A stretch of DNA of 64,000 nucleotides from a virus, in IMG/VR virus record IMGVR_UViG_3300032797_000632, positions 62,001 to 126,000 of that record. One strand, given 5' to 3'. Within the stretch, counting starts at the first letter, position 1; each line of letters begins with the position of its first letter. Below are positions 1-64,000 of this stretch, one piece after another. The translations under genes were made by a program, and so were the position numbers. The notes below the pieces were generated by a model. That model searched no databases, had not been told where the DNA came from, and saw only the letters and a list, made by a program, of their open reading frames with translations.

Positions 1-1
1 C

Positions 2-232
2 CCCGGGGCGTATGTGCAAAAGGGGCAGGCGAAGGGCATGGAGGCCACCACGCAGAAGGCAATGGCCAAGGACATGCTTGAGAGGGCCAAGGAAAAGGCC
101 GGGGAAGGGGACGAAAAGGCCGTAAGGGGCACGATCAAGCCCACAAGCGAGGAATTGTCCTCCCTTATCAAGGCCGTGGCCCCACGGGCGTTTGATGCGG
201 TACGAGAAGACATGGTGGAGGAGCTGGCATAG
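2..232 (+). CDS. C-terminal fragment of a phage protein (truncated by window edge)
   Basis: The reading frame is open to the left edge of the window, so the true start probably lies outside; the first in-frame start codon visible is GTG at 14. The visible part is about 75 residues, Lys/Glu/Ala-rich and probably helical, ending in a more ordered segment (APRAFDAVREDMVEELA). The stop codon overlaps the GTG start of the next gene, which implies translational coupling. The position just upstream of the tail genes suggests a head-tail connector or virion protein, but no family was recognised. Confidence 0.55.
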   Translation, partial: PGAYVQKGQAKGMEATTQKAMAKDMLERAKEKAGEGDEKAVRGTIKPTSEELSSLIKAVAPRAFDAVREDMVEELA

Positions 233-828
233 TGTTTTACTACCGGCTGACAAAAAAGGCGTCCCTCGAGCTGATAAACTATTTCAAGAAGTGCTTTTTC
301 GCCTGGGAAAAGGGGCGGATTCAATTTGCGGACGGGCAAAACAAGATCCCGTTATGCAAGATGCCGGAGGTCATGCGGGAGGAGAAGTGGGAGCTTCGGA
401 CATATCCGGCGGTCCTCGTGGGGTCCCCCCGGGGCGATCCTTTTCCAATGTCCATCAACAAGGATTATATGGACACGGACGAGACATACGGGAAGCCGGT
501 CTACGGGTCCTATGTGGAAATGACCCTGCCGGTTTCCACGATTGCGGAAACCCGGGAGGAGAGCAACGACCTGGCGGACTTCTGCCTGATGATGATCCTC
601 CGCCCGGACGCCAAGGAATATCTTCTCGGGTTGGGGATCGAGATACCGAAGCCCCCAAGCCTAGACGGAGACTCCTACCTCAAGGATCAAACATCGGAGT
701 TTGGGCTCTACCGGACGGACATAGGAGTGTCCCTGAATTTTCATTGGGCAGAGATATTCGATCCGCTTGAGACGGTGCTGGATATATTCACGGATCCGGA
801 GTTTGTGTCAGCGTTTGAATTGATATAG
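232..828 (+). CDS. Putative neck/tail completion protein
   Basis: The 198-residue protein starts with GTG overlapping the previous stop codon. It is a mixed alpha/beta protein without membrane segments. It has the size and place (a little before the sheath gene) expected of a tail terminator or neck protein that caps the tail tube at the head end; this is inferred from gene order alone. A TnpB element now separates it from the sheath gene. No sequence motif identifies the family. Confidence 0.5.
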   Translation: MFYYRLTKKASLELINYFKKCFFAWEKGRIQFADGQNKIPLCKMPEVMREEKWELRTYPAVLVGSPRGDPFPMSINKDYMDTDETYGKPVYGSYVEMTLPVSTIAETREESNDLADFCLMMILRPDAKEYLLGLGIEIPKPPSLDGDSYLKDQTSEFGLYRTDIGVSLNFHWAEIFDPLETVLDIFTDPEFVSAFELI

Positions 829-845
829 AATATTATAAAAGAGGG

Positions 846-865
846 CCGGCCACCAAACTGGCCGG
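846..865 (+). terminator. Hairpin after the putative neck gene
   Basis: An inverted repeat CCGGCCA - 6 nt - TGGCCGG lies 18 bases after the stop codon of the preceding gene. No T-run follows, so it could be a transcript-stabilising hairpin or a Rho-type stop rather than an intrinsic terminator. It also lies beyond the 3' end of the minus-strand TnpB, where an omegaRNA would be expected, so it could be part of that RNA. Confidence 0.35.
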
Positions 866-902
866 GGGTTGCCGGGGCCCCATCCCGGGGCATGGAGGAA
901 AC

Positions 903-1001
903 ATGGGATACTTTGACACTCTCCCGATCAAGATGCCGGGGGATTCTCGGGACTTGTGGTGCAAGGGTACCGAAGGGCCTGCCCGGCCCTTAAAATGTTA
1001 A
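903..1001 (+). CDS. Small ORF, possibly the 5' remnant of a gene hit by the TnpB element
   Basis: An ATG at 903 sits behind a strong ribosome site (GGAGG at 894-898) and opens a 32-residue frame beginning MGYFDTLPIKMP. The 3' end of the minus-strand TnpB gene overlaps most of it. A good start and ribosome site on a frame this short suggest that the original gene was cut by insertion of the element, but no clear continuation is seen beyond the other end of the element. A genuine short peptide is the alternative. Confidence 0.4.
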   Translation: MGYFDTLPIKMPGDSRDLWCKGTEGPARPLKC

Positions 1002-2067
1002 GGGATGCGTTGAGATCACGATGGATGGTGAGACCACAGTGAGGACAGCGATGGATGCGGATGCTCAGGTCTTTGGGCACGAGGATTCCGCACCGGGAGC
1101 ACACCTGCGAGGTGTTCTTGGCCGGGACTTCGACGATCTGGCGGGCAACAGCTTCTTCCGCTTTTTGCCTGAGAATCGTGAAGAACCCGAACCACGCCAC
1201 ATCCCTCATGGATTTGTTAAGCGATCTCCAACTATTCCAAGATTTCATTTGTTCGATATAAATAATGTCATAGCTTTTGAGCAGACTGTTGGCAGTCTTA
1301 AAATGGAAGTCCCGACGCTGATTAGCGATCTTGGCGTGGGTACGGGCGACAAGAATTTGGGCCTTGTGCCTACGGCCAGAACCCTTCTGCCTCCCATCTT
1401 TCCGACGCTGGCGCATAGCAAGCTGGCTCTCGGATTGTTTGAAGAATCTGGGGTTGTCGACGATCTTTCCGTCGCTGGAGGTAAAGAACGATTCGCATCC
1501 CACATCGATGCTGGCCTCCCTGCCCGTTGGTGGCATGGGTCGGGTAGGAACATCATCGCAGGAAAAGGAAACAAACCATTGGCCAGCAGAGGTTCGGCGG
1601 ATAGTTACGGTCTTTATTTTTCCTTCGATGGGGCGGGAGAGGCGGATTGTGAATCGGCCTACCTTCTTGATAATCAGATGTTTGCCGTTGAGCTTCCATC
1701 CTGCCTGTTCGAGGGTAAAGGAATCGTAGCGATCCCGGCCCCTAAACCGAGGCAATCCTGGCCTATTGTCTCCCAGTTTCCATTGCTTTATTCTTCGAAA
1801 GAAACCTTTGTAGGACGAATCCAATCGTTCAAGGACATCTTGGAGAACTTGCGAACCGACCTTACTGAACTCGGGGAATTCTGCCTTCAGAGCAGGAAGT
1901 TCTTTCATCTGGGCATATTTATTGATGGATATTCGGTTTTGCCTGTAGGCGGAGATCCGTTGCTCGAGAGCAGTGTTATACAATCGACGGCAAAGCTCAA
2001 GCCACTGTTCGGCTCGCCGAATAGTTTGAGAATTGCCCTTAATAGAATATCGGAAGGACTTTTTCAT
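928..2067 (-). CDS. tnpB: TnpB, RNA-guided nuclease of an IS200/IS605-type element
   Basis: The 379-residue protein is full length for TnpB. It has an N-terminal helical/wedge part, then RuvC motifs: IDVG near residue 189, YIEQMK near 268, and HRDLNAS near 350 carrying the last Asp. A zinc ribbon (CSRCG ... CPHCG, about 323-345) lies between the last two. The catalytic D-E-D set therefore looks intact. TnpB proteins cut DNA guided by an omegaRNA made from the 3' end of their own gene. No TnpA transposase is nearby, so this is a solitary IS1341-like copy. It is antisense to all surrounding tail genes. Confidence 0.9.
   Translation of the reverse strand: MKKSFRYSIKGNSQTIRRAEQWLELCRRLYNTALEQRISAYRQNRISINKYAQMKELPALKAEFPEFSKVGSQVLQDVLERLDSSYKGFFRRIKQWKLGDNRPGLPRFRGRDRYDSFTLEQAGWKLNGKHLIIKKVGRFTIRLSRPIEGKIKTVTIRRTSAGQWFVSFSCDDVPTRPMPPTGREASIDVGCESFFTSSDGKIVDNPRFFKQSESQLAMRQRRKDGRQKGSGRRHKAQILVARTHAKIANQRRDFHFKTANSLLKSYDIIYIEQMKSWNSWRSLNKSMRDVAWFGFFTILRQKAEEAVARQIVEVPAKNTSQVCSRCGILVPKDLSIRIHRCPHCGLTIHRDLNASLNILRAGQALRYPCTTSPENPPAS
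973..991 (-). ncRNA. Hairpin at the tnpB 3' end, candidate omegaRNA element
   Basis: A perfect inverted repeat AAGGGCC - TGCCC - GGCCCTT lies inside the last codons of tnpB. In IS200/IS605 elements the 3' end of tnpB and the adjoining right end are transcribed as the structured guide RNA. This hairpin is in the right place to be part of it. The guide segment would lie further along the minus strand, towards lower coordinates. The RNA itself is inferred. Confidence 0.4.
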
Positions 2068-2182
2068 GATCCTTGCACCAATCCAAAATTCGCATATTAC
2101 CTAAGGAAAATCAAGTGTTTAATGGCTATTTAATTATCGGTAGAGGTAGGTAGTTGTTTGGTCGAAAGGAGGTAGTAGAAAA
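2068..2182. other. AT-rich spacer between tnpB and the zinc-finger gene
   Basis: This 115-base stretch is richer in A/T than the flanking tail genes and probably contains the left end of the TnpB element. Its last part holds a strong ribosome site (AAGGAGG, 2166-2172) for the GTG start at 2183. No other gene or repeat is seen. Confidence 0.4.
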
Positions 2183-2485
2183 GTGAATTACTGCAAAATA
2201 TGTGGAGAGCAAATCTCCGGGAAGACGGGTCTTAAGAAGCACCTGGAGAAAGTGCACCCCGAGGTGTCGAAGAGAAAGTATGAAGCGATGGAGAGGCTGA
2301 TACCCGATGCGGGAATGGCGGTCTGGCACCGGCGTCAGGATCTGCAGAAGGCTTTTCCCGAGCCGCTGAACATGGAAAAGGGGATCGGGGCGAACAAGAA
2401 CTACCTCGAATGGATGAAGAAGTGGGGCGTCAAAGAGGAGCCGGAGATCGCCGAGCACTTCAAACAGACGGAGGGAGGTAATTAA
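2183..2485 (+). CDS. Small zinc-finger protein next to the tail sheath gene
   Basis: The 100-residue protein opens with CKICG followed about 13 residues later by HLEKVH, a C2H2-like zinc-binding arrangement. The rest is helical and charged. The GTG start is chosen because AAGGAGG lies 10 bases upstream. The stop codon is directly followed by the sheath gene, so the two are probably co-translated. It may be a small virion or assembly factor; the function is unknown. Confidence 0.65.
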   Translation: MNYCKICGEQISGKTGLKKHLEKVHPEVSKRKYEAMERLIPDAGMAVWHRRQDLQKAFPEPLNMEKGIGANKNYLEWMKKWGVKEEPEIAEHFKQTEGGN

Positions 2486-2487
2486 CC

Positions 2488-3807
2488 ATGGCGGAGAGAG
2501 CACCTGGCGTAATCGTAACCGTCGTCCCGGATGTTGCGGCCGTGGCCCCGCCGCTGTTCGAGCGGTACCCATGCATCATCGGGGCTGGCGAGACTGAGCT
2601 TCCGTACTACGACGAGAATGTCGAGAGGGCGGCCTACGGGGACATCGACCCGCTCGCCCACTCGGGCGTCAATCGGATCCTGCAGATCGGGGACATTCCC
2701 GGGCAGGACAAATACGAGGAGGGCGTGGACTTCGTCCTCACCGGCGATTCCGTGGAGTGGCTCCCGGGTGGCTCGAGGCCGGTCACCGGGGTGACATACT
2801 ATGTGAGCTACACCACCGACCTGCCCGCCTCGGCGTTTCTGCCGAAGCTGTACTTCGACGGGAACACAATCATCAGCGAGCACGGAAACAAGACCAAGGT
2901 GGCGGGGGGGATCAACCCTGCGGTGGTCGCCGCCATCATCGCCCTGGACAACGGATCGAAGGGCGTCTACATCATCCAGCTCGACCCGTCCAAGGGGAGC
3001 CTCGATAACCAGTATCTCGATGCCATCGAGAAGCTGGCCACCATCCAGGATGTGAAGCTGTTCGTCGTCCCGCTGGATGTGGACTCGGATGTCACCGCCG
3101 CCCTCTTTAACCACTGCGTGATCTTCTCGACCCCGCAGAGGAAACAGGAGCGGACGCTGGTGGTTCCGGTGGCCAAGAACACGGACTACGCCACCTTCCG
3201 GAACATGCCGTCGCTTTTCCGGCATAAGAGGGCGCACATTCCCGCCTGCTACAACGGGGAAGTCACCCTCATCGGATTCTCGGGAACCTTTAACCAGGTC
3301 TACGCCGGGGTGGCGGACATCGCCAAGTGGTGCTCGGGGGACGTGGGCCAGACCTACTCCGACGAGCCCCTGTCCGACTTCCAGTGCATCGCCGATTTCA
3401 CCGGCCCGCAGATCGACAACCTGGTGGGAGTGGGCGTGTCGCCGATCAAATCGGGAAGCGGGATCCCGAGGCTGGTGATGGGCATCACCACCGATGTCAG
3501 CACGGCCATCAACGAGGACCTCGGTATCCAGGACATTGAGGACTATGTGAAGAAATACTGGCGGGACGGCATGTGGGGCATCTACCGGAACGCGCGGATC
3601 GTCCCGGGCTTCGCCGACCAGCTGGTCAACTCCTCGATCGGGATGCTCGAGCGCCTGATCACCGACAAGATCGTCACCGCCTACCGGGACATCTCGGCCA
3701 TCCCCGACCCGGTGGAGCCGAGGAAATTCCGGATGTTTGGCAGAATCCAGCCCACCTTCTCCCTGCAGTGGCTGGATGTCGAGTGGGTGTTCTCGGCCAG
3801 CGTTTAG
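2488..3807 (+). CDS. Contractile tail sheath protein
   Basis: The 439-residue protein has the hallmarks of myovirus sheath subunits: an N-terminal APGV segment, a central domain (about residues 150-330) resembling subtilisin-like sheath domain I, and a conserved C-terminal part with RIVPGFADQL, an IDKIVTAYR-type helix, and a closing strand around RIQPTFSLQWLDVEWVF. Sheath subunits polymerise around the tail tube and contract to drive it through the envelope. GGAGG precedes the ATG. The tube genes follow immediately, in the usual order. Confidence 0.9.
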   Translation: MAERAPGVIVTVVPDVAAVAPPLFERYPCIIGAGETELPYYDENVERAAYGDIDPLAHSGVNRILQIGDIPGQDKYEEGVDFVLTGDSVEWLPGGSRPVTGVTYYVSYTTDLPASAFLPKLYFDGNTIISEHGNKTKVAGGINPAVVAAIIALDNGSKGVYIIQLDPSKGSLDNQYLDAIEKLATIQDVKLFVVPLDVDSDVTAALFNHCVIFSTPQRKQERTLVVPVAKNTDYATFRNMPSLFRHKRAHIPACYNGEVTLIGFSGTFNQVYAGVADIAKWCSGDVGQTYSDEPLSDFQCIADFTGPQIDNLVGVGVSPIKSGSGIPRLVMGITTDVSTAINEDLGIQDIEDYVKKYWRDGMWGIYRNARIVPGFADQLVNSSIGMLERLITDKIVTAYRDISAIPDPVEPRKFRMFGRIQPTFSLQWLDVEWVFSASV

Positions 3808-3839
3808 GTCAGCAGGGCTAAAAGAAGGAGGAAAGGCAG

Positions 3840-4301
3840 ATGCCAGACCAGATTGATGCATTGGCGGGAAAGATAAGCCACGCCGTATTTTACGCCTACC
3901 AGATCACGGTCAACGGGCAGGTGGTCGGGAGCCTCCAGAATTTCGGGGCGACCTCGAGCCAGGACGCCGAGCGGGTCCGCGAGATCGACTTCGCCCAGGG
4001 CACCCGGGTGCTTGAGATCCTGGCGGGCGGCACGGACATCCGGCTGCGGGCCGAGCGGGTCCAGCTGTTTCTCAAGCCCCTTTTCAAGGCACTGGGGCTC
4101 CCCGACGGGGAGTCCCTCGAGGACTACAAGGGCCCCTTCGACATCCTGGAGACCGAGAAGCGCCCCGATGGGTCCAAGCGCCTGAGGCGGTACCACGGGT
4201 GCGTGATCGCCAGCTACGAGCGGGCGATAACCGTCGGGACGATCCACATCGCCGAGCGGTGCGACATCGAGTGTGCCTGGATGGATGGTGCCGACTCGTA
4301 G
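3840..4301 (+). CDS. Tail tube protein (copy 1)
   Basis: The 153-residue protein directly follows the sheath gene, where myoviruses encode the tube subunit. The fold appears beta-rich with the repeated pattern VNGQVVGSLQNFG near residue 23 and YHGCVIASYERAITVGTIHIAER near the C-terminus (given in part). Tube subunits stack as hexameric rings to form the DNA channel. The following gene is a clear paralog with the same landmarks. AGGAGG precedes the ATG. Confidence 0.8.
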   Translation: MPDQIDALAGKISHAVFYAYQITVNGQVVGSLQNFGATSSQDAERVREIDFAQGTRVLEILAGGTDIRLRAERVQLFLKPLFKALGLPDGESLEDYKGPFDILETEKRPDGSKRLRRYHGCVIASYERAITVGTIHIAERCDIECAWMDGADS

Positions 4302-4313
4302 CGGTTCGATGAG

Positions 4314-4787
4314 ATGCCCAATCTGCCGTGGACTAGACACGCCGTATGGTATGCCTACGACATCAGGGTCAACGGGCGGATTGTGGGCAGTCTGCAGAAT
4401 GTCGGCTCCGAATTCAAGCAGGACCTCGAGCGGATAAGGGAGCTGTTTGAGAACACGGGGACCCGGGTTCGGGAGATGGTCCCCGGCAAGACGGACATAA
4501 GCCTGAGGGTGGAGCTTATCCAGCTCTACCGGACCCCGCTTTTCAGGGCCCTCGGGTATGAGGTTTACAGCCTCGAGCAGTTCAAGCACAAGTTCGATGT
4601 CGTCGAGCGGGAACACTGGCCCGACGGCACGGTCATTCAGAGGGTATACCACGACTGCATGATCGCATCCTACGGCAGGACGATAGCCACCGCCACGGCC
4701 CATGTGGCCGAGCGGGCGGACCTCGAGGTTGGGTGGGTGTCCGGCGGGAAGTCCCCCCTCGGGGACATAACCGGCGTGTTCGGGTAG
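4314..4787 (+). CDS. Tail tube protein paralog (copy 2)
   Basis: The 157-residue protein is colinear with the preceding one: it shares AYDIRVNGRIVGSLQNVG near residue 15, the RE/RVELIQLYRTPLF segment near 65, and YHDCMIASYGRTIATATAHV near 113. Divergence is large, so the duplication is old. One copy may form the bulk tube and the other an end-cap or tube-initiator ring, as with T4 gp19 and gp54; which is which cannot be told. The ribosome site is weak. Confidence 0.75.
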   Translation: MPNLPWTRHAVWYAYDIRVNGRIVGSLQNVGSEFKQDLERIRELFENTGTRVREMVPGKTDISLRVELIQLYRTPLFRALGYEVYSLEQFKHKFDVVEREHWPDGTVIQRVYHDCMIASYGRTIATATAHVAERADLEVGWVSGGKSPLGDITGVFG

Positions 4788-4806
4788 AGAACGAAGGGAG
4801 GATGAG

Positions 4807-5310
4807 ATGGCGGACATGATGGATCCAATCGCTCAAATGTTTTCGGTGGGCAGGGCCTTTTCGGAAAAGATTGAGGTCCTGCCCGGGGTCCGGATCATCT
4901 TCCGGGTCCTGAGCCCCCGCGAGCAAATCGAGGTGGGCGAGGCTATGCAGAGGCACTCAAACGGGGATTCCCGATTCCTGGAAATCATGCTTCAAACACT
5001 CGCCCGGGCGATTTATGTGCTGAACGATGGCATGGCCCTCATCCTAGATCAAACGGCGTGCGATGATATGGCCAAGACGCTGGGGCGCCAGCCGAACAGG
5101 GTGGACCAGGCGTATCACATACTTTCCACGAAAGTGGAAAGGCCCGTTGTGGAGCTTATGTACACGGAGTACATGGCGTTTTACGCCAAGCTCTACGAGG
5201 GGATCGACGAGCTTAAAAAAAAATTGAAGCCAGTCCCGCCTGGCGAGCAGACATCGAAATCTGCAAGTACTTCCGGGTCCTCCCAACCGACCATCGATTC
5301 CAAGACCTGA
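4807..5310 (+). CDS. Tail assembly chaperone (G-like short product)
   Basis: The 167-residue product lies between the tube and tape measure genes, the invariant place of the tail assembly chaperone. These proteins coat the tape measure protein during tail assembly. The last 28 residues (after LKKKL) are low-complexity Pro/Ser/Thr. A nine-A run at 5215-5223 lies in frame as AAA AAA AAA and lets some ribosomes enter the -1 frame, which stays open for 130 residues and gives a longer product. The ATG follows GGGAGGATGAG. Confidence 0.85.
   Translation: MADMMDPIAQMFSVGRAFSEKIEVLPGVRIIFRVLSPREQIEVGEAMQRHSNGDSRFLEIMLQTLARAIYVLNDGMALILDQTACDDMAKTLGRQPNRVDQAYHILSTKVERPVVELMYTEYMAFYAKLYEGIDELKKKLKPVPPGEQTSKSASTSGSSQPTIDSKT
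5217..5223 (+). promoter_or_regulatory. Programmed -1 ribosomal frameshift site (A AAA AAA)
   Basis: In the zero frame the run reads CTT AAA AAA AAA TTG, giving the slippery heptamer A AAA AAA. Shifting back one base reads ATT GAA GCC AGT and continues without stop to 5615. Tail assembly chaperones of many long-tailed phages use the same -1 shift at this point between G and T products. Confidence 0.8.
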
Positions 5311-5615
5311 ACGATATCCAGAAGTTGGCGATGATTCACGCCATCGTCGAGAGCAGGGAGGAGGATGCACAGAGGGCCCGTATGCTTCTGGAGGAGATCA
5401 AGCCGTGGATCAATCCCTTAATGTGGAAAAAGATGGAGGAATCGAAGGAGGTTCGGAAAAACATCCTCGAGTCCGAGGACTTTAAGGATCTTGGAGGCTG
5501 GTATCTGGACGAGGAGGGAAACTTGAAGCATCCGTTGATTGATGATGATGCCGGGAAGGAAAAGCGACCCACAGAGGAATACCATCCCTCTTTCGGTCCG
5601 GCACCGGAGGCATAG
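5223..5615 (+). CDS. Tail assembly chaperone, -1 frame extension (T-like domain)
   Basis: This frame has no convincing independent start but is continuous with the upstream gene after a -1 shift. The joined protein would be 269 residues. The extension reads WRADIEICKYFRVLP and RFQDLNDIQKLAMIHA just after the shift, typical of an ordered helical domain, and continues acidic and helical. In lambda-like systems the T domain recruits the tail tube protein to the tape measure. Context (next gene is the tape measure) supports the call. Confidence 0.8.
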   Translation: MEASPAWRADIEICKYFRVLPTDHRFQDLNDIQKLAMIHAIVESREEDAQRARMLLEEIKPWINPLMWKKMEESKEVRKNILESEDFKDLGGWYLDEEGNLKHPLIDDDAGKEKRPTEEYHPSFGPAPEA

Positions 5616-5618
5616 TCG

Positions 5619-8126
5619 ATGCCAGAGGTAAGAGCAGAGGAGCTTGTCGTTTTCAAGCCCGACAAGGCGGGGCTTGCTCAGACGCAAGCGGCGATCATCG
5701 CGCTTGAGGGTACGCGCAAGAAGTTCCTCGAGGACCAAAGAAAGATCATCGATGTGATGTCCAAGCAGGTGGGCGGGCAACTCAAGGGCCTCGAGGATCT
5801 CACTAAAAAAGAAAGGGAGCGGAGGGACAATGTCCGTGCCATACACGGGATAATGGGGATGATCGCCCGGGATAATGCCGAGTTGGGCGGGCAGATAGGG
5901 GAGTATCTGGAGCGGGTGAAGGAATCCACGGCGGAGGGTAAGGAGGGAGCCGTGGAGGCGGCCCAGGCCGAGCGAGAGCGTGCACAGGCGATATTGAGCA
6001 CATTGGACATGATCGATGGATTGATCGAAGGCGAGAAGGGGATCAATCGGGAGCAGGAGGAGTATCTAAACAGGCAGAAGCAAGAGTTGATGGGGGCCAA
6101 AGATATATACGAGGTGCAGAGCAAGAAACGGGAGATCAGCAAAAAGCTCGGGGTGGAGCATAAGAGGGAAACGGATCTTCTGCTGAAGGATCTCGGGCTA
6201 GTCAAGCAAAAAACGGTGATTGACGAAAAGGATGCAAAGATAATAAAGGAAAGAATTAAGGGTTTGAGTATAGAACAACAATGGGCGTTTAGGTCCGCCC
6301 AACTGCAGGCCCAAACAATGCGGATCACGGAGTTTCAGGGGATGAGGCTTGAGACGGTGAATGGTCTGACGGGGGCTATCAACAAGAAGACGGGGGAATG
6401 GTACGGCACGATGGCCAAGATGGGAGTATGGGGGCTAGTGGCTGCGGCGGTGGCGGGTGTGGCGAGGCACATGCAGATGATGGCGGCGGGAGGTATGCAG
6501 GTGAGCGCCCACATGAGGCAGGGGGCGGTTGATGCTGAGCAAATGGTCAATTGGACGGGGAAGATGCAGCTGGACTTCGGCATGGGGAGGGATGAGGTTC
6601 TCGGGCTGACACAGTCGCTATCCGAGGCTGGCATGAACTTGACAGAGATAGATGGCGAGATGGAAAAGATATATGCTCGCCAATTTTTATGGGGAGTGGA
6701 GACGGGAAAACAGGTAGAGATGATTCGCCATATTCAGTACAACACCCGGACGACCGCCAGCGAGGCAAGCGGGTTGCTGGATATTGCGATAGCTACTGGC
6801 AGGGAGCTCGATGCTTGGTCGGTGGAAGAGGTCGTAACCCAGATGGGGATTTTCACAAAGGATCTTCGTGGTGGGAAGATGGATGCCCTAACCACGATGG
6901 CACTTTTCAAAACCATAGCTGCTACGGCGGAGACCGTCGGGGGCCACATGAATGTGTTCGCTGGCATGTCCAAGGATGCCCGGACGACGATAATGGGCAT
7001 GGTAGGAAACATGGAGGAGATGAGTGCACAGCAGTTAGTGTTCATAGCACAGAACTACAAGTTTCCCGAGGGTATAAAGGGGGCGGCGGAGCAGGTCCAA
7101 TACCTGCGGAAGGCGTTCCAGGGGCTGGCCATTGATGAGGCGACTGGAAAACCTATTGATGCCATGAGGGCCAAGGCCGAGGCTCTCGGATCAATATTAA
7201 AGACGACCATGGGAATGATGCCAAAGACGGCAGGTCCAATGCAGGTGGAGTTTCGCATGACGGAGCTGATGACCAGAATGTTTCCCGATTTGGCGAAGGT
7301 CGCCCCGGAGATGGCCTCGAAGCTAGTCCCGCTCATACCGCTCATGGAGAGCGGGAAAAACATTCAGGATGAGTTGCTGGCCGTTTACAAGGATGCGGAG
7401 GCCAAGGTTCCCAACCAGCAAAAGATAGCGCAAGATCAGCTTGATGAGGCGAAAAAAACCTCGTTTTACTCCATGGGGATAAAGGAGATGCTGGCGAGGC
7501 TTGTCGGGTTGGTTGCTTCGATAATATCCAAATTCCCGGGCCTAGGGGGGCTACAAGAGGAAATAGGCAAATTGCAAGAGCAATACCAGGAAACCGGAGA
7601 ACCCATAATGCGCTACAGGTTGGGGGAAGAGTTGTATGAAAAAGTTGGGGATGAGATGAAGAAGGTGACTGCCAAAAGGGAGGATATTGTAAAGGCGTCC
7701 GGCGTGCCCGTGGCTGAGGTGCAGGTTGCATCGTTGGCTGCCGCCGTCGCCGCAGGGGGCAAAGGAAAGATAGGGGAACCAGCGAAGAGCGAGGCTACCG
7801 CCAAGGAGATGATAGCTGCACTCGAGAAAACATTAGAGGCAAAGGCAAGGGAATTAAGAATGCTAGCCGCTCCCAAACCCGGCGAAGGCTTTGGTGGTGA
7901 GGGAATACAACGATTGCCAGAAAAGGGCAAGCGGGAATTAGCGAACATAATTCAGGCGGTGGCCTTAGTGAAACACGAGACCCCGCTGGAGCTTCAAACC
8001 AGAATGAGGATAAATTTGGATCTGACCAGCTACTACGACCCACGCAAGCAAGAGCATATAATCGAGCAGAAGGACACAAGGGGCAAACAGAGCAGGGTGG
8101 CAAAGGGAGGTAGCAGAAAACCATGA
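5619..8126 (+). CDS. Tail tape measure protein
   Basis: The 835-residue protein has a long charged N-terminal coiled-coil region (about 1-230), a Gly/Ala/Met-rich hydrophobic stretch (WGLVAAAVAGVARHMQMM, about 265-290) and mostly helical remaining sequence with further hydrophobic segments (RLVGLVASIISKFPGLGGL near 625). This is how tape measure proteins look: they set tail length and later help DNA cross the membrane. At about 1.5 angstrom per residue the tail would be roughly 125 nm long (inference). GGAGG precedes the ATG by 8 bases. Confidence 0.9.
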   Translation: MPEVRAEELVVFKPDKAGLAQTQAAIIALEGTRKKFLEDQRKIIDVMSKQVGGQLKGLEDLTKKERERRDNVRAIHGIMGMIARDNAELGGQIGEYLERVKESTAEGKEGAVEAAQAERERAQAILSTLDMIDGLIEGEKGINREQEEYLNRQKQELMGAKDIYEVQSKKREISKKLGVEHKRETDLLLKDLGLVKQKTVIDEKDAKIIKERIKGLSIEQQWAFRSAQLQAQTMRITEFQGMRLETVNGLTGAINKKTGEWYGTMAKMGVWGLVAAAVAGVARHMQMMAAGGMQVSAHMRQGAVDAEQMVNWTGKMQLDFGMGRDEVLGLTQSLSEAGMNLTEIDGEMEKIYARQFLWGVETGKQVEMIRHIQYNTRTTASEASGLLDIAIATGRELDAWSVEEVVTQMGIFTKDLRGGKMDALTTMALFKTIAATAETVGGHMNVFAGMSKDARTTIMGMVGNMEEMSAQQLVFIAQNYKFPEGIKGAAEQVQYLRKAFQGLAIDEATGKPIDAMRAKAEALGSILKTTMGMMPKTAGPMQVEFRMTELMTRMFPDLAKVAPEMASKLVPLIPLMESGKNIQDELLAVYKDAEAKVPNQQKIAQDQLDEAKKTSFYSMGIKEMLARLVGLVASIISKFPGLGGLQEEIGKLQEQYQETGEPIMRYRLGEELYEKVGDEMKKVTAKREDIVKASGVPVAEVQVASLAAAVAAGGKGKIGEPAKSEATAKEMIAALEKTLEAKARELRMLAAPKPGEGFGGEGIQRLPEKGKRELANIIQAVALVKHETPLELQTRMRINLDLTSYYDPRKQEHIIEQKDTRGKQSRVAKGGSRKP

Positions 8127-8869
8127 GCCTTGTCGAAAGCCTCGAGTTCCGCATTTATACTGCCGACGCTGTGGTGGAGGCCAAGGGTAATATGGAGTTG
8201 GCCACACAGGTGAAGGGATCGCCTGTGGTGCTACTGGTTAATCCCAAGGAGATCCGGTGGGAGAAGCCGAGGATCGTCGAGAAGACCACCACGCAAAAGC
8301 CGGGCCGTTTCATATACGCCGACTGGGGACTGGATGTGCCTAAGCTCGAGATATCTGGACAGACTGGAAACCTTCTGCTGGACGATACGGACAAAAACCA
8401 GAAGGACCAACTGGTTAGGGCGGTCATGCTACAAATAGGTGCGGTGACGGCCCGTATACCAACGGGGCAAACCGAGGGATCGTCCATGGTGTCGGGAGGA
8501 TTGTCGTCGACACTAGAGAAGATGCCCGTGGGCGAGCTGATAGAATATCTACCCTATTCGCAGATACTGGCACTAAGCCCCAAATACAATAAATTCAAGG
8601 ATTTGGAGTCCCTTTATTCGATGCTGGATGCCAACCAGCAGATTATGGTTTTGATCATCGGCCAGGAATACCACCGGGGGATAATAACCAACTTTGGCTT
8701 CACGCAGTCCGTCGACAGCCCGTGGAACTGGAACTATTCGATAACCTTTGAAATCATAGAGCCCCGAATATGGAAGTCGTCCGGCGTATGGGCGGTGAGT
8801 ATCGAGCGCACGGACAAGGGAGTCGTGGAGACGCACCGGGAGCAGTATGTCATCAAGGAGAAATTGTGA
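8123..8869 (+). CDS. Putative tail/baseplate hub-proximal protein
   Basis: The 248-residue protein overlaps the tape measure stop codon by four bases (ATGA). The sequence is beta-rich, with WEKPRIVEKTTTQKPGRF near residue 50 and NYSITFEIIEPRIWKSS near 210. In PBSX-like and other myoviruses the gene between tape measure and hub encodes a LysM/gp53-like baseplate protein; the position matches but no LysM motif is evident. The role is inferred from gene order. Confidence 0.6.
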   Translation: MSLVESLEFRIYTADAVVEAKGNMELATQVKGSPVVLLVNPKEIRWEKPRIVEKTTTQKPGRFIYADWGLDVPKLEISGQTGNLLLDDTDKNQKDQLVRAVMLQIGAVTARIPTGQTEGSSMVSGGLSSTLEKMPVGELIEYLPYSQILALSPKYNKFKDLESLYSMLDANQQIMVLIIGQEYHRGIITNFGFTQSVDSPWNWNYSITFEIIEPRIWKSSGVWAVSIERTDKGVVETHREQYVIKEKL

Positions 8870-10713
8870 GGCAGGACAAGAACCTGATCGATGTGCTTTC
8901 TCCGTTGGAGATTGGGCCTAACTGGGCGATGAAGTCCTCCTACACGATTCCAGACAACATGGTGTCGACCGACTTCTTTGTATACTTCGACTTCCTCCGG
9001 GGGGTGACCCGCAAATCCGGAAGCGGCGTGGTGGACAAGGACAGCTCTAAAGAGCTGTTTTCCGAATGGATCAAGGGCTTCAAAAAATACCTGCAGGTGT
9101 TTGCCACGAACAAATGTTACAAATTAATGATGGCGGCTGGAGAGGCCGATAGCCTGACGGTGGATCAAATGCAGCATTTGATGAATATGGTCCTCAATGG
9201 GTTCGTTTCAGGGGTAACAGTGACGAGCCAGAGGAGCGGTCCATCGACGGCGTCCATTGATCTATCTCCCCATATGTTCCGGGGTTCCGCAACCATTCCG
9301 AAGACATACAACGATCCGATATTATTCAAGATGCTCGGGAGCAATCCAGATATATTCCTCCAGCTCTTGACCCCCCATACCTATGTCTATATCTACGCCG
9401 GGGGAAGGGTGTTCTCGAAGCGTTATTTCCCCATATTTCATGGGCTGATCAATGAGGTCGAGCTCAAGAATGACAAGGGGATCGAGAGCGTAAGTGTAGA
9501 GTGCGAGGATGTCAGCAAGCTTCTCCGGCTGGCACACGCCAACATCTCGCCGGCGATAGTGGATGTCAAAACACCGAAGGAGATGGCATCAAGAAACCCA
9601 AACTTCTGGGGCGAAGCATTTCGGGAAGAGGAAGCGGATCAAATCGTGGCGAAAATGATATGCGGAAGCAACCCGGTGGCCGTGTCGGACCGCGAATCCA
9701 TTCAGGCTGATCGGGTGCAGATATACTTTAACGATGCCAATGCTCAGGACGGGGTGGCCGGGATCGGGATTCTCGATTATATGCTATTCAAGAACAGTGC
9801 CAACATATACGACGAGCTATGGAGATCCACCATTCTAAAAAACGACTGGAATGCGTTCCCTCTCGAGAAGATGCGGGGAAATAGGTTGTTCGTCCCGTGG
9901 GGGGTGAAATCATCCCCCTACCGCCAGATCAAAAGCCCGAACCTGCCCATGTGGGATTCTGGATTAGAGCTCAAGCTGGATGTTTGCAGGGCGGTCAAGA
10001 CGAAGATGTACGGGGAGTTTTACGCCGATCCGATGGGGAATTTCTGGTTCCACCCCATGCGACTGGGAGCCGATTTTATCACCGCCCCCATAATCGAGAA
10101 TCACATTAAACACCAGGATGTTATATCAAAAGCCGGAGTATATGTGATCGACCAGGACGAGATCATAACCACTTCCCGAAGCTTCAACGACGACGGGATA
10201 TGCACCCATTTGGGATTCAGCGGGGTCTACAAGCTGTTCGGGCAGCAGGATGTGAATTTCGACCTTCAGCTGGGACTGGGAGCCCCGATCTCAATGAGGG
10301 AAAGATACGGGATGAGATACCAGACCCATACGGAGGAGCTGATAAACGACAGGGACCTGCTCAAGATAGCCTCCTTCGCCCACATCCAACTCAAAAACGC
10401 CGACCTGTACAACTGCGGGGTGACCATCCCCCTGCGCCCGGAGCTTCAGATAGCGAGGCCAGTCCTGCTCCTTGACCGGGGGGAGATATTTTACATAAAC
10501 AGCGTGAGCCACAACATCAGGGTCGGGTCGATTCCGACGACCAATCTCGGACTGACATTCGGAAGATCGATCAAGGCACAGGAGTACGATTTCATATCGT
10601 GGTTGATCCAGACCGATCAATTCATTCCGATGGACATACAGGAGTATGTGAAAAAACTGGAGACTATGGCCGGGTGGGAGTTTGTGATGGCGGGCGAGCA
10701 AGGCAAGAAGTAG
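8866..10713 (+). CDS. Baseplate hub protein (gp27/XkdQ-like)
   Basis: The GTG start at 8866 overlaps the previous stop (GTGA) and is preceded by AAGGAG, giving 615 residues. It lies between the tape measure/LysM-position genes and the spike, where hub proteins are found. The segment VFSKRYFPIFHGLINEVEL near residue 180 followed by SVSVECEDVSKLL is typical of tail hub proteins, whose tandem beta-domains form the trimeric ring on which the spike sits. The C-terminal part (FYINSVSHNIRVG, near 545) also fits. An upstream in-frame start exists but would overlap the previous gene by 100 bases. Confidence 0.75.
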   Translation: MRQDKNLIDVLSPLEIGPNWAMKSSYTIPDNMVSTDFFVYFDFLRGVTRKSGSGVVDKDSSKELFSEWIKGFKKYLQVFATNKCYKLMMAAGEADSLTVDQMQHLMNMVLNGFVSGVTVTSQRSGPSTASIDLSPHMFRGSATIPKTYNDPILFKMLGSNPDIFLQLLTPHTYVYIYAGGRVFSKRYFPIFHGLINEVELKNDKGIESVSVECEDVSKLLRLAHANISPAIVDVKTPKEMASRNPNFWGEAFREEEADQIVAKMICGSNPVAVSDRESIQADRVQIYFNDANAQDGVAGIGILDYMLFKNSANIYDELWRSTILKNDWNAFPLEKMRGNRLFVPWGVKSSPYRQIKSPNLPMWDSGLELKLDVCRAVKTKMYGEFYADPMGNFWFHPMRLGADFITAPIIENHIKHQDVISKAGVYVIDQDEIITTSRSFNDDGICTHLGFSGVYKLFGQQDVNFDLQLGLGAPISMRERYGMRYQTHTEELINDRDLLKIASFAHIQLKNADLYNCGVTIPLRPELQIARPVLLLDRGEIFYINSVSHNIRVGSIPTTNLGLTFGRSIKAQEYDFISWLIQTDQFIPMDIQEYVKKLETMAGWEFVMAGEQGKK

Positions 10714-10728
10714 GATCGGGGAAGGCGA

Positions 10729-11730
10729 ATGCCCAAATACGGAAGGGATCAATTTCCAGAGGAGAAGCCGCGGGCCGGCGATGTGATGCCCGAGTTTCCG
10801 CAACCGGAGATCGCCCGGATCATGAAGGTGGATCCGGACAACTACATCATCACGGTGGCGATGCCGATAACGAGGGCGGGGGTTATCCAGAACGCCGTCA
10901 TTCTGAAAAGGAGCCCCGGAGAGTACGAGCTTCCGCGGGAGAACGACTTCGGGCTTTTCATCTACGACAGCAAGAAGAACGCCATATGCATCGGATACCT
11001 GGAGATGGACTATCCGACAAAAGTTGCCTCCCCCAACTATCAAATTCCAAAAGTTAGGCCAGGGCAAAAATACAGCTTTAGCCGGGGCCAGGGGACGGAC
11101 GGTAACCCCGAGAACATGTTCATGGTCTCGCAGTCCGAGGGCGAGTACAAGATAGCCGACACCCTCGGGAACGGGATGCTGATAAACGAGGGGGAGAGCC
11201 GGCACACAAACGACACGGAGATTCTGGACACGGCCGGCGGCGACCTGCGCATGGGCAATGTCAAGAGGCCCGCCGGCATAGGGCAGCCGGAGGTCCCGAT
11301 CCCCGGGCCGACGGGCATTCTCAAGGAGTTTCTGGTCCGGCTCTACGACAAGGTGACCATGCTCAAAAAGGCCGATCTCCGGGCGGGGGACGTGGTGGAC
11401 GACCTGGGCATTCCCGAGCCGGGCCCTCTCGGGGCGCTTCTCCGGCTGGCATTCAGGATTTTCAACGCCCTCGGCATCGAGGTGGCGTCGATCACGGTGG
11501 ACGACACGGGGAACATGTTTCTGGTGTCCAAGACGCAGGCCGTGCTAAAATCAGCAAGGGTGGCATTGGGGTCGGAGATGGCTATCCAACCCTACCTGCT
11601 CAGCCTGGAGTGGATCACTTATTTTATGACGCACACCCACACCTCTACGGCACCCGGAACACCGACGAGCCCCGTGATGGTTCCGCCCAACCCCACCCTG
11701 GTGCTTTCCAAGAAGGTGTTTGGGGAGTGA
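10729..11730 (+). CDS. Baseplate spike protein (gp5/gpV-like)
   Basis: The 333-residue protein has an OB-fold-like N-terminal region (about 15-110, starting with PEIARIMKVDPDNYIITVAM) and ends with the proline-rich segment YFMTHTHTSTAPGTPTSP. A His-Thr-His run followed by a Pro/Gly-rich tail is a common ending of phage spike proteins. The trimeric spike plugs the hub and pierces the outer membrane. It follows the hub gene, as expected. Confidence 0.75.
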   Translation: MPKYGRDQFPEEKPRAGDVMPEFPQPEIARIMKVDPDNYIITVAMPITRAGVIQNAVILKRSPGEYELPRENDFGLFIYDSKKNAICIGYLEMDYPTKVASPNYQIPKVRPGQKYSFSRGQGTDGNPENMFMVSQSEGEYKIADTLGNGMLINEGESRHTNDTEILDTAGGDLRMGNVKRPAGIGQPEVPIPGPTGILKEFLVRLYDKVTMLKKADLRAGDVVDDLGIPEPGPLGALLRLAFRIFNALGIEVASITVDDTGNMFLVSKTQAVLKSARVALGSEMAIQPYLLSLEWITYFMTHTHTSTAPGTPTSPVMVPPNPTLVLSKKVFGE

Positions 11731-11743
11731 TAGGAGGGATCGC

Positions 11744-12016
11744 ATGGCGTTAAGTGCACCGGCATTGAAGGCAGACATATTTGCGGCGATGCAGGCCAAG
11801 GGATGGAAGGTGACCGTGGCAACCCCGGACGGGGCCATGACCGAGACGTCGCTCGAGGACCTCGCCGATGTGATAGCCACGGCGGTGGTGAACCACATAA
11901 CGGCCAACGGGCAGGCCATCGTCCCGCCGACCACCTTCCTCGTGGGATGCACTGGGGGGCCGTCGCCCGTGGTTCCGGTTTTCAACCCGTCCCTGGTCCC
12001 GCTGGCGATAACATGA
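11744..12016 (+). CDS. Small baseplate-region protein
   Basis: The ATG at 11744 (AGGAGG at 11732-11737) gives 90 residues. The N-terminus, MALSAPALKADIFAAMQAKG, resembles short proteins commonly found between spike and baseplate J genes, and the C-terminus is hydrophobic and Pro/Gly-rich. The function is unknown; a baseplate accessory role is inferred from position. Confidence 0.55.
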   Translation: MALSAPALKADIFAAMQAKGWKVTVATPDGAMTETSLEDLADVIATAVVNHITANGQAIVPPTTFLVGCTGGPSPVVPVFNPSLVPLAIT

Positions 12017-12044
12017 GGGGATATCCCTTCGAAGGGAGCCGAAC

Positions 12045-12332
12045 ATGCCGATAAACTGCGAGCAATACCTGGCCGCCCTGCCCAACAGGCAATGCATGGA
12101 GGAGTTCCTTAAGGTGATCCCGAAGCAGGTTCAGCAGGCGATTTCGGCGAGCATCGACATAATAAAAACGGCGTCCACGGCGCAGAAAATTCTCGACACC
12201 TACCTCTATTCGCAGTACCTCGTCGCCCTTGCTGCCTTGCAGTACCAAATCAATGTGCTTAAGGCCCAGTACGCCCCCTTCTTTGAAACGCTTGATCTGC
12301 TGCAGACATATGTCAAACGATATCGAAACTGA
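12045..12332 (+). CDS. Baseplate-region protein ending at an in-frame TGA
   Basis: The 95-residue helical protein begins MPINCEQYLAALPNRQCMEE and starts 7 bases after AAGGGAG. It stops at TGA (12330-12332), but the same frame continues without another stop for 65 codons with equally protein-like sequence. The stop is followed by C (TGA C), a context that favours readthrough in known cases. It may be a shortened form of a 161-residue protein, or a gene recently split by a nonsense change. Confidence 0.6.
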   Translation: MPINCEQYLAALPNRQCMEEFLKVIPKQVQQAISASIDIIKTASTAQKILDTYLYSQYLVALAALQYQINVLKAQYAPFFETLDLLQTYVKRYRN

Positions 12333-12530
12333 CCCGGGGCAAATTACCTCTACGGTCAGGTGGAGGCACTGGTGAGGGACAAGGTGGAGGAGATCGAAAG
12401 GAGGAGCTACGACTATTACCGGCTCAAGAGCTTTATCAAGAGGCGATTTACGGATAGCGAGCTCGACAAAATCCTCGAGATGCTGGAGGGCGTCGAGGAC
12501 TGTCTGAACGGGGCGATTTACAACCTGTAG
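12333..12530 (+). CDS. In-frame continuation after TGA (readthrough extension or separate small gene)
   Basis: Directly after the TGA the frame reads NYLYGQVEALVRDKVEEIE and ends with DCLNGAIYNL and TAG. Codon use matches the neighbouring genes. An alternative start is the GTG at 12372 with GGAGG five bases before it, which would give a 52-residue protein by re-initiation. Readthrough, re-initiation and a recent nonsense mutation all fit what is seen. Confidence 0.5.
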   Translation, partial: PGANYLYGQVEALVRDKVEEIERRSYDYYRLKSFIKRRFTDSELDKILEMLEGVEDCLNGAIYNL

Positions 12531-12541
12531 CCGAGGGCGGA

Positions 12542-13225
12542 ATGAACATATGCGAAGACCTCAGGGTCGCATACGACAAGACGATAAATAAGTACGACCT
12601 CGATCTGGACCAGATAGGGAGGGCCCAGACCTACCAGGATTACAGGAAGCTGATCGCCCAGATATACCTGCTTTTTGTGAACAAGAACATTCGGTCGGCG
12701 TTTTTAAACCGGAAGGACAAGGCCACCATAATATCCCTGGCCGAAAGGCAGATGTCAAACTTCAAGGACTCGCAGATCGCACTCGAGAACGAGAACATCG
12801 ACGGGTTGGCGGGGTACAACCTGTTCATATATGAGAATGGCGTGTACCGGAAGATAAGCGATGTGCCGGTGGAAGAGTATTATGAGCATGTCGCCCCGAA
12901 CGGGGTTTATCAGCAAATGGGGGTGGGGAGGGTGCTGGCCGGGGCGGTGAGCGCCGAGAATGTGGACTACACATTCCAAATTCGGGCGAGCCAATTGACG
13001 GCCAACCAGCTGTGGACCATATTCCCCGACTTCTGCGCTGTGCCCGCTGACCGGAAAATAAAGTTTTATTTCTTTTCGAACAGGATATTCTACGGCGGGT
13101 CTCTGCTCGAGAGCATCGAGGAAATCCAGTACCTGCCGGTCACCGACCCGCGGAAGGTGTCGCTGAAAATAAAGGCCAAGTCATACGACGGCGGGACCGT
13201 CACATTGGGAATCCAGGGGGGATAG
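12542..13225 (+). CDS. Baseplate-region protein, unknown
   Basis: The 227-residue protein lies directly before the baseplate J gene. The N-terminal half is helical and the C-terminal half beta-rich (KIKFYFFSNRIFYGGSLLES near 185). In other myoviruses this position holds gp25-like or wedge-associated proteins; no gp25 signature is visible. A baseplate role is inferred. Confidence 0.55.
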   Translation: MNICEDLRVAYDKTINKYDLDLDQIGRAQTYQDYRKLIAQIYLLFVNKNIRSAFLNRKDKATIISLAERQMSNFKDSQIALENENIDGLAGYNLFIYENGVYRKISDVPVEEYYEHVAPNGVYQQMGVGRVLAGAVSAENVDYTFQIRASQLTANQLWTIFPDFCAVPADRKIKFYFFSNRIFYGGSLLESIEEIQYLPVTDPRKVSLKIKAKSYDGGTVTLGIQGG

Positions 13226-13226
13226 A

Positions 13227-14654
13227 ATGCCGACCATAAAGACAAGCCAGCAGATATTGAGCGAGCAGAAGCAGTTCGTCAGGGCTAGGAATCCGGTGAT
13301 CGATGTGAGCGACGGGTCCGTCGCATCGCAGTTTGCCCTCGTCCCCAACTCGGTGGGCGGGGAGATAATAGGGCAGGAGCTACTGAAGGCCGTCAACCTG
13401 CAGATACTCGCCAACCTCTCCGGAGCTGATCTCGACAACGAGGGGACAAATTACGGCATCTACCGCATGCCCGGATCGAAGGCCACGGGCAATGTCATAT
13501 TCATAAGCAGGGTAGAGCCCACGGACAACATCGTGATCCCGGCCAACACGAGGGTGTCGACGGCGGGGACGACGCTTGCCCCCGGGGTGGTGTTCCTCAC
13601 CTCGAGGACAGTTGTCATGCTATATTCGCAGCGGGCATCCTACTACAACCCCGAGACGGGATGGTGGGAGATCGAGGTGGATGTGATCGCAGAAAGCTAC
13701 GGATCCTCCGGTAATGTGGGGGTTGAGCGGATCACGATTATGCTGACGCCCATAACGGGGGTAGATGCCGTGACCAACCGTGAGGCGACCACCGGCGGGG
13801 AGGATGCCGAGTCGGACGCCCGCCTGCGGAGTCGCATCCGGTCCAAGATGCTCGGCAGGGAAATCGGAGTCAAAAACGGCATCGAGGCTTTTATTCTGAG
13901 CAATATAAATTTCCCCGATGTAAAGGCGATTCTCCCCAGCTCGACGGATTCTGAGAGGGTGGACGGGACCGATGTGTTCGTGATAGACGAGTCGTCCCGG
14001 GAGGTGAGCGAGGAATTCGAGTTTTTTCCATCGCAGAGGGATTATCAGCTGGCCTACACCCCCGTGATCGATATATCCACGGTCCAGGGGTCCTCGGCCG
14101 GGATCCTGGATCCTCTCACGGATTACGAGCTACATTCAGACATCACATCGACCAAGCGTTTCTCCCCGCTGGCTTACGAGTTCGTGCGACTCACGGCCAC
14201 AGGGCTGGCCAAAATGACGAGCGGGGAGACCATGACCGTGGTCTACGCTTACCCGTCATCCTTGCACGACGCCTGGGACCTTATCCGCAACCCGGAGAAC
14301 CTGATCATTTTTGCCGACCCGTATATCAAGAAGGCCATCAAGTGGACGGTGGACATCAAGGCGACGGTCACATTCTTCTCCAATGTCGACACCATCACGG
14401 AGAAGCAAAATATAGAGAACGCCCTGAACGAGTTCCTCGGCCAGTACCGGCTCGGGGATCCGATCCAGAGAAGCGACCTCGAGATCGCCATCCAGACGGG
14501 ATACGGGGATTACCCGATATCGTCCGTGGACCAGGTGACGATATCCGAGATCAAGGCGACCTCCTCGCTGGGCGAGGTCAGGTATGCGGTGGGCGATACG
14601 ATAAACCTAGACGGCAAGGGATACGCCCGGTTAGGTTCCATAACATTTTTGTGA
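13227..14654 (+). CDS. Baseplate J/gp6-like wedge protein
   Basis: The 475-residue protein has the typical baseplate J layout: an N-terminal segment with SGADLDNEGTNYGIYRMPGSKATGNVIF (given in part here; residues about 70-95), a central TTGGEDAESDARLRSRI motif near 190, and a C-terminal VDIKATVTF / LGDPIQRSDLEIAIQ region. Such proteins form the wedges that ring the hub and trigger sheath contraction. It starts one base after the previous stop. Confidence 0.85.
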   Translation: MPTIKTSQQILSEQKQFVRARNPVIDVSDGSVASQFALVPNSVGGEIIGQELLKAVNLQILANLSGADLDNEGTNYGIYRMPGSKATGNVIFISRVEPTDNIVIPANTRVSTAGTTLAPGVVFLTSRTVVMLYSQRASYYNPETGWWEIEVDVIAESYGSSGNVGVERITIMLTPITGVDAVTNREATTGGEDAESDARLRSRIRSKMLGREIGVKNGIEAFILSNINFPDVKAILPSSTDSERVDGTDVFVIDESSREVSEEFEFFPSQRDYQLAYTPVIDISTVQGSSAGILDPLTDYELHSDITSTKRFSPLAYEFVRLTATGLAKMTSGETMTVVYAYPSSLHDAWDLIRNPENLIIFADPYIKKAIKWTVDIKATVTFFSNVDTITEKQNIENALNEFLGQYRLGDPIQRSDLEIAIQTGYGDYPISSVDQVTISEIKATSSLGEVRYAVGDTINLDGKGYARLGSITFL

Positions 14655-14655
14655 T

Positions 14656-15762
14656 ATGGCAGATATTTACCTTGACCAGTTCAATGGCCGGGACTCCTGG
14701 CCGGGGACGCAGAGCCAGCCGATAAAGACCATCCAGAGGCTCCTGCAGATCACCGGCCCAGGGGACAGAATATACTTCGTCGGCACGCAGATAGGCCAGC
14801 CGGACTATATAAACGAGATAGCCGATTATGTGTACTGGAACCTCGAGCCGGGGGGCAATGCGGAGTCCCTGTTCCGGGCCATCCAGTACATCGTGCTGGC
14901 ACAGGCGGAGATGGCCACCCTCGAGACGCAGAAAAACTATTATTTGACGATGGCCGAGAACCTCCAGAGGTTCTCCTCGCTTTTCCCGATCTACGCCCGG
15001 AACCTGACATTCGATGAATTTAGGAAAAGGCTACTCGCCCTGTGGTTTGCCTACCTCGAGCCGTCCACCATCCAGGGGCTCAACCGGATCGCCGGGGCCT
15101 ACTCGGGAAACCCGCTGTTTGCTTATCGATTCATGGAGGACCCGTGGGTGTGGATTTTAAACAGGTCCTACATCGACCAGACGCCGCCTGAAAACTACAT
15201 CCCGGGCACGGCGGAGATAATGTACGGGGCGATATTCGAGGTGTTCGGATGGCATCGGGTGAGTGCGGAGGAGGACGCCGAGTTCGAGAAGATATTCACG
15301 GAGGACGCCTCTTTGTCCCCGTTCGGGATCATCAGGCATCAGGAGGACGAGCCGTCCGGCTACATACTGATCAGGGACGGGTTCAACGACTTCGACCTGA
15401 TGACGCTCGACAACATGCACCTGAATGGGCGGGAGGTCCATGTGACCGATCCATCCTTGCCGGCCTCGCTCGAGACCTATCCCGTGTCCGTGACGGATAA
15501 AATTCCCTACGGGTACACGACCTCGCTCTGGTTTTCGCTGTTCGAGAGGATCGACTCCTACACGATAAACAGGAGGATATCCTACTCTTGGGGGTCGTCC
15601 CCCGCCCCGGGGGATTTCGGTCCTTGGCAGGAGCTGAAATATGTGTGGCCAATGGTCATCCCCGTCGAGGGAGAATGGCTCAGGATAAGGATCGATGTCG
15701 ACAACCTGTCGGAGGCCGAAACCTATGTTTTTGTCTCGGCGATGATGAGGGGCGCCCTTTGA
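14656..15762 (+). CDS. Baseplate wedge or tail-fibre-attachment protein
   Basis: The 368-residue protein begins two bases after the baseplate J gene, where gpI/gp7-like wedge proteins usually lie. The opening MADIYLDQFNGRDSWPGTQS looks like the strand-turn start of a beta-helix (compare DGTDSNPGT-type starts), and helices follow. The C-terminal third is beta-rich and aromatic. It probably links baseplate and fibres. The stop overlaps the TTG start of the next gene. Confidence 0.55.
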   Translation: MADIYLDQFNGRDSWPGTQSQPIKTIQRLLQITGPGDRIYFVGTQIGQPDYINEIADYVYWNLEPGGNAESLFRAIQYIVLAQAEMATLETQKNYYLTMAENLQRFSSLFPIYARNLTFDEFRKRLLALWFAYLEPSTIQGLNRIAGAYSGNPLFAYRFMEDPWVWILNRSYIDQTPPENYIPGTAEIMYGAIFEVFGWHRVSAEEDAEFEKIFTEDASLSPFGIIRHQEDEPSGYILIRDGFNDFDLMTLDNMHLNGREVHVTDPSLPASLETYPVSVTDKIPYGYTTSLWFSLFERIDSYTINRRISYSWGSSPAPGDFGPWQELKYVWPMVIPVEGEWLRIRIDVDNLSEAETYVFVSAMMRGAL

Positions 15763-16478
15763 AGTCCATCGGAATCATATACATAACATGGAACAGGCTG
15801 GATTATGTCAGGCAGTCGCTCCCAGCATTGCTCAAGAGGACGGGCATGGATTTCTCGCTTTTTATCGTGGACAACTCTTCCACCGACGGGACATTGGACT
15901 ATGTGAGCCGGAGCCTTAGGGACAAGCGGATCAAGGCGGTGATCAGGAACGGAAGCAATATGAGACAGAGGATCCCCACCAACTGGCTGTGGGAGAATTG
16001 CGGGGCGGACCTCCTGGGGAAATTCGACGATGATATCATGGTGCCCGATGGATGGCTGGAGGGGATCGCCGGAGTTTTCGATGGGGCGAGTAAGAGGCTC
16101 GGGGCCGTGGGCGGATGCCATTTTCATTCGGACGACATCATGGCTTCCGACTACAACCACAATATCGTCCATATCGGGGGGGGCGTGAGGGTTGTCCGCC
16201 AGCCGTACATCGGTGGGTGTTGCTACCTGATTCCCCGGGAGGTCATCAAGGAAAACGGGCTGATCAACACCAACTGGACAAACTACCAGAACGCCCTGCA
16301 CCGAAAGGGGTACATAAACGGATATGTTTACCCTTTCATCAAGATCATGAACATGGACGATCCGAGGACGGGCCTGAAAAACCCGGAATACAAATCAAGC
16401 ACGCATCCGACGAGGCCGTTTAGCTACTGGATAAGGGACTCGAGAAGGTTACTGGAGGGCAGATGGATGTCTCCATAA
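15759..16478 (+). CDS. Family 2 glycosyltransferase (1)
   Basis: A TTG start overlapping the previous stop (TTGA) gives 239 residues. The opening SIGIIYITWNRLDYVRQSLP and the VDNSSTDGT motif near residue 40 are classic GT-A fold, family 2. An Asp-rich metal/nucleotide-sugar site (GKFDDDIMVPDGW) lies near 85. It would transfer a sugar from a nucleotide-sugar donor. It is the first of three GT2 genes coupled to the baseplate operon, so virion proteins or host surface glycans are likely acceptors (inference). Confidence 0.85.
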   Translation: MKSIGIIYITWNRLDYVRQSLPALLKRTGMDFSLFIVDNSSTDGTLDYVSRSLRDKRIKAVIRNGSNMRQRIPTNWLWENCGADLLGKFDDDIMVPDGWLEGIAGVFDGASKRLGAVGGCHFHSDDIMASDYNHNIVHIGGGVRVVRQPYIGGCCYLIPREVIKENGLINTNWTNYQNALHRKGYINGYVYPFIKIMNMDDPRTGLKNPEYKSSTHPTRPFSYWIRDSRRLLEGRWMSP

Positions 16479-17245
16479 TCGTGGCCACCTGGCAGAATTC
16501 GGGAATAACCAAGAGATGCTACGAGTCGCTGTTTCGGGAGATAAGCCCGGGCATGGAGCTGGTGTGGGTGGACAACGGGTCGGACGAGAGGCATTTCAGG
16601 GATGTGTACGATTTCATCGGGGGCCTGGGAAAAATGGGGCAGACGGTGGTGATAAGAAACCGCCAGAACCTTGGATTCGTCCGGGCCAACAACCAGGGGA
16701 TCAAGGCGTCCGGCGGCGGGGTCGTCGTCCTGCTGAACAACGACACCGAGCTTTACGAGGGGTCCCTGTCCCGGCTGCTGGCCCACCTTGGGCGATTCGA
16801 CATGGTCTGCCCGGTATCCAACAACTCGGCCAGCACGAGACCAGTGGTGCTCAAGAGGTCAATCCCCGACTTCCCGCAGATAGAGGCGCAAGAGTACAGG
16901 AAATACTACCGGCTTATCCAGAGCAAATACGCCGGGAAGGGGATGCGGATGAACTTCGTCCCGTTCTTCTGCGTGGCCATAAAGAGGGGGGTTTTCGGAA
17001 AGGTGGGGATGTTGGACGAGAGGTTTCTCTATGGGTACGCCGAGGACCGGGACTACTGCATGCGGGCCGAGGATGCTGGCGTGAAGATAGGGGCGGCCCT
17101 GGACACCTTCGTCTTCCATGAGATGGCCAAGACCTTCGCCATCTTGCGGGTCAACATGAGGGACTACTGGACGCAGGTGCAGACCCTGCTCGAGCAGAAG
17201 TACCCGGAGCGGAAGGTCTACAGAAACCCGCGGAGGAAGCAATGA
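16463..17245 (+). CDS. Family 2 glycosyltransferase (2)
   Basis: The 260-residue protein overlaps the previous gene by 16 bases. It begins MDVSIIVATWQNSGITKRCY and has VDNGSDE near 33, NLGFVRANNQGI near 72 and LLNNDTELYEGSL near 92, a pattern shared with rhamnosyltransferase-like GT2 enzymes. YAEDRDYCMRAEDAG near 193 is the usual acceptor-side acidic motif. It is coupled on both sides to other glycosyltransferase genes. Confidence 0.87.
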   Translation: MDVSIIVATWQNSGITKRCYESLFREISPGMELVWVDNGSDERHFRDVYDFIGGLGKMGQTVVIRNRQNLGFVRANNQGIKASGGGVVVLLNNDTELYEGSLSRLLAHLGRFDMVCPVSNNSASTRPVVLKRSIPDFPQIEAQEYRKYYRLIQSKYAGKGMRMNFVPFFCVAIKRGVFGKVGMLDERFLYGYAEDRDYCMRAEDAGVKIGAALDTFVFHEMAKTFAILRVNMRDYWTQVQTLLEQKYPERKVYRNPRRKQ

Positions 17246-18084
17246 CCCGGGTGAGCGTGGTGGTCACCTCCCACAACCGGCTGGATTTTCTCAAGCGGGC
17301 GGTGGGGTCGGTGCTGGACCAGGAGTATCCAGACATCGAGGTCATAGTAACCGATGACCATTCAACCGACGGTAGCTGGGAGTGGATCCGCAGGATGTCC
17401 GCAGAGAGGGGCATCGTCGGGATCCGCCAGAAGAATAACTTCGGCGCCCCGACCCGTCCGCGCAACGATGGCCTGTTCGCCAGCACCGGGGGGATCGTGA
17501 ACTTTCTGGACGAGGACAACCTGTTCTGCCCGGGGCGCGTGATAAGCATGGTCGGCGAGATCAGGGGAGGGGTGGACCTCGTCTACTGCCTCAGCCAGTG
17601 CTTCAACGATGGTCGCCCGGTCAACCCCCCGTGGGGATTTCCGCCGGAGGCATTCGACTCCTCGCTCCTGAAAAGGAAAAACTACATCGACACCGCCGAA
17701 CCGGCGATCAGGCGGGAGGCCATCGGGCGGGTCGGGTTTTTCGACGAGCGACTGGAGTGGAATGAGGAATGGGACCTCTGGCGGAGGTTTGATGCGGCCA
17801 GATGCGGGATCATGTGCATTCCACAAATGTGGAATCACTACACCATCCACCGGCAAGAGTCGAGGTCCGGCAGGATGGAGATCCGGCGGGCGTCAAACGC
17901 TCGGATAGTGGCCAAGCACAGGGCCCTCCTAAAAAGATTCAGGGCCGAGGTGTCCTTCGGGGGCAGTACGATGTCGTTCGATACGCTGGGGCAGTTTGAC
18001 GGCCCCGAGGTCAAGGAGCACGAGGTGATCGTTTGCAGGGGGGGGGAGGAAACCCCCGCCCGGGTGTCCGTGGCCGTGAAATAA
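17242..18084 (+). CDS. Family 2 glycosyltransferase (3)
   Basis: The 280-residue protein overlaps the previous stop by four bases (ATGA). It shows VSVVVTSHNRLDFLKRAVGS, a VTDDHSTDGS motif near 36 and an NFLDEDNLFCPGRV metal site near 88. WNEEWDLWRRF near 173 matches the acidic acceptor motif of GT2 enzymes. One copy of the TTCCAC-N4-GTGGAA palindrome lies inside it (17818-17835). It ends the glycosyltransferase block before the second TnpB. Confidence 0.87.
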   Translation: MTRVSVVVTSHNRLDFLKRAVGSVLDQEYPDIEVIVTDDHSTDGSWEWIRRMSAERGIVGIRQKNNFGAPTRPRNDGLFASTGGIVNFLDEDNLFCPGRVISMVGEIRGGVDLVYCLSQCFNDGRPVNPPWGFPPEAFDSSLLKRKNYIDTAEPAIRREAIGRVGFFDERLEWNEEWDLWRRFDAARCGIMCIPQMWNHYTIHRQESRSGRMEIRRASNARIVAKHRALLKRFRAEVSFGGSTMSFDTLGQFDGPEVKEHEVIVCRGGEETPARVSVAVK

Positions 18085-19311
18085 TTGAACGGGAAGCATA
18101 ATAGTGATATATTGTTAGGGGGGGTTAGGTAATGCATAGATTTCTCTTACATCACCTTTTGAGGCCCCGGGGACTCCAGGCTCCCGAGGGTCAGCAGGGT
18201 GCGGGCGAGGATGTTCTGTGCTCCGACGGTGTCGGCGTCGTTTGCGTGGCCGCAGGCGACGCACAGAAAGTCCTCTCCCCTGCGATTCAGCCTCGACACC
18301 GTGCCACAGACGGGGCATGTGCGGGAGGAGTTGGCCGGATCATTGGCCACAGGACGAACACGGTTCTCCTGGGCTTTGAGTTCGATCCGGTTGATTGCCT
18401 GCCGCACGGTCCACGGTGCGAGTGCCTTTCTAAACGCTTTATTTCGGTTCCGTTGTTTGCCGGTTTTGATTCCCCGAAGGTTTTCGAAGCCGACGGCCCG
18501 GAGTTCGGGCCACGGCAGGAGGTTGACGGTGCGGTTGATGAAGTTCTCCCTCTCCCGGTGGGCCCGGAGCCTGCCCTTGGAGCCGGGCCGGCGTCGGCGG
18601 ACCCGGTCCCTGATGCACTTGAAGTCGGTGCCGTAGTGGTGGCCATCGGAGTCGGAGATCAGCTTATTGACGCCGAGGTCGAGGCCGAGGATCCGGCCCT
18701 CTGTTTTGGGGGTTTGGTCGGGGATGTCGACCCAGAGGATGATGCCGTCTTCGGACAGGGAGCATCCCTGAACGAGTTTTGCCCCCGGGCGGGCCAACCA
18801 TTTATTGAGGACGGCGGTCTTTCGGGTGGGGATGGTGATCCGGTGTCCTTTATGGAGGGTGGAAAGACGGACGATAAGATCAAAGGAACCATGCCCGGCT
18901 TCGGTGGTGATTTCCGGTTTGTTGAGGGTGGCGTTTCCATTAAACATAGGGCAAGAAGCGTTTTTGTCTTTGTTCGCCCGCTTGGTGGCGACCACAATCT
19001 CGAGGGCTTGTTTAAGTGCCCTGCTTTTGTACCTTGCGGAGAGACGAGAGCTCTCGAGGATTTGGTAGGGGGGTATTCCGGGGGATTCCCAGAGTTGGCG
19101 GATGTAAAAATTGACCGCTACCCGGTAAGCTTGGAGGAGGGCGTTGATGGCCCGTCGTTTCCGGGCGGTGGCGAATTTGAGGGATACTTTGCAGGCCCGC
19201 TTCATCGATGGTAATGGTTGAATACAAAAGGCAAACAGTCAAGTAAAATGATTCAAGACCAGAGTCAATTACCCCTCCCTGACGGAAGGAGTTTCCGAGC
19301 CGGAGAATAAG
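18085..19311 (-). mobile_element. Second solitary TnpB insertion (approximate ends)
   Basis: The minus-strand tnpB with its two short AT-rich flanks (18085-18146 and 19206-19300) interrupts an otherwise tightly coupled + strand operon. Exact ends cannot be set by eye. The right flank already contains the ribosome site (GGAG near 19300) of the fibre gene, so the element ends before that. Confidence 0.45.
18147..19205 (-). CDS. tnpB: TnpB-family RNA-guided nuclease (second copy)
   Basis: The 352-residue protein is antisense to all neighbours. It has RuvC motifs GLDLG near 174, GFENLRG near 243 and an Asp in NDADTVGAQN near 325, with a zinc ribbon (CPVCG ... CVACG) around 302-320. It differs strongly from the first TnpB, so the two arrived independently. 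No TnpA is adjacent. It separates the glycosyltransferase block from the large fibre gene. The 3' end and downstream flank (below 18147) would provide the omegaRNA. Confidence 0.85.
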   Translation of the reverse strand: MKRACKVSLKFATARKRRAINALLQAYRVAVNFYIRQLWESPGIPPYQILESSRLSARYKSRALKQALEIVVATKRANKDKNASCPMFNGNATLNKPEITTEAGHGSFDLIVRLSTLHKGHRITIPTRKTAVLNKWLARPGAKLVQGCSLSEDGIILWVDIPDQTPKTEGRILGLDLGVNKLISDSDGHHYGTDFKCIRDRVRRRRPGSKGRLRAHRERENFINRTVNLLPWPELRAVGFENLRGIKTGKQRNRNKAFRKALAPWTVRQAINRIELKAQENRVRPVANDPANSSRTCPVCGTVSRLNRRGEDFLCVACGHANDADTVGAQNILARTLLTLGSLESPGPQKVM

Positions 19312-22300
19312 ATGAAACGAACTAGATACTTCGCCGACACCGCTCCTGGCCAGGAACAATTGAACAACCATGTCGATGTGACGATAGAGGGGATCAAGGA
19401 GCGATTCCTCTCCGAGTCCTACATGGGGATCGTTTCGGGCTTGGTGGTCACCCCCGACACGATCCCGACCAATGTGGCCATCGCCCCGGGAACGGGGTTC
19501 GTACCTAACGGCGAGCGGATCAATGTCCCGTCGGCCATCAGGCCAGTGTCCCTCACCGACTATACCCTAGGGGCGAAAAACTACATCGTCCTCAAGTACA
19601 CCGAGTCGGAGGACACCCCGCTCCCCGAGCGGTTCCACCCGATCCAGCACAACACGATAGTCAGGGAGGGATACTCTGTTGAGGTGCTCACAGCCTCCCA
19701 ATGGGCGTCCCTGACCACCACCCAGCACGAGGAGAGGCTCCTTGTGGCCATCGTCACGGCCAAGGGAGTAGGCCAGCCGATAACCACGACGGACATCCAG
19801 AATGCAGTGCTTCCGGGCCGGTTTCTCACCGCTAGCCAGCCTTTAAACATCACGGGGGTTTTGATCGTCGCCATTGACCAGACGACGCCGGTGGGCTTCG
19901 GAACCCTATCCTTCACCTACGCCGGCGGAGTTTTGACCATGACCTGGGCGTCCCCCGGGGGGGCTGTGGGAGCGGCGGTGAATGTGTCCGTGGTCGGAGA
20001 GTACACGCTTACATCGGCGGCCCCGGACTCCAAGACGATCAAAGTGTCCGTCGATCCGACGGCGACCCCCACGGTCTCGACCTCCGACAGCATACAGACG
20101 ATTCTGCTATATGACCGGGACATACCGATCCAATCGGCGCAGGACAATGTCCACCGGATGATGATAGGTACGGGATTCGCCAACCCGCGGAATCCGCACG
20201 GGCTGTCCCTAGGGGATCTCGGGGTGACGGAGACCGGACAAGTCAGGGAGCATCAAGACCGGATGCACTCCAACGGTATTTACAAAAGGAGCGATTCGGG
20301 CGTCCTGATGGTCACCGCCCAGCCGGCCTCCGGAAGCCACCTCAACGACTTCCTGTCGATCCAGATCCCGGCGGGAAACGACTCCTATTATGTCAAGGGA
20401 TATAAGCACGCCACCGTCTCCCCGTCCGAAGTTGATTTCGACGACGCCGGCACGCAGCTCGAGCTATACGAGGTTTACATCGACAAGGAAGGCGACATCG
20501 GCAAGAGCCTTCGTGCCTACATAGCGGCCCCGCGGAGCGTGGGGGACGGGATTGCCATCATCGCAATGGACGACGACATCCTGGCCGGGACATACGGGAA
20601 CGGTCTCTGGTTCTACCGGGTAGGGTTAGCCGGGCAGATGAGGTGGAACGGCGGCCCCATCCAGAAATTTACGATAGTCTCCGGCGATCCGCTTGCCGAA
20701 CACTGGCTGGTGTTGATCGGACAGGACGGCAAGAAGATAACGGTGCACATCCATGACATCGAGCTTCCGGCGCCGGGTACATATCAGGACAATGTGGAGG
20801 TGCAGGCCGGGATTGACCAGGATGAGCTTTTCCTGATCCACCAGGTGGCGTTTGACGGCGAGGAGGGAACGCCCGGGGAGATGCTCCTCCCTGAGTACAT
20901 CACGGACAGAAGGGTTTTCGGGACCCTCGGCCCCGACGCCGAGGCGGACAGCCTTGACAGGCTGTACGAGGAGGAGGGGTGGGCCCAGCGCCTTTATACC
21001 AGCGGCGTGCTTTATGGGATGGACATCACCAACCCCAGCGGGGTTGTCGTCGCCTGGACGCCGGGGGAGGCTTACATTGCGGGGAAAAGGTTCAAGGTGA
21101 CCAACGGGACCGTAAGCCTAGCGACGGACGGCACCAATTATATCTATGTCGATGAGGACGGGCAGGTGGTGGTGTCGCTGACGGATCCATCGCTTTTGAT
21201 CTCCGAAAAATATCCCACGACGCAGAGGCCCTACGCTCTGCTCGCCACGGCGGTGAAGAGCGGGGGAAGCCTGTCGTCGCTTGTGATTTCCAGAAAGGCT
21301 CCGGACCTCGTGGTGGGCGATATTTATCAGCAGGGGACATCAAGATATATGCGAGCCACAAATATGTATCCACATGCCGGGGGGTGCGGATTGTGGCGGG
21401 ATGGGGCGTGTGGAAATTATGTCATGCAACAGGCGACGGCTCCTGATTGGTCAACCTGTTATGACAAGTTCGGATCGATAAGGGACGGAGGGTTCTGGGG
21501 ATGCCATCCGGGTGCGGGTTATGGTGTGACCGGATATGGGACCGCCACGGGTGGCGGAGGGGTTCGGGGTATTGGTCAGTGCATGGGAATTTGTGGTTGC
21601 CAATGCGGTGCAGATGCCGGGGTCGGGGTTTATGGTTACGCCCGGAATACCGCCGGGAATTGTAGTGGATATGGAGTCATCGGTTATGCTCCTTATTGCG
21701 GTGGCCTTGGGGTGTATGGGTGTGGGGGAAATCGTGGTGGAGAATTCATAGCCACGAGGACGGATGCCCTTTTGTATGGCCTCGTCGGGTGCGCCTGTTC
21801 TTCTTGCGTTGGCTCGGCTGGCATTTCTGGCCAGTCAGGATATGCTGGCGTTTGCGGATATGCCCCGACAATCGGAGTTCAGGGATGCGCTTCGGGGGCA
21901 AGTGGTATAGGTATTATTGGATGTGCTCCTGGCAATGGTGGAATTGGTGGATGGTTCGCTGGCGATGTCCTTGGCGTTTGCGGGCGGGGATCAGGGACGG
22001 GTTCGACGGGAGTATTTGGTTGCGGAGCGTCTTATGGAGGACGTTTTTGTTCTTATCAGGTCACCGGGGGATATGGGGTTTGGGCTTGTGCGCTCGGAAC
22101 CGGTAGCGTAGGCGGTAATTTTGAGGGCGCAACTTACGGGGTGTATGCGTATGCAAAAGCAACGGGGGGCACAGGACTTTACGGATATGCTGATAATGGA
22201 TATGGAGTTCAGGGAATTGTTCCCGTTGGCACTGGGGTTTACGGATATTCGGCATATGGCTATGGTGGCCAGTTTTGCTCTGCCAACACTTGGGGTTTGG

Positions 22301-23373
22301 TGGGCCATGGAGTATATGGAGTTTGGGGGTGTTCGTCAGGGGCGGGATATGGTGTCCTAGGATGTGCCTTGGGTGGGGTAGGCGTTTATGGATGTGCCAC
22401 TTCTGGCTGTGGAGTGGTGGGATATGCAACCGTTGGCCATGGCGTGATTGGCACTGCCCCATCCGGTTATGGAGTTGTGGGGACTAGTTATATTTCGTTT
22501 GGCGTGTATGGAATAACCTGTGGTGCCAGCGTCGGGGTTCGGGGAGACGCCATTGCCGTGCCTAATGGTTGCGGGGTTTTCGGATATGGCACCGGCATTG
22601 GCGTTAAGGGATACAGTTCGGCGAACTACTCCTATGGCGGGGTGTTTGAGGGGGCCATCGCCCAGACCGGCACTGTGGGAGTATGTGGCCTGGGCAATGC
22701 CTACGGAGTCGTTGGCGACGCCAAGGGCACTGGTAGCACCGGGGTGTATGGGGTAGCCAGCGGAACTGGTTGCGGAGTTTGCGGGTATAGCGCAAGCGGA
22801 TATGGGGTGGTTGGGGCGGTGGCGACGGGTATTGGGGTTCGTGGGTATTCCCCGGACGCTCAAGGGGTGTATGGAATTTCAATCGCTAATGTCGGTGTTT
22901 ATGGGTGCGGGCCTTACGGGGTTTGCGGGGCGGCCTGCGGTGGCGGATGGGGAGTCTTTGGCCAGGCTTCAACCGGATGCGGAGGATATTTTGCGGCCAC
23001 TTCTGGCTGTGGCGTAGTCGGATATGCGACAACCGGAGTCGGTGTTTATGGAAGCTCTATAACTGGTGTTGGAATTTGTGGAGAAGGTTGCGGGTGTGGG
23101 ATTATTGGGCGGGCAACCAAAGATAACGCCGCCACCTACGGTGTTACTGGTTATGGGATGAACTCTCCGGGAGGTAAAGGAGTGTATGGTGTGGGATGTT
23201 ATTCTGGGGTGGAAGGGGTGTCGGATACTGGTTATGCAGGATATTTCTGGGGATGTGTCTACGCCACCTCAATTTACTATTCTCAGGGTAGTGCCGGCGG
23301 AAACTGCAACTATACGGTGCCATTAGGAAAGCAACTGAGATTCTGTGGCGGGCTATTCATATCTGCGGTATGA
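19312..23373 (+). CDS. Large tail fibre/adhesin with a Gly/Tyr/Cys-rich repeat domain
   Basis: The 1353-residue protein has two parts. Residues 1 to about 675 are a mixed beta-rich virion-attachment region, with phage-fibre-like segments (for example NPRNPHGLSLGDLGVTETGQ near 285). From about 677 on, it is a repeat of the form GYGVxGx(A/S)xxGxGV, typical of beta-solenoid adhesins, but with about fifty cysteines in places where such repeats normally have Ser or Ala. The repeat domain uses more A/T-rich codons than the first half. It probably contacts the host surface. Confidence 0.8.
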   Translation: MKRTRYFADTAPGQEQLNNHVDVTIEGIKERFLSESYMGIVSGLVVTPDTIPTNVAIAPGTGFVPNGERINVPSAIRPVSLTDYTLGAKNYIVLKYTESEDTPLPERFHPIQHNTIVREGYSVEVLTASQWASLTTTQHEERLLVAIVTAKGVGQPITTTDIQNAVLPGRFLTASQPLNITGVLIVAIDQTTPVGFGTLSFTYAGGVLTMTWASPGGAVGAAVNVSVVGEYTLTSAAPDSKTIKVSVDPTATPTVSTSDSIQTILLYDRDIPIQSAQDNVHRMMIGTGFANPRNPHGLSLGDLGVTETGQVREHQDRMHSNGIYKRSDSGVLMVTAQPASGSHLNDFLSIQIPAGNDSYYVKGYKHATVSPSEVDFDDAGTQLELYEVYIDKEGDIGKSLRAYIAAPRSVGDGIAIIAMDDDILAGTYGNGLWFYRVGLAGQMRWNGGPIQKFTIVSGDPLAEHWLVLIGQDGKKITVHIHDIELPAPGTYQDNVEVQAGIDQDELFLIHQVAFDGEEGTPGEMLLPEYITDRRVFGTLGPDAEADSLDRLYEEEGWAQRLYTSGVLYGMDITNPSGVVVAWTPGEAYIAGKRFKVTNGTVSLATDGTNYIYVDEDGQVVVSLTDPSLLISEKYPTTQRPYALLATAVKSGGSLSSLVISRKAPDLVVGDIYQQGTSRYMRATNMYPHAGGCGLWRDGACGNYVMQQATAPDWSTCYDKFGSIRDGGFWGCHPGAGYGVTGYGTATGGGGVRGIGQCMGICGCQCGADAGVGVYGYARNTAGNCSGYGVIGYAPYCGGLGVYGCGGNRGGEFIATRTDALLYGLVGCACSSCVGSAGISGQSGYAGVCGYAPTIGVQGCASGASGIGIIGCAPGNGGIGGWFAGDVLGVCGRGSGTGSTGVFGCGASYGGRFCSYQVTGGYGVWACALGTGSVGGNFEGATYGVYAYAKATGGTGLYGYADNGYGVQGIVPVGTGVYGYSAYGYGGQFCSANTWGLVGHGVYGVWGCSSGAGYGVLGCALGGVGVYGCATSGCGVVGYATVGHGVIGTAPSGYGVVGTSYISFGVYGITCGASVGVRGDAIAVPNGCGVFGYGTGIGVKGYSSANYSYGGVFEGAIAQTGTVGVCGLGNAYGVVGDAKGTGSTGVYGVASGTGCGVCGYSASGYGVVGAVATGIGVRGYSPDAQGVYGISIANVGVYGCGPYGVCGAACGGGWGVFGQASTGCGGYFAATSGCGVVGYATTGVGVYGSSITGVGICGEGCGCGIIGRATKDNAATYGVTGYGMNSPGGKGVYGVGCYSGVEGVSDTGYAGYFWGCVYATSIYYSQGSAGGNCNYTVPLGKQLRFCGGLFISAV

Positions 23374-23426
23374 TCGATTCCGAGACGAGAAAAGGGAACG
23401 GATGGAAAAACCGAAAGGAGAACGAG

Positions 23427-24527
23427 ATGAGCAAGAAGGAGAGAGGAGAAAGGAAGAAAAAGCTCGTGGTGATTCAGGAAGGGGGCATCGGGCTTGCGAT
23501 TGCGGCCACGGCCGCCATCAGGAAACTGAGGGAGTCCAATCCGAATGCGGAGATCACGGTGGTGTCCCCCTACACCGAGGTCTACTACAACAACCCCCGA
23601 ATCGACTTCATCTACGCCCCCAACCTCCCGGGATACCTCTATGAGAGGCACTGCAAGGACGCCGATGAGGTATTCCTTTTGAAGCCGGACAAGATATACA
23701 CCCACACGCTTTACCGGCGGGAGAACATGCATGTCACGAAGGTGATGCTCGCTCTTCTTGGCCTGCCCCCGAGCAACAAGGACATGAAGCCGGAGGTTTT
23801 CTTCTACGAGCACGAGCAGGCGGAGGCGCAGAGTTTTCTGTCCCAGTTCAACAAGCCGGTGATTTTGATCCAGCAGACGGGGGCTACCGCCCCGATGGGC
23901 CCGATGGAGCCGTTCTCGTTGATACAGGATAAATCCTGGGACATCATGTCGGCAAACCAGATGGTGGCCCAGCTGAAGGGCGGATTTCAGTTCATCCAGA
24001 TCAGGCTTCCCAAGGAGCCTATAATCATGGACGTCGCACAGATCACCGTCCCGACCAGAAGGATAATCGCACTCATGCCCTACATCACCACCTTCGTGGC
24101 GGTCGACAGCTTCCTGCAGCATGCGTCGGCGATATTCCAGAAGCCCGGGGTGGTGCTGTGGGGGCCCACCAATCCGGCCAACCTGGGATATCCGTTCAAC
24201 ATCAATATAAGGCATCCCGAGGCATGCCCCACGAAGGAGATCCATTGCCGGAGGCCAGAGGTCCATTTGTTTGATTTCATGCCCGGGTCCGGCCAGACGA
24301 TGAACCAGCCGATCGACCCCTGGCGGTGTCCGTCGAGGGCCTGCATGAAGACCATAACCCCGCAAGAAGTCATAGGCAAAATCTCCCAAGTATTGGGACA
24401 AAAACAAAAGAAGGAGGAACGAAATGGCAAAAATAACGCTCACCAGCCCTGTCAGCCAGCCGACCCTAGACAAGGTGGATCTGGTGGAAATCCAGATACG
24501 GCGACATCAGGGGAACATGTCGGCTGA
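23427..24527 (+). CDS. Glycosyltransferase, family 9-like (heptosyltransferase fold)
   Basis: The ATG at 23427 with AAGGAG six bases before it gives 366 residues. The opening KLVVIQEGGIGLAIAATAAI followed by ITVVSPYTEVYYNNPRIDF matches the start of GT-B family 9 enzymes (the usual GGIGD has become GGIGL). VDSFLQHASAIFQKPGVVLWG near 230 matches their C-terminal donor site (D-S---H-A-------V-L-G). It may decorate the adjacent fibre or modify host lipopolysaccharide. Its 3' end overlaps the next gene by about 100 bases. Confidence 0.7.
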   Translation: MSKKERGERKKKLVVIQEGGIGLAIAATAAIRKLRESNPNAEITVVSPYTEVYYNNPRIDFIYAPNLPGYLYERHCKDADEVFLLKPDKIYTHTLYRRENMHVTKVMLALLGLPPSNKDMKPEVFFYEHEQAEAQSFLSQFNKPVILIQQTGATAPMGPMEPFSLIQDKSWDIMSANQMVAQLKGGFQFIQIRLPKEPIIMDVAQITVPTRRIIALMPYITTFVAVDSFLQHASAIFQKPGVVLWGPTNPANLGYPFNINIRHPEACPTKEIHCRRPEVHLFDFMPGSGQTMNQPIDPWRCPSRACMKTITPQEVIGKISQVLGQKQKKEERNGKNNAHQPCQPADPRQGGSGGNPDTATSGEHVG

Positions 24528-24726
24528 GGTGGTTTACGCCGAAGGCTATGTGGCCAACGGAAAGTTCGAGCCGAAAAACATCAAGAGGGAGATGATACGG
24601 TCCGAGGATCTCGCTCCGATTCTGCAGGCGATGGCCAATGGCCAGAAATCCATCGAGGACAACCTCGTGAATGCGATCCTGCAATGGCTGGTGGACCAGG
24701 GCAAGGTCGCCGGCACGGTGGCCTAA
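24424..24726 (+). CDS. Small protein after the GT9-like gene, unknown
   Basis: The 100-residue protein starts behind a clear GGAGGAACGAA site inside the end of the glycosyltransferase gene. It has a beta-rich first half (VDLVEIQIRRHQGNMSAEVV) and a helical second half (LAPILQAMANGQKSIEDNL). Similar small proteins often occur among virion accessory genes. No function is assigned. Confidence 0.6.
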   Translation: MAKITLTSPVSQPTLDKVDLVEIQIRRHQGNMSAEVVYAEGYVANGKFEPKNIKREMIRSEDLAPILQAMANGQKSIEDNLVNAILQWLVDQGKVAGTVA

Positions 24727-24741
24727 CGGCAAGGAGGCCAA

Positions 24742-25047
24742 ATGTCCGAAGACATCAATGCGATAAAAAGCCGTGCGTTCTCCGTCCTGTCCACGGGGGC
24801 ATCCCCGGTGTGGGGAGCCCCCCTCGAAACCGAGTTCGCCATCACCAACATGATCATCTGGAACAAGGGTGGCGAGGACATCGAGTGGAGCTACGACGGG
24901 CAGGTGGTGGACGGGAAGCTGGCTAGCTCCGCCCCCCCCCTGACATTCGTTCAGATGCCGGATGGCGTGCGCAAAATACGGACCAGAAGCGTGACGGGCG
25001 GAAAGTCGGTCTGGGTCTGGGCGTGGCAGCGGGGTGCCATCGGTTAA
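24742..25047 (+). CDS. Small probable virion decoration or fibre accessory protein
   Basis: The 101-residue beta-rich protein contains FAITNMIIWNKGGEDIEWSY and ends in an aromatic VWVWAWQRGAIG segment. Short beta-sandwich proteins of this type next to fibre genes are often tip or decoration proteins; this is inference from context. AGGAGG precedes the ATG. Confidence 0.55.
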   Translation: MSEDINAIKSRAFSVLSTGASPVWGAPLETEFAITNMIIWNKGGEDIEWSYDGQVVDGKLASSAPPLTFVQMPDGVRKIRTRSVTGGKSVWVWAWQRGAIG

Positions 25048-25063
25048 ATAAGCGAGGTGCTTT

Positions 25064-25624
25064 ATGGCGGATCTTTATTCCTATTCCTACACCAAGTTGA
25101 TCGTGGACATAGACGCCCTGTCCATCCAGATCAAACAGGATCCCGTTATCACCAGTGCCCTGCATCATGTCGATTGGGGCAAGACCAAATCGCTGGTCGT
25201 TTATTTCAATACCGAGCTGTCGGCCAATGCGAAGACAAGGCTGGATGAGATAGTGGGAGACTATGCAGGGGATGCCGGGGGGTGCATGAATGTTTACTGC
25301 TCCGACTGCGACGCCTGGTCCGACGGGCAATTGTGGGTGAAGGACTCGCCCCAAAAGTGCCCCATCTGCAAGGGTAAGAAAATAACCTGCCAGAGCGCCC
25401 AGTATCTTTTGTCGCAAAGCGGGTCGGCGACCCTGAACGGCGTCAAATCGATAGCGGTGGATTACAAGGTGCCTTTTCTGAGGAGCCCGCGGGTGCGAGT
25501 CTTCATGCCGGTGCCGGGTGCGGTCACCCCGGTCATTAAAAACCAGAGCCTTAAGGGCTTCGTCATCGATTTCCAGACCGAGGTCAAAGACACCACGGTT
25601 GAATGGGAGGCCGTCGTCGGCTAG
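25064..25624 (+). CDS. Zinc-ribbon protein with an H-type-lectin-like C-terminus
   Basis: The 186-residue protein has two CxxC pairs, CSDC near 80 and CPIC near 102, forming a probable zinc ribbon. The last 60 residues (VPFLRSPRVRVFMPV ... FVIDFQTEVKDTTVEWEAVV) resemble the H-type lectin fold found at phage fibre tips. It may be a receptor-binding tip. Both assignments are by eye and the second is tentative. Confidence 0.5.
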   Translation: MADLYSYSYTKLIVDIDALSIQIKQDPVITSALHHVDWGKTKSLVVYFNTELSANAKTRLDEIVGDYAGDAGGCMNVYCSDCDAWSDGQLWVKDSPQKCPICKGKKITCQSAQYLLSQSGSATLNGVKSIAVDYKVPFLRSPRVRVFMPVPGAVTPVIKNQSLKGFVIDFQTEVKDTTVEWEAVVG

Positions 25625-25632
25625 GAGGTGAA

Positions 25633-26346
25633 ATGGCAAGCCAGCAAGTTGTGTTGACGGGTAATCAGAACACGGTCAGGGCCAGCATCAAAAACTGCAC
25701 ATATGTCAAGGTCCTCGACTCAGACCAGAACGAGAAGGCGAGTGCGTCGCTCCCCTCCTCCGGGGACACCTATGTGATAGAGGCCCCCAACTTGGCCACG
25801 GGGACATACATGGTCGAGTGCAACGGCGAGATCATCGAAGCCGTAGGGGATTCGGTTTCTGTCATCAAGGTGGGGGACATCCAGACCGCCGAGGGGGTCA
25901 AGGCCACCAGCGCCACCAAGTACCACACCAAGAGGGAGCTTTACACGATCGGGAAGAAATACACCGCTACGCTCGGGGTGCTGAACATCTTCGACGAGGA
26001 GATCGTGGCGGACATGGTGGGGGCCGACGGGACGGTGATGCTCGGGGGCGGGAAGTACTGGGTCAACGACAGGGTGACGGATGGCGATTACATCGAGTTC
26101 TCCATCATGGACAAGAGCGATGTCCTGGGCCTGTTCCAGTCCCTCGGGCTGACGCTCGGGGTCGATGTGCTAGAGCTTGGGAAGTTCGTTCAAAAGGAGT
26201 ACCTGAGCAACGGCCAGTCGGAGATGATGCCCTTCGACCAGGCGAAACGGCTGGTTCAGGGGCTGTTTCTGCGATCAATCTACAACAGCATCGGGACCAC
26301 CGGGGACGCCCCGGTCGTGAGGGTCCGATTCGAGATGGCAAAGTAA
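25633..26346 (+). CDS. Probable virion protein, unknown
   Basis: The ATG at 25633 (GGAGG seven bases upstream) gives 237 residues. The N-terminal third is a small beta-sandwich-like region (ASIKNCTYVKVLDSD, TYMVECNGEIIEA). The C-terminal two thirds include YTIGKKYTATLGVLNIFDE and KYWVNDRVTDGDYIEFSIMD. Early T and V-rich strands suggest a structural protein. No family was recognised. Confidence 0.55.
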   Translation: MASQQVVLTGNQNTVRASIKNCTYVKVLDSDQNEKASASLPSSGDTYVIEAPNLATGTYMVECNGEIIEAVGDSVSVIKVGDIQTAEGVKATSATKYHTKRELYTIGKKYTATLGVLNIFDEEIVADMVGADGTVMLGGGKYWVNDRVTDGDYIEFSIMDKSDVLGLFQSLGLTLGVDVLELGKFVQKEYLSNGQSEMMPFDQAKRLVQGLFLRSIYNSIGTTGDAPVVRVRFEMAK

Positions 26347-26358
26347 GGGGGAGGAGAA

Positions 26359-26508
26359 ATGGCCGATGAGAAAATAACCAGCACGAACCAGCTCAGGATC
26401 AACGGGGACAAGCCGAAAAAGCTGGCCAAGGTTTACAAGATGGACCGGGAGCAAAAGAAAAGCGTCAACGGGGTGGTAAGTGAGTATCTCTCCAAGAGAA
26501 AGAGTTAG
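26359..26508 (+). CDS. 49-residue basic protein
   Basis: The ATG at 26359 follows GGAGGAGAA and opens a short frame starting MADEKITSTNQLRINGDKPK and ending in SEYLSKRKS. It is Lys-rich and overlaps the GTG start of the next gene by 29 bases. The strong ribosome site makes it credible. The function is unknown. Confidence 0.55.
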   Translation: MADEKITSTNQLRINGDKPKKLAKVYKMDREQKKSVNGVVSEYLSKRKS

Positions 26509-27082
26509 GGAGCTGGTCCTCGCCGGCAAGCTCCGCCCCGGGGATGTCTGCTTCTCGGGGTACCGGCGGTCCTTTATCAGCCGGGCGATAATGTGGTTCA
26601 CGCAGTCGTGGATCAGCCATTCCTTCTTGATCAAGGACATCAGCATCCACGAGGATGGGTCGGCGGACTGCTATGTGATCGAGGCCGGCGAGTTCGAGGT
26701 ATGGATGACCACCTTCGACAAGTACCTCGGCCCCGATTATAAATTCGAGACCTACCGGCCCCGGGTAGATGTTTTCTCGGTGTTTCGGGCGTTGGAGAAC
26801 AGCGAGCAGTATTTGGGGAAAATGTACGGATACCTCCAGCTGGTCGGGTTCATTCCCGTGCTGGCATGGAAATGGTTGACCGGAAAGAGAATACACAACC
26901 CGTTCGGGCAGGGCCAGATATGCTCGGAGCTGGTCCTGAGGTACATAAAAAAACTCCCGGTGAAGGGCTACGATTTCCTGTATGTCGACACGACAAGTCC
27001 GATGGACATCTGGAATCTGATGGCCAAGGACCACGAGCAGTTCATGTTTGAGTTAAAAAAGGACTACGACGAGGCCATTTAA
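26480..27082 (+). CDS. YiiX-like permuted NlpC/P60 (papain-fold) protein
   Basis: The 200-residue protein has GDVCFSG near 21, a His in WFTQSWISHSFLI near 45, a YVIEAG strand near 65 and a Cys in QICSELVLRYIKK near 155. The order His before Cys is that of circularly permuted NlpC/P60 enzymes (YiiX/YebB family), which cleave amide or peptide bonds, often in lipids or murein. It opens the lysis region and could help attack the envelope. A hydrophobic segment (QLVGFIPVLAWKWL) lies near 125. Confidence 0.75.
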   Translation: MSISPRERVRELVLAGKLRPGDVCFSGYRRSFISRAIMWFTQSWISHSFLIKDISIHEDGSADCYVIEAGEFEVWMTTFDKYLGPDYKFETYRPRVDVFSVFRALENSEQYLGKMYGYLQLVGFIPVLAWKWLTGKRIHNPFGQGQICSELVLRYIKKLPVKGYDFLYVDTTSPMDIWNLMAKDHEQFMFELKKDYDEAI

Positions 27083-27112
27083 TGATAAAATGCGGAAAGC
27101 GGGGGAGGGCCT

Positions 27113-27322
27113 ATGGGAACCAAAGTTCGTAGGGGATCCTGTCTGGACATGCTGATTCAAAGCCATCGGGAGCTGACGAAGGGAAGGGTGGTGTCCAATG
27201 GCAAAAGAAAAAAATGTCGTGTGCGGGGTTTGCGGAAGAAAATGGAGGCAGGGCGATGTGAAGCTGACCCCGTACAACCTCCCGATTCCGTTAGGGAGTT
27301 GCTACAAAGTAAGGCGGGATGA
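27113..27322 (+). CDS. Possible small basic ORF overlapping the zinc protein gene
   Basis: An ATG at 27113 with GGAGG four bases upstream opens a 69-residue frame (starts MGTKVRRGSCLDMLIQSHRE). More than half of it overlaps the next gene in another frame, where its composition becomes Arg-rich and less protein-like. Either the first 30 codons are a leader peptide or the frame is spurious. Confidence 0.28.
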   Translation: MGTKVRRGSCLDMLIQSHRELTKGRVVSNGKRKKCRVRGLRKKMEAGRCEADPVQPPDSVRELLQSKAG

Positions 27323-27437
27323 GGTCTGCGAAGAGTGCCGGGAGGATATAGAGAAAATAACCAAGCAGAAGATAATAGAGATCGGGGAGCACATCGACGA
27401 GAGGATAAAGAGGTTCAGGAAGGCCAAATTCGAATAA
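27198..27437 (+). CDS. Small zinc-ribbon protein
   Basis: The 79-residue protein carries two Cys pairs, CGVCG near residue 9 and CEEC near 44, followed by a long charged helix (IEKITKQKIIEIGEHIDERI). This is a treble-clef or zinc-ribbon arrangement. Its place before membrane and lysis genes gives no clear function. Confidence 0.65.
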   Translation: MAKEKNVVCGVCGRKWRQGDVKLTPYNLPIPLGSCYKVRRDEVCEECREDIEKITKQKIIEIGEHIDERIKRFRKAKFE

Positions 27438-27450
27438 GGGGGAGGGGAAG

Positions 27451-27948
27451 ATGGCGAATGGCCTGCCAGGCATAGGACCGGTCAGCGAACCGGAGGAAAA
27501 GCCCGAAGCGGGGCCCGGAGAGGGCAAAAGGCACCGGCTCCTCAACTTTGAGGACATTGATTGGAAGGCCTTCGCCAAGGGCCTGATCTTTATCGTCGCA
27601 CTCCTTGGGGGCCTAGTCGGCGGGGGATACCAGTTGATTTCGGAGCGGAGTCCGGTTACCAACGAGTCGGCGTTGGCCGCCCAGATCGAGAAGGTCCAGG
27701 GCGAGGTCAACACAGCCCGGGCGGTCACGGACCAGATAGACCGGCGCGTCACCGCCCTCGAGTCGGCGGTGAGCAACATCAGGGACGATGTCTCCAAGAC
27801 CAAGGAGTCTGCGGCTGGCACCAAGGCCGATGCGGAAAACCTGAAAAGCCAGATGACCGAGGTCAAGGAGGCCGTGAAGAAGATAGACGAGAAACAGCAG
27901 ACCATACAGGAAGGCATCGAGAAAATATTGAGGAAACTGCCGAAATGA
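27451..27948 (+). CDS. Single-pass membrane protein with coiled coil (lysis region)
   Basis: The 165-residue protein has a soluble N-terminus, one membrane segment (AKGLIFIVALLGGLVGGGYQ, about 42-62) and then a long heptad-like coiled coil (about 70-160). The architecture resembles XhlA-like holin partners or inner-membrane spanins. GGGAGGGG precedes the ATG. It overlaps the next gene by four bases. The lysis role is inferred from context. Confidence 0.6.
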   Translation: MANGLPGIGPVSEPEEKPEAGPGEGKRHRLLNFEDIDWKAFAKGLIFIVALLGGLVGGGYQLISERSPVTNESALAAQIEKVQGEVNTARAVTDQIDRRVTALESAVSNIRDDVSKTKESAAGTKADAENLKSQMTEVKEAVKKIDEKQQTIQEGIEKILRKLPK

Positions 27949-28370
27949 AGATCCGAATCTGCGGAGAGGATGGCATCAGGACCGACCTGATCGGCGAGAT
28001 AAGGCCAGACGGGTGCAAGGTCTACTTTGTCGACCATGATGCTGTCCGCCTCCAGATCGTGGAGTTTTCGCTTGGCGGACACCACTATGTCTACCCGGAG
28101 ATCCCCGAGGACGAGATATGGGTCGAGGACACGGGGGACCGGCAGGACAACTCGGACAATGTGACCCACGAGATCGTGGAGCGCATAATGATGAAATATG
28201 TGGACCGGGAGATGTCTTACGATGAGGCCCATGATGTCGCCAGTAGCATAGAGGAGTTGCTCCGCAAGATTGAGCATTTCGGGGAGCCCTTGGCGGAGAA
28301 AGTGTCTTCGATCAGGGAGATGCTGATGGGAGGGGGACCATGCCAGAAGGAATCCAAAAGCCGGTCCTGA
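27945..28370 (+). CDS. Conserved phage-type protein with an HExxE motif
   Basis: The ATG at 27945 overlaps the previous stop (ATGA) and gives 141 residues. The segment YPEIPEDEIWVEDTGDR near 46 followed by THEIVERIMMKYV near 75 and SYDEAHDVASSIE near 90 resembles a group of small phage and prophage proteins with a HExxE(R) core. A hydrolase role is possible but unproven. Confidence 0.55.
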   Translation: MKIRICGEDGIRTDLIGEIRPDGCKVYFVDHDAVRLQIVEFSLGGHHYVYPEIPEDEIWVEDTGDRQDNSDNVTHEIVERIMMKYVDREMSYDEAHDVASSIEELLRKIEHFGEPLAEKVSSIREMLMGGGPCQKESKSRS

Positions 28371-28759
28371 AAAAAAAGCCGTGGTGGCTCAGGTTGCTGA
28401 CCCCGGATGATTTCGCAGTCACGATATACCCGAACATCTACCTGCCGGCGGGGAAGGCCGGACTCGACGAGGTGGCATACGGGCACGAGTTTGTCCATTG
28501 GGCACAGCAGGAGAAGGCCGGGTCGATTGTGTGGTGGATCGTCAAATACCTGATTATGAGGCCGTTCCGCAGGGAGATGGAGTTGGTCGCATTCAGGACC
28601 ACCATCCGGATCCTGGTGGGCAGAAACCAATGGACCCAGATATACCGCACTTGGCTGATCAGGAAGCTTTCGGGCCTGACCTATTTTTACATGATGTCCT
28701 CCAAGGAGGCATCCAAGTGGGTAGATGAGGCGGTCAAGGAGGCAAGGAGGGGGAGATAG
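28340..28759 (+). CDS. HExxH metallopeptidase-like protein
   Basis: The 139-residue protein has GHEFVHWAQQEKAG near residue 49 and a downstream Glu in RREMELVAF about 30 residues later, the layout of a small gluzincin-type zinc peptidase. A hydrophobic stretch (SIVWWIVKYLIM) sits between. It overlaps the previous gene by 31 bases. The place in the lysis region suggests envelope proteins or murein as substrate, but this is inference. Confidence 0.65.
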   Translation: MPEGIQKPVLKKKPWWLRLLTPDDFAVTIYPNIYLPAGKAGLDEVAYGHEFVHWAQQEKAGSIVWWIVKYLIMRPFRREMELVAFRTTIRILVGRNQWTQIYRTWLIRKLSGLTYFYMMSSKEASKWVDEAVKEARRGR

Positions 28760-28769
28760 GATTGGGAAT

Positions 28770-28961
28770 ATGGCTCCTAAACCTTTAGGCATTGATTTGA
28801 ATGAAATCATCAAATATTACAATGATGGTTTATCATCCATAGAAATAGGGAGGATGTTTAACTGTAGCGATGCCTACATAAGAAACAAATTGAAAAATGC
28901 GGGGACGGCATTGCGAGGCACGATGGAAAAAAGCATAGCATGGAAACACGGAAAATATTGA
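28770..28961 (+). CDS. Small helix-turn-helix protein of an AT-rich insert
   Basis: The 63-residue protein contains a clear helix-turn-helix (YYNDGLSSIEIGRMFNCSDAY, about 15-35, given in part), like the DNA-binding modules that accompany HNH homing endonucleases. It is more A/T-rich than flanking genes and overlaps the HNH gene by 22 bases. The pair looks like a transferred homing unit. Confidence 0.6.
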   Translation: MAPKPLGIDLNEIIKYYNDGLSSIEIGRMFNCSDAYIRNKLKNAGTALRGTMEKSIAWKHGKY

Positions 28962-29302
28962 GTGCGCATTATCAGGGAATTCCCGTCGAGGCATGGGATG
29001 GATTCAAAGATCCGAGAACAGGAAGGGATTATACAAGTAAAGACTATGCGGAATGGCGGGATAGGATTTACAGAATGGATAAGTACATTTGCCAAATGTG
29101 CTTTAAAAGGGGCGGAAAATTGGCTGCCCACCACATCAGATCTTGGTCGAAATATCCAGAATTAAGGTACAACGAAGACAATGGAATTACCCTTTGCGAT
29201 AAATGCCATAGGGCAATAAGGAGGCGGGAAGAAATATTTGAAACCTATTTTATGGAAAGACGGAAAGGAGGGGGCGATGGTGATCTTGTCGGACGGTCAT
29301 GA
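28940..29302 (+). CDS. HNH endonuclease
   Basis: The 120-residue protein has the HNH layout: CQMC near 52, AAHHIRSW near 63, NGITLCDKCHRAI near 82. Such enzymes nick or cut DNA and in phages are often free-standing homing endonucleases. The GC content is clearly lower than that of neighbouring genes. Its stop overlaps the amidase start (ATGA). Together with the HTH gene it sits between lysis genes. Confidence 0.85.
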   Translation: METRKILSAHYQGIPVEAWDGFKDPRTGRDYTSKDYAEWRDRIYRMDKYICQMCFKRGGKLAAHHIRSWSKYPELRYNEDNGITLCDKCHRAIRRREEIFETYFMERRKGGGDGDLVGRS

Positions 29303-29871
29303 CCGCCTTTTGTTTCGGAGCTAAAAACAAGGTCAAGTACCCTTACCTGAGGGAGCACTCCGAGGTCGCAAGGATCGACAACCTCGTGGCCAACATGCTC
29401 AACACCGGGGGGATCGAGGTCGTGAGAATAAACGCCGACTGGATGCCGGCGGCGGACCTCGCCGGCAGGACCGGGGGGCTGCCAAACAGCCTCCTCTGGA
29501 AGGTGCGGGCCATCAACGCCATCTGCGACAAGGAGAGGGTGGAGGCCGCCTTCGAGATGCACCTGAACGCCATGCCCCAGGCGAACACGGCCAGCGGGCA
29601 CGAGGTGCTCTACACCTCGGACGCCGGGAAGATGCTGGCCGCCGAGCTGGATAAGTTTCTCGACGCCCAATGGCCGAGCAAGGATCGGAACACAAGGGAC
29701 GAGGATGGCCTTTATTTTCTGGACAAGGTTCGGGCACCTGCGGTGATCATCGAGCCGTTCTTTCTGGACAGCGACACGGACACGGACCTTTACCTGGCCC
29801 GCCCCGGGGACCTGGCTCGGGCCCTGGCGGACGGCATTGTGGCCGGGCTTAACAGGCTGGGAAAGCCATAA
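29299..29871 (+). CDS. N-acetylmuramoyl-L-alanine amidase (Amidase_3-like endolysin)
   Basis: The 190-residue protein matches the zinc amidase fold: EMHLNAMPQANTASGHEVLY near 93-112 carries the His ligand of the EIHLNA-type motif, and APAVIIEPFFLDSDTD near 150 carries the catalytic Glu. It cuts the amide bond between muramic acid and the peptide stem, opening the cell at the end of infection. The usual first motif DPGHGG is replaced by a shorter start (REHSEVARID), which may supply the other ligands. No signal peptide is seen, so a holin is needed. Confidence 0.85.
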   Translation: MTAFCFGAKNKVKYPYLREHSEVARIDNLVANMLNTGGIEVVRINADWMPAADLAGRTGGLPNSLLWKVRAINAICDKERVEAAFEMHLNAMPQANTASGHEVLYTSDAGKMLAAELDKFLDAQWPSKDRNTRDEDGLYFLDKVRAPAVIIEPFFLDSDTDTDLYLARPGDLARALADGIVAGLNRLGKP

Positions 29872-29884
29872 ACGGGAGGCGGAT

Positions 29885-30220
29885 ATGCCCGATTTCAAAA
29901 AAGCCCTGAAGGAAGTATGGGATTTCCTAGCTAATTTATTCTGCGAATGGGATAAGGAATACAGCCGATGGTATCCATCGATGGGGAAGATCTCTTTCTG
30001 GATCACATTTTATATTTGCAGTAATTATTACTGGATGAAAGAAAAGGATGTTCCGACCTACCTGCTTTATGTGTTCTGGTCCCTGCTCGGGTACGCCGTT
30101 TTCAAGATGGGCAAGGAAACATTCGAAAGGATAAAGTTGGGCGGGATTTTCGGTGGCGGGAACGGCGGGCAGGGGAATGGACAGCCAGCCCCGGATCCGG
30201 CGAAACCGAGGGAGCAGTAA
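29885..30220 (+). CDS. Small membrane protein, candidate holin
   Basis: The ATG at 29885 gives 111 residues. Two hydrophobic segments (ISFWITFYICSNYYW near 36 and YLLYVFWSLLGYAVF near 59) are followed by a Gly/Pro-rich charged tail. Its size, two membrane spans and place right after the amidase fit a class II-type holin that releases the endolysin. This rests on context and topology only. Confidence 0.55.
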   Translation: MPDFKKALKEVWDFLANLFCEWDKEYSRWYPSMGKISFWITFYICSNYYWMKEKDVPTYLLYVFWSLLGYAVFKMGKETFERIKLGGIFGGGNGGQGNGQPAPDPAKPREQ

Positions 30221-30224
30221 GGGC

Positions 30225-31031
30225 GTGATTCTGACGATCCTAAAAGTGCTCAACAGGTTCAAGTTCTGGATTCTGCTGGCGGTTTTCGCTGGCACGATAT
30301 TCCTCTACCAGCACCATCACCGCAACGAGGTGATAGGGCTCGAGGGGGTGATCTCGTCCGCCGGGGTCGACATCATGACCTGCAAGGGGAACCTCGCCCT
30401 GTGCGAGACTAACTTCAAGGAGCTAGCCGATAAATGCCGGAAGGCGTGTCCGGCCATGTCGGGCGACATAGACGAGATCCAGAGAAAGTATGCGAAGAGC
30501 AAGGAGGAGCTGATCGCAAAGCAGAAAGAGATAGACAAGCTTCTCGGAGACATCAACGCCATCAAAAAGAAGAAAATCGAGGCCGGGGATGTGATCTGGC
30601 CAGAGAGTGCTACCGATGTCGTGGACCAGCTCAAAAAAGCCCTCGGAAAGCAATGGACGGGGGTGATGGACAAGATCAAAAAGGATAGCGGGATGGGGCC
30701 GATTCAGGAGTTTGCGAAAAGGTGGAACTGGTACCCCAAGCTGAAAATGGGGGTCGGATACGACATGAACCAGGCGCAGGCCCAAGTCGGGGTCAGCCTG
30801 TTTTCCTATGGAAAAATAAAGGCCGTGGACCAGACCTATCTGGACTTCGTCGAGCCCTATGTCGCCGTGGGACTGAACGGTGCCAATGTGGCCATCGGGA
30901 TCGCCCCGGTGAGCCTGAACCTCGGCGGGTTCCTGCCGGTAATTAAGGATCTGGACATCACGGGCGGGGTTCAATTCAATTTGGACGGGATGAAAGTGGT
31001 CCCCATAGTCGGGGTGACATCGACATTTTGA
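30225..31031 (+). CDS. Anchored coiled-coil protein with outer-membrane-like C-terminus (spanin candidate)
   Basis: A GTG start just after the previous stop gives 268 residues. There is an N-terminal membrane anchor (FKFWILLAVFAGTIFLYQ, about 12-29), a periplasmic region with several cysteines and a coiled coil (about 80-125), and a strand-rich last third (KMGVGYDMNQAQAQVGVSLF, YVAVGLNGANVAIGIAP) ending in Phe, as outer-membrane barrel proteins do. Spanning from inner to outer membrane would fit a spanin. The arrangement is unlike known two-component spanins. Confidence 0.5.
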   Translation: MILTILKVLNRFKFWILLAVFAGTIFLYQHHHRNEVIGLEGVISSAGVDIMTCKGNLALCETNFKELADKCRKACPAMSGDIDEIQRKYAKSKEELIAKQKEIDKLLGDINAIKKKKIEAGDVIWPESATDVVDQLKKALGKQWTGVMDKIKKDSGMGPIQEFAKRWNWYPKLKMGVGYDMNQAQAQVGVSLFSYGKIKAVDQTYLDFVEPYVAVGLNGANVAIGIAPVSLNLGGFLPVIKDLDITGGVQFNLDGMKVVPIVGVTSTF

Positions 31032-31041
31032 GGAAAGCGTA

Positions 31042-31413
31042 ATGCAAATAATTAAAAAGAACGAGAGCACCGCCGATATCCGCAGAGCTTATTTATATTG
31101 CATTGATGGGTCGGGAGTTCCCGTTTCCGGAGAAGATTACGGGCAACCTTATATGTCTGTGAATGGTGGAGACTGGGTAGCCACCACCAATACGTTAATT
31201 GCCATAGTAGATGATGTGGACGTTAATTACGGAGATTATTATGTTGAGCTGACCCAGGAAGAAGTGAACGTAGACGATATGTCGATTATTCTCATTCGAT
31301 ATAAATCAGTAAATACGATAGAGATAAAAGCAAATCCGATCCAGATTCAGGAATATCCGTTGAAAGTTGCATTCAAGTCTTTATTGGATGCTATAGGAAT
31401 AGGAGCATTGTAA
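31042..31413 (+). CDS. Adhesin-module protein, AT-rich
   Basis: The 123-residue protein is beta-rich and acidic (for example SVNGGDWVATTNTLIAIVDD). It and the next gene are much richer in A/T than the surroundings, which suggests recent transfer. Position before large adhesin-like genes points to a virion or fibre-associated role. No family recognised. Confidence 0.5.
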   Translation: MQIIKKNESTADIRRAYLYCIDGSGVPVSGEDYGQPYMSVNGGDWVATTNTLIAIVDDVDVNYGDYYVELTQEEVNVDDMSIILIRYKSVNTIEIKANPIQIQEYPLKVAFKSLLDAIGIGAL

Positions 31414-32420
31414 TGTATAAACATTGGTGGATAAATGCCAATGCCCCCGACAATAGCGGTTCGGGACAAAATATTTATGAACCGAAAAAAGACTGGCAGG
31501 ACGTTGGCGGATTGCTGTCCGTGATCGATACTGATGAGATTAATGTTATTCATCACGCTATGGGAGACTATATATTGTCGGATGAATTGGATTTGAGTGC
31601 CTACCGGGTGATCCTCCTCGGAGAACATAGCCTTATGCATCTATTGGCTCCTGGGGTTAAATATTGGAGAGGTCTCGGGCAAGGCAGGATTATATCTTTT
31701 GAGTATCCGGCTGAAATCAGTGGAATAAATATTTTAGCGAGTAGTGATTGTGTTGGATTAACCTTGAGAGGACCTGTCCGTTTCCGAAATACATTTATTT
31801 ATGTTAATTCTGAAAGATCAATTGGGATTGATATTGCTGGACCCGCACTCCTTGAAATCGAATCTTTATTGTTGGCTCCGGTTTTAAGCTCGGGCACAGA
31901 TGGAAGTTATCTATTAAGATACTCCGATACAAGTAATTCCATTCAAAAAACTATTAAGAATACGATATTTTTATGGGATTCAGAACATCCTGATTGGCCT
32001 TTCCCTGAGAGCAGAATTTGGCAGGAGGTTGGCGGGTCCGACGGAATGATTTACACACAAAATAATGTTTATGGCGATTTTAAGATATTTCACGGTGTTC
32101 AAAGCGTTTTCCATCTGGACAAAAATACTTACCCAACTCAGGCAACTCACAAAGACCCCTGGCCCGTGATGTGGCCGGATTTAAGCATGATTCCTCCTGC
32201 AGCTCAGAGTTTTGATACAGATAATCAATTTGTAAAATGTACTAGTGTTCCTCCAATAAATCCAAGAAAACTATTTATAGGGGCAATCGATTTCATCTTG
32301 GAGAAATGGTATCAAAAAGGTCATCTGGGTGATCCCGCTTATTTATTAAGGACAAATCAAAATAGCTTTTGGTATGACGATGATCATAATCTTATTAAGA
32401 TTCAGTCAGAGGAACTTTAA
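31413..32420 (+). CDS. Tail spike/fibre-like protein with beta-helix features
   Basis: The 335-residue protein overlaps the previous stop (TAATG). A ladder of hydrophobic strands with regular turns (DYILSDELDLSAYRVILLGE, ISGINILASSDCVGLTLRGP, IDIAGPALLEIESLLLAP) suggests a right-handed parallel beta-helix, as in tailspikes that bind or cut surface polysaccharides. A/T-rich codons mark it as foreign to the rest of the genome. No catalytic residues can be named. Confidence 0.5.
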   Translation: MYKHWWINANAPDNSGSGQNIYEPKKDWQDVGGLLSVIDTDEINVIHHAMGDYILSDELDLSAYRVILLGEHSLMHLLAPGVKYWRGLGQGRIISFEYPAEISGINILASSDCVGLTLRGPVRFRNTFIYVNSERSIGIDIAGPALLEIESLLLAPVLSSGTDGSYLLRYSDTSNSIQKTIKNTIFLWDSEHPDWPFPESRIWQEVGGSDGMIYTQNNVYGDFKIFHGVQSVFHLDKNTYPTQATHKDPWPVMWPDLSMIPPAAQSFDTDNQFVKCTSVPPINPRKLFIGAIDFILEKWYQKGHLGDPAYLLRTNQNSFWYDDDHNLIKIQSEEL

Positions 32421-34097
32421 ATGGATCCGATAGCTGTAGGCGTAGCTTTATCTGCGGTTCAAAAGACTGATCCGGATTGGATTGATCTTACTGACGGTGG
32501 ATATACCGGTTTGCATAAGCATATCGTAGCCAAGAGCGATGTTCGTAACCCCCGGACATTCATCCAGCAGATCGGGCATCCTGGCGGCCCGTGGTCGAGT
32601 GCGAGTCCATTCTTTTGCAATTCGCTTGCCACCTGCCCGTTCAATCCCGACACCTACCCGACGATAGAAGTTTGGGGATATACGTTCCGGTCGAGCGATC
32701 TCGATCAGATCAAGCTGTCTTATTTGGCTGTCGATCATATCGGAACTCTTGCTTCCCCCGGAGATTTCACTTTTACCCCGACGACCCACGATTTCGGAGA
32801 TGGCGACGGACCTGTGCCGGTGACAAGATGGGCAATTACCTTGACTACCGATCCGACGGAAGGATCGGATGATGTCGATGTCGAGGCGAAGTCTCTCGAC
32901 GGGATAACAGAGACCGATTCTCGGGCGGTGGTGGTGGATAATACCCAGCCATTGATATCGGGGGGGTGGGTGGAGGATTCGCCAACCCATCGGGACTATG
33001 CGACACAGGGAAATCTTTACAAGGGAGAATATGTCAAGTGCCAATATGTGGCCTCGGACACCAATTACGATTACACTCGGATTTATTCCGGGGCGATGAC
33101 GACAACCGTGGATTTCAACCGGCCCGAGACCTCCTACATTACTGCTTGGCTTCGATCAAAGAATGTGACCGGGAGCCAAACAATAAATCTTAGGGCGGTG
33201 GATAAGGCGGGCAATTATAATCAGATTTCATTAACGCCCCTCACGGTTCAAAATGGGCCAGCACTCCCCGCCCTTGTGGGTTTCGATTATGTGGATGCGG
33301 GGACACCAATTCCCCCGCAGACCATGTATTACCAGAATCTTGCCGGATCGTCCTATGCCGACAATGTGGCGCGGTTCGCCGCCCAGATCGCCTCTGCCTT
33401 GATCGGGTGTCGAAATTCGGGCAATAGTGATCGAGTCGCCAGATTTCAAAGCGGGACCCTCTCTTTAACCACGATGGTCGCCACCACGGCCGACTGGACA
33501 AACTTTGTGGCCACCGGCGTCCCGATATCGACCCAGGCTTCGAGGAACGATGGCAAGGCGGTGTTTCACATCGAGGATCAGTTCTGGTCGACCCAGGATT
33601 GGAGCACCACGAGAAACGCTTGGTATAACAACCACAAGGCCCTGGATTACAGCTCCGATCCGAATATCGTGACGGCCTACATCGGATTCCCATTTAATAA
33701 GGCGGGATTCGATGCTTTTGCCGACGGGGTTAATGTTGCGAGCCTAGCCGGATGCCGAGTGTTTGACGGAACTATAAACAACCAGGCTTCTACCGGGTCG
33801 GTGGAGGTGACGATTGACATTGGGGAGAACACCCACAAGACTCACCAGATCAGACTTTCCCGCCGGGATACCCAATCGGAGGTAGATTGGGCGGGATGGG
33901 GATCGAAGCTGAAGGCGAAGTGGTGGAACGGTTCGGCCTGGGTATATTGCAATAATGACCAATTGCCGGCCACGCCGTCGTTTGGTTCGGGAAGTCAATT
34001 CAGCATTCCGACGGTGCAGACATCTATCCGAATCAAACTTGAATGGTCGGCCACGATTCCTGACATCGAGGTCCTGGCCTGTCTCTACATTAAATAA
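32421..34097 (+). CDS. Adhesin-like virion protein with Ig-type and galactose-binding-like regions
   Basis: The 558-residue protein starts right after the previous stop. Residues about 90-285 read as Ig-like beta-sandwiches (for example VDVEAKSLDGITETDSRAVV, then TINLRAVDKAGNYNQISLTP). The last third (TIDIGENTHKTHQIRLSRRD and an aromatic tail) is also beta-rich. It is probably a fibre or decoration protein exposed on the virion. GC content returns to normal along this gene. Confidence 0.55.
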   Translation: MDPIAVGVALSAVQKTDPDWIDLTDGGYTGLHKHIVAKSDVRNPRTFIQQIGHPGGPWSSASPFFCNSLATCPFNPDTYPTIEVWGYTFRSSDLDQIKLSYLAVDHIGTLASPGDFTFTPTTHDFGDGDGPVPVTRWAITLTTDPTEGSDDVDVEAKSLDGITETDSRAVVVDNTQPLISGGWVEDSPTHRDYATQGNLYKGEYVKCQYVASDTNYDYTRIYSGAMTTTVDFNRPETSYITAWLRSKNVTGSQTINLRAVDKAGNYNQISLTPLTVQNGPALPALVGFDYVDAGTPIPPQTMYYQNLAGSSYADNVARFAAQIASALIGCRNSGNSDRVARFQSGTLSLTTMVATTADWTNFVATGVPISTQASRNDGKAVFHIEDQFWSTQDWSTTRNAWYNNHKALDYSSDPNIVTAYIGFPFNKAGFDAFADGVNVASLAGCRVFDGTINNQASTGSVEVTIDIGENTHKTHQIRLSRRDTQSEVDWAGWGSKLKAKWWNGSAWVYCNNDQLPATPSFGSGSQFSIPTVQTSIRIKLEWSATIPDIEVLACLYIK

Positions 34098-34099
34098 AA

Positions 34100-35167
34100 A
34101 TGGGATTCTGGGGAGACGGAGTTTACCGATACGACGAGGCCGAGATCCGAGACCAGACGGACCGGAGCTGGGCCGTGGCCTTCATCGTAACCCCGGCGAT
34201 TCCGCCGGACTCGATTATCAATATTTTTATGCTCGTGAGGTTCGCCGACGATCTGGCCGACATCGATGATCTGTCGAGATATCCAAATGCCGTGATCGGA
34301 GAAAGCTACCTGCGGATTTACAAAAACGAGAACAGGACCCCGGAGATCGAATTGGCTATGGATGATGCGAATGTGGAAAATGTGGATGTCGGGATATACA
34401 AGTATGCCTGGACAGTTCCCCTGTTCGACATGGATGCTTTTAGTATTGAGGTCACCCTTCAAAACACATTCACCAATCCGGCGACCTTGAATTATCCCGA
34501 GGAGGTTATAACCGTCGACAGGACATTCTCTATCCCGGTCGGCGGAAAGAGCGGAGGTGTGACGCCAGTGGGATCAGAAGCGGTATCGATATTGGTCAGG
34601 GACCGGATTTCGCACAGCCCGATCCCGGATGTTCGTGCCTCGATTTATAATCCCGCCGGTGACCGGTTGATTGGATATGGCGTAACGAACGCCAGCGGTC
34701 TGGTCGTGCTTCTTGGGAACACCGAGCCGGGCCTCCCTCTCGACCCTGGGGTTTACTTAGTGCGTCTTGCCAAATCGCTCGTGAGCTTTGACCCGACATA
34801 CTCGATAACCGTGGAGAGCGGGGAGGAGAACGATTTTATCCTTAAGGGCACGGAGATCCCGGTGCCTGTCCCGCCGCATCCGGATCTGTGCCTAATCCAT
34901 GGGTGGCTCTATGAGATCAATGCCAACCCCTACGCCAACCAGAAATTCCATGTCAACATCTACCAGCCCCCCCGGGGAAGCAAGTCGGGCGTTCTGCTGG
35001 GGTCCGGGGCGATCAAGGTGGAGACCGACGAGGAGGGGTATTTCAGCTTTTACGCCGTCCGCGGATATATGATAAGAATCGATGTGCCACAGGCTTCGCT
35101 CGAGGCCGCAGTCTTGGTGCCCGACCAGGAATCGGTGTGGATCACGGATCTGGTGAAGGTCGGTTGA
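34100..35167 (+). CDS. Virion protein with carboxypeptidase-regulatory/Ig-like repeats
   Basis: The 355-residue protein has two regions of the transthyretin-like type: SILVRDRISHSPIPDVRASI followed by GYGVTNASGLVVLL near 190-230, and a second one with GAIKVETDEEGYFSFYAVRG near 315. Such domains are frequent in phage surface proteins. The stop overlaps a TTG start of the following glycosyltransferase gene. A role in host attachment is inferred. Confidence 0.55.
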   Translation: MGFWGDGVYRYDEAEIRDQTDRSWAVAFIVTPAIPPDSIINIFMLVRFADDLADIDDLSRYPNAVIGESYLRIYKNENRTPEIELAMDDANVENVDVGIYKYAWTVPLFDMDAFSIEVTLQNTFTNPATLNYPEEVITVDRTFSIPVGGKSGGVTPVGSEAVSILVRDRISHSPIPDVRASIYNPAGDRLIGYGVTNASGLVVLLGNTEPGLPLDPGVYLVRLAKSLVSFDPTYSITVESGEENDFILKGTEIPVPVPPHPDLCLIHGWLYEINANPYANQKFHVNIYQPPRGSKSGVLLGSGAIKVETDEEGYFSFYAVRGYMIRIDVPQASLEAAVLVPDQESVWITDLVKVG

Positions 35168-35844
35168 AGATAACGGTGGCGATAAGTAACCTCGACTGCG
35201 AGGGGCATCTCCGCCGGTGCCTGCGTTCTGTGCTCGCCCAGGCTAGGAGGCCAGATGAGTGGATCCTGATCGACGACGGATCCTCGGACGGGAGTCGTCG
35301 GATCATGGCCGAGGAGGTGGGGCCAGAGGTAAACGCCACGATGATATTCTCCCCGCACTCCGGGGTGCAGAGGCAGAGGAACATCGCCCTCGGCATGGCG
35401 ACGGGCGACGCCGTCGCCTTTCTCGACTCGGACGCCCACTACTTCCCCCACTATCTGGCACGCCTCGAGGAGGTGCTCGAGGCCGACCCCCGGGCGGGCC
35501 TGGCATACTGCAGGTGGTACTGGATCCGGGAGCCGGACAATTTCCGGTTCGTCCAGACCTCCCCCCCGGACTTCGACCGGGCTAGGCTACTGAGGTCTAA
35601 CTACATATCGATGTGCTCGCTGTTCCGGCGGGAGGCGCTCGAGGCATACGGCTTCGACGAGTCCCTCCCCCATTTCCAGGATTGGGATGTCGCCCTTGGC
35701 ATCACGGGCAAGGGCTGGGCGGCGAAATTCGCGGGCGAGATACTGTTTGAGGCCGCCCTCCGCAGAAACGGGATAACCATGCGGAGGCGGTCCGGCGAGG
35801 CGGAAAGAATAAGGGAAAGGCATCGAGACGGAGGTGCACAATGA
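35164..35844 (+). CDS. Family 2 glycosyltransferase (4)
   Basis: A TTG start overlapping the previous stop (TTGA), as in the first GT2 gene, gives 226 residues. It shows KITVAISNLDCEGHLRRCLR, LIDDGSSDGSRR near 37 and AFLDSDAHYFPHYL near 86 with the DxD metal site. FDESLPHFQDWDVALGI near 166 is the acceptor-side motif. A start at GTG 35137 is possible but would add only nine residues. It is coupled to the adhesin gene before it. Confidence 0.85.
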   Translation: MKITVAISNLDCEGHLRRCLRSVLAQARRPDEWILIDDGSSDGSRRIMAEEVGPEVNATMIFSPHSGVQRQRNIALGMATGDAVAFLDSDAHYFPHYLARLEEVLEADPRAGLAYCRWYWIREPDNFRFVQTSPPDFDRARLLRSNYISMCSLFRREALEAYGFDESLPHFQDWDVALGITGKGWAAKFAGEILFEAALRRNGITMRRRSGEAERIRERHRDGGAQ

Positions 35845-37253
35845 ACGAGATGGTAACGATTGTCGTGCTGACGGCGGGATCGGCGGTCGAGGAGATGTCT
35901 GGTTTCCTGGCCCATGCCCGGGCGATAGAGTATAAGCCCATCGAGCTGGTGGCGATGGAGGACGGGGCATCCCCGGAGATGTCGAACCTGCTGAGGGAGG
36001 TCGCCCTGCGGAGCGGGCCGATACGGATCATAAGGACGCCGTTCATGCAGGAGATGGAGTCCGTGCGTCACGCCATAAACAAATCGCGCGGGGACTACCA
36101 GCTGGTCTGCAGGCCGCAGATGCGGATCGCCCCCGGGGCGATAAGCAGGATTCTGCTGGCGATGAAATCCGACAAGTCCGGGTGGGTGGACGGCATGTGC
36201 GTGACCGGAGACTCCACGGCCAGTATGTCGGCCCAGCCCGAGGAGCTAGTCTCGGGCGTGAGGATCCCCCCCCTGGTCGTCGTGCGCAGGCAGATGATAT
36301 ATGAGCCGTGGCTCCCCGGAACGGGCCCATTTCCCAACCAGCTGGTCTGGCACTTCCTCTCGATGAGGGTCAAGGCGAGTCTTATGGCCGACCCCTTGGC
36401 CTCGATGAGTCAAGAGGCGTGGGAGGCACTGGCGAAAGCGGGGGTCAACCCCGACTCGTCAAGCCCGGCAAGGCCAAGGATAGAGCCGGGGGTCGCCGAC
36501 AGGGGCCGTGTAGTCGAGCCGGCACCCGCCCCGGTGATGAGGCCGAGGCCGATGATCTCCTCGTCGAGAAACCGCCGGGAAAGGCCAGCGGAAAAGCCGG
36601 CGGGGAAAAGGGCCGACGAGATATCAATTAAGCATCCCGATATCCTGGCGGTGGTTCCTCTGGGCGACGGGGACCGGCAGACCGTAGCCTCCATCCTGGC
36701 CGGTGCCAACGGCATCGATCTCGAGGCGATGGTCGTCGGAAGCCGGCCCGACGCCGGAACCGTCAAGTGGATTGTGGACTCCTCGCTCCGCGCCATAATG
36801 TATCCGGAGAAGCGGTCCGAGTGGGAGGGCGTGTCCCTCGCCGCAAAGATATCGGACAAATCAGCCATTCTGTTCGTCCGCCCGGGGCTGTTGCTCGCCC
36901 CCGGGTGTGTCGCCTCCCTTGCGGAAGGGATCCGCAAGCATTCTCTGGTCGTCCCGCAACTCCACAAGGGCGGGGACGATCCGATCACGGAGGCCAGCAG
37001 GCTTGTGTCGCAGTCTGCGGGCAAGACCGAGGAGGCGAAATCCCTGTCCGATGAGTGCTTTGCCATCTCCCCGGCCCTGGCCATAAAGGCGGGGTTCACA
37101 TCGTTCGAGGACATAGTTGCAAAGGCGAGATTGATTTCCGCTCCGGCGATCCGCCTGGATGCGCTGGTTTACTATCCCCCATCCCCCAAAGGCTCCGCCC
37201 CGGACCTGTCCAAGGAATCCGGGGCGGAGCCATCTCCACCTCCTGCGGGATGA
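35841..37253 (+). CDS. Tandem degenerate glycosyltransferase-like protein
   Basis: The 470-residue protein looks like two GT-A halves joined by an Arg/Pro-rich linker (about 205-260). Each half has a Rossmann-like start (EMVTIVVLTAGSAVEEMSGF; HPDILAVVPLGDGDRQTVAS), but the usual DDGS and DxD motifs are weak (MEDGASPEM near 34; VRPGLLLAPGCV in the second half). It may be a non-catalytic partner or a diverged enzyme. The last codons encode a 14-bp perfect hairpin. Confidence 0.55.
   Translation: MNEMVTIVVLTAGSAVEEMSGFLAHARAIEYKPIELVAMEDGASPEMSNLLREVALRSGPIRIIRTPFMQEMESVRHAINKSRGDYQLVCRPQMRIAPGAISRILLAMKSDKSGWVDGMCVTGDSTASMSAQPEELVSGVRIPPLVVVRRQMIYEPWLPGTGPFPNQLVWHFLSMRVKASLMADPLASMSQEAWEALAKAGVNPDSSSPARPRIEPGVADRGRVVEPAPAPVMRPRPMISSSRNRRERPAEKPAGKRADEISIKHPDILAVVPLGDGDRQTVASILAGANGIDLEAMVVGSRPDAGTVKWIVDSSLRAIMYPEKRSEWEGVSLAAKISDKSAILFVRPGLLLAPGCVASLAEGIRKHSLVVPQLHKGGDDPITEASRLVSQSAGKTEEAKSLSDECFAISPALAIKAGFTSFEDIVAKARLISAPAIRLDALVYYPPSPKGSAPDLSKESGAEPSPPPAG
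37191..37231 (+). terminator. Strong 14-bp hairpin at the end of the structural operon
   Basis: GGCTCCGCCCCGGA is repeated in inverse form after a 13-base loop, within the last codons of the preceding gene. It is not followed by a T-run. It may halt transcription with help from Rho or protect the 3' end of the long structural transcript. It lies at the border of two genome modules. Confidence 0.55.
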
Positions 37254-37291
37254 CGGGGCGGGGAAAGCCCGCATTAATATAAGGTAGTCAA

Positions 37292-37320
37292 CCCCCCTCA
37301 AGGGGGATCAATGGGGTTTT
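37292..37320 (+). terminator. Possible intrinsic terminator
   Basis: A C-run and a G-run (CCCCC TCAA GGGGG) are followed by ATCAATGGGG and TTTT at 37317-37320. Pairing of the C-run with either G-run gives a short GC-rich hairpin before the T-run. It is short but well placed, between the structural operon and the next promoter. Confidence 0.4.
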
Positions 37321-37324
37321 ATAC

Positions 37325-37353
37325 TTGACTTCCCCCTTTGGCTATGGATAAAT
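37325..37353 (+). promoter_or_regulatory. Candidate sigma70-type promoter
   Basis: TTGACT (37325-37330) and ATAAAT (37348-37353) are separated by 17 bases. The -35 box fits well and the -10 box is fair. It lies in the only sizeable gap of this region, just after the terminator-like hairpins, and would start transcription of the replication/regulation half. Confidence 0.5.
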
Positions 37354-37377
37354 GATAGCAGGAAAGGGGGTGGTCGA

Positions 37378-37785
37378 ATGGATGACATTTCCAAAATAAA
37401 GGAGGTCGGGGACCGGCTTATCCGCCAGGTGATCGAGGACAGCCCCGCCCTCCGCAGCATTTTCATGACCCGCATGCCCCGGTACCGCTATTGGGAAACC
37501 AAGGGGCGGATCCGGTGGATGTTCGGTTGGACCGTCGAGCGCAACACCGACGGTAAGTTCGAGGCTTTCATCTACAAATTCGAAAAGGCGAAAAACCAGT
37601 ATCGGCTGGCCAAAAGGATGCCGTTCTCCCGCCGGCACAAGGCGAAGGAGAGGGCAAAAAAGTGGTACGAAAAAAAGGCGACGGCCTCCCGGGGGGAGCC
37701 CGCCCCGTGGAGGGTCAACCTCCTCTCGACCAAATATGCGATCCGTTATCTGGATTTGTTTTTCCCGTGGATGATAGGTGAGTGA
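37378..37785 (+). CDS. Unknown 135-residue basic protein
   Basis: This is the first gene after the module border. The protein is basic and aromatic (YRYWETKGRIRWMFGWTVER near 37, then many Lys/Arg around 75-95), which suggests nucleic-acid contact. AAAGGGGG precedes the ATG. No family recognised. Confidence 0.6.
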   Translation: MDDISKIKEVGDRLIRQVIEDSPALRSIFMTRMPRYRYWETKGRIRWMFGWTVERNTDGKFEAFIYKFEKAKNQYRLAKRMPFSRRHKAKERAKKWYEKKATASRGEPAPWRVNLLSTKYAIRYLDLFFPWMIGE

Positions 37786-37797
37786 ACCATTCATCGC

Positions 37798-37826
37798 TTG
37801 ACTATCGGGGAATGGTGGTGCATGCT
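37798..37826 (+). promoter_or_regulatory. Weak promoter candidate before the AAA+ ATPase gene
   Basis: TTGACT at 37798-37803 is followed after 17 bases by CATGCT, a poor -10 box; TACCAT further on is at the wrong distance. The 80-base gap and the repeated TTGACT element argue for some control here, but the evidence is thin. Confidence 0.25.
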
Positions 37827-37865
37827 ACCATTAAGATTATTCGCCCAACCTGAAAGGAGGTGTCT

Positions 37866-39317
37866 ATGGCGAATCTGGTAAGAGACCACATCCAGGCGGG
37901 CTTCGGCCTGCTGTGGGTGCACACCTCGGAGCCCGACAGGGCTATCCGCGATCTCGGCAAGGAAATCAAATCCTTGGCCGCTGACAAGAAGCAAAATATC
38001 GAGATTGCGGAATGGGACTGCGTCAGCGGATTCAGGGACGAAAGCGGGGTCAAGCCGATGGAGGATCCCCTGATGCCCCTCAAGCGGTTCGACTCCATGC
38101 CGGACCGCTCCGTTCTTTTCCTCCACAATTATCACCGGTGCCTCGGAAGCCTCGATGCCGTCCAGACCTTCGCAAACCGGCTGGACGCCTGGCGGGGCAA
38201 GGGCAAGACGGTGATCGTCATCTCGCCGGTGATCAACCTGCCGGTGGAGATCGAGAAGCTCTGGACGATCATCGATTTCAAGCTCCCCGACAGGGAGAAG
38301 GTTCGGGAGGTCGTCGAGTACATCGCCGAGTCGGCGAAGCTCAAAAGCCCCCCGAAGGATCCGGAGCTCTCCACGATCGTGGAAAACGGCCTCGGGCTCA
38401 CGCAGTGCGAGCTCGAGAACGCCCTCGCCTACTCCCTGATCCGGGCGGGGAAGTTCGACCCCAAAATCATCTCCGAAATGAAAAGCCAGATGGTCAAGAA
38501 ATCCGGCATCCTCGAGTACGCCAAGTTCAACGAGAAGTTCGACTCCCTCGCCGGGATGGACGCCATCAAAAAGTTCGCCCTCGCCACGGCCCTCCACGCC
38601 CTCTCGAGGGGGATTCTGATCGTCGGGGTGCCCGGGTGCGGGAAGTCGCACTTCGCCAAGGCCCTCGGCAACGAGATCGGCCTCCCGGTCCTGACCCTCG
38701 ACTTCGGGCGGATCTTCGGGAGCTTCATCGGGGAGTCCGAGGGCAAGATGCGGGCGACCACCGACATGCTGGATGCGATGGCCCCCTGCGTCTGCTTCAT
38801 CGACGAGATCGAGAAGGGCCTCGCCGGGTCGGAGAGCTCGGGGCGCCTCGACTCGGGGGTCACCTCCCGGGTCACCGGGGGCTTCCTCACCTGGCTCAAC
38901 GACCACACGAGCCGGGTCTACATGGTGGCCTCCTGCAACGACCTCGACTCCCTCCCCCCCCCGTTCCAGCGGGCGGAGCGGTGGGACGCCATCTTCTTCG
39001 TCGATCTGCCCTCGGAAAATGAGCGGATCGCCATCCTTGAAATTTACCGGAAGCACTTCGAGATCAAGGACAAGAGCGTCCCGGACATGACCGACTTCTC
39101 CGGGGCGGAGATCAAAACCATGTGCCGGATCAGCAAGATGATCGGAATCCCGCTCACCGAGGCGAGGCAGTATGTAATTCCCCTCTCCAGATCGATGGGC
39201 GAGAAGATAACCAAGCTTCGGAATTGGGCGGTGGACCGGGCCCTCATGGCCTCGACCGACGCCACGGTCCGCACGAGGGAGAAGAGGCGGATCGACATGA
39301 ACCCCACCGCCAATTAG
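37866..39317 (+). CDS. ycf46: Ycf46-type AAA+ ATPase
   Basis: The 483-residue protein has an N-terminal regulatory domain (WVHTSEPDRAI near 16, VISPVINLPVEIEKLWTIID near 118) and an AAA+ domain with Walker A GVPGCGKS near 253, Walker B CFIDEIEKG near 309 and GVTSRVTGGFLTWLND near 330. This is the architecture of Ycf46, known from plastids, cyanobacteria and other bacteria. The next two genes encode DUF1257 (Ycf35) and DUF2997 proteins, its usual partners. The molecular role is poorly known. AAAGGAGG precedes the ATG. Confidence 0.87.
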   Translation: MANLVRDHIQAGFGLLWVHTSEPDRAIRDLGKEIKSLAADKKQNIEIAEWDCVSGFRDESGVKPMEDPLMPLKRFDSMPDRSVLFLHNYHRCLGSLDAVQTFANRLDAWRGKGKTVIVISPVINLPVEIEKLWTIIDFKLPDREKVREVVEYIAESAKLKSPPKDPELSTIVENGLGLTQCELENALAYSLIRAGKFDPKIISEMKSQMVKKSGILEYAKFNEKFDSLAGMDAIKKFALATALHALSRGILIVGVPGCGKSHFAKALGNEIGLPVLTLDFGRIFGSFIGESEGKMRATTDMLDAMAPCVCFIDEIEKGLAGSESSGRLDSGVTSRVTGGFLTWLNDHTSRVYMVASCNDLDSLPPPFQRAERWDAIFFVDLPSENERIAILEIYRKHFEIKDKSVPDMTDFSGAEIKTMCRISKMIGIPLTEARQYVIPLSRSMGEKITKLRNWAVDRALMASTDATVRTREKRRIDMNPTAN

Positions 39318-39343
39318 GCGGAGGGTCGGAAAGGAGGAACGGC

Positions 39344-39739
39344 ATGTCGCATATGTCCAAGATTGGTGAAATCAAGGTGCGGAACATCGAGGCCCTGAAA
39401 TCCGCCTGCAGAAAGATGGGGCTTGAGTTCTGCGAGGGGCAAAAGAACGCCCGGTACCACGGGAGCGAGTCCCAGTGTAGTCACGCCATCCGGGTCCCGG
39501 GATGCTCCAACGAGATCGGCGTGGTGGAGGGCCAGAAGGGCGAGTTCCATTTCGAATGCGACTTCTGGGGAGAGGGCAGGAAGCTGGCCGAGAAATGCGG
39601 GAAGGACCTTGGGCTTTTGAGCCAGCAATACAACATGGAAGTTGCCCGGGCGACCCTGCGGATGAAAGGCATGAACCAGCCGGTGGAGAGCCAGGTGGAG
39701 GGCGGGATCCGGCGGTTCAAAATCAATGTCGAGGCATAA
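39344..39739 (+). CDS. DUF1257/Ycf35-like protein
   Basis: The ATG at 39344 follows AAAGGAGG and gives 131 residues. The start MSHMSKIGEIKVRNIEALKS is characteristic of the DUF1257/Ycf35 family, and FECDFWGEGRKLAEKCG near 70 matches its DWW-type core. The gene directly follows ycf46, as in cyanobacteria and some other bacteria. Ycf46 and Ycf35 are thought to act together; the process is unknown. Confidence 0.8.
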   Translation: MSHMSKIGEIKVRNIEALKSACRKMGLEFCEGQKNARYHGSESQCSHAIRVPGCSNEIGVVEGQKGEFHFECDFWGEGRKLAEKCGKDLGLLSQQYNMEVARATLRMKGMNQPVESQVEGGIRRFKINVEA

Positions 39740-39754
39740 GAAAGGAGAACGCCA

Positions 39755-39952
39755 ATGGCGGAGATAATAATGGATTTTATGCCCGACGGGACCGTGCAGG
39801 TTAAGACGCAGGGTTTCAAGGGCAAAAAGTGCCTCGAGGCCACCAAGGCCCTCGAGGAGGCCCTCGGGGGCGAGGTCGAGCGGAAGGCGACGGCAGAGAT
39901 GCACCTGCCGGATGTCCCCCGGGAAAAGGTGAGTGCCCGGACCGATGGTTGA
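39755..39952 (+). CDS. DUF2997-like protein
   Basis: The 65-residue protein contains IIMDFMPDGTVQVKTQGFKG and KCLEATKALEEALGGEVE, the pattern of DUF2997 (a beta-hairpin with PDG, then GxxCLxAT and a helix). DUF2997 genes regularly sit next to DUF1257 and ycf46, so the three form a cassette. It overlaps the next gene by eight bases. Confidence 0.8.
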   Translation: MAEIIMDFMPDGTVQVKTQGFKGKKCLEATKALEEALGGEVERKATAEMHLPDVPREKVSARTDG

Positions 39953-40142
39953 GCCCCGGGAGGAAACGCCCGTCCAGGTGCGGGAGATCGAGATTCGGTT
40001 CCTGCCGGACGGAACGGTTGAAACGGACTGGTGGACCCCCGAGGCCGGCGACATCCTCTGCGGGATCTGCGGTGGGTGCCCCGGGCACCGGTCGCCAGAT
40101 GTGGATAGGCGGTGCCCGGCGGGAAACCCGTGGTGCGGTTGA
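39945..40142 (+). CDS. DUF2997-like paralog with a cysteine cluster
   Basis: The ATG at 39945 gives 65 residues. The first half repeats the PDGTV hairpin of the preceding protein (VREIEIRFLPDGTVETDW). The second half differs: CGICGGCPGH and CPAGNPWC add five cysteines that could bind a metal or an iron-sulfur cluster. It may be a duplicated and re-purposed third partner of the ATPase. Confidence 0.6.
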   Translation: MVEPREETPVQVREIEIRFLPDGTVETDWWTPEAGDILCGICGGCPGHRSPDVDRRCPAGNPWCG

Positions 40143-40171
40143 GAACGAGACAAGAAAGGAGCTGACATAAC

Positions 40172-41074
40172 ATGGCGAATTTGAAGATCAAGGATGGAGT
40201 GGTGATCAGCTTGCACATCGGATATTGGCAGGGCCGGAAGGCTCTCAGGGCCGGGGACCTTGGTCTGACCGAGGATCAGGTCCCCGACATCTACCAGCTC
40301 GGGCAAAAGATGCTGATCCCCATCGAGGAGCGGAACGCATTCCGGGCGATCGAGACCCGGGCCCGGATGAAGCTGGAAAATTATTCTTTCAAGTTCTTTG
40401 TCGGGTCGGCGTCGAGGTTCGTCCCGATCAAAAGCCTCGGCAGGGTGCTCGACGAGCTGAAGGGCCACGAGGCGGAGTTCAACGAGGCGGTGGAGGACAT
40501 CCTCTCCCGCTACGACCAGATCCGCCGGGAGATGCTCGAGAAATATTCCGACCTTCGGGACAAGCTCGAGCCGTTCTACCCCTCCCCGCAAACCCTGCGG
40601 AGGAAATACTACTTCCGGTGGTCCACCTTTCAGGTGACGACCCCCAACGGCGAGGAGGCGGTGCCCGAGGCCCTGGCCGAGGAGTACGCCCGGTTCCGGG
40701 ATTCCCTTCGGAAGGAGATGGAGGGGTTCCTCGACGAGGCCGTGGCCGAGCTGCGGGGCCAGGTGGTGGAGAAGGTCGAGCCCCTGCTCAAGCGGATCGA
40801 GTCCGGGGATATCATCCGGGACCAGACCCTCCAGTCCATCCGCGGGGTCTGCGATAAATTCGAGATGCTCAACTTCGCCGGGGACAAAACCGTCGAGCAG
40901 GCCCTTGCCCGGCTGCGGGGTGCGATCAACGGGGCGAAGGGCGAGGACACGAAGTCCGACGACCTCAAGGGCAGGATAGGTGCCGCCGCCGAGGCGGTGC
41001 TCAAGGCGGCGTCCACGGATTCGGACATCTCCAAGGTGACCGGGCGGTACAAACGGGCCATCTGGATGGATTAG
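40172..41074 (+). CDS. DUF3150-like phage protein
   Basis: The 300-residue helical protein begins with ISLHIGYWQGRKAL and EDLGL-type spacing, then LIPIEERNAFRAIETRARMKLENYS (in part) and FVGSASRFVPIKSL near 78, features of DUF3150 proteins found in many large phages close to AAA+ ATPase genes. It is rich in charged helices. Close linkage to the Ycf46 cassette suggests a functional tie, which is inference. Confidence 0.6.
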   Translation: MANLKIKDGVVISLHIGYWQGRKALRAGDLGLTEDQVPDIYQLGQKMLIPIEERNAFRAIETRARMKLENYSFKFFVGSASRFVPIKSLGRVLDELKGHEAEFNEAVEDILSRYDQIRREMLEKYSDLRDKLEPFYPSPQTLRRKYYFRWSTFQVTTPNGEEAVPEALAEEYARFRDSLRKEMEGFLDEAVAELRGQVVEKVEPLLKRIESGDIIRDQTLQSIRGVCDKFEMLNFAGDKTVEQALARLRGAINGAKGEDTKSDDLKGRIGAAAEAVLKAASTDSDISKVTGRYKRAIWMD

Positions 41075-41085
41075 GAGGGCGAGCC

Positions 41086-41955
41086 ATGTCGTTCAAAGAT
41101 GCGGCGGAGAAAATATTGAGGAGGGCGAAAAAGGCCCTGCATTACGAGGAGATCACGAGGCTTGCCATCAAGGGAAGGCTGATCGACAGCTCCGGGAGAA
41201 CCCCGGGAGCGACGATGATCGCCCGCCTGGGGGTCGATGTGAATACCCTCAAGGGGCGGTCAAGGTTCGTCAAGGTGGCGCCCGGGGTTTTCGGGATCAA
41301 CCCCCACCCATCCCCCTTGCCATCCCGTCCGAGGAAGGGATCGGCCATCGGGAAGCCCGGGAGGATAGGGTTTGACGACAAGCCGGTGGACTGGAACGAG
41401 GTGATCGAATATCTGCAAAGGGCTTGCAAAAAGGAGGCGGAGAAAAACGGAAGGGACGATGAATTGCGGGAGGAGCTTTTCTCCGAGCTTCTAGAGGTTG
41501 CGGGCAAGGTGCATAACAACCACCGGGAAATGGCCACGAAGGACCCCCAGCGATTCTGGAGGATTATCAAATCGGCGGTTTATTATCACGGTTTGAGATT
41601 CATAAGGAAGCGTCGCCGAATGCGGTCAATGGAGATCATCCCGAGGGGCGGGGATGCCACGCTCGTGCTCGACTGCAACTTGTTCGCCACCGATGTGCCG
41701 GAGGTGCAGGCCATGCTCGAGGCCCGGGAGGCGCGGGAGGAGGCGAATGCGAGGCTGCGGAAGGTGCCGAGGGTGATCGTCCGCCGGAAAAGCAAGTATC
41801 ATCGGCTGGCCGACGAGGAATGCCTAAAGAACAATAAAAGATTGAAGGCCATCAGGATTCCCGAGGATTCCCCGGTTTTTCATCCGGTAAAGTATCCATC
41901 CGGGATGAGCGCCCTTTGGGGAAGCGTCGCCGATGCGGTTCCGGCTGCACCATAG
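41086..41955 (+). CDS. HARE-HTH protein with a possible divergent sigma-like region
   Basis: The 289-residue protein starts with a HARE-HTH domain: SFKDAAEKILRRAKKALHYE through RTPGATMIARLG and RSRFVKVAPGVFG (about 1-68). This DNA-binding fold also occurs in RNA polymerase delta. The middle part (ELREELFSELLEVAGKV near 125, QRFWRIIKSAVYYHGLRF near 155, then RKRRRMRS) has the spacing of a sigma factor region 2. A late-gene transcription factor is a reasonable guess. A second HARE-HTH gene lies at 53.7 kb. Confidence 0.65.
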   Translation: MSFKDAAEKILRRAKKALHYEEITRLAIKGRLIDSSGRTPGATMIARLGVDVNTLKGRSRFVKVAPGVFGINPHPSPLPSRPRKGSAIGKPGRIGFDDKPVDWNEVIEYLQRACKKEAEKNGRDDELREELFSELLEVAGKVHNNHREMATKDPQRFWRIIKSAVYYHGLRFIRKRRRMRSMEIIPRGGDATLVLDCNLFATDVPEVQAMLEAREAREEANARLRKVPRVIVRRKSKYHRLADEECLKNNKRLKAIRIPEDSPVFHPVKYPSGMSALWGSVADAVPAAP

Positions 41956-42007
41956 GGAGGGAAGATACGGTTTTGAAAAAACCCGAGAGGGAAGGAGGCA
42001 AGAGACG

Positions 42008-43153
42008 ATGGAAGACAAGAACAAGCAGAAGGACGATGGGCCGGGGGAGGCGATCGAGCTGGCGAAGCTGTATCCGCCGAGCAAGTACAACCTGCTTCTG
42101 CCGACCCGGACGATCCAGGAGCAGCTCTCCCCGCTCCACAAGCCGAAGCTGGAGATCGTCCAGCTGACGGAGGCGGAGATCTACGAGGTGAGCCCTGGGT
42201 CGGGGGCGTATGCGGTTCACAAGAACGGCCTGCAGAAGTTCGGGGCGGCGGTCGGGGTCAACTGGCCGGGGGACAAGAACAAGCTGATCAGCGACGACAG
42301 CATCCGGGTCGTGTTCCAGGCCACCGGGGAATGCCGGCGGAACGACGGGACTTGGCAGGAGTACAGCCGGACCTACTGCCTCGACCTCCAGCAGGTCGAG
42401 GACGAGACCCGGAAGAAGTACACCGAAAAGGCGGCCAAGGCCCTCGCCAAGAAGGGTGGCGATCTCCCCGCCGGGCTGACCGAGGACACCCGGGAGATCT
42501 GGATCGAAAAGCAGACGGCGAGGGATGTCGCACAGAAGCGGAAGTTCCGGGTCCAGCTCGCCGAGAGCGGGGCCATGAACCGGGTCATCCTCGACATCCT
42601 CACCATGAAGGGCGGGTACAAGAAGGACCAGATTCTCAAGCCGTTCGTCCTGCCCCGGATCATTTTCAGCCCGGACTTCGCCGCCAACCCCGAGGCGAGG
42701 CAGATTCTGATCTCCGAGGCCGTCAAGGCCGGCGGGGCCCTCTACGGGGGGCGCACGGAGACCCACCGGGCCCTCCCGGTATCCTCGGCGATCACCATCC
42801 CGGCGGAGGCCACGCAGCCCGGGGAAAACGGGGATGGCAACGGTGCCCCGCCCGCCGATGCGGGGGAGGCGAAGACCGCCCCGGCTCCGGCACCGGCACC
42901 CGCACCCGCAAAGGAGACTGCCCCGGCCCCGGATCCCGCACCGGACCCGAAGCCGGCGGAGCCGACCCTCGAGGAGCGGTTCCCGAAGATGAACGCCAAG
43001 GACCAGGCGGACGCCATCAGGAAGCTGGTCAAGGAGGTCGACTGGATGAAGCCTTTCAAGCCGGACATCGAGAAATGGAAACCCGAGCACCGGACGGAGT
43101 TCTTCGGGGTGCTCATGGATCTGAAGAAAAAGCGGGACGAGAAACCGTATTAG
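42008..43153 (+). CDS. Phage protein with an A/P-rich linker, possibly recombination-related
   Basis: The ATG at 42008 (GAAGGAGG upstream) gives 381 residues. The N-terminal 260 residues form one domain (IYEVSPGSGAYAVHKNGLQK, AVGVNWPGD, AESGAMNRVILDILTMKGGY, KPFVLPRIIFSPDF). An Ala/Pro linker follows (about 270-320) and then a short helical C-terminal domain. The combination of a globular core and a low-complexity tail, next to sbcD/sbcC, suggests a single-strand annealing or recombination protein, but the family was not recognised with certainty. Confidence 0.55.
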   Translation: MEDKNKQKDDGPGEAIELAKLYPPSKYNLLLPTRTIQEQLSPLHKPKLEIVQLTEAEIYEVSPGSGAYAVHKNGLQKFGAAVGVNWPGDKNKLISDDSIRVVFQATGECRRNDGTWQEYSRTYCLDLQQVEDETRKKYTEKAAKALAKKGGDLPAGLTEDTREIWIEKQTARDVAQKRKFRVQLAESGAMNRVILDILTMKGGYKKDQILKPFVLPRIIFSPDFAANPEARQILISEAVKAGGALYGGRTETHRALPVSSAITIPAEATQPGENGDGNGAPPADAGEAKTAPAPAPAPAPAKETAPAPDPAPDPKPAEPTLEERFPKMNAKDQADAIRKLVKEVDWMKPFKPDIEKWKPEHRTEFFGVLMDLKKKRDEKPY

Positions 43154-43159
43154 GAGGCC

Positions 43160-43232
43160 GGACCCGTAGCTCAATTGGCGGAGCCACCGGCTCATAACCG
43201 GACGGGTGGAGGTTCGAATCCTCCCGGGTCCA
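43160..43232 (+). tRNA. tRNA-Met (anticodon CAT)
   Basis: A full cloverleaf is visible. The acceptor stem GGACCCG/CGGGTCC is perfect, the D arm is GCTC...GAGC, and the anticodon arm has the loop CTCATAA (CAT). The T arm is GGAGG TTCGAAT CCTCC and the discriminator is A. The 3' CCA is not encoded. The CAT anticodon could also belong to an Ile tRNA modified at C34. It lies between two protein genes on the same strand. Confidence 0.92.
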
Positions 43233-43252
43233 TCATCTGCGAGGAGGGGTGA

Positions 43253-44503
43253 ATGATCACTATTCTGCATACGGGAGATTGGCATTACCGCGCCAAGTGG
43301 CTGGAGGAGATCCACAAGAACGCCTCGTTTGTGGCCGGGCACGCCGGGGAGGCGGACATCGCCATCCTAGACGGGGACCTCTACGATGGCCCCATGCCCC
43401 ACGACTCTGGGCCGGTGGCCCTGGCGATCGAGGCCGTCCAAGCGATGGCCAACCTAGCCCCGGTGCTGGCCATCAGGGGCACTTATACCCATGACCGGGG
43501 GCAAATGCACCTCCTGGGCAAGATCAGGGCAAACTGGCCGATCCTGGTCGTGGACAAGCCCATTCTGGTCGCCCTTATTGATGGCGACCTGGTTCCGCTC
43601 CCCTTGGGGGCGGAAATACCCCGGGGTGCCTCGCTGGTGGTGGGATGCCTGCCGGAGCCCCCGCGCCTGCTGGAGAGGGAGCACGCAGACGGAATGGTGC
43701 AGGCCATCTGCTCCGGATTCCGGGCTGCGTCGCAGGGGTTTCCGTTCGTGGTGGCCGGCCACCTGGGGGTGACGGGCTCGACCCTCTCGAACCAGAGCCC
43801 GCTCGGGCAGTGGGTGTCCCGGGCGTGCCTCGAGTCGGCGGAGGCCCCGGTCCTGCTGGGGCACATCCACCACCCGCAGAAAATGGCGAATAGCCAGATC
43901 ATTTATTGCGGGTCTCCGTCCATCCTGGATTTCGGGGAGGTCCACGAGCACGGGTTTTATATGCACACGATGGAGCACGGGGGAAATGGAGACGCCCCGG
44001 CCAAATGGTTCTCGTCCACATTTGTGGAAACCCCGCACCGGAGGGTCGTCGAGATCGGGTGGGAAACAAGGCCCAAGGAGAAGCCGGGCATCGGACCGCC
44101 GTACTATGTGAAAGGCGCCAAGGTGCAGAGCTCGTCTCCGAAGGCATGCACGAAGGAGGGGGAGCTGTTTTCCGCGGACCCGTCCGACATCGTCGATCTG
44201 ATCTCCCGGGTCGACTGCCGGGACATGCTGGCCCGGGTCCGGGTCGGGATCGCCAGCCCGGATCCCGACCTTCGCCCGCGGATCGAGCGGGCCTTGCGGG
44301 AGGTCGGTGCCTACGACATCAAGGTGGACATCCTGCGGGACGAGGAGGTCCATGTCCGGTTCGAGGATGTGGCCAAGGCCCGGAGTTTGCGGGACAAGAT
44401 CGTGGCCGTCCGCCCGGAGACGGTTCCGGCGATTTTGGGAAAGGCCGAGCAACTCGAGACGATCCCGGAGGAAAAGCTGATGGAGGAGGTGGCAAATTTA
44501 TAA
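43253..44503 (+). CDS. sbcD: SbcD/Mre11-type nuclease
   Basis: The 416-residue protein carries the calcineurin-like phosphoesterase motifs: HTGDWHYR near 6, DGDLYDG near 39, GHLG near 165 and GHIHHPQ near 203. The GNHD motif appears as RGTYTHD near 76, a form in which the usual Asn is lost. With SbcC it would form a DNA end-processing complex acting in recombination and replication. Its partner gene lies 2.7 kb downstream behind two other genes and the GGTNN array. Confidence 0.88.
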   Translation: MITILHTGDWHYRAKWLEEIHKNASFVAGHAGEADIAILDGDLYDGPMPHDSGPVALAIEAVQAMANLAPVLAIRGTYTHDRGQMHLLGKIRANWPILVVDKPILVALIDGDLVPLPLGAEIPRGASLVVGCLPEPPRLLEREHADGMVQAICSGFRAASQGFPFVVAGHLGVTGSTLSNQSPLGQWVSRACLESAEAPVLLGHIHHPQKMANSQIIYCGSPSILDFGEVHEHGFYMHTMEHGGNGDAPAKWFSSTFVETPHRRVVEIGWETRPKEKPGIGPPYYVKGAKVQSSSPKACTKEGELFSADPSDIVDLISRVDCRDMLARVRVGIASPDPDLRPRIERALREVGAYDIKVDILRDEEVHVRFEDVAKARSLRDKIVAVRPETVPAILGKAEQLETIPEEKLMEEVANL

Positions 44504-44588
44504 AAATATGGTGAGTTCAGGTGAGGTTCGGCGTGTTAGGGTCAAGTGAAGTTTGTTTTGGTCTGGTTTTTTGAATATGCACCATAGG
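44504..44588 (+). promoter_or_regulatory. GGTNN-type leader (spacer A) ending in ATGCACCATAG
   Basis: This gap contains short GGT/GGY runs with about five-base spacing, then GGTCTGGTTTTTTGAAT and the 11-mer ATGCACCATAG (44577-44587). It mirrors the last unit of the large array before sbcC. It ends 28 bases before the next start codon. Confidence 0.5.
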
Positions 44589-44615
44589 TGGAGAGGAAAA
44601 AGAAAGGAGGAGAGA

Positions 44616-45194
44616 ATGGAATATTTGGCAAGATTGAGGTCGAGAGGACCATCGTCATTCTTGTTTGATGGCTGGAGAAAAGAGCTCCACAAAGAGATGA
44701 AAGATTTGAGGGGGGTCCGACTCGTTAAATGGCAGGAAGCCAACTGGCGGAGGTGGGCGATACTGAACGAGAAGGGAAAAGTCATCCTGCCGGCGAATAT
44801 GTTCAAGCTCGCTTTTCATGAGGCATGCAGGCATTTACGGCGGGATCTGTCTTTTGTCAAGGGGAAAAAACAAGCAATTCGTATTATTGACCCCAAATAT
44901 ACCTCGACGATGGATTTCCGCGACTCCACCTTCTCCTGCGATGTAAAACAACTGAAAATGTGGAATATGTGCATGTGCTGTATCTCGATGATAGACGGGG
45001 AAATTCCTGCCGGAAAACTGAGGCCGATACTCGAAAGATGGAAAACAGACATAAAAATATCCGATCCGCTCGGGAAACTGAAGACGCAGGAGATTGCGGA
45101 CATGCTTAATTTCGCCGGAAGATTTGTCGGAGTGGGCAGTGGTCGGTGGCAGGGCATGGGTAGTTTCGAATTAGAGTTTATTAAAAGAATTTAA
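44616..45194 (+). CDS. RAMP-like phage protein, paralog 1
   Basis: The ATG at 44616 follows AAAGGAGGAGA and gives 192 residues. It is alignable with the protein of the next gene: W...ANWRRWA, KGKVILPANMFKLAFHEACR near 48, then RPILERWKTDIKISDPLG near 140 and a Gly-rich end (FAGRFVGVGSGRWQGMGSF). The pattern 'ILP..MF..A...A', 'W...I.I.DP' and a C-terminal G-loop recalls RAMP/Cas7-type RNA-binding folds and a widespread phage family. Function unknown. Confidence 0.55.
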   Translation: MEYLARLRSRGPSSFLFDGWRKELHKEMKDLRGVRLVKWQEANWRRWAILNEKGKVILPANMFKLAFHEACRHLRRDLSFVKGKKQAIRIIDPKYTSTMDFRDSTFSCDVKQLKMWNMCMCCISMIDGEIPAGKLRPILERWKTDIKISDPLGKLKTQEIADMLNFAGRFVGVGSGRWQGMGSFELEFIKRI

Positions 45195-45265
45195 CAGACC
45201 TTCTGTGGTTAGGTAAGGTACGGTATGGTAGTGCCTGATGAGGTGAGGTAAGTTTCGGTTTTGTT
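45195..45265 (+). promoter_or_regulatory. GGTNN-type leader (spacer B)
   Basis: The gap after paralog 1 contains TGGTTAGGTAAGGTACGGT-like runs with five-base spacing and a second run GAGGTGAGGTAAG, then TTTCGGTTTTGTTAAC. It resembles units of the large array but lacks the 11-mer ATGCACCATAG. Confidence 0.45.
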
Positions 45266-45286
45266 AACCAAGAGAGGAGAACGAGC

Positions 45287-45856
45287 ATGAAAAAGTATCT
45301 GGTGAAATTGAAGTCGGTGACCGAGCTGGTGGCGAACACGCCCCAAAAGGAGATATTTGACGAGCTTAAGGCGTTGCCCAAGGACCAGCTCAACGAGTGG
45401 GAGGAGAATGAGAAGAACTGGCGGAGAAAGGCGGAGCGGGATAAAAAGGGCAATGTCATATTGCCCCCGAGGTGGTTCAAGACCTCCTTTACCGACGCCT
45501 GCAAATACACGAGGATGGTTCCCCATTTCGCCACCAGCAAGAAGGAGACATACACGAGGTACTCCGATTCCTTGATCTTCTCGGACACTACCTTCCTCTG
45601 CAGCATGGAAAGCACGAAATACTACGGGGCGTTCGTCGGTGCCCAGGGCAAGAATAGCAAGACCAAGAGGTGGTGCGTGAGGCCGATGGTTGAGAAGTGG
45701 GAGACGGACCTGACCATCATCGATCCCTTCGGCAGAATGAAGATTGAGGAGCTTCAGGAGCTTCTCGAATACTCCGGGATGTTGCTCGGGGTGGGAGACG
45801 CCAGAAAGCTGAATTACGGAAGGTTCAAGGTGGTGTCCATCAAGGAGATCAAATAG
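45287..45856 (+). CDS. RAMP-like phage protein, paralog 2
   Basis: The 189-residue protein begins MKKYLVKLKSVTELVANTPQ and shares with its upstream neighbour KGNVILPPRWFKTSFTDACK near 57, VRPMVEKWETDLTIIDPFG near 130 and the Gly-rich ending YSGMLLGVGDARKLNYGRFK. This set (catalogue-like 'ILPxxxFK', 'RP...W', 'GVGD.R...GRF.V') matches a group of phage proteins with a RAMP-like fold. GAGAGGAGAACG precedes the ATG. Confidence 0.55.
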   Translation: MKKYLVKLKSVTELVANTPQKEIFDELKALPKDQLNEWEENEKNWRRKAERDKKGNVILPPRWFKTSFTDACKYTRMVPHFATSKKETYTRYSDSLIFSDTTFLCSMESTKYYGAFVGAQGKNSKTKRWCVRPMVEKWETDLTIIDPFGRMKIEELQELLEYSGMLLGVGDARKLNYGRFKVVSIKEIK

Positions 45857-45870
45857 GGATTTGCAATTAA

Positions 45871-45915
45871 ATGGCCCGGGGGTGGGGTTTAATCCCATCC
45901 CCATCCCTGGGCCAT
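45871..45915 (+). terminator. Long GC-rich hairpin after paralog 2
   Basis: ATGGCCC (45871-45877) and GGGCCAT (45909-45915) bracket a second pairing of GGGGTGGGG-like with CCCATCCCC-like sequence around a TTTAAT loop. The result is a long, slightly imperfect stem. No T-run follows, so it is more likely a processing or protective structure than a pure intrinsic terminator. Confidence 0.5.
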
Positions 45916-45940
45916 GCTCTAAAAAGAAGGAGGGGGAAAG

Positions 45941-46225
45941 ATGCCAGAGAAGAAAATCGCAACGACGAACAAAGAGGAGATCCAGCAACTTGGATTGAGG
46001 GCGATCGCAGAGTTCTTTCAGATTGACATCTCAAAGCTGTCGAACGAGGACCGCAAGTTCCTGCACGAGAAGGCCAAAATCGGAATGCAGTTCGAGCGGG
46101 AAATGAACCTTACCAAGCGGGCGGTTGAGATGAATTACCTGCGGGTCTTCAAGCTGTATGCGGCGGACAAAAAGGAGCTGAGGTCGTTAATAAAAAAGTC
46201 CTTGTCGCAATACCTGCCGAAGTGA
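45941..46225 (+). CDS. Small helical protein before the repeat array
   Basis: The 94-residue protein is helical and charged (IQQLGLRAIAEFFQIDISKL, then MNLTKRAVEMNYLRVFKLYA). AAGGAGGGGG precedes the ATG. It lies between the hairpin and the GGTNN array, so it is part of the same unit. No family recognised. Confidence 0.6.
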   Translation: MPEKKIATTNKEEIQQLGLRAIAEFFQIDISKLSNEDRKFLHEKAKIGMQFEREMNLTKRAVEMNYLRVFKLYAADKKELRSLIKKSLSQYLPK

Positions 46226-46234
46226 TCGGCGAGG

Positions 46235-47153
46235 TGAAGTAATTGGGTTGGGTACGGCAAGGTTCGGTCAGGTCGGGTTTGGTTCGGCCAGGTCAGGTTT
46301 GGTCCGGCAAGGTTCGGTTTGGTTTTTATTTTAATGGGGGCCTGGCGAATTAGAATTTGATACTTGGGCGAGGTCAGGCGAGGTTGGGTTGGGTAAGGTC
46401 TGATAAGGTAAGGTTGGGTCAGGTAAGTTCTGGTTTGGTTTTTATTTAAACGGGGAGGGAGAACACAGGATTTGAATGTTTTAGGTGAGGTGATGTGTGG
46501 CGAGGCATCGTCAGGTCTGGTCAGGTATGGTAAGGTCTGGTTTTTATTATGATGGGGGAGGGACAAAAAATATAATTGCGGTGTTGAATTTCGGTGAGGT
46601 ACGGTCCCGTCTGGTTCGGTACCGTTCGGTCCGGTATGGCAAGTTTTGGTTAGGTTGGGTAGGGTTTGGTGCGGCAAGGTTTGGTTTTTATTTAAACGGG
46701 AGCAGGGCTGGGAATGAAATTATATTTTCGGTGAGGTGCGGTATGGTTTGGTAGGGTGCGGTCTGGTCCGGCATAGTTTGGTAAGGCATGGTTTGGTTTT
46801 TATTTAAACGGGGGGAGGAAAATAGAATTTTAATATGCGGAAAAATCTGGCCTGGCCGGGTGGGGTACGGCATGGTTCGGTGCGGTTTGGTCGGGTTCGG
46901 CAAGGTTAGGTCGGGTGAGGTCTGGTCTGGTTTTATTTTAAGCGGGGGATAGAGAGGAAAGAAATTGCATTAAATAAGATCCGGTATGGTACGGTCTGGT
47001 CGGATCAGGTTGTCTTTTGGTTAGGTCAGGTTTGGTGTGGTACGGTTTGATTTTTTATTTGAATGGGGATGAAAAAAAGTGTCGTTGCTATGCGGTAAGG
47101 CAGGGCAAGGTCAGGTTTGGTCCGGTGCGGTAAGGTTTGGTTTTTATTTAAAG
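46235..47153 (+). repeat. Array of eight units of degenerate GGTNN pentamers
   Basis: About 920 bases carry no credible gene. They consist of eight units of roughly 90-140 bases. Each has about 10-19 successive pentamers with GG at fixed five-base spacing (GGTNN, less often GGCNN), then a conserved box near GGTTTTTATTTAAACGGGG, then 20-35 A/T-rich bases; the next unit often opens with TTCGGTGAGG. The eighth unit runs directly into ATGCACCATAG and the sbcC leader. In total there are roughly a hundred pentamers. The two variable positions differ freely while GG is kept. Confidence 0.8.
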
Positions 47154-47164
47154 ATGCACCATAG
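47154..47164 (+). promoter_or_regulatory. ATGCACCATAG leader motif before sbcC
   Basis: The same 11 bases occur at 44577-44587 and 56862-56872. Each lies 18-29 bases before the start codon of a gene and upstream of its ribosome site. It could be a -10-type element, a processing site or an operator. Three exact copies, all in leaders, are unlikely by chance. Confidence 0.5.
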
Positions 47165-47185
47165 AGAACGAGGAGGAGAACGAGA

Positions 47186-49825
47186 ATGCTACCACTTGAA
47201 TTGAGGGCAAAGGGATGGAAGGGCCTGCGGAACCTTGTGGGATCCGGGGAGCTGGCGGTAGACCTCCGGGGGCTCGCCGGCATGATCGGCATCCAGGGGG
47301 ACAACGGAATGGGCAAGACCACCTTTCTCGAGCTGATCCAGCCCCACCGGATGATGGTCTCCCGCGGGTCGGAGAGCCTGAAAAGCCAGATATTCATGGA
47401 TGCTCACAAGGACCTGACCTTCCAGATCAAGGATAGGATTTACCGATCCCTCACGCGGATCAAGGAGCGGACAGGCAAAACCGAGGCGTTCATTTGGGAG
47501 GATGGAACCCTGATGAACGAAAACGGGAACTGCGACATCCACGACGAGATCGTTTCCCGGCTCCAGGGGACGCCCGAGATGTTTTTCGCCTCGGTGTTCT
47601 GCGCCCAAAAAGGGAACCGCTCCCGCCGGATCACGGAGCTGACCAAGGGGGAGCGCAAGGGGCTGATCATCCAGTTTATGAACCTGGCCCAGCTCGAGGA
47701 GTGGCAGGCCACGGCCAAGGCCCTGCGGGATGTGATTGCCACCAAGCGCCAGGAGGCGCAGAGGGAGGTCGAAGGCCTTCGTGCGAGGCTCCTGCCCGAT
47801 CCCGGGGCGTTTGAAAAGGAGATGGAGAAGGTCAAATTCCAGATTCAGGACCTCCTGCTGCGGAAGGGGGAGATCGAGAGCTGGCTCGAGGTGGCTCAGG
47901 TGGCGGAGAAGGAGGCACTGGCCCGGGTGCGGGAAGAGGGGGAGAAGGACTCCCGCAAGCGGGCGAAGGGGGAGGAGATCGAGCGGATCGAGTCGAGGGT
48001 CGAAAAGGCCCGGGTGCGGATCAAGGATCTCGGCCTTGAGCAATCCCGGATCCGGGTGCAGGACTTGGCATCCGACCCGGAGGCGATCCGGAAGAAAATA
48101 AAGCAGGCCGAGATGGCGATCCAGGATGCGGAGCGTGCACAAGCCTTCGACGCCGGGGAGCTGAAGAAATACGAGGAAGCCCTCGAGGTGGCGAATGATC
48201 GGGCGAAGAAGGAACTGGAGATCGCCGGGGAGGAAAAGGGCATCCGGGGAAGGATCGACTCCCAAAAGAAGTACCGCACCGAGATTCAGCAGACCTTGGG
48301 GATCGTGGACGGCCAGAAGGGGCTGGCAGAGAAGCTGGCGGACCTAGCCCGGCAATCCGGGGAGGTGGAGGTCGATCTGGACGATGTCGATGGGAGGATC
48401 GTAGACCACGAGGGGTTGGTGAATGGCCTCGAGGAAAAGGCCCGGGAGGAGGCGAGGGTCGATCTGGAGAGGGAGTCCTTGACCGGCAGGGCCAAGGCCC
48501 TGTCCAAGCAGGCGGATATCCTCGGCCAACGGCCGGCGGAATGCCGGATTGACGGGTGCGCCTTTATCAAGGGGGCACTGGATGCCTCGAAGGAAATATC
48601 CGAAATCAAAAAGCAGATCGAAGCCCTCCCGCAGGTGAGGGACCGTGAATCAAGGCAGAGGGATGTCGAAACGGCTAAGGACATCGAGAAGAAAATCCGG
48701 GCGGAGCGGGACAGTCTGAAAAGCCGGCTCGTCGAGCTGGAGGCGGAATCGACCCGGGTGTCGGAGTCGATCAAACTGGCCGAACAGGCCACGGAGAGGA
48801 TCAAGCAGATCGACGGGGATATCGCCCGGCTCGAAGAGGAGCTTCGGAACCTTCCCACCCCGGATTCGCAGCAGACGCAGAAGATGATCAACGAGGCGAA
48901 GGCGGGGGTGCAGCGGGAAAAGGAAAATCTTGATCGGGCCCGGGAACATGTCAAAAAGAACAATGACCGGAGGATCGAGGAGACGGAGCGCCTGCGGGTG
49001 GCGGAGCTGGCGCAGGAGCGGATCCGGTCCATCAGCGACAAAATCGCCTCGGAGGAGTCCGGCCTGTCCGCGGAGGAGGGGCTGCTCAAGGATCGCCGGG
49101 GCGAGTGGGAGGCGATCATCGTCGATCTGTCTTGGGCGAAAAAGCTGCAGGACGCCCAGGCCGACCTGAAAAAATGGCGGGACGGGCTCTCCACAAACCA
49201 GAGGGATGCGGAGGGGAAAAGGGTCTCGCTGGTGTCGATGGAAGGCCAACTCAAAGCTGACCGGGAGGTTCGGGCGGGGATCGAGTCCACGGACTCGAGG
49301 ATCGCCATGCTGGGCCGGGAGGCCGGGGAGTGGGACCTACTCCAGACCCTGTGCGGGCGGGATCACCTGCAGGCTTATGAGATTGACGCCTCGGCGCCGA
49401 TCATCACCGGGCTGGCCAACGACCTGCTCAAGACCACCTTCGGGGACCGTTTCGCCATCCGGTTCCAGACGCTCAAGGACGGCAAGGAGGTGTTTGATGT
49501 GCTGGTCTACGACCAGGAGATCGGGGAGGAGAAGGACATCCGGGACATCTCCGGGGGCGAGGAGGTGTGGATCCTCAAGGCCCTGCGCCTGGCGATGACC
49601 CTTTTGACAAAGGAGAGGAGCGGGAAAACCTACCACACGATTTTCGGGGACGAGGAGGACGGCAAGCTGTCGATCCAGAACCGCATGGCCTACCTGCAGA
49701 TGTACCGGAAAATGCTGGCCATCGGGGGGTTCACCTGCTGCTACCTCGTCAGCCATACCCCGGAGCTGACCGAAGCCTGCGACCACCGCCTGCGGTTCAG
49801 GGCGGGGGGAATTGATGTGGATTGA
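47186..49825 (+). CDS. sbcC: SbcC/Rad50-type ATPase
   Basis: The 879-residue protein has an N-terminal ATPase half with Walker A GDNGMGKTT near 38, long coiled coils (about 170-440 and 470-740) and a hinge with Cys-x4-Cys (AECRIDGCAF near 452) in place of the usual CxxC zinc hook. The C-terminal half has the signature DISGGEEVWILKALRLAM near 786 and a Walker B region (FGDEEDGKLS near 818). It pairs with SbcD in end processing. The GGTNN array is its 5' leader region. GGAGGAGAACGAGA precedes the ATG. Confidence 0.88.
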   Translation: MLPLELRAKGWKGLRNLVGSGELAVDLRGLAGMIGIQGDNGMGKTTFLELIQPHRMMVSRGSESLKSQIFMDAHKDLTFQIKDRIYRSLTRIKERTGKTEAFIWEDGTLMNENGNCDIHDEIVSRLQGTPEMFFASVFCAQKGNRSRRITELTKGERKGLIIQFMNLAQLEEWQATAKALRDVIATKRQEAQREVEGLRARLLPDPGAFEKEMEKVKFQIQDLLLRKGEIESWLEVAQVAEKEALARVREEGEKDSRKRAKGEEIERIESRVEKARVRIKDLGLEQSRIRVQDLASDPEAIRKKIKQAEMAIQDAERAQAFDAGELKKYEEALEVANDRAKKELEIAGEEKGIRGRIDSQKKYRTEIQQTLGIVDGQKGLAEKLADLARQSGEVEVDLDDVDGRIVDHEGLVNGLEEKAREEARVDLERESLTGRAKALSKQADILGQRPAECRIDGCAFIKGALDASKEISEIKKQIEALPQVRDRESRQRDVETAKDIEKKIRAERDSLKSRLVELEAESTRVSESIKLAEQATERIKQIDGDIARLEEELRNLPTPDSQQTQKMINEAKAGVQREKENLDRAREHVKKNNDRRIEETERLRVAELAQERIRSISDKIASEESGLSAEEGLLKDRRGEWEAIIVDLSWAKKLQDAQADLKKWRDGLSTNQRDAEGKRVSLVSMEGQLKADREVRAGIESTDSRIAMLGREAGEWDLLQTLCGRDHLQAYEIDASAPIITGLANDLLKTTFGDRFAIRFQTLKDGKEVFDVLVYDQEIGEEKDIRDISGGEEVWILKALRLAMTLLTKERSGKTYHTIFGDEEDGKLSIQNRMAYLQMYRKMLAIGGFTCCYLVSHTPELTEACDHRLRFRAGGIDVD

Positions 49826-49906
49826 ACCCGGCATGATGGGGATTGACCGGGAAGCAGGCATTTGATATGCTTCGGAAGGGAATGAGAACGAAAGGAGGAG
49901 GTTGAT

Positions 49907-50134
49907 ATGGTATTCAAGAGGCCGACGAACGGGATATTCTATGTCCAGGATGTCTGTCGGGAGGCCGGCATCAAGGAGGCAACCCTGCTCCGGCTTGAGA
50001 AGCGCGGAAAGATACCCAAGGCATCGAGGGACCGGAATAAATGGAGGGTTTACACCCGGGAGCAGGTCGACCTGATCGTGGCCTTTGCGAAGGCGGTCTA
50101 TCCCCCGGAGGAAAAAAACGAGCCAGAGGAATAG
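49907..50134 (+). CDS. MerR/excisionase-type DNA-binding protein
   Basis: The 75-residue protein has a single winged-helix of the MerR type: YVQDVCREAGIKEATLLRLE then KRGKIPKASRDRNKWRVYTR and a last helix. Such small proteins regulate transcription or assist recombination. It is followed after 23 bases by the wHTH gene, with a TCCAC-N4-GTGGA palindrome between them. AAAGGAGGAGG precedes the ATG. Confidence 0.75.
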   Translation: MVFKRPTNGIFYVQDVCREAGIKEATLLRLEKRGKIPKASRDRNKWRVYTREQVDLIVAFAKAVYPPEEKNEPEE

Positions 50135-50141
50135 GCCCGAG

Positions 50142-50155
50142 TCCACGATTGTGGA
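50142..50155. promoter_or_regulatory. Palindrome TCCAC-N4-GTGGA (candidate operator)
   Basis: The arms TCCAC and GTGGA flank GATT and end two bases before the next start codon (50158). The same palindrome with longer arms occurs at several other places. Here it overlaps the ribosome-binding zone, so a bound protein or an RNA hairpin would block translation or transcription. Confidence 0.5.
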
Positions 50156-50157
50156 AA

Positions 50158-50733
50158 ATGTTCGGCGAGCCCCACATCGGAATACCCGTAAGCCTGCTCA
50201 ACAGGCTTCGGGAGTTCAACCTGACCGAGTTATGGATCCTGCTCTATTGCTTCAAGGTTCGGGTCGAGGGGGCGGACAGAATAACCAACGAGGAGGTGGA
50301 GTCCGAGTTTGGAATGGGCAAGGAGCAAACGGAGGTGGCCCTCGCCCGCCTAGAGACCGCCGGGTGGCTGGCACGGAACGAGTCGGGGGAGTGGATCATG
50401 GGAGTGGACGGGAGGAGGCAGGAGCAGACGAGCCTCCTGCCGGTGGTCCACGCATCGGACGAGGAGGCGGAGGCCCTGAGGATTTTGCGGGCGATCCCCG
50501 GATTCCCGAAGAACGACACCCGCACCATCGAGGTGATTCGAAACGCCATGAGGGCGCACCCGGAGATCGACCTGCTACCCTTGGTGAGGGATTGGGCGGC
50601 GTACAAGCGGGATGTGCCGCTCGAGAGGAAAAGCAACCCGTACTCCCAGATGACCAACCAGTTCGTGATGGCAGAGAAGAGGGGAAGGTACAAGCGGGGG
50701 GACGGGCAGGTCAAGAAGGCCGCATGGAAATGA
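50158..50733 (+). CDS. Winged-helix protein, possible replication initiator or DnaD-like
   Basis: The ATG at 50158 gives 191 residues. The N-terminal half has a winged helix (FNLTELWILLYCFKVRVEGA, ITNEEVESEFGMGKEQTEVA, LETAGWLARN). The C-terminal part (AEALRILRAIPGFPKNDTRT, then RDWAAYKRDVP) resembles the replication-initiation proteins that precede DnaC-like loaders. The stop overlaps the loader's ATG. There is no clear ribosome site, and the palindrome just upstream suggests control of this gene. Confidence 0.6.
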   Translation: MFGEPHIGIPVSLLNRLREFNLTELWILLYCFKVRVEGADRITNEEVESEFGMGKEQTEVALARLETAGWLARNESGEWIMGVDGRRQEQTSLLPVVHASDEEAEALRILRAIPGFPKNDTRTIEVIRNAMRAHPEIDLLPLVRDWAAYKRDVPLERKSNPYSQMTNQFVMAEKRGRYKRGDGQVKKAAWK

Positions 50734-51512
50734 ACGACGAGACCAGCAAGCTCGACATAGATGTCCAGAAGATAATCGGCAACATCACCGCCGGCGACGG
50801 AGTCGTTTCGGCCCCGGTCCCGGACTGCCCGGACTGCAGGGACATCGGGTTTGTGGACCGGGTCTGCGATGGGAAGAGGGTGGTGGTCGAGTGCACCTGT
50901 CGCCGGGAGAAGATGATCAAGGCGGTGGTCGGGGAGCACTTCTACGAGAAGGCCAAGACCTTCGACTCCTACCACCCCATCAACCGCGGGCAGGCGGAAG
51001 CCCTCAACCGGATCAAGGAAAACCCCGACGGATCGTACTTCCTTTACGGGGATCACGGCGTGGGCAAGACCCACCTGCTGGCCTGCCAGTACTCGTGGAT
51101 GGCGCGGAACAGGCCAGGGAGGCATCTGATATTTGTCAGCGACTCCGACCTGTCGTCCTCGCTCATGGCCTCGATAAAGGACGAGGCCAAGGAGCCGGTC
51201 ATCACTCCGGAGCGGATCAAAAAGGCCGCCGGGGGATTCCATTTGTTTATAAAAGAGTTCGGCAAAACCATATGGAGGCCGATCATTCAGGAGCACTTGT
51301 TTACCATCATCGACACCATTTATTGCCGGTGGAGCGGAAAGGAAAGCGGGTTCGGGGTGTCCATCGCCTCCAACCTGTCCATCGAGGATACGGTGAAGGG
51401 GTTCGAGGAGCTGGAGAAGTTTCACGGATTCGGGGGCGGAATCGCCCGGAGGGTGGAGGAAATGGCGGGGAGCATGTTGGAGATTCGCAAGCGAAAGGAG
51501 GACGGGAAATGA
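50730..51512 (+). CDS. DnaC-like helicase loader
   Basis: The 260-residue AAA+ protein has an N-terminal Cys cluster (CPDCRDIGFV near 33 and CTC near 54), typical of DnaC/IstB-like loaders, Walker A LYGDHGVGKTHLL near 105 and further helices. It would load the replicative helicase at the origin. Walker B is not obvious (FTIIDTIYCRW near 190 may stand in). It overlaps both neighbours by four bases (ATGA). Confidence 0.75.
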   Translation: MNDETSKLDIDVQKIIGNITAGDGVVSAPVPDCPDCRDIGFVDRVCDGKRVVVECTCRREKMIKAVVGEHFYEKAKTFDSYHPINRGQAEALNRIKENPDGSYFLYGDHGVGKTHLLACQYSWMARNRPGRHLIFVSDSDLSSSLMASIKDEAKEPVITPERIKKAAGGFHLFIKEFGKTIWRPIIQEHLFTIIDTIYCRWSGKESGFGVSIASNLSIEDTVKGFEELEKFHGFGGGIARRVEEMAGSMLEIRKRKEDGK

Positions 51513-52435
51513 CGGAGAAGGAGAAGAGCAAGGAGAAGGGGTCCGAGAAAGCGAAGGAAAAAGCGGGGAGGAAATGCCCGAGCTGTGGCAGGGAGATAAC
51601 CCCGAAGAACAACATCATTCATTTCAAGCGCCCCGGGGGGGAGGACGGCACCCGGTGCGACCATTGCTTTGTGGAGGAGTCCACGAGGCCGGCGAATGGC
51701 AAGGGGGCCAAGATGCCGAAAGAGACCCGGCAGATATGGGAGAGGGCGAAGGAGGGGCTGATCAAGCTCTGTCGGGACATTAACCGGAACTACTTCGAGA
51801 TCGGGAAAAACCTGTTCGAGATAAACCGGGACAAGCTGTGGGCGGCGGAGTACGCCAGCCTCGAGGAGTTTGTGGAGAAGGTCCTCGAGTTCAGGAAGAG
51901 CAAGGCGTACCAGCTGATCCAGATATACGAGGTGTTCGGAAAGGACTTCGGCTACACGGCCGAGACCCTGCAGGAGAAGAACTGGACCAAGCTCCGGGGC
52001 CTCCTCCGGCTCCACAAGGACGGGCTCCTGACCAAGAAGAACGTCAAGGAGTGGATGGACAAGATCGGGGACCTGAGGGGGGATGACTTCGACCGGACCA
52101 TCGCCCTCGCCCTCGGCAAGACGGATCCGAAGGAGGTGGCGCAGACCCGGCTGATCTTCGTGGCCGAGAACCCCGAGCAGGCATCGGTGATAACCGGAGC
52201 CGTCGACCACATGATGAGGGTCATCGGGGGGGGGGTCGGAAGGACCGCCGCCCTCGAGTGCATATGCGCCGACTACATGGCGGGGGCCGATCCCGAGAAT
52301 CCGCAGGCACCCGAGCGCATCCTAGCGATGGCGCAGAAAATCCTCGAGAGCATGAAGCCGGAGGAGGGGGTGGCCGGTGCGACGGACGATTCCAAGAAGG
52401 CGGAAAAAGGGGCGGGAGCGGGAAAACCGTTTTAA
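51509..52435 (+). CDS. Zinc-ribbon protein with a DUF3102-like helical domain
   Basis: The 308-residue protein has a Lys/Glu-rich start, a zinc ribbon (CPSCGREITPKN near 23, CDHC near 50) and a helical domain (YFEIGKNLFEINRDKLW, SLEEFVEKVLEFRKSKAYQL) similar to DUF3102/ParB-type helix-turn-helix regions. It is a likely DNA-binding factor linked to replication by the upstream loader gene. The end is low-complexity. Confidence 0.6.
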   Translation: MTEKEKSKEKGSEKAKEKAGRKCPSCGREITPKNNIIHFKRPGGEDGTRCDHCFVEESTRPANGKGAKMPKETRQIWERAKEGLIKLCRDINRNYFEIGKNLFEINRDKLWAAEYASLEEFVEKVLEFRKSKAYQLIQIYEVFGKDFGYTAETLQEKNWTKLRGLLRLHKDGLLTKKNVKEWMDKIGDLRGDDFDRTIALALGKTDPKEVAQTRLIFVAENPEQASVITGAVDHMMRVIGGGVGRTAALECICADYMAGADPENPQAPERILAMAQKILESMKPEEGVAGATDDSKKAEKGAGAGKPF

Positions 52436-52793
52436 TTCTTGGCGGGATCCCGCCGGGAAAAAACCTGAGCCCCCGAAAAAAGAATCATACATCGGGTTTC
52501 TGAGGAAGCTGTTTGACCGCGACGGTTGGGTGTGCAGGAACCCGTTCTGCGGGTCCAAGAGAAACCAGACCTGCCACCACATCAAAAAGCGGAGCCTCGG
52601 CGGAAAGACCGAGATGTCCAACTGCGTGACCATCTGCTTCGATTGTCACCGGGCCAACGAGGACGGGAAGCTCAAGATCGAGCAGTCCGGTGTCGACCCG
52701 ATGATCGTCTCGTTCGAAGACCGCCGGTATGGAATGTCCAAGAGCATCGAGATCCGCAACGAGGCACCATATAAACAGGGAGGAAAAATATAA
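52377..52793 (+). CDS. HNH endonuclease
   Basis: The 138-residue frame has CRNPFCG near 54, TCHHIKKRSLGGKTEMSNCV near 66 and TICFDCHRANEDGK near 86, an HNH core with a four-cysteine zinc site. The GTG at 52377 is the only good start in frame and overlaps the previous gene by 59 bases; the first 30 residues are Arg-rich and may be untranslated. It may be a homing or packaging-type nuclease. Confidence 0.78.
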   Translation: MRRTIPRRRKKGRERENRFNSWRDPAGKKPEPPKKESYIGFLRKLFDRDGWVCRNPFCGSKRNQTCHHIKKRSLGGKTEMSNCVTICFDCHRANEDGKLKIEQSGVDPMIVSFEDRRYGMSKSIEIRNEAPYKQGGKI

Positions 52794-52806
52794 AGGAGAA
52801 CCGCAA

Positions 52807-53784
52807 ATGATGTGGGATGAGATAGTGGAAGAAACCATAAACAATGCGGGGCCATCTGATGGATGGATGGTCGAGGAATTCAAGGGATTGTCATCGCAAG
52901 TTCAATGCTTTGAGATAACCAATATTTTCGAATGGGTGGTGGATTACGAGGAGAATCATGACGAAAAGCCGGATGTCGGACATTGCAAGCCCCCCTGCCC
53001 ATCGTGGTTTATGGATTTCAAGGCGGTAGATAAATCGAGGGTAGGAATTTGGGTTAGCACATTTCCAATGGTGAAAAGAATGAAAAGCATGATAGAGGGC
53101 TCCGTAACCAAGGCGATTCCAGATCCGGATGAATTCATGACTTCGATGTTCGAGGAAACAAGAAAGGCGGGGGAGGAAAAGACATTCAAGCAAATATTGG
53201 ACGATGAGGATTATTTCTACAAGATGGATTTGTATTTAAAAGGCGACACTAGGTCCATATTTAGGCAGGGATTTTTTATATTTTCGGATAGATGCATAAA
53301 AAAGATGTCGGTACTTTCCCCTATGGGCGAGGAAAATGTCGAAGGTGCAAAGCAAGTGGCGGCGCTGGCCATGAATATGCTTCTTTACTTTCTTTTGTTT
53401 GTAAATGCCAAAAACATCACTATTCAGACATTCAGGCGTCCCGATGATAAAATAAATAAAAAGAGGGGAAAAAACGGGAAACCCCCTCTCGCCATTTACA
53501 AGGTCCTCACCATCGACCCGAGCAAAGTCTCGAGGGAGTTCCTCCCGCGAATGACGGGCAGGGGCATGGAGGGGCTGCGATATCATTTCTGCAGGGGCCA
53601 TATCAAAAGCTACACAGAGGATTCTCCGCTGTTCGGAAAATTCTCCGGCACATGGTTCTGGTCCCCGACGATGCGGGGGAAGAAAAGTGCCGGGGAGGTT
53701 CATAAAACCTACAGAGTCGAGATCGACGGGAAAGGAGGAGGAGATGGCAGAGAGAAAGAAGGCAGGGATAGCTCCGACGGCTAG
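52807..53784 (+). CDS. Possible AcrVA2-like protein
   Basis: The 325-residue protein is A/T-rich in its first two thirds. The C-terminal part includes NAKNITIQTFRRPDDKINKK near 200, GRGMEGLRYHFCRGHIKSY near 255 and DSPLFGKFSGTWFWSPTMRG near 275. A closing RGH...LFGK.SG..W...RG pattern is shared by phage proteins related to the anti-CRISPR AcrVA2, and the length is close to that of AcrVA2 (about 320). The match is from memory and needs a profile search. Confidence 0.4.
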   Translation: MMWDEIVEETINNAGPSDGWMVEEFKGLSSQVQCFEITNIFEWVVDYEENHDEKPDVGHCKPPCPSWFMDFKAVDKSRVGIWVSTFPMVKRMKSMIEGSVTKAIPDPDEFMTSMFEETRKAGEEKTFKQILDDEDYFYKMDLYLKGDTRSIFRQGFFIFSDRCIKKMSVLSPMGEENVEGAKQVAALAMNMLLYFLLFVNAKNITIQTFRRPDDKINKKRGKNGKPPLAIYKVLTIDPSKVSREFLPRMTGRGMEGLRYHFCRGHIKSYTEDSPLFGKFSGTWFWSPTMRGKKSAGEVHKTYRVEIDGKGGGDGREKEGRDSSDG

Positions 53785-54478
53785 GGTAGAAGAACCCTTG
53801 AGGGCACTTACCAATCCGGACGGAACCATGTCGTTCAAGGATGCGGCGGAGAGGGTGCTGAAAAAGGCTAGGCGTCCTCTCCATTACAAGCAGATTGTTG
53901 CAAATGCGATCAGGGACAGGTTGATATCGCTGGAGGGGAAAACCCCCGAGGCGACGATGCTCGCACGCCTGGGGGGAGACATAAGCTCCCTCAAGGAGAG
54001 GTCGCGGTTCGTCAAGCTCGAGCCCGGGGTCTACGGACTGGCCTCTTGGAAAATTCAATCCGTCCCCAAGGCGGAGCCGACTCCGGCGAATAAAATGGTG
54101 ACAAAGCCTGCTCCGGCCCGGGAGCCGAAGCCTGCCCCGGCATCGCCTCCGGCCCCGCAGAAAACCCCCGAGCGAAAGCCAGCGGGAGAGTCCCTGTCCC
54201 TCGAGTTCGCCTTCGGGGCGGAAAAGGACCTGAAAGATGTGACCGAGGCGCTGGCCCTCGCCGGAGCCATCTACCCGGACTTCGACTCGCAGGAGTCGCA
54301 GCTCTCCCTGATCTGCACCCACTTTTTAGCGAACCACCCGACGGACGACGGAAACCTCAACCCGATGAAAAGACTTTTTAGGGCATGGGAGCAGGGGTAC
54401 GATGTCCAGATTCTGATGATCCACAACGGCGATGTGGAGTTCGGGGCGGACCTGCTCAAGGAAATCCGCGGGGCTTAA
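53744..54478 (+). CDS. HARE-HTH protein (second copy)
   Basis: The ATG at 53744 (AAAGGAGGAGG upstream) gives 244 residues and overlaps the previous gene by 41 bases. Residues about 25-95 form a HARE-HTH domain almost colinear with that of the 41.1 kb gene (SFKDAAERVLKKARRPLHYK, KTPEATMLARLGGDISSLKE, RFVKLEPGVYGL). A Pro/Ala linker follows and then a different C-terminal domain (LSLEFAFGAEKDLKDVTEAL, LICTHFLANHP). It is probably a transcription factor. Confidence 0.7.
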   Translation: MAERKKAGIAPTARVEEPLRALTNPDGTMSFKDAAERVLKKARRPLHYKQIVANAIRDRLISLEGKTPEATMLARLGGDISSLKERSRFVKLEPGVYGLASWKIQSVPKAEPTPANKMVTKPAPAREPKPAPASPPAPQKTPERKPAGESLSLEFAFGAEKDLKDVTEALALAGAIYPDFDSQESQLSLICTHFLANHPTDDGNLNPMKRLFRAWEQGYDVQILMIHNGDVEFGADLLKEIRGA

Positions 54479-54492
54479 CCAAATGGGCCAGC

Positions 54493-54522
54493 TTGATAAA
54501 ATAGTAAAGCACGGGCGATAAT
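54493..54522 (+). promoter_or_regulatory. Candidate promoter before tRNA-Thr
   Basis: TTGATA (54493-54498) and GATAAT (54517-54522) are 18 bases apart, each one base off consensus. Transcription would run through the hairpin at 54561-54589 and the tRNA-Thr gene. It lies in a 130-base gap free of genes. Confidence 0.5.
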
Positions 54523-54560
54523 ATAACCTCCAGTATTCTCTATCTGATTCTCAGTCACCA

Positions 54561-54589
54561 GCGGGGCCGGACATGGTGTCCAGCCCCGC
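54561..54589 (+). ncRNA. Structured hairpin upstream of tRNA-Thr
   Basis: An outer stem GCGGGGC/GCCCCGC encloses an inner stem GGAC/GTCC with an ATGGT loop. It could mark the 3' end of the preceding mRNA or the 5' leader of the tRNA transcript. No T-run follows. Confidence 0.4.
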
Positions 54590-54608
54590 ACCGTTCTTCG
54601 GATAAATT

Positions 54609-54684
54609 GCCGAAATAGCTCAGACGGGAGAGCGGGTGACCCGTATTCACCAGGCCGGGGGTTCGCCCCCCCCTTTCGGCTCCA
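54609..54684 (+). tRNA. tRNA-Thr (anticodon CGT), with C at position 33
   Basis: A full cloverleaf is visible: acceptor GCCGAAA/TTTCGGC, D arm GCTC...GAGC, anticodon stem GGTGA/TCACC with loop CCCGTAT, T arm GGGGG TTCGCCC CCCCC, discriminator T and an encoded CCA. The anticodon reads CGT (Thr, ACG codons). Position 33 is C, where almost all tRNAs have U. The stems are otherwise perfect. Confidence 0.85.
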
Positions 54685-54695
54685 ATAGGTTCTTA

Positions 54696-54723
54696 TTGAC
54701 AGCAACGGCCAGATTAATATAAT
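54696..54723 (+). promoter_or_regulatory. Consensus sigma70 promoter (TTGACA - 16 - TATAAT)
   Basis: Both boxes are perfect: TTGACA at 54696-54701 and TATAAT at 54718-54723, spacer 16. It is the best promoter seen in the window and faces the small-gene cluster. The expected start point (near 54730) is only a few bases before the ATG at 54733, so the first mRNA would be almost leaderless. Confidence 0.8.
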
Positions 54724-54732
54724 ATATCTTTC

Positions 54733-54927
54733 ATGGAGAGGTCGGGTTCCATCGGATACGATTCCCCATATGTAAAAAAGCTCGTCACGGGCGTCGGGAA
54801 GGTCCTCGAGACGCTCAGCATATTATCATTCGACATAAAATTGTGGTTTTGGATCCACGGGCTTCGGAAGCATCTGGAGTCCAAGATCGCCGAGGCCGAG
54901 GCTAAAACTAAAGCTGAAAATAGATAG
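54733..54927 (+). CDS. Small protein at the head of the early-like cluster
   Basis: The 64-residue protein has a hydrophobic/amphipathic middle (LSILSFDIKLWFWIHGLRKH) and a charged helical tail. There is no ribosome site; it lies immediately after the consensus promoter, which suggests leaderless translation. If the frame is not translated, this stretch would be a 200-base leader for the next gene. Confidence 0.5.
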   Translation: MERSGSIGYDSPYVKKLVTGVGKVLETLSILSFDIKLWFWIHGLRKHLESKIAEAEAKTKAENR

Positions 54928-54936
54928 GTTTGTCAA

Positions 54937-54952
54937 TTCCACGAATGTGGAA
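54937..54952. promoter_or_regulatory. Palindrome TTCCAC-N4-GTGGAA (candidate operator or hairpin)
   Basis: Six-base arms flank GAAT, immediately before the ribosome site GGAGG of the gene at 54965. As DNA it could bind a dimeric repressor; as RNA it would form a stem next to the ribosome site. Other copies are at 5122, 17818, 44015, 50142, 56843 and 61825. Confidence 0.55.
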
Positions 54953-54964
54953 AGGAGGAGTCAG

Positions 54965-55678
54965 ATGCAGGGGAATACAAGCGGCACGAGGATGGAGGGA
55001 CTGATGAGGGGGCGGCTCGACCACAAAGCCATCGCCGGCAAGTACAAGGGTGAGATCGACAAACGGGGCCACCGCCCGGACATGGCCGTCGAGGCGTCGG
55101 CGGATCTCAACGGGAAAAGGAAGTCCGTGCGGGTGGCGTTCAATCGCCAGCTCGGGAGGCCGTCGGACGCGCAGTTTGACGGCTTCGTCGCCTCGGCCTT
55201 CCCCGGACACGAGATCAACTGGAAAACTGCCAAGATCGACGAGCACGGGATGCAGGCGGAGATCCGGGTGCGTGAGGAGAGGGTGCCGGTCCCGGACATC
55301 AAATCGATCCCCCAGGGGTTCGAGCGTGTGGCCTCGGCCACCTATGTCAAGCGGGGCGACAAGTCGTTCTCCGTGTGGCGCCTCGAGAAGGACGCCGGCG
55401 GGCTGTGCCTCGTGCGGGAGCAGGACGAGACGACTTCCCCCGCCACCAACGAGTTCAAGGCCAACCAGCTGGTCCGCACCCCCGAGGGCGACGCCGTGGT
55501 GATCCTGATCACCGGTGACCGGGCCCGGGTGCGCATGCCCGACGGGACGGAGCGGGAGCATGGCGTCAAGGTGCTGGCGGTCTACGAGTCCGAGGAGGAG
55601 AAGAAGAAGATGGTCGAGTACTACACCAAGGCGTATGGCGACGCCGAGTACGCCCGGAAGCTCGTCTACGGGGAATAG
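54965..55678 (+). CDS. Unknown 237-residue protein
   Basis: The ATG at 54965 follows AAAGGAGGAG. The protein has a basic N-terminal third (RGRLDHKAIAGKYKGEIDKR), a beta-rich middle (EGDAVVILITGDRARVRMPD, an SH3-like or KOW-like strand pair near 180) and an acidic helical end. No family recognised. The palindrome directly upstream suggests control together with the gene at 56891. Confidence 0.6.
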   Translation: MQGNTSGTRMEGLMRGRLDHKAIAGKYKGEIDKRGHRPDMAVEASADLNGKRKSVRVAFNRQLGRPSDAQFDGFVASAFPGHEINWKTAKIDEHGMQAEIRVREERVPVPDIKSIPQGFERVASATYVKRGDKSFSVWRLEKDAGGLCLVREQDETTSPATNEFKANQLVRTPEGDAVVILITGDRARVRMPDGTEREHGVKVLAVYESEEEKKKMVEYYTKAYGDAEYARKLVYGE

Positions 55679-55714
55679 CCCCCGGCGGACCCGCAAACAC
55701 GAGGGGGAATCGTA

Positions 55715-56821
55715 ATGGAAAAGATATCCTATCTCGACAAGAGGGGGCTTGACACGGCGGCCGGGCAGAGGTTCGCCCGCCGGTATCCGGGTAAAGGCGG
55801 GATCCCGCCCAATGCCCCGAGGACAAAGATGTGGAAACTCGAGGCGTCGTCCCGGGCCACGAGGAGGCCGGCGGAGGCCGAGCTTCTCACCAACGCCCAG
55901 CTGGAGGCCATCATTTGCCCGTTAGCCCGAACGGACCAATCGCTCGGGCGCCTGGCGCATTACGCCAGGGAGCAATCTAGGCAGTGGCCACAGGGCGGGA
56001 TCTCCGAGCGCCAGCTCGAGGGTCTCCGGCGGGTATTCGGGGTGCGTAACCCCCGGGCGGCCAAGACGCTCAAGACCCTGCAGGACCTGGCGGTCACCGG
56101 AGAGCTCCGGGGCATATTCGCCGGGGGCAAGGGTAGTCCGTCTTATGATCGGGCGGTGAGTGCCAAGATCGAGTCCGCTTCCGGCATGCGCTTCAAGCGG
56201 GGCGAGCTGGTGATGACCGCTACCCGGCGCGAGGGCAAGATCGAGGACATCAGCCCCGAGCGGAGGATGTACCTCGTCGACTACGGCGACTCCCAGGGCT
56301 GGGTCCGGGAGTCCGACCTTCAGAGGCCGGCCGGCAAGAAGTCCGCGGACAAGTTCGGCATCGCCTCCATCCGGGCGGCGATCCGGCCATTGGGCCAGAG
56401 GCCGATCATGCCCACGGCCAGAACGAACAAGGCGGTCGAGGATCAGGTGCGCAGGCTCCTGTCGCAGTTTTCATTTCCCTCATATCCCCGTCTGCAGTTC
56501 GCCGGGCTCCGGGATGTGGAGTACGACCCGTCCGGATCCATCCGGCGTGCGGTGGCGAACTTCATGGTCGGGTGCGGGACGCCCATCGGGCACTTCCTGC
56601 AGATCGAGGTGGCGGTTCCCATCACCGGGGACGGCCAGGCGTACATGCCGAGCCAGTTCAAGATGGGGAGCCAGGTGTACCCCCTGACGCAGGAGGCGCT
56701 CAACGGCCTTTTCAGGTCGATGGTCGTCGACAGGCCAGTGGCCGTCAACATCATGACCCCACGGTCCCAGGTGGTCGCCCGCCCGCAGTTCAAGGACCAC
56801 ATGTTTGGCCGGACGATGTAG
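55715..56821 (+). CDS. Unknown 368-residue protein
   Basis: The protein begins MEKISYLDKRGLDTAAGQRF and has an SH3-like strand set near 165-200 (KRGELVMTATRREGKIEDIS, YLVDYGDSQGWVRESDL), similar to the region near 180 of the previous protein. The C-terminal third is a different domain (SQFSFPSYPRLQFAGLRDVE, VGCGTPIGHFLQIEVAVP). Codon use matches the genome. Function unknown. Confidence 0.6.
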   Translation: MEKISYLDKRGLDTAAGQRFARRYPGKGGIPPNAPRTKMWKLEASSRATRRPAEAELLTNAQLEAIICPLARTDQSLGRLAHYAREQSRQWPQGGISERQLEGLRRVFGVRNPRAAKTLKTLQDLAVTGELRGIFAGGKGSPSYDRAVSAKIESASGMRFKRGELVMTATRREGKIEDISPERRMYLVDYGDSQGWVRESDLQRPAGKKSADKFGIASIRAAIRPLGQRPIMPTARTNKAVEDQVRRLLSQFSFPSYPRLQFAGLRDVEYDPSGSIRRAVANFMVGCGTPIGHFLQIEVAVPITGDGQAYMPSQFKMGSQVYPLTQEALNGLFRSMVVDRPVAVNIMTPRSQVVARPQFKDHMFGRTM

Positions 56822-56842
56822 GGGCCGGCGGACAGGACCATG

Positions 56843-56872
56843 TTTTCCACAATCGTGGAAAATGCACCATAG
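56843..56872 (+). promoter_or_regulatory. Eight-base-arm palindrome fused to ATGCACCATAG
   Basis: TTTTCCAC-AATC-GTGGAAAA (56843-56862) is the longest-arm intergenic copy of the palindrome. It runs straight into ATGCACCATAG (56862-56872), the motif also found before the genes at 44616 and 47186. The next gene starts at 56891. Both elements together look like an operator/promoter unit. Confidence 0.6.
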
Positions 56873-56890
56873 AGTTTGAAAGGGGGGGCA

Positions 56891-57277
56891 ATGCCCGAAG
56901 AGGGATATACATCATCGCAGATCGAAAAGGCCTTCAGCCGGCTGATGGACATCTACAACAAGATGCAGGAGGATATGGATCTGGTTGGCGAGATTTCTAG
57001 GCAGGCTGACAGCATGGCCAAGGACCTTCTGCGGGTGCAGGCTAGGATCGAGAAGCAAAGCTCCCGCCTGATTGATGAGATGAACAAACTTCCGGGCGGA
57101 AGCCACGAGGGAAATGAATTCTCGGGCGATCTAAACATCATCGCCGCATTGCTGGACGATCCGATAAGCGTGCTGGAGGAGATGGCCGGGCTCTACGCCG
57201 AGATCGATGCGAAGGTGGGGGATGTCGAAATCATCATCGATAATTTCATCAGGGGCCTGCCTAGTCGAGAGGAATAA
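56891..57277 (+). CDS. Small acidic helical protein
   Basis: The ATG at 56891 (AAAGGGGGGG upstream) gives 128 residues, nearly all predicted helix (FSRLMDIYNKMQEDMDLVGE, ILRVQARIEKQ-type segments). It starts a run of small helical genes. No family recognised. Confidence 0.6.
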   Translation: MPEEGYTSSQIEKAFSRLMDIYNKMQEDMDLVGEISRQADSMAKDLLRVQARIEKQSSRLIDEMNKLPGGSHEGNEFSGDLNIIAALLDDPISVLEEMAGLYAEIDAKVGDVEIIIDNFIRGLPSREE

Positions 57278-57291
57278 AAAGGAGAAAGACA

Positions 57292-57612
57292 ATGCCAAAG
57301 GAAGAACCGGAAACCTTCGACGACATAAGGGACGATCTGCGGGAGGAAGCCGAAGAGGATTCTCTGGCGATAGCCAAGAACTTCATCAAGGAAGCCAAGG
57401 CGTGGACCCGGGAATGGTGGGAAACTTTGGTCGATTCGAGCGCCGATCAGCTGTGGGACACGGGCGGGCTGATGCTCGGGCGGGATCTCAAGCGGGACGA
57501 GAAGGCCGAGTGCAAGGTCATAGCAAAGGAGGAGTTGGCGGCGGCCCTGAATGCGGTTAGGGGCCAATGGACGGACATCCTCGACGAGCTGATCGACAGG
57601 ATCGAGGGATAG
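57292..57612 (+). CDS. Small acidic helical protein (RDLK family)
   Basis: The 106-residue protein is strongly acidic and contains LGRDLKRDEKAECKV near 63. Similar RDLK or related segments are seen in the genes at 57622, 59420 and 61227. It may be an early host-interaction protein; no function is known. AAAGGAG precedes the ATG. Confidence 0.6.
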   Translation: MPKEEPETFDDIRDDLREEAEEDSLAIAKNFIKEAKAWTREWWETLVDSSADQLWDTGGLMLGRDLKRDEKAECKVIAKEELAAALNAVRGQWTDILDELIDRIEG

Positions 57613-57621
57613 GGAGGAGCC

Positions 57622-57966
57622 ATGCCGAGGGACGATAAATGGCCGGAGGATGTGGCGCCGGAGCTGTTCGAGGATAGGGTTCCCGACATCACGACAGAGG
57701 CGTGGGACGACCTCGTGGCGGTCCTGCTGGACGATGCGGAAAAACGCATAGGGCAGATGATGTCCAACCTAGCGCAGGAGATTGCCTCCACCCGGAAATG
57801 GGCACGCACGGCCCTTGACCGGGATCTGAAGCAGTCCGAGGACCAGGAGCTGGTCAGGATGTTTCGGGAGCACATGAGCGAAAGCATGGAGGAGAAGGCG
57901 AACAATTTCCTAGACGGGCTCGAGCCCATGTTGCAAAAGGCGATCAAGGGAATCGGCAGGGAATAA
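57622..57966 (+). CDS. Small acidic helical protein (RDLK family)
   Basis: The 114-residue protein has an acidic start (WPEDVAPELFEDRVPDI) and a helical body with WARTALDRDLKQSEDQELVR near 58. The relation to the previous protein is weak but visible in the RDLK...ED segment. GGGAGGAG precedes the ATG. Confidence 0.6.
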   Translation: MPRDDKWPEDVAPELFEDRVPDITTEAWDDLVAVLLDDAEKRIGQMMSNLAQEIASTRKWARTALDRDLKQSEDQELVRMFREHMSESMEEKANNFLDGLEPMLQKAIKGIGRE

Positions 57967-57981
57967 ACAGGAGGATTCGCA

Positions 57982-58305
57982 ATGTCAAGGGAATTAACAA
58001 GGCGGGCGGTGTCCGAAGAAGAGATGACGGTGCTCAACGAGCTCCGGAAAAGGTTCGACCTAGTGGGGTCGGTTTCCGATGCGGCTATCATCCTGTCCGA
58101 GGGCTTGCAAAACACGATGGATGAGGCCCGGGACTATGGCCTGATGCTGGCAGAGAAGATATGCGAGGACCGGGCCATCGATCCCGAGGTGGTTCGGAGC
58201 GAGGCGATCCAGGACTTCATTTGGGACTCCGCCATTCAAGACATCCGGGAGCTGTTCGAAAACTGGATGAGGCTCGAGGGCGGGGTGCCGGTGGGGTATA
58301 AATAG
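57982..58305 (+). CDS. Small acidic helical protein
   Basis: The 107-residue protein is helical and acidic (EEEMTVLNELRKRFDLVGSV, MLAEKICEDRAIDPEVVRSE). AGGAGG precedes the ATG. It belongs to the same tandem cluster by position and composition. No family recognised. Confidence 0.6.
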   Translation: MSRELTRRAVSEEEMTVLNELRKRFDLVGSVSDAAIILSEGLQNTMDEARDYGLMLAEKICEDRAIDPEVVRSEAIQDFIWDSAIQDIRELFENWMRLEGGVPVGYK

Positions 58306-58313
58306 GGGGCACC

Positions 58314-58565
58314 ATGCTGATAGTCGTCAAGGAGAGCGATTTTACTATTGAGCACAACCATTACTTTTCCGAAGCTTCGACCCTTGGCCTTCGCCCCGGG
58401 CAATGGCCCGATTTCCTGGTGATCGCAGATGAGTTGGGATACGGGAAGCTCGTGCAGTTTCGGCACATGGGACAGAGCCAGGATCCGGCGGAGGATATGG
58501 AATGGGCCGACTATGAAAGCGTGGACAAAGACGGCCCGGATTCGGTGACGATCTACAGCGATTGA
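58314..58565 (+). CDS. Small beta-rich acidic protein
   Basis: The 83-residue protein opens MLIVVKESDFTIEHNHYFSE and contains WPDFLVIADELGYGKLVQFR, suggesting a small alpha/beta fold. GGGGGCACC precedes the ATG. Function unknown. Confidence 0.55.
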   Translation: MLIVVKESDFTIEHNHYFSEASTLGLRPGQWPDFLVIADELGYGKLVQFRHMGQSQDPAEDMEWADYESVDKDGPDSVTIYSD

Positions 58566-58662
58566 CAGGCTGGAAATGAAACCCCGGGGCTGGAAATTTC
58601 CGGGCTAAATGACCCCGGTTACAGGCTACGGCTGGAAATTTTGAAGGGCATGTGAACGCAAA

Positions 58663-59406
58663 ATGGGAACCGGACAATGCGCCACCTGCAATATGCCCCC
58701 GGAGATACAGGAGGCGATTTATGACCTCCATGTCCGGCAGGATTTAAACCCGCTACAGACCTACCAAAAGCTCTGCCAGTTAATCAAGGAGCGGGGGAAC
58801 GGGATCAAGCCCCCGGCCAAGAGCGCCTTTTACAACCACATAAAGAGGCACCTCGACCCGGAGCGGACCGCACTGATGCGGATCGCCAAGAGCCAGGAGC
58901 GGGCGGATACCCGGGGCGGGCTGAGGGGAGTCACCATCTCCTACCTGCTGGAGCAGTTCAAGCGGGAGCAGGAGAACCGCAAGACCCTCCAGAAGATCAT
59001 CGACAAAATCGACAGGACGATAAAGGACGGGAAGGCCTGGGTGACCCTCAAGGACGGAACGAGCATCGAGGTGGACATGAGCCCCATAGACCTGTCCAGC
59101 CTGTCCAAGGCGCTGGGCTACTTGTGTAAAATCAGGTCGGAGGACCAGGGCTTGACCGAGATGGTCCAGGGTAAGGTCATGGAGGACATGATCGCCGGGA
59201 TAATGAACCAATGCGGGCGGGTTATGGTGGTCCAAATGAAGGAGGGGCGGGAGCAGGTCCGGACCATCGTCAAGGGCCCGCAGAAGGAGGAGCTGGTAGC
59301 GGTCCTGGACCAGATCATGGCCAAGACGCTCGAGGGCATGGAAAAGATATACGGGGAGGCGGTGGGGGAGATCGCTACCTTGATCAAATCAAAAATCAAA
59401 GGATAA
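58663..59406 (+). CDS. HTH protein, possible small terminase-like or transcription factor
   Basis: The 247-residue protein has CATCNMPPEIQEAIYDLHVR near 6 and QDLNPLQTYQKLCQLIKERG, then PPAKSAFYNHIKRHLDPE near 50, a helix-turn-helix layout seen in small terminase subunits and in transposase-like regulators. The remainder is helical (about 95-247). No large terminase gene is in the window to support a packaging role. The ribosome site is weak. Confidence 0.5.
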   Translation: MGTGQCATCNMPPEIQEAIYDLHVRQDLNPLQTYQKLCQLIKERGNGIKPPAKSAFYNHIKRHLDPERTALMRIAKSQERADTRGGLRGVTISYLLEQFKREQENRKTLQKIIDKIDRTIKDGKAWVTLKDGTSIEVDMSPIDLSSLSKALGYLCKIRSEDQGLTEMVQGKVMEDMIAGIMNQCGRVMVVQMKEGREQVRTIVKGPQKEELVAVLDQIMAKTLEGMEKIYGEAVGEIATLIKSKIKG

Positions 59407-59419
59407 AAAAGGAGGGACA

Positions 59420-59794
59420 ATGCCGGATCAAGAATGGGACGACATCGTTGACGATGTTTTGGACAAGGTGGGGGAGGGGCTCGATTCGCTGGCCGACAAG
59501 TTTTACGAGAAGGCGAAAAAGAGCATGGAGCGGGAGGCGGTCTCCTGGCGGGAGGCGGTCGAAAAGCTGATGGTGGGCCTGCGGGATTCCGCCGAGAAGA
59601 AGATCGGGAGGGCCCTGAAAAAGAGGGAGGAGTCCGAGATCGTCGAGACGGCGCTGGAGTTGGCGGATCTCCACACGGACGATGAATATTACAGGTTCAC
59701 CGAGGACCTGCAGGTGTTGATCGCCGAGGAGATGCGGAAAATCGCCTGGCCGAAGGGGGCCAGACAGGGAGGGGATAAAAATGGGGAAATTTGA
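59420..59794 (+). CDS. Small acidic helical protein (RDLK family)
   Basis: The 124-residue protein is helical with WDDIVDDVLDKVGEGLDSLA at the start and IGRALKKREESEIVETALEL near 60, resembling the genes at 57292 and 57622. AAGGAGG precedes the ATG. It overlaps the next gene by 14 bases. Confidence 0.6.
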   Translation: MPDQEWDDIVDDVLDKVGEGLDSLADKFYEKAKKSMEREAVSWREAVEKLMVGLRDSAEKKIGRALKKREESEIVETALELADLHTDDEYYRFTEDLQVLIAEEMRKIAWPKGARQGGDKNGEI

Positions 59795-60338
59795 GCGGGA
59801 GCTGTTTAACGACATCGTCGACGACCTGATAAGGGTCGTCATCACGGAAAAGATGGGGCTCGATGTACCCACCCGGGAGGAGGATATTGGCCAGATACTG
59901 CGCAACCTCGGCAAGGCCCGAGACAGGGAAGGCCGGGCCCTTATGGATGCCCTTGTCGAAATGGTGGAGGCGATCGAGGACGAGGCGGACCTCTATTACG
60001 CCGGTGCGGGCGCCGGCACCCCGGAAAGGGGGGCTAGGCGGGCCCTGGGGGCCACCGGGGGGCATGATGTGATGGCCCGGGTGCTGCTCGGCACGCGCGA
60101 GGCGGCGGGGAGTGCCCTCCAGCCGGTGTACGACATCCTTCGGGACTACATTGACCGGGCCCTTGGCCGGCTCAAGAGGGAGGGGCTGACCGTGGGGATC
60201 GAGGACTCGGAGCTGGACCTCGTGGTCTATGTGCACGGGGTGGAGGCCGACTCGCCCAGGCAGGCCGGGGAGCTGGTCTTCAACCAGCTGAAGAGGGACG
60301 GGGCCATGGTCGTGGCGGAGGTCCAGCCGCAGATATAG
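59781..60338 (+). CDS. Acidic helical protein of the small-gene cluster
   Basis: The 185-residue protein begins MGKFERELFNDIVDDLIRVV and has a Gly/Ala-rich turn near 77, then helices and a beta-rich end (LDLVVYVHGVEADSPRQAGE). It is coupled to its neighbours. No family recognised. Confidence 0.58.
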   Translation: MGKFERELFNDIVDDLIRVVITEKMGLDVPTREEDIGQILRNLGKARDREGRALMDALVEMVEAIEDEADLYYAGAGAGTPERGARRALGATGGHDVMARVLLGTREAAGSALQPVYDILRDYIDRALGRLKREGLTVGIEDSELDLVVYVHGVEADSPRQAGELVFNQLKRDGAMVVAEVQPQI

Positions 60339-60341
60339 GCC

Positions 60342-60692
60342 ATGCCGACCAAAGAGAAACGGGAGCCCATGCCGGAGGCCCTGCGGGAGTTTCTGGACGA
60401 CATCAAGCTCGGCGACTTCGAGTACCGGGTCCTGTCCGAGCGGGGGGCGGCCTACGAGCGGGAGATCGGCAAGGCGGCCACCGGGGTGCTGGCGGACATA
60501 TGCATGCGGATATGGCACGAGAGCGTTGAGCGGGCCGAGGCCCTGGCGGGCGGCAGGCCCCTGACAGACGGGGAGAGGGAGATCATAGGCCGGGGGGTGG
60601 TATCCCTGGCCGAGTCGCTTTTCGGGGCCATCGACCCGGACTCGCTGGTCGACTGGCAGGCGATAAGGAAAGTCTATGAGAGGGGGAGGTAG
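60342..60692 (+). CDS. Acidic helical protein of the small-gene cluster
   Basis: The 116-residue protein is helical (LREFLDDIKLGDFEYRVLSE, VLADICMRIWHESVERAEAL). It begins three bases after the previous stop. No family recognised. Confidence 0.58.
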   Translation: MPTKEKREPMPEALREFLDDIKLGDFEYRVLSERGAAYEREIGKAATGVLADICMRIWHESVERAEALAGGRPLTDGEREIIGRGVVSLAESLFGAIDPDSLVDWQAIRKVYERGR

Positions 60693-60693
60693 C

Positions 60694-60954
60694 ATGCCGA
60701 AGGACATAGAGGTTGAGATCATAAGGCCGGGAAAGGACTGCCCGATCCGCGGGATGACGCCGGACGACCTGGGAATGAAGCCCGGGGACGAGAGTGTGAT
60801 CCCGGACGAGGAGATGGGGGGGCACACCTACCTCTGCTCGAAGGGGTGGAGGATGTGCGAGTTCTTCGCCGGGTATAATTACGAGCACAACACGGTGGAG
60901 TGCGACGCCGAGGGGTGGTCGGGGTACAAAAAGAAAAGCCCGGGCCGGGGATAG
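60694..60954 (+). CDS. Small cysteine-containing protein
   Basis: The ATG at 60694 (GGGGGAGGTAGC upstream) gives 86 residues with four cysteines (KDCPIRG near 15, YLCSKGWRMC near 46, VECDAEG near 68), which may bind zinc. The following gene has a similar Cys-rich layout. Function unknown. Confidence 0.58.
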   Translation: MPKDIEVEIIRPGKDCPIRGMTPDDLGMKPGDESVIPDEEMGGHTYLCSKGWRMCEFFAGYNYEHNTVECDAEGWSGYKKKSPGRG

Positions 60955-60973
60955 GCCGGGGGGAGGAATCAAG

Positions 60974-61210
60974 ATGCCGAACATACCGATAGCGCATATG
61001 CAGGCATGGCGGAACGGGGACGCCGTTGTGATTCCAACCAAGAGGTGCCCGCTATTGTCCCTCTCGTATGAGGAGACGGTCAAGATCGAGAACGAGGAGG
61101 GGGATCTCCTTTGGGCAGATGATGGTCCGTGGTGCAAAGGATATAAAGGCAAGGTGTGCCCGTTCTTCCGCGAGGCGACCTGCGGGGCCTCGATAGATTG
61201 CGGGTTTTGA
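60974..61210 (+). CDS. Small cysteine-rich protein
   Basis: The 78-residue protein has cysteines in KRCPLLSLSYEET near 24, WCKGYKGKVCPFF near 53 and CGASIDCGF at the end, a likely zinc-binding or disulfide-linked arrangement. It follows another small Cys protein. Function unknown. Confidence 0.58.
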   Translation: MPNIPIAHMQAWRNGDAVVIPTKRCPLLSLSYEETVKIENEEGDLLWADDGPWCKGYKGKVCPFFREATCGASIDCGF

Positions 61211-61226
61211 AAAAGGGGGGGAGAAG

Positions 61227-61775
61227 ATGCCAGATTTCAGATATTACGATGTGTTCGTTCCGCGGGGGTACGGGCGGAAGGTCGAGAGGCTCTTGGAGAA
61301 CCTGCGGGGCACCGATGTGGTGGCCGGGCCCGTCAAGGATGGGATCGCCGAGATGGTGAGAATAATGAGCGATCTGCTCGCCCCGGAGATTGAGAGGGTT
61401 CTTAACCGGGACCTCGGCAAGGACATGGCCACGGTGGCGGAATCCGAGTACGTCGAGGAGGTCGAGGCCCGGCGGAGCCTTTCCGGGGCCGAGGCGATAT
61501 CGAAGGACCTGCGGAAGGAGCTGGAGAGGATGGCCGACGGGATGTCCGACATCAGCATCGGCTCGATAAATCTGGCCGGCATCGTCCAGAGGGGGATAGA
61601 CGAGGCGAGCCGTTCGGACGAGGTGCAGTTCTGGCTCGGGGACATGGCGAAATGGCTGAGGGAGTTCCAGGGCGAGCTGGAAAACCTAGGAAGGATGTTC
61701 TCGGACATCAGATGGGCTTACGAGCAGATAACGAATGCGGAGGAGGACGAAGCGGTTCGAAAGAGGTATAAATAG
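61227..61775 (+). CDS. Acidic helical protein (RDL family)
   Basis: The 182-residue protein contains IERVLNRDLGKDMATVAESE near 58, related in pattern to the RDLK segments of the smaller proteins at 57.3-59.8 kb, and long helices after it. GGGGGGAG precedes the ATG. Function unknown. Confidence 0.58.
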   Translation: MPDFRYYDVFVPRGYGRKVERLLENLRGTDVVAGPVKDGIAEMVRIMSDLLAPEIERVLNRDLGKDMATVAESEYVEEVEARRSLSGAEAISKDLRKELERMADGMSDISIGSINLAGIVQRGIDEASRSDEVQFWLGDMAKWLREFQGELENLGRMFSDIRWAYEQITNAEEDEAVRKRYK

Positions 61776-61788
61776 GCGGAGGATGAGC

Positions 61789-62349
61789 ATGCCATTCCAG
61801 AAGAAAAGACCCGCAGAGATTTGCCACGAATGTGGAAAGCCGATCCAGGGGGAGCCGGTATACCTGCCCGTCCATCGCACGGGTGACCCCTTTGAGCCCT
61901 TCTGTAAGGAGTGTGAGGGGAACGCCCGCGGGGTGATGGACGATGATGGCCCTGGGGGACGGAGGAGGTTGTTGGAGGAGATCCGCCCGGAGTGGGAGCA
62001 CTTGTCCTCCCGGAGAATGAGGGCGAAGCGGATCGTCTTTGGGGACGAGGGGGAGGAGCCCCGTGGGGTAGCCGGCAAGGCCCGGGAGGTTCGGGAGGCG
62101 TTGACAAAAAGGTCAACAGGAAAAAGCGGGGCGGAGATCCCGGCCAACCTCGAGTACGCCTTCTGCGACGACTGGTTCATCTACGCACAGGACCCGGACA
62201 GCGACGACCTGTACTTTGTGAGCACCGAGCTTTGGCCGGAGTGGGCGGACTATACCGAGGCGCAGATGGACGAGGAAAAGGCCGTCGAGAAGTACATGCT
62301 TCCGGTGGCCAAGAAGAAATGGGAAACGCTTCCCTGGGAGAAGGCCTGA
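61789..62349 (+). CDS. Zinc-ribbon protein ending in LPWEKA
   Basis: The start at 61789 suits the GCGGAGG site better than the in-frame ATG at 61783. The 186-residue protein has CHECGKPI near 12 and CKEC near 38, a zinc ribbon. The end reads VAKKKWETLPWEKA, almost the same as a 16-residue frame at 62653. A minimal copy of the CCAC-N4-GTGG palindrome overlaps the zinc-ribbon codons. Confidence 0.62.
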   Translation: MPFQKKRPAEICHECGKPIQGEPVYLPVHRTGDPFEPFCKECEGNARGVMDDDGPGGRRRLLEEIRPEWEHLSSRRMRAKRIVFGDEGEEPRGVAGKAREVREALTKRSTGKSGAEIPANLEYAFCDDWFIYAQDPDSDDLYFVSTELWPEWADYTEAQMDEEKAVEKYMLPVAKKKWETLPWEKA

Positions 62350-62368
62350 AACCAAAGGAGGGGTTCAA

Positions 62369-62650
62369 ATGGCGACGATACAAATGGACAATTACCGGGC
62401 GGCGATCAACGAGATGACCGGACTGCTCGAGGCGCTCAAGGAGGCTACGGTGATGGTCGAGAACAGGATCGCGGAGGCCGAGATCGCCGGAAACAAGGAG
62501 GTCGCAGGGATCGGCGTCGAGGCCGTGGTCGATACCTCCAAGGACAAGGTCAAGGCGGCCCTGGGCGGGATGATCGGCGACACCCACGACTGCATCTGGA
62601 ACCTCAATGAGATCAGGGAGATCGTCCGGATGCTGAGGGAGGGGTTCTAG
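62369..62650 (+). CDS. Small helical protein
   Basis: The 93-residue protein is a helical bundle by appearance (YRAAINEMTGLLEALKEATV, IWNLNEIREIVRMLREGF). AAAGGAGG precedes the ATG. A degraded relative may lie just after it. Function unknown. Confidence 0.58.
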   Translation: MATIQMDNYRAAINEMTGLLEALKEATVMVENRIAEAEIAGNKEVAGIGVEAVVDTSKDKVKAALGGMIGDTHDCIWNLNEIREIVRMLREGF

Positions 62651-62652
62651 GA

Positions 62653-62881
62653 ATGGCGGTGGCCGAGAAAAAATGGGACTGGCTGCCTTGGGAAAAGGCG
62701 TAAAGCCAACCTCGGCAAGGCGGACAAGTTGGACGACATCTTCGAGCACACGGACGAGGTCGACACGGGCCGGGTACCTCTGGCTGGTGCAGTGTCCGAT
62801 GCTTATTCCACGGGCGTCACCTTCGTCCAGATCGGGAATGCGATCAAGGAGCTGGCGACGGCCATGAAAAAGGGGTCGTAG
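62653..62881 (+). pseudogene. Remnant of duplicated small genes
   Basis: An ATG at 62653 opens a 16-residue frame ending KKWDWLPWEKA and TAA, a copy of the tail of the 61789 gene. A second frame, shifted by one base and without a good start, continues as NLGKADKLDDIFEHTDEVDT and ends IKELATAMKKGS at 62881. Together they look like a duplicated and then deleted or frameshifted pair. Confidence 0.45.
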
Positions 62882-62897
62882 GCACGCCCCCTCGCCC

Positions 62898-63995
62898 ATG
62901 AGCAAAACCGCAACAGCCTGCCCGCTCCGGACCACCTCGCACGGGGGGATGCCGGACTTCGGCGGTTACGGGTCCGACACCGAGTACGAAGTGGGGGCGG
63001 GGATAATAGCCGAGTCCGCCCACTGCATCCTCGGGTCCCTTGGCCGGGCCTACCGCAGGCTGGAGGGCGAGTGGAACCCCGACTTGGAGTGGGGCCACAT
63101 CCGGGAGGAGATCAGCCTGATCAAGGGTGCCATGTCGGAGTACCCCCGCCCGGTCTACCTCGACCAGATAAACGACCCGGAAAGGCGCAAGCAGAGCGCC
63201 TACATCAAGTCGAGCATAAAGAGCATCAACGATGTCTCCCCGGGGCTCCAGGGCCAGGCGGAGGCGATGAGGGTGGCCCTCCGGTCCCAGTCGGATGTGC
63301 CGGCCTGGGCGATGGAGATCGGCACCCATAGCTATGATGTGATCATCGCTCTGGCTCGGGCGATGAAGGCCAGCGTGGCCGGATGGCCAGGCGAGATCCC
63401 GCAGGCGATGTCAGCGTTCAGAAACCCGGGGCTGTCCACTGCGGTGGCAAACCTCGGGACGGCGATAAACAAATGGGAGGGGGTTATGGGGCGAGAGGTG
63501 GAGGGTGGTGCTGGTCTGGCCGGCAAGGCGGGGGCCATCCGGCTCCTGCTCCGGGGGGGCGGGCTGATCAGGAAAAAGGTGAAGAAGAATGATCTCCCCA
63601 CGCTCTACCGGCCCTTCGTCGATGTGTTCTACCAATTCAAGGGGGCGGAGGACGATCCCGGATCCGAGCTTCGGGAGGAGCTGGCGGATCTGGCCCACGA
63701 GCAGTGGTCGGGCTGGATGCGGTACCTATTCGAAAACTGGAACGATGATTCAGTCGCCCGGTGGAAGAGGCAGATGGAAACGCCCTACACCGAGCTGTCC
63801 GAGGAGGAGCAGGACAGTGACCGGAAGGAAGCGGACCGGGTGCTGGCTGTTTTGAAAAAGCATGGGGTGGAGGCCAGCCGGCGCCAAGAGGTGGTCGAGC
63901 TCCCCCGGGAGGTGACCGAGGCCCTAGCCCTGCTACCGGAGACCGGGATGGGGTATCAGATGATCCTGAACGGGAAATGGCTGGTGGTTCGATGA
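62898..63995 (+). CDS. Conserved phage-type protein with a RWxRQMETPY domain
   Basis: The 365-residue protein ends five bases before the window edge with a complete stop codon. Residues about 250-320 (LAHEQWSGWMRYLFENWND, RWKRQMETPYTELSEEEQDS, RKEADRVLAVLKKH) match a domain recalled from many phage and actinobacterial proteins. The N-terminal part is helical (RAYRRLEGEWNPDLEWGHIR). No role is established for this domain. The ribosome site is weak. Confidence 0.6.
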   Translation: MSKTATACPLRTTSHGGMPDFGGYGSDTEYEVGAGIIAESAHCILGSLGRAYRRLEGEWNPDLEWGHIREEISLIKGAMSEYPRPVYLDQINDPERRKQSAYIKSSIKSINDVSPGLQGQAEAMRVALRSQSDVPAWAMEIGTHSYDVIIALARAMKASVAGWPGEIPQAMSAFRNPGLSTAVANLGTAINKWEGVMGREVEGGAGLAGKAGAIRLLLRGGGLIRKKVKKNDLPTLYRPFVDVFYQFKGAEDDPGSELREELADLAHEQWSGWMRYLFENWNDDSVARWKRQMETPYTELSEEEQDSDRKEADRVLAVLKKHGVEASRRQEVVELPREVTEALALLPETGMGYQMILNGKWLVVR

Positions 63996-64000
63996 TTAGT

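Follow-up and report, generated by a model that had tools for sequence, protein, structure and literature searches.

A mobile Ycf46-type AAA+ cassette with DUF3150 and a Cys-Gly-ending small protein: a candidate remodelling machine with exchangeable partners

The AAA+ ATPase Ycf46, the DUF1257 protein Ycf35 and a DUF2997 protein form a known module of cyanobacteria and plastids that also occurs in other bacteria. DUF2997, ycf35 and fed7, the gene of a [4Fe-4S] ferredoxin, have been described as a conserved cyanobacterial cluster (PMC4284462, available in part), and marine and freshwater red algae are reported to differ in whether their plastids have ycf35 and ycf46 (PMC5940233, available in part). 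The phage cassette analysed here resembles this module. On a Pseudanabaena plasmid with ATPase, DUF1257 and DUF2997 genes in one cluster, the ATPase is collinear with the phage protein, N-terminal domain included (residues 1-481 of 485, 28.1% identity over 99% of the length), and is probably Ycf46 itself. Unlike the known module, the phage cassette adds DUF3150 and a Cys-Gly tail, and it has no Hsp70-like gene. The same order of ATPase, DUF1257 and DUF2997 is seen in isolated phages, namely Rhizobium phage RHph_I4, Aeromonas phage HJ05, Pseudomonas phage PA_L9 and Rhodobacter phage RcKickapoo, which differ in carrying a protein of about 200 aa between ATPase and DUF1257 and in which no CG-tailed protein was found. 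The 200-aa protein was considered as a DUF3150 and dropped, as it gave no DUF3150 match.

A second group of relatives shares DUF3150 beside an AAA+ ATPase. Among the loci scanned, Pfam identifies AAA_5/CbbQ_C and CobT/VWA neighbours of DUF3150 in three MAG loci (L173, L180, L181) and in an SXT-like island (L032), where ssb and bet genes are also annotated. In each of the ten loci L173-L182, at least one of a P-loop ATPase frame and a VWA-like frame lies near DUF3150. These CobS/CbbQ-type clusters differ from our cassette in that the ATPase belongs to another family, a VWA protein is present and no conserved CG-tailed small protein was seen near DUF3150 (L173-L182). The phage cobST genes, proposed to aid cobalamin synthesis in tailed viruses (PMC8651126, available in part), are likewise a phage-borne AAA+ ATPase with an adaptor, but our record, which may be incomplete, has no VWA match. 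Hsp70 gave no match in it either, nor did AAA_5 above the cut-off, which leaves the Ycf46-type protein as the only obvious motor for its DUF3150.

The window, that is, the whole 64,000-base stretch that was analysed, corresponds to bases 62001-126000 of a viral record 126,141 bases long, which we assign to a tailed phage because of its portal and baseplate-wedge matches. Its relevant features are as follows.

37866..39317, + strand: Ycf46-type AAA+ ATPase, 483 aa (PF00004 7.9e-25; PHROG 8638 5.4e-84)
39344..39739, + strand: divergent DUF1257 (Ycf35-type) protein, 131 aa (homology to the L009 protein and iterated HMM searches; GGAGG before the ATG)
39755..39952, + strand: DUF2997 protein, 65 aa (PF11211 1e-15, 57.7 bits)
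39945..40142, + strand: small Cys protein ending N-P-W-C-G, 65 aa (conserved family; ribosome-site-like AAGGTGAG before ATG 39945)
40172..41074, + strand: DUF3150 protein, 300 aa (PF11348 1.8e-23, 83.6 bits)
41086..41955, + strand: HARE-HTH protein (PF05066 5.1e-16)
43253..44503, + strand: SbcD-like nuclease subunit, neighbour (phrog_100 8.5e-10; TIGR00619 4.2e-7, below its cut-off)
47186..49822, + strand: SbcC-like subunit, neighbour (phrog_77 4e-28)

The first five genes are tightly packed into an operon (37866-41074), with purine-rich ribosome-site-like stretches at all five starts, including AAAGGAGG before the ATPase ATG, and an 8-base overlap between the small Cys protein gene and the end of the DUF2997 gene. 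Between the five genes there is no + strand terminator-like site; the ATPase gene contains one, and overall such sites are about as frequent as in shuffled sequence. The preliminary description had placed the cassette at 37866-40142, and these coordinates are correct for the ATPase start and the small Cys protein end; the operon that it proposed is supported, but its limits leave out DUF3150 (40172-41074), which is part of the unit. The HARE-HTH gene probably belongs to the same transcription unit. Neither its product nor those of the other window genes after DUF3150 had a homologue in the 31 loci tested, and a PDB sequence search with the 41933-43153 protein gave no convincing match. The SbcD/SbcC region lies downstream of the five-gene cassette.

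The ATPase is a classical AAA protein (88.2 bits with PF00004), in which Walker A and B and the arginine residues of the second region of homology are invariant in an alignment of 25 homologues. Its N-terminal half aligns with its own AAA half (hhalign, 145 columns, E 2.5e-5, probability 75%) and shows no P-loop in the homologue alignment. We therefore read residues 1-215 or so as a degenerate first AAA domain, followed by an active second one; the protein would be expected to assemble into a ring. The ATPase has matches in 132 of 50,697 phage records and in 1,523 of the 72,556 plasmid records; none reaches 60% identity, and many cover only part of the protein. In a tree of 42 ATPases, midpoint-rooted for drawing only and sampled without chromosomal or plastid Ycf46, a 100/99 branch sets 30 rows, among them every sampled locus with the small tail protein, apart from the cyanobacterial protein, the proteins of the isolated phages and most other plasmid proteins. 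Thus, the window ATPase is not grouped with the cyanobacterial ATPase linked to DUF1257 and DUF2997 but stands in a separate clade, mostly of mobile-element proteins.

Regarding the partners, the families that had been named at the outset hold for the AAA, DUF2997 (57.7 bits, cut-off 24.1) and DUF3150 (83.6 bits, cut-off 24.9, the sole DUF3150 match in the record) proteins, all over their Pfam cut-offs, and for DUF1257 through relatives only. The window DUF1257-like protein has no Pfam match itself, and its membership of DUF1257 (PF06868) rests on homologues that pass the cut-off: the L009 protein, 41% identical to it (27.3 bits, cut-off 22.2), and the RHph_I4 protein (L003, 37.1 bits). Iterated HMM searches also place it in the family. 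Against phage records the window protein gave no match, and the RHph_I4 DUF1257 query matched 21 records. Structure models of DUF1257 (pLDDT 81, pTM 0.72) and DUF3150 (pLDDT 78, pTM 0.49) had no PDB match at E <= 0.001, and in a VIA-align fold comparison the best hits were KA1 domains at Z 6.1, within the uninformative range of the tool. Searching PDB sequences with profiles of DUF1257, DUF2997 and DUF3150 was no more successful: nothing convincing emerged, and the best match, obtained with DUF2997, was a GspD secretin at 0.0092. The strand-strand-helix order of DUF2997, as read from its sequence, resembles the start of a beta-grasp fold.

No family in Pfam, PHROGs or NCBIfam matches the small Cys protein. 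It is a real gene, since a small Cys-Gly-ending protein is conserved in the same place in 32 of the 88 tabulated DUF2997-bearing loci, near-copies included. It had been described as a Cys-rich paralog of DUF2997, a label that we consider weak because the likeness is limited to a profile match over 16 residues, with no whole-domain PF11211 match. Among 17 aligned members, 16 begin with a strand-like stretch and have Cys-Gly at the end, preceded by W or F; the exception, L016, perhaps a frameshift, was counted as lacking the tail. Five cysteines (CxxCxxC...C...C) are found in the window, spaced CxxCxxC-x11-C-x6-C, and in L007-L012 and L029, and the Thermovibrio plasmid pTHEAM01 has an unannotated 57-aa five-cysteine frame behind DUF2997. 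A second clade (14 rows, 100/100 on the ATPase tree) has lost four of the five cysteines and yet keeps the terminal Cys-Gly. The constant feature of the protein is therefore the exact C-terminal Cys-Gly and not the five cysteines, and the earlier proposal of the cysteine protein as a metal-dependent adaptor is not supported as a general one.

Direct searches with the small protein added little. A scan of the genome collection with two short patterns, which is weak evidence of absence, gave 80 pattern matches and no relative; the viral scan gave six loci, all on contigs already in the sample; matches in phage records were at chance level (E 2 to 9); and the Thermovibrio tail protein matched only itself among plasmids. 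Two candidate interpretations were dropped, namely a RiPP precursor, as the window cassette has no radical-SAM gene, and a linkage of the bacterial loci to Fe-S ferredoxins, with hits in 1 of 19 and 0 of 21 loci, the single hit being an opposite-strand ORF.

The linkage recurs in other viral genomes, so that the refuting outcome named in the preliminary description, its absence elsewhere, did not occur. An ATPase query of 2.9 million viral contigs returned 25 loci, 17 of which have, by iterated HMM searches, the same five genes in the same order as the window (three, L009-L011, are near-copies). Five have only ATPase, DUF1257 and DUF2997; contig ends cut the cassette in L014, L020 and L022. 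Nine further loci came from a DUF1257 query of the viral contigs, eight of them with DUF3150. When the window DUF3150 sequence was the sole query, the viral scan yielded no relative, although 17 viral loci carry DUF3150, a limit of the pattern method. Among 84,980 bacterial and archaeal genomes, a DUF3150 query gave 10 loci, all in MAGs, with all five genes in six and the last three in a seventh. DUF1257 and DUF2997 are annotated behind the ATPase in RHph_I4, and two Candidatus Manganitrophus plasmids have the order ATPase-DUF1257-DUF2997-DUF3150. The linkage holds at identities of 25-47% and in phages, plasmids and MAGs alike, and the trio of ATPase, DUF1257 and DUF2997 is also widespread in bacterial genomes.

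The Cys-Gly end is not confined to the small protein. In 8 of the 17 DUF3150 loci that lack it (L067, L073, L121, L130, L131, L132, L137 and L138, with L131 and L138 copies in one genome), DUF2997 itself ends in -LCG or -FCG. No such end is seen in the 38 loci without DUF3150 and without the small protein, nor in the 32 small-protein loci, so that no locus has both tails. On the DUF3150 tree, a 100/100 branch separates the rows with the tail on DUF2997 from the main small-protein rows; L029, a small-protein locus on a long branch, is placed with the former. When loci were clustered by DUF2997 identity (20 of the 88 rows dropped because ATPase or DUF1257 lay outside the view, or because the locus lacked DUF3150 and had a margin of less than 2.5 kb), a CG tail was present at 80% identity in 14 of 21 clusters with DUF3150, plus one mixed, versus 1 of 20 without (Fisher 5e-5), and at 60% in 8 of 13 versus 1 of 11, with two mixed (p 0.013); at 50% unmixed clusters were too scarce for a test (p 1.0). 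Seven of the 21 DUF3150 clusters have no CG tail, among them L047/L048, L065, L068, L070/L074/L075 and L076, and the Thermovibrio plasmid has the tail protein with no DUF3150 in view.

Furthermore, DUF3150 alternates with Hsp70. Of 25 loci that lack DUF3150 and show 2.5 kb or more on each side, 16 have an Hsp70-like gene near the trio; none of 29 DUF3150 loci does. By clusters, the counts are 12 of 20 versus 0 of 20 at 80% identity (p 4.5e-5) and 4 of 11 versus 0 of 14 at 60% (p 0.026). The clusters are not independent, and both associations, tail and Hsp70, weaken at 60%. With one exception, the Hsp70 cases stem from a single sampled genome group, and the profile was built from the single sequence of a cyanobacterial plasmid, where annotated GrpE and Hsp70 genes adjoin DUF1257; the other matches range from 5.5e-127 to 2.1e-27. 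The nine DUF3150-lacking loci without Hsp70 are L013, L025-L028, L049, L052, L054 and L141. For a later check within the same genome group, 13 regions were fetched, of which 10 were new (L202-L204 match L037-L039 and were not counted). Seven of the ten have the trio, two of them with less than 2.5 kb on one side, and all seven agree with the partner rule: the single DUF3150 region has the tail protein and no Hsp70, and the six without DUF3150 have no CG tail, with Hsp70 in four. The linkage is strong and rule-bound, usually with a CG tail where DUF3150 is present and often with Hsp70 where it is not.

Our best reading, to which we give a probability of about 0.45, is that the five genes encode an ATP-driven protein-remodelling machine with interchangeable partner sets, which the phage directs at replication or recombination. 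The Ycf46-type protein would be the motor of the complex, and DUF1257 and DUF2997 its standing partners. One partner set would be the Hsp70-like chaperone of most sampled bacterial loci without DUF3150; the other, in mobile (phage, plasmid and prophage-like) loci, would be DUF3150, usually with a Cys-Gly tail on the small protein or on DUF2997, and the exchange of these sets would govern which target the motor remodels. We favour a remodelling motor because AAA+ proteins with Hsp70 and AAA+ proteins with VWA proteins are both protein-remodelling contexts. The remodelling role put forward in the preliminary description is supported in kind, as that of a remodelling ATPase. In NorQD, the pore finger and the C-terminus of the adaptor are reported to contact the ATPase ring (PMC13036017, available in part). 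The exposed Cys-Gly end may serve for docking or engagement, being read by DUF3150 or the ATPase ring, and so play the part that in MoxR/VWA machines falls to the pore finger and adaptor C-terminus of the VWA proteins.

The least certain step is that the phage would apply the machine to its own DNA replication and recombination apparatus. The neighbours include SbcD/SbcC in the window, UvsX/RecA and a gp32-like protein (below cut-off) in L067/L073, an exonuclease (Gp3-like) in L031, a beta clamp in L019 and a weak replication initiation match in L003. They suggest this target only weakly, since the loci were selected and compared with no control, and genes of this kind abound in phage early regions.

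What is known, then, is the module of Ycf46, DUF1257 and DUF2997, and what is new here is its mobile DUF3150/Cys-Gly form, the moving tail and the alternation with Hsp70. In the literature searched, with subscription journals outside the search, we found neither this variant nor the alternation, no mention of DUF1257 together with Hsp70 and no paper naming DUF3150; biochemistry of any part of the cassette was also not found. The link to Hsp70 points to protein remodelling as the role of Ycf46, Ycf35 and DUF2997, which plastids and cyanobacteria have retained. Since the mobile variant offers small, expressible five-protein sets and a two-residue feature open to mutation, the function of the module becomes directly testable.

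A related account places the Cys-Gly end at the centre, as the working signal of a mobile AAA+ machine that moves between small proteins and tracks DUF3150, the pair replacing Hsp70 and so retargeting the motor; we regard it as possible but, on balance, doubtful. We consider it unlikely that the cassette is a metal or Fe-S machine, in which the five-cysteine protein binds a metal or a [4Fe-4S] cluster that the ATPase inserts or moves, as MoxR/VWA systems do. The CxxCxxC...C...C pattern is invariant in the window, L007, L009, L012 and L029, the Thermovibrio protein has five cysteines as well, cyanobacterial DUF2997 and ycf35 are clustered with fed7 and DUF3150 stands with CobT/VWA genes elsewhere. 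However, the 14-row clade keeps only the terminal cysteine, which restricts a possible metal adaptor to the five-cysteine clades. The window small protein lacks the ferredoxin motif CxxCxxCxxxC, and no such motif lies within 2 kb in any of 21 DUF3150 loci or in 18 of 19 others.

A counter-defence or host-takeover role, in which the machine would disassemble a host defence or transcription complex, seems less probable still. Integrase and CI-repressor genes share the region of the cassette in L009 and its relatives, and the AAA domain resembles that of the antiphage IetA ATPase; yet this likeness is limited to the AAA domain, the four partner proteins have no PADLOC match and the trio is widespread in bacterial genomes too. 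That the genes are mere passengers, linked by shared descent of a mobile block and not by a common machine, would suit the many near-copies and the several loci from related phages, but the survival of the linkage at 25-47% identity, its spread over phages, plasmids and MAGs and the systematic swap of partners make it improbable. In ThiS/MoaD-type proteins a Gly-Gly C-terminus is activated and conjugated or carries sulfur. A ubiquitin-like use of Cys-Gly, for tagging or sulfur transfer, would explain its exactly C-terminal position on two different small proteins and accord with the beta-grasp-like order of DUF2997, but it is very improbable, as no E1-like or E2-like gene was noted in the cassettes, the only JAB protein (L047) adjoins a cassette without a CG tail and we know of no precedent for a terminal CG in place of GG.

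If the preferred reading of a remodelling machine is true, DUF3150, as found in phages, an ICE-like island and MAGs, serves more than one kind of AAA+ motor. Corndog gp97, a possible DUF3150 protein, gave 15.1 bits with the DUF3150 profile made here and no DUF3150 match in Pfam. The titles of the MAGs with DUF3150 name Deltaproteobacteria, Syntrophales, Syntrophobacterales or Desulfobaccales.

On a Treponema plasmid (L050), a Ycf46-type ATPase that shares 33% identity over 96% with the ATPase of the window is encoded immediately upstream of a baseplate assembly protein V, the two lying within L050:6085-9578, and an injection-system context is possible for it. No match to DUF1257 or DUF2997 was found at this locus. 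Proteins annotated as 4Fe-4S are encoded near Ycf46-type ATPases on three plasmids:

L050:5354-5962, 4Fe-4S-annotated protein
L052:2917-3735, 4Fe-4S-annotated protein
L054:7381-7989, 4Fe-4S-annotated protein

We read all three as NrdG-like radical-SAM proteins, and Pfam confirmed Fer4_12 and Radical_SAM for that of L050. On the Thermovibrio plasmid pTHEAM01, an unannotated five-cysteine frame lies behind DUF2997:

L049:4365-4535, minus strand, 57-aa five-cysteine frame ending WCG

A DUF2997 fragment without ATPase or DUF1257 (L145, on G299:C5) reads ..HLPLCRNA and looks like a decayed copy of the -HLPLCG-type DUF2997, of which the same genome holds two further copies.

HEAT-repeat-like proteins, judged by eye and belonging to the clusters of L112|6 and L115|3195, recur near the Hsp70-type loci (L112, L113, L115, L116, L119, L122, L123, L125, L127, L128 and L134).

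Within the window, the product of 53687-54475 resembles the HARE-HTH protein encoded at 41086-41955 (E 1.5e-41), giving the phage two copies. There are also two tRNA genes, of which the first follows immediately on the 41933-43153 gene:

43160-43232, tRNA-Met(CAT) gene
54609-54684, tRNA-Thr(CGT) gene

The cassette at L013 is flanked by many open frames of ~100 aa belonging to a single family (cluster c5; L013:549-14925); together these small phage paralogues form an extensive array.

Follow-up and report, generated by a model that had tools for sequence, protein, structure and literature searches.

The locus described here lies in a window of 64,000 nucleotides of a phage genome (IMG/VR record IMGVR_UViG_3300032797_000632, positions 62,001 to 126,000 of the 126,141-base record), between genes for SbcD-like and SbcC-like subunits. 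It contains two genes encoding homologs of Vipr, a ~20-kDa RAMP-fold protein that binds vrRNA in VIPR systems, which are mostly viral and proviral (PMC13142463). A small ORF, eight tandem units of GG-periodic pentamers and two further pentamer arrays complete the locus (Table 1).

Table 1. Features of the locus between sbcD and sbcC, with positions in the window.
Feature	Position	Strand	Description
SbcD-like subunit	43253..44503	+	phrog_100; upstream neighbour
Leader array A1	44510..44569	+	12 pentamers (7 perfect GGY), end GGTCTGGTTTTTT, then GCACCATAG and vipr1 RBS
vipr1	44616..45194	+	192-aa Vipr paralog; RPI..W and GVGS.R..GSF motifs; HMM match
Leader array A2	45207..45266	+	12 pentamers (8 perfect GGY), directly 5' of vipr2
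vipr2	45287..45856	+	189-aa Vipr paralog; RPM..W and GVGD.R..GRF G-loop; HMM match
ORF3	45941..46225	+	94 aa; not detectable as vap1
Putative vrRNA unit U1	46246..46340	+	16 pentamers + tail; guide TG AC AA TC CA CG TT TC CA CA TT CC AA TC
Putative vrRNA unit U2	46367..46455	+	15 pentamers + tail GGTTTTTATTTAAACGGGG
Putative vrRNA unit U3	46484..46558	+	12 pentamers + tail
Putative vrRNA unit U4	46593..46700	+	19 pentamers + tail; longest unit
Putative vrRNA unit U5	46730..46814	+	14 pentamers + tail
Putative vrRNA unit U6	46849..46948	+	17/17 perfect GGY pentamers + tail; guide CT CG GG AC AT TC GC TT CG TC AA TA CG GA CT
Putative vrRNA unit U7	46978..47068	+	7 + 7 pentamers, one-base phase break mid-unit, + tail
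Putative vrRNA unit U8	47094..47152	+	10 pentamers + GGTTTTTATTTAAA, then GCACCATAG and sbcC leader
SbcC-like subunit	47186..49825	+	phrog_77, E 4e-28; downstream neighbour

The region 46235–47153 contained 100 pairs of GG at a lag of five bases, compared with 28.1 ± 4.9 (maximum, 41) in 1000 dinucleotide-preserving shuffles, and windows of the same size elsewhere had a mean of 10.7 and a maximum of 19. The strict five-base spacing over about 920 bases and the number of eight units, both put forward in the original prediction from this sequence, were thus confirmed. The pentamers of the units fall within 46246–47143 in the frame G-G-Y-N-N, on the + strand only, with none on the − strand. The pentamer had been described as GGTNN, of which the constant GG stood, whereas the third position proved to be a pyrimidine (T in 102 and C in 19 of 121 pentamers). 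Over these pentamers, the information content was 1.55, 1.51 and 1.37 bits at G, G and Y, and 0.02 and 0.08 bits at the two N positions. Neutral decay of a simple repeat would affect all five positions alike, yet here three are informative and two nearly random, so that the earlier argument for selection rather than a microsatellite, based on constant GG beside free variation, also held.

Each unit is 10–19 pentamers long, counting two tail pentamers, and the GGY arrays of U1, U6 and U8 are perfect. U7, whose phase break falls within 46978–47053, is possibly defective. The NN letters are essentially unrelated between units, with one tested pair just below p = 0.05, a chance-level number; the units are therefore not recent duplicates. 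A log-odds scan of the whole record on both strands found no arrays other than the eight units and A1 and A2, two arrays just upstream that were absent from the original prediction. An Rfam search of the window returned tRNA only, and the array matched no curated RNA family.

A tail resembling GGTYTGGTTTTTATTTAAAYGGGG closes six to seven of the eight units and is weaker in U3 and U7. The closing box that had been predicted for most units is indeed present there, as GGTTTTTATTT[A/T]A[A/G][C/T]GGG(G), but it is variable, being degenerate in U3 and replaced in U8 by TTTAAAGATGCACCATAG, which continues into the sbcC leader. RNAalifold analysis of the tails gave no consensus structure. A candidate stem of 3–4 bp, GUU(U)/(A)AAY, had 92% of cells paired and one compensatory change, which was no better than shuffled letters. 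A search of 44400–47200 for sigma-70-type promoters found none. A1, A2 and U8 enter gene leaders directly, and in A1 and U8 the array is followed by GCACCATAG and then an RBS. A1 is a candidate degenerate vrRNA or leader-borne guide, and the three arrays may all be transcribed together with the genes as guides, or they may be remnants or regulatory sites carried in the leaders.

In the 126-kb record, the element GCACCATAG has 11 copies on the + strand and none on the − strand (0.5 expected). The copies lie at 41947, 44579, 47156 and 56864 in the window and at seven further sites in L007–L009 (L numbers denote sequence records collected in this analysis). Most copies are located at gene junctions, shortly 5' of an RBS, and the element is possibly a phage promoter or an mRNA processing signal. 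A palindromic TCCAC-N-GTGGA adjoins three copies, at window positions 56840–56864 and beside the copies at window-relative positions −60957 and −45025 (L007).

The two Vipr proteins share 33% identity, and both match phrog_4652 and align with the Vipr of Escherichia phage SUSP1, including the RP(I/M)..W and GVGD.R..GRF motifs. Vipr1 is the more diverged paralog, in which the D of GVGD is no longer present. Both genes have an intact reading frame, and both proteins retain the W and the G shared by all 70 rows of the Vipr alignment. AlphaFold2 models had pLDDT values of 77 for Vipr1 and 86 for Vipr2, and all PDB matches listed by Foldseek for both models were CRISPR RAMP complexes (Csm3, type VII Cas7 and Cmr), with type VII Cas7/Csm3 matched by Vipr1 and the best E value of 6.7e-6 obtained with Vipr2. 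ORF3 was considered as vap1 and rejected (hhalign probability, 1%), and no vap1 was detected in the window locus in a comparison that covered vap1 among vap1–6.

Other regions of the phage genome also carry genes of note. A phage-encoded FtsZ/tubulin-family protein was found at L009:4914–5846 (PF00091; E value, 4.6e-30), and an IS605 OrfB/TnpB-like protein with a Cas12f1-like TNB domain, an insertion in the phage genome, at 928–2067 on the − strand of the window. Two HARE-HTH domain proteins (window 41086–41955 and 53744–54478) are paralogous over their first 73 residues. Two similar long ORFs, at window 18132–19214 and genome position 51633–52721 (L009), start with M(H/N)RF.L....RGLQAPEG and may lie antisense to a real gene that has been duplicated.

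In the published description of VIPR, vrRNAs consist of GGY alternating with NN over 9–16 repeats followed by an invariant 3' tail, and double-stranded DNA is recognized with a one-base skip, by which competing mobile elements are repressed (PMC13142463, preprint April 2026). The window units likewise consist of tandem GGY/hypervariable-NN pentamers; counted with their two tail pentamers, U4 (19) and U6 (17) are slightly above the published range. The repeats are followed by a 3' tail in most units (six to seven of eight), and a RAMP-fold Vipr with a G-loop lies beside the arrays in two copies. A vap accessory gene is typical of VIPR but not obligatory (PMC13142463), and vap1 was not detected here.

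The experimentally studied VIPR system of SUSP1 belongs to type II (PMC13142463). In the SUSP1 record, vipr is located at 28474–29061 and vap1 at 28031–28471, as inferred from the layout in PMC13142463, and GGTNN arrays at 29226–29167 and 27966–27616 lie on either side of the two genes. Both loci are phage-borne, and in each of them GGY/NN arrays flank a Vipr gene and share its strand; their Viprs are of RAMP type with a common C-terminal G-loop motif and fall in one supported tree group. The window differs from SUSP1 in its pair of divergent Viprs, where SUSP1 has one, in the lack of a detectable vap1 and in having eight downstream units rather than three. Its tail GGTTTTTATTTAAACGGGG is also different, with neither a hairpin nor the SUSP1-type pseudoknot demonstrable in the window tails. 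L077 (IMG/VR 3300036859_000658) resembles the window in that a Vipr of the nearest group is followed directly by nine vrRNA units in tandem, separated by short A/T-rich stretches, but it has one Vipr, vap1 is present and most units end in GGCAAGGA(A/T)T.

The predicted fold of both window Viprs is common to the RAMPs of class 1 CRISPR (Csm3/Cas7 and type VII Cas7). Unlike in class 1 CRISPR, the repeats at the locus are degenerate pentamers and form no array of near-identical repeats and spacers, none of the ten locus proteins scanned matched a Cas family, and the putative guide code is noncontiguous. The sites of TRAP (trp RNA-binding attenuation protein), which are (G/U)AGNN repeats, resemble the window units in their constant trinucleotide, free dinucleotide and 5-nt spacing. 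They differ in that the window has GGY rather than NAG and its neighboring protein is a RAMP rather than a TRAP homolog.

A scan of IMG/VR for eight consecutive GGYNN pentamers gave at least 120 viral contigs, most of which had several arrays with high NN entropy on one strand. When a Vipr HMM seeded with the two window proteins and those of SUSP1 and phage ekra was applied, 87 of the 120 loci listed, which had been selected solely by the DNA pattern, proved to encode a Vipr relative; the HMM total was 91 ORFs, including the window's two, SUSP1 and ekra. Among the matches listed, 390 arrays were located no more than 4 kb from a Vipr (90 loci); 382 of them were on the vipr strand, and 326 of these 390 arrays were downstream and 64 upstream of vipr. 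The same pattern scan also fetched true pentanucleotide microsatellites, namely, uniform GGCCG, GGCGG, GGTTA/GGCTA and GGCTT arrays in L047, L063, L065 and L068. A pattern match in L006 (GGTTTTTATTTAAACGGG), outside any array and apparently coding, was rejected as a chance match. In L109, vrRNA units at 6733–6943 and 8263–8421 are only 2 bases apart, like the staggered arrays of the preprint (PMC13142463).

Two separate Vipr ORFs occurred only in the window among the 90 Vipr loci listed, 45 of which have at least 1.5 kb of sequence on both sides; L099 had a weak second Vipr domain match inside one ORF. In the phylogenetic tree, the window paralogs are sisters (100/98) on long branches, and the duplication is therefore old. 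They belong to a supported group with L109, L018, L028 and L077 within a larger group that holds SUSP1, although long-branch placement is uncertain. Among the matches listed, a vap1 homolog was present in 19 other loci of the larger SUSP1 group, the majority there, and, outside it, in L052 only, a locus left out of the tree because of its short Vipr fragment. Tree position and vap1 linkage were the only grounds on which a VIPR type was assigned to the window locus. No relatives were found in viral contigs when sought via SbcC and via Vipr2.

The array is best explained as a set of eight genes for vrRNAs, belonging to a VIPR system that the phage encodes, and to this reading we assign a probability of about 0.94. 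An array of small RNAs had been among the options of the original prediction, and vrRNA units fit it; its statement that no known element class fits well did not hold, since VIPR vrRNAs do (PMC13142463). The observed basis is the code-like composition of GGY/NN, the constant tail and the co-occurrence of arrays with Vipr across many phages, to which are added the two adjoining Vipr homologs with their predicted RAMP fold. The evidence for a VIPR locus is strong, comprising the Vipr homology, the RAMP-type models, the invariant W and G and the strand linkage of the arrays. Judging from its sequence, the locus is a VIPR variant with two diverged Vipr paralogs and without detectable vap1.

Experimental work on VIPR covers SUSP1 and P. 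fulva (PMC13142463), and by analogy with it transcription, RNP assembly, the skip rule and repression would operate here as follows. Each unit would give rise to an RNA of roughly 60–110 nt, comprising a GGY-NN guide tract and then the constant tail GGTYTGGTTTTTATTTAAAYGGGG, as discrete + strand vrRNA transcripts ending after ...AAACGGGG. Vipr subunits of the two paralogs would assemble along the vrRNA with GGY gripped and NN exposed. The NN pairs, for which the original prediction had no explanation, would thus be a guide code and not neutral slack, reading double-stranded DNA as NNxNNxNN with one target base skipped per step. Binding to a gene of a competing phage, satellite or prophage would silence its transcription.

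Guides of all units were compared with the phage's own genome, where no match at skip 1 was better than those of shuffled guides, as is expected of a system that spares self. Exact seeds of 8–9 NNs from U1, U4, U5 and U6 in viral contigs, and from U6 in genome contigs, gave only matches whose flanking NNs agreed at about chance level. Since exact seed matches were required and four of the eight guides were covered, this negative result for targets is weak. The best candidate, L203 (U5, 10 consecutive NNs), was outside any long ORF and not significant after counting trials. Across the 1.8 Mb of collected loci, skip 1 was not convincingly separated from skips 0 and 2.

Several observations stand against the VIPR reading: no target was found for the guides scanned, no sigma-70-type promoter, SUSP1-type tail pseudoknot or vap1 was detected, the pentamer phase is broken within U7, and both A1 and A2 are degenerate. 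The missing vap1, the broken phase and the degenerate leader arrays, together with the long branches of both Viprs, would also suit a locus that is VIPR by identity but inactive, its vrRNAs and Viprs decaying after the loss of vap1. We consider such a remnant unlikely: both Vipr frames are intact with their invariant W and G, U1, U6 and U8 are perfect, six to seven units share the conserved tail, and vap1 enhances the SUSP1 system but is not required (PMC13142463). A cis-acting RNA or DNA element, by which Vipr or a TRAP-like ring or filament protein regulates vipr1, vipr2 and sbcC via their leaders, would account for the location of A1, A2 and U8 a few tens of bases 5' of an RBS and for the degeneracy of A1 and A2 as guides. 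This is very improbable, as no gene follows directly on seven of the eight units, hypervariable NNs of full entropy would be superfluous in a pure binding site, and most arrays elsewhere are downstream of vipr. A decayed microsatellite or two-tetrad G-quadruplex DNA with no guide function has a negligible probability: GG every five bases could in principle form two tetrads and simple pentamer slippage does exist in L047, L063 and L065, but in the microsatellite records the NN entropy is low, at 0 to 1.3 bits, and the HMM matched no Vipr gene, a quadruplex would need neither the pyrimidine after GG nor adjoining Vipr genes, and both are contradicted by the strand bias of the arrays and their linkage to Vipr. 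Once the Vipr genes were identified, TRAP-like binding, rut sites, a G-quadruplex and an origin were set aside, and the replication origin, Shine-Dalgarno decoys and multi-site protein target of the original prediction gained no support.

With the VIPR reading, the simplest view of the locus is that the second Vipr occupies the accessory slot. Tentatively, and at somewhat less than even odds, the two Viprs may form one hetero-oligomeric effector (e.g., backbone and cap, or subunits that alternate) or handle two sets of vrRNAs.

VIPR, a class of RNA-guided DNA recognition whose code is noncontiguous, was described only months ago. Most of the contigs listed for a mere DNA pattern turn out to encode Vipr, and this finding provides independent support for the class from raw sequence. 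The eight decoded guides are ready-made predictions. The arrangement of two Viprs without vap1 is new relative to the main text of PMC13142463. VIPR is a possible forerunner of CRISPR. If the two Viprs do form one effector or handle two vrRNA sets, the locus would represent a naturally occurring intermediate, its single ancestral RAMP having been duplicated and specialized, with a second RAMP in place of vap1. This would be the step proposed to lead from VIPR to multi-RAMP class 1 CRISPR, and the two-Vipr locus makes RAMP duplication before CRISPR directly testable.
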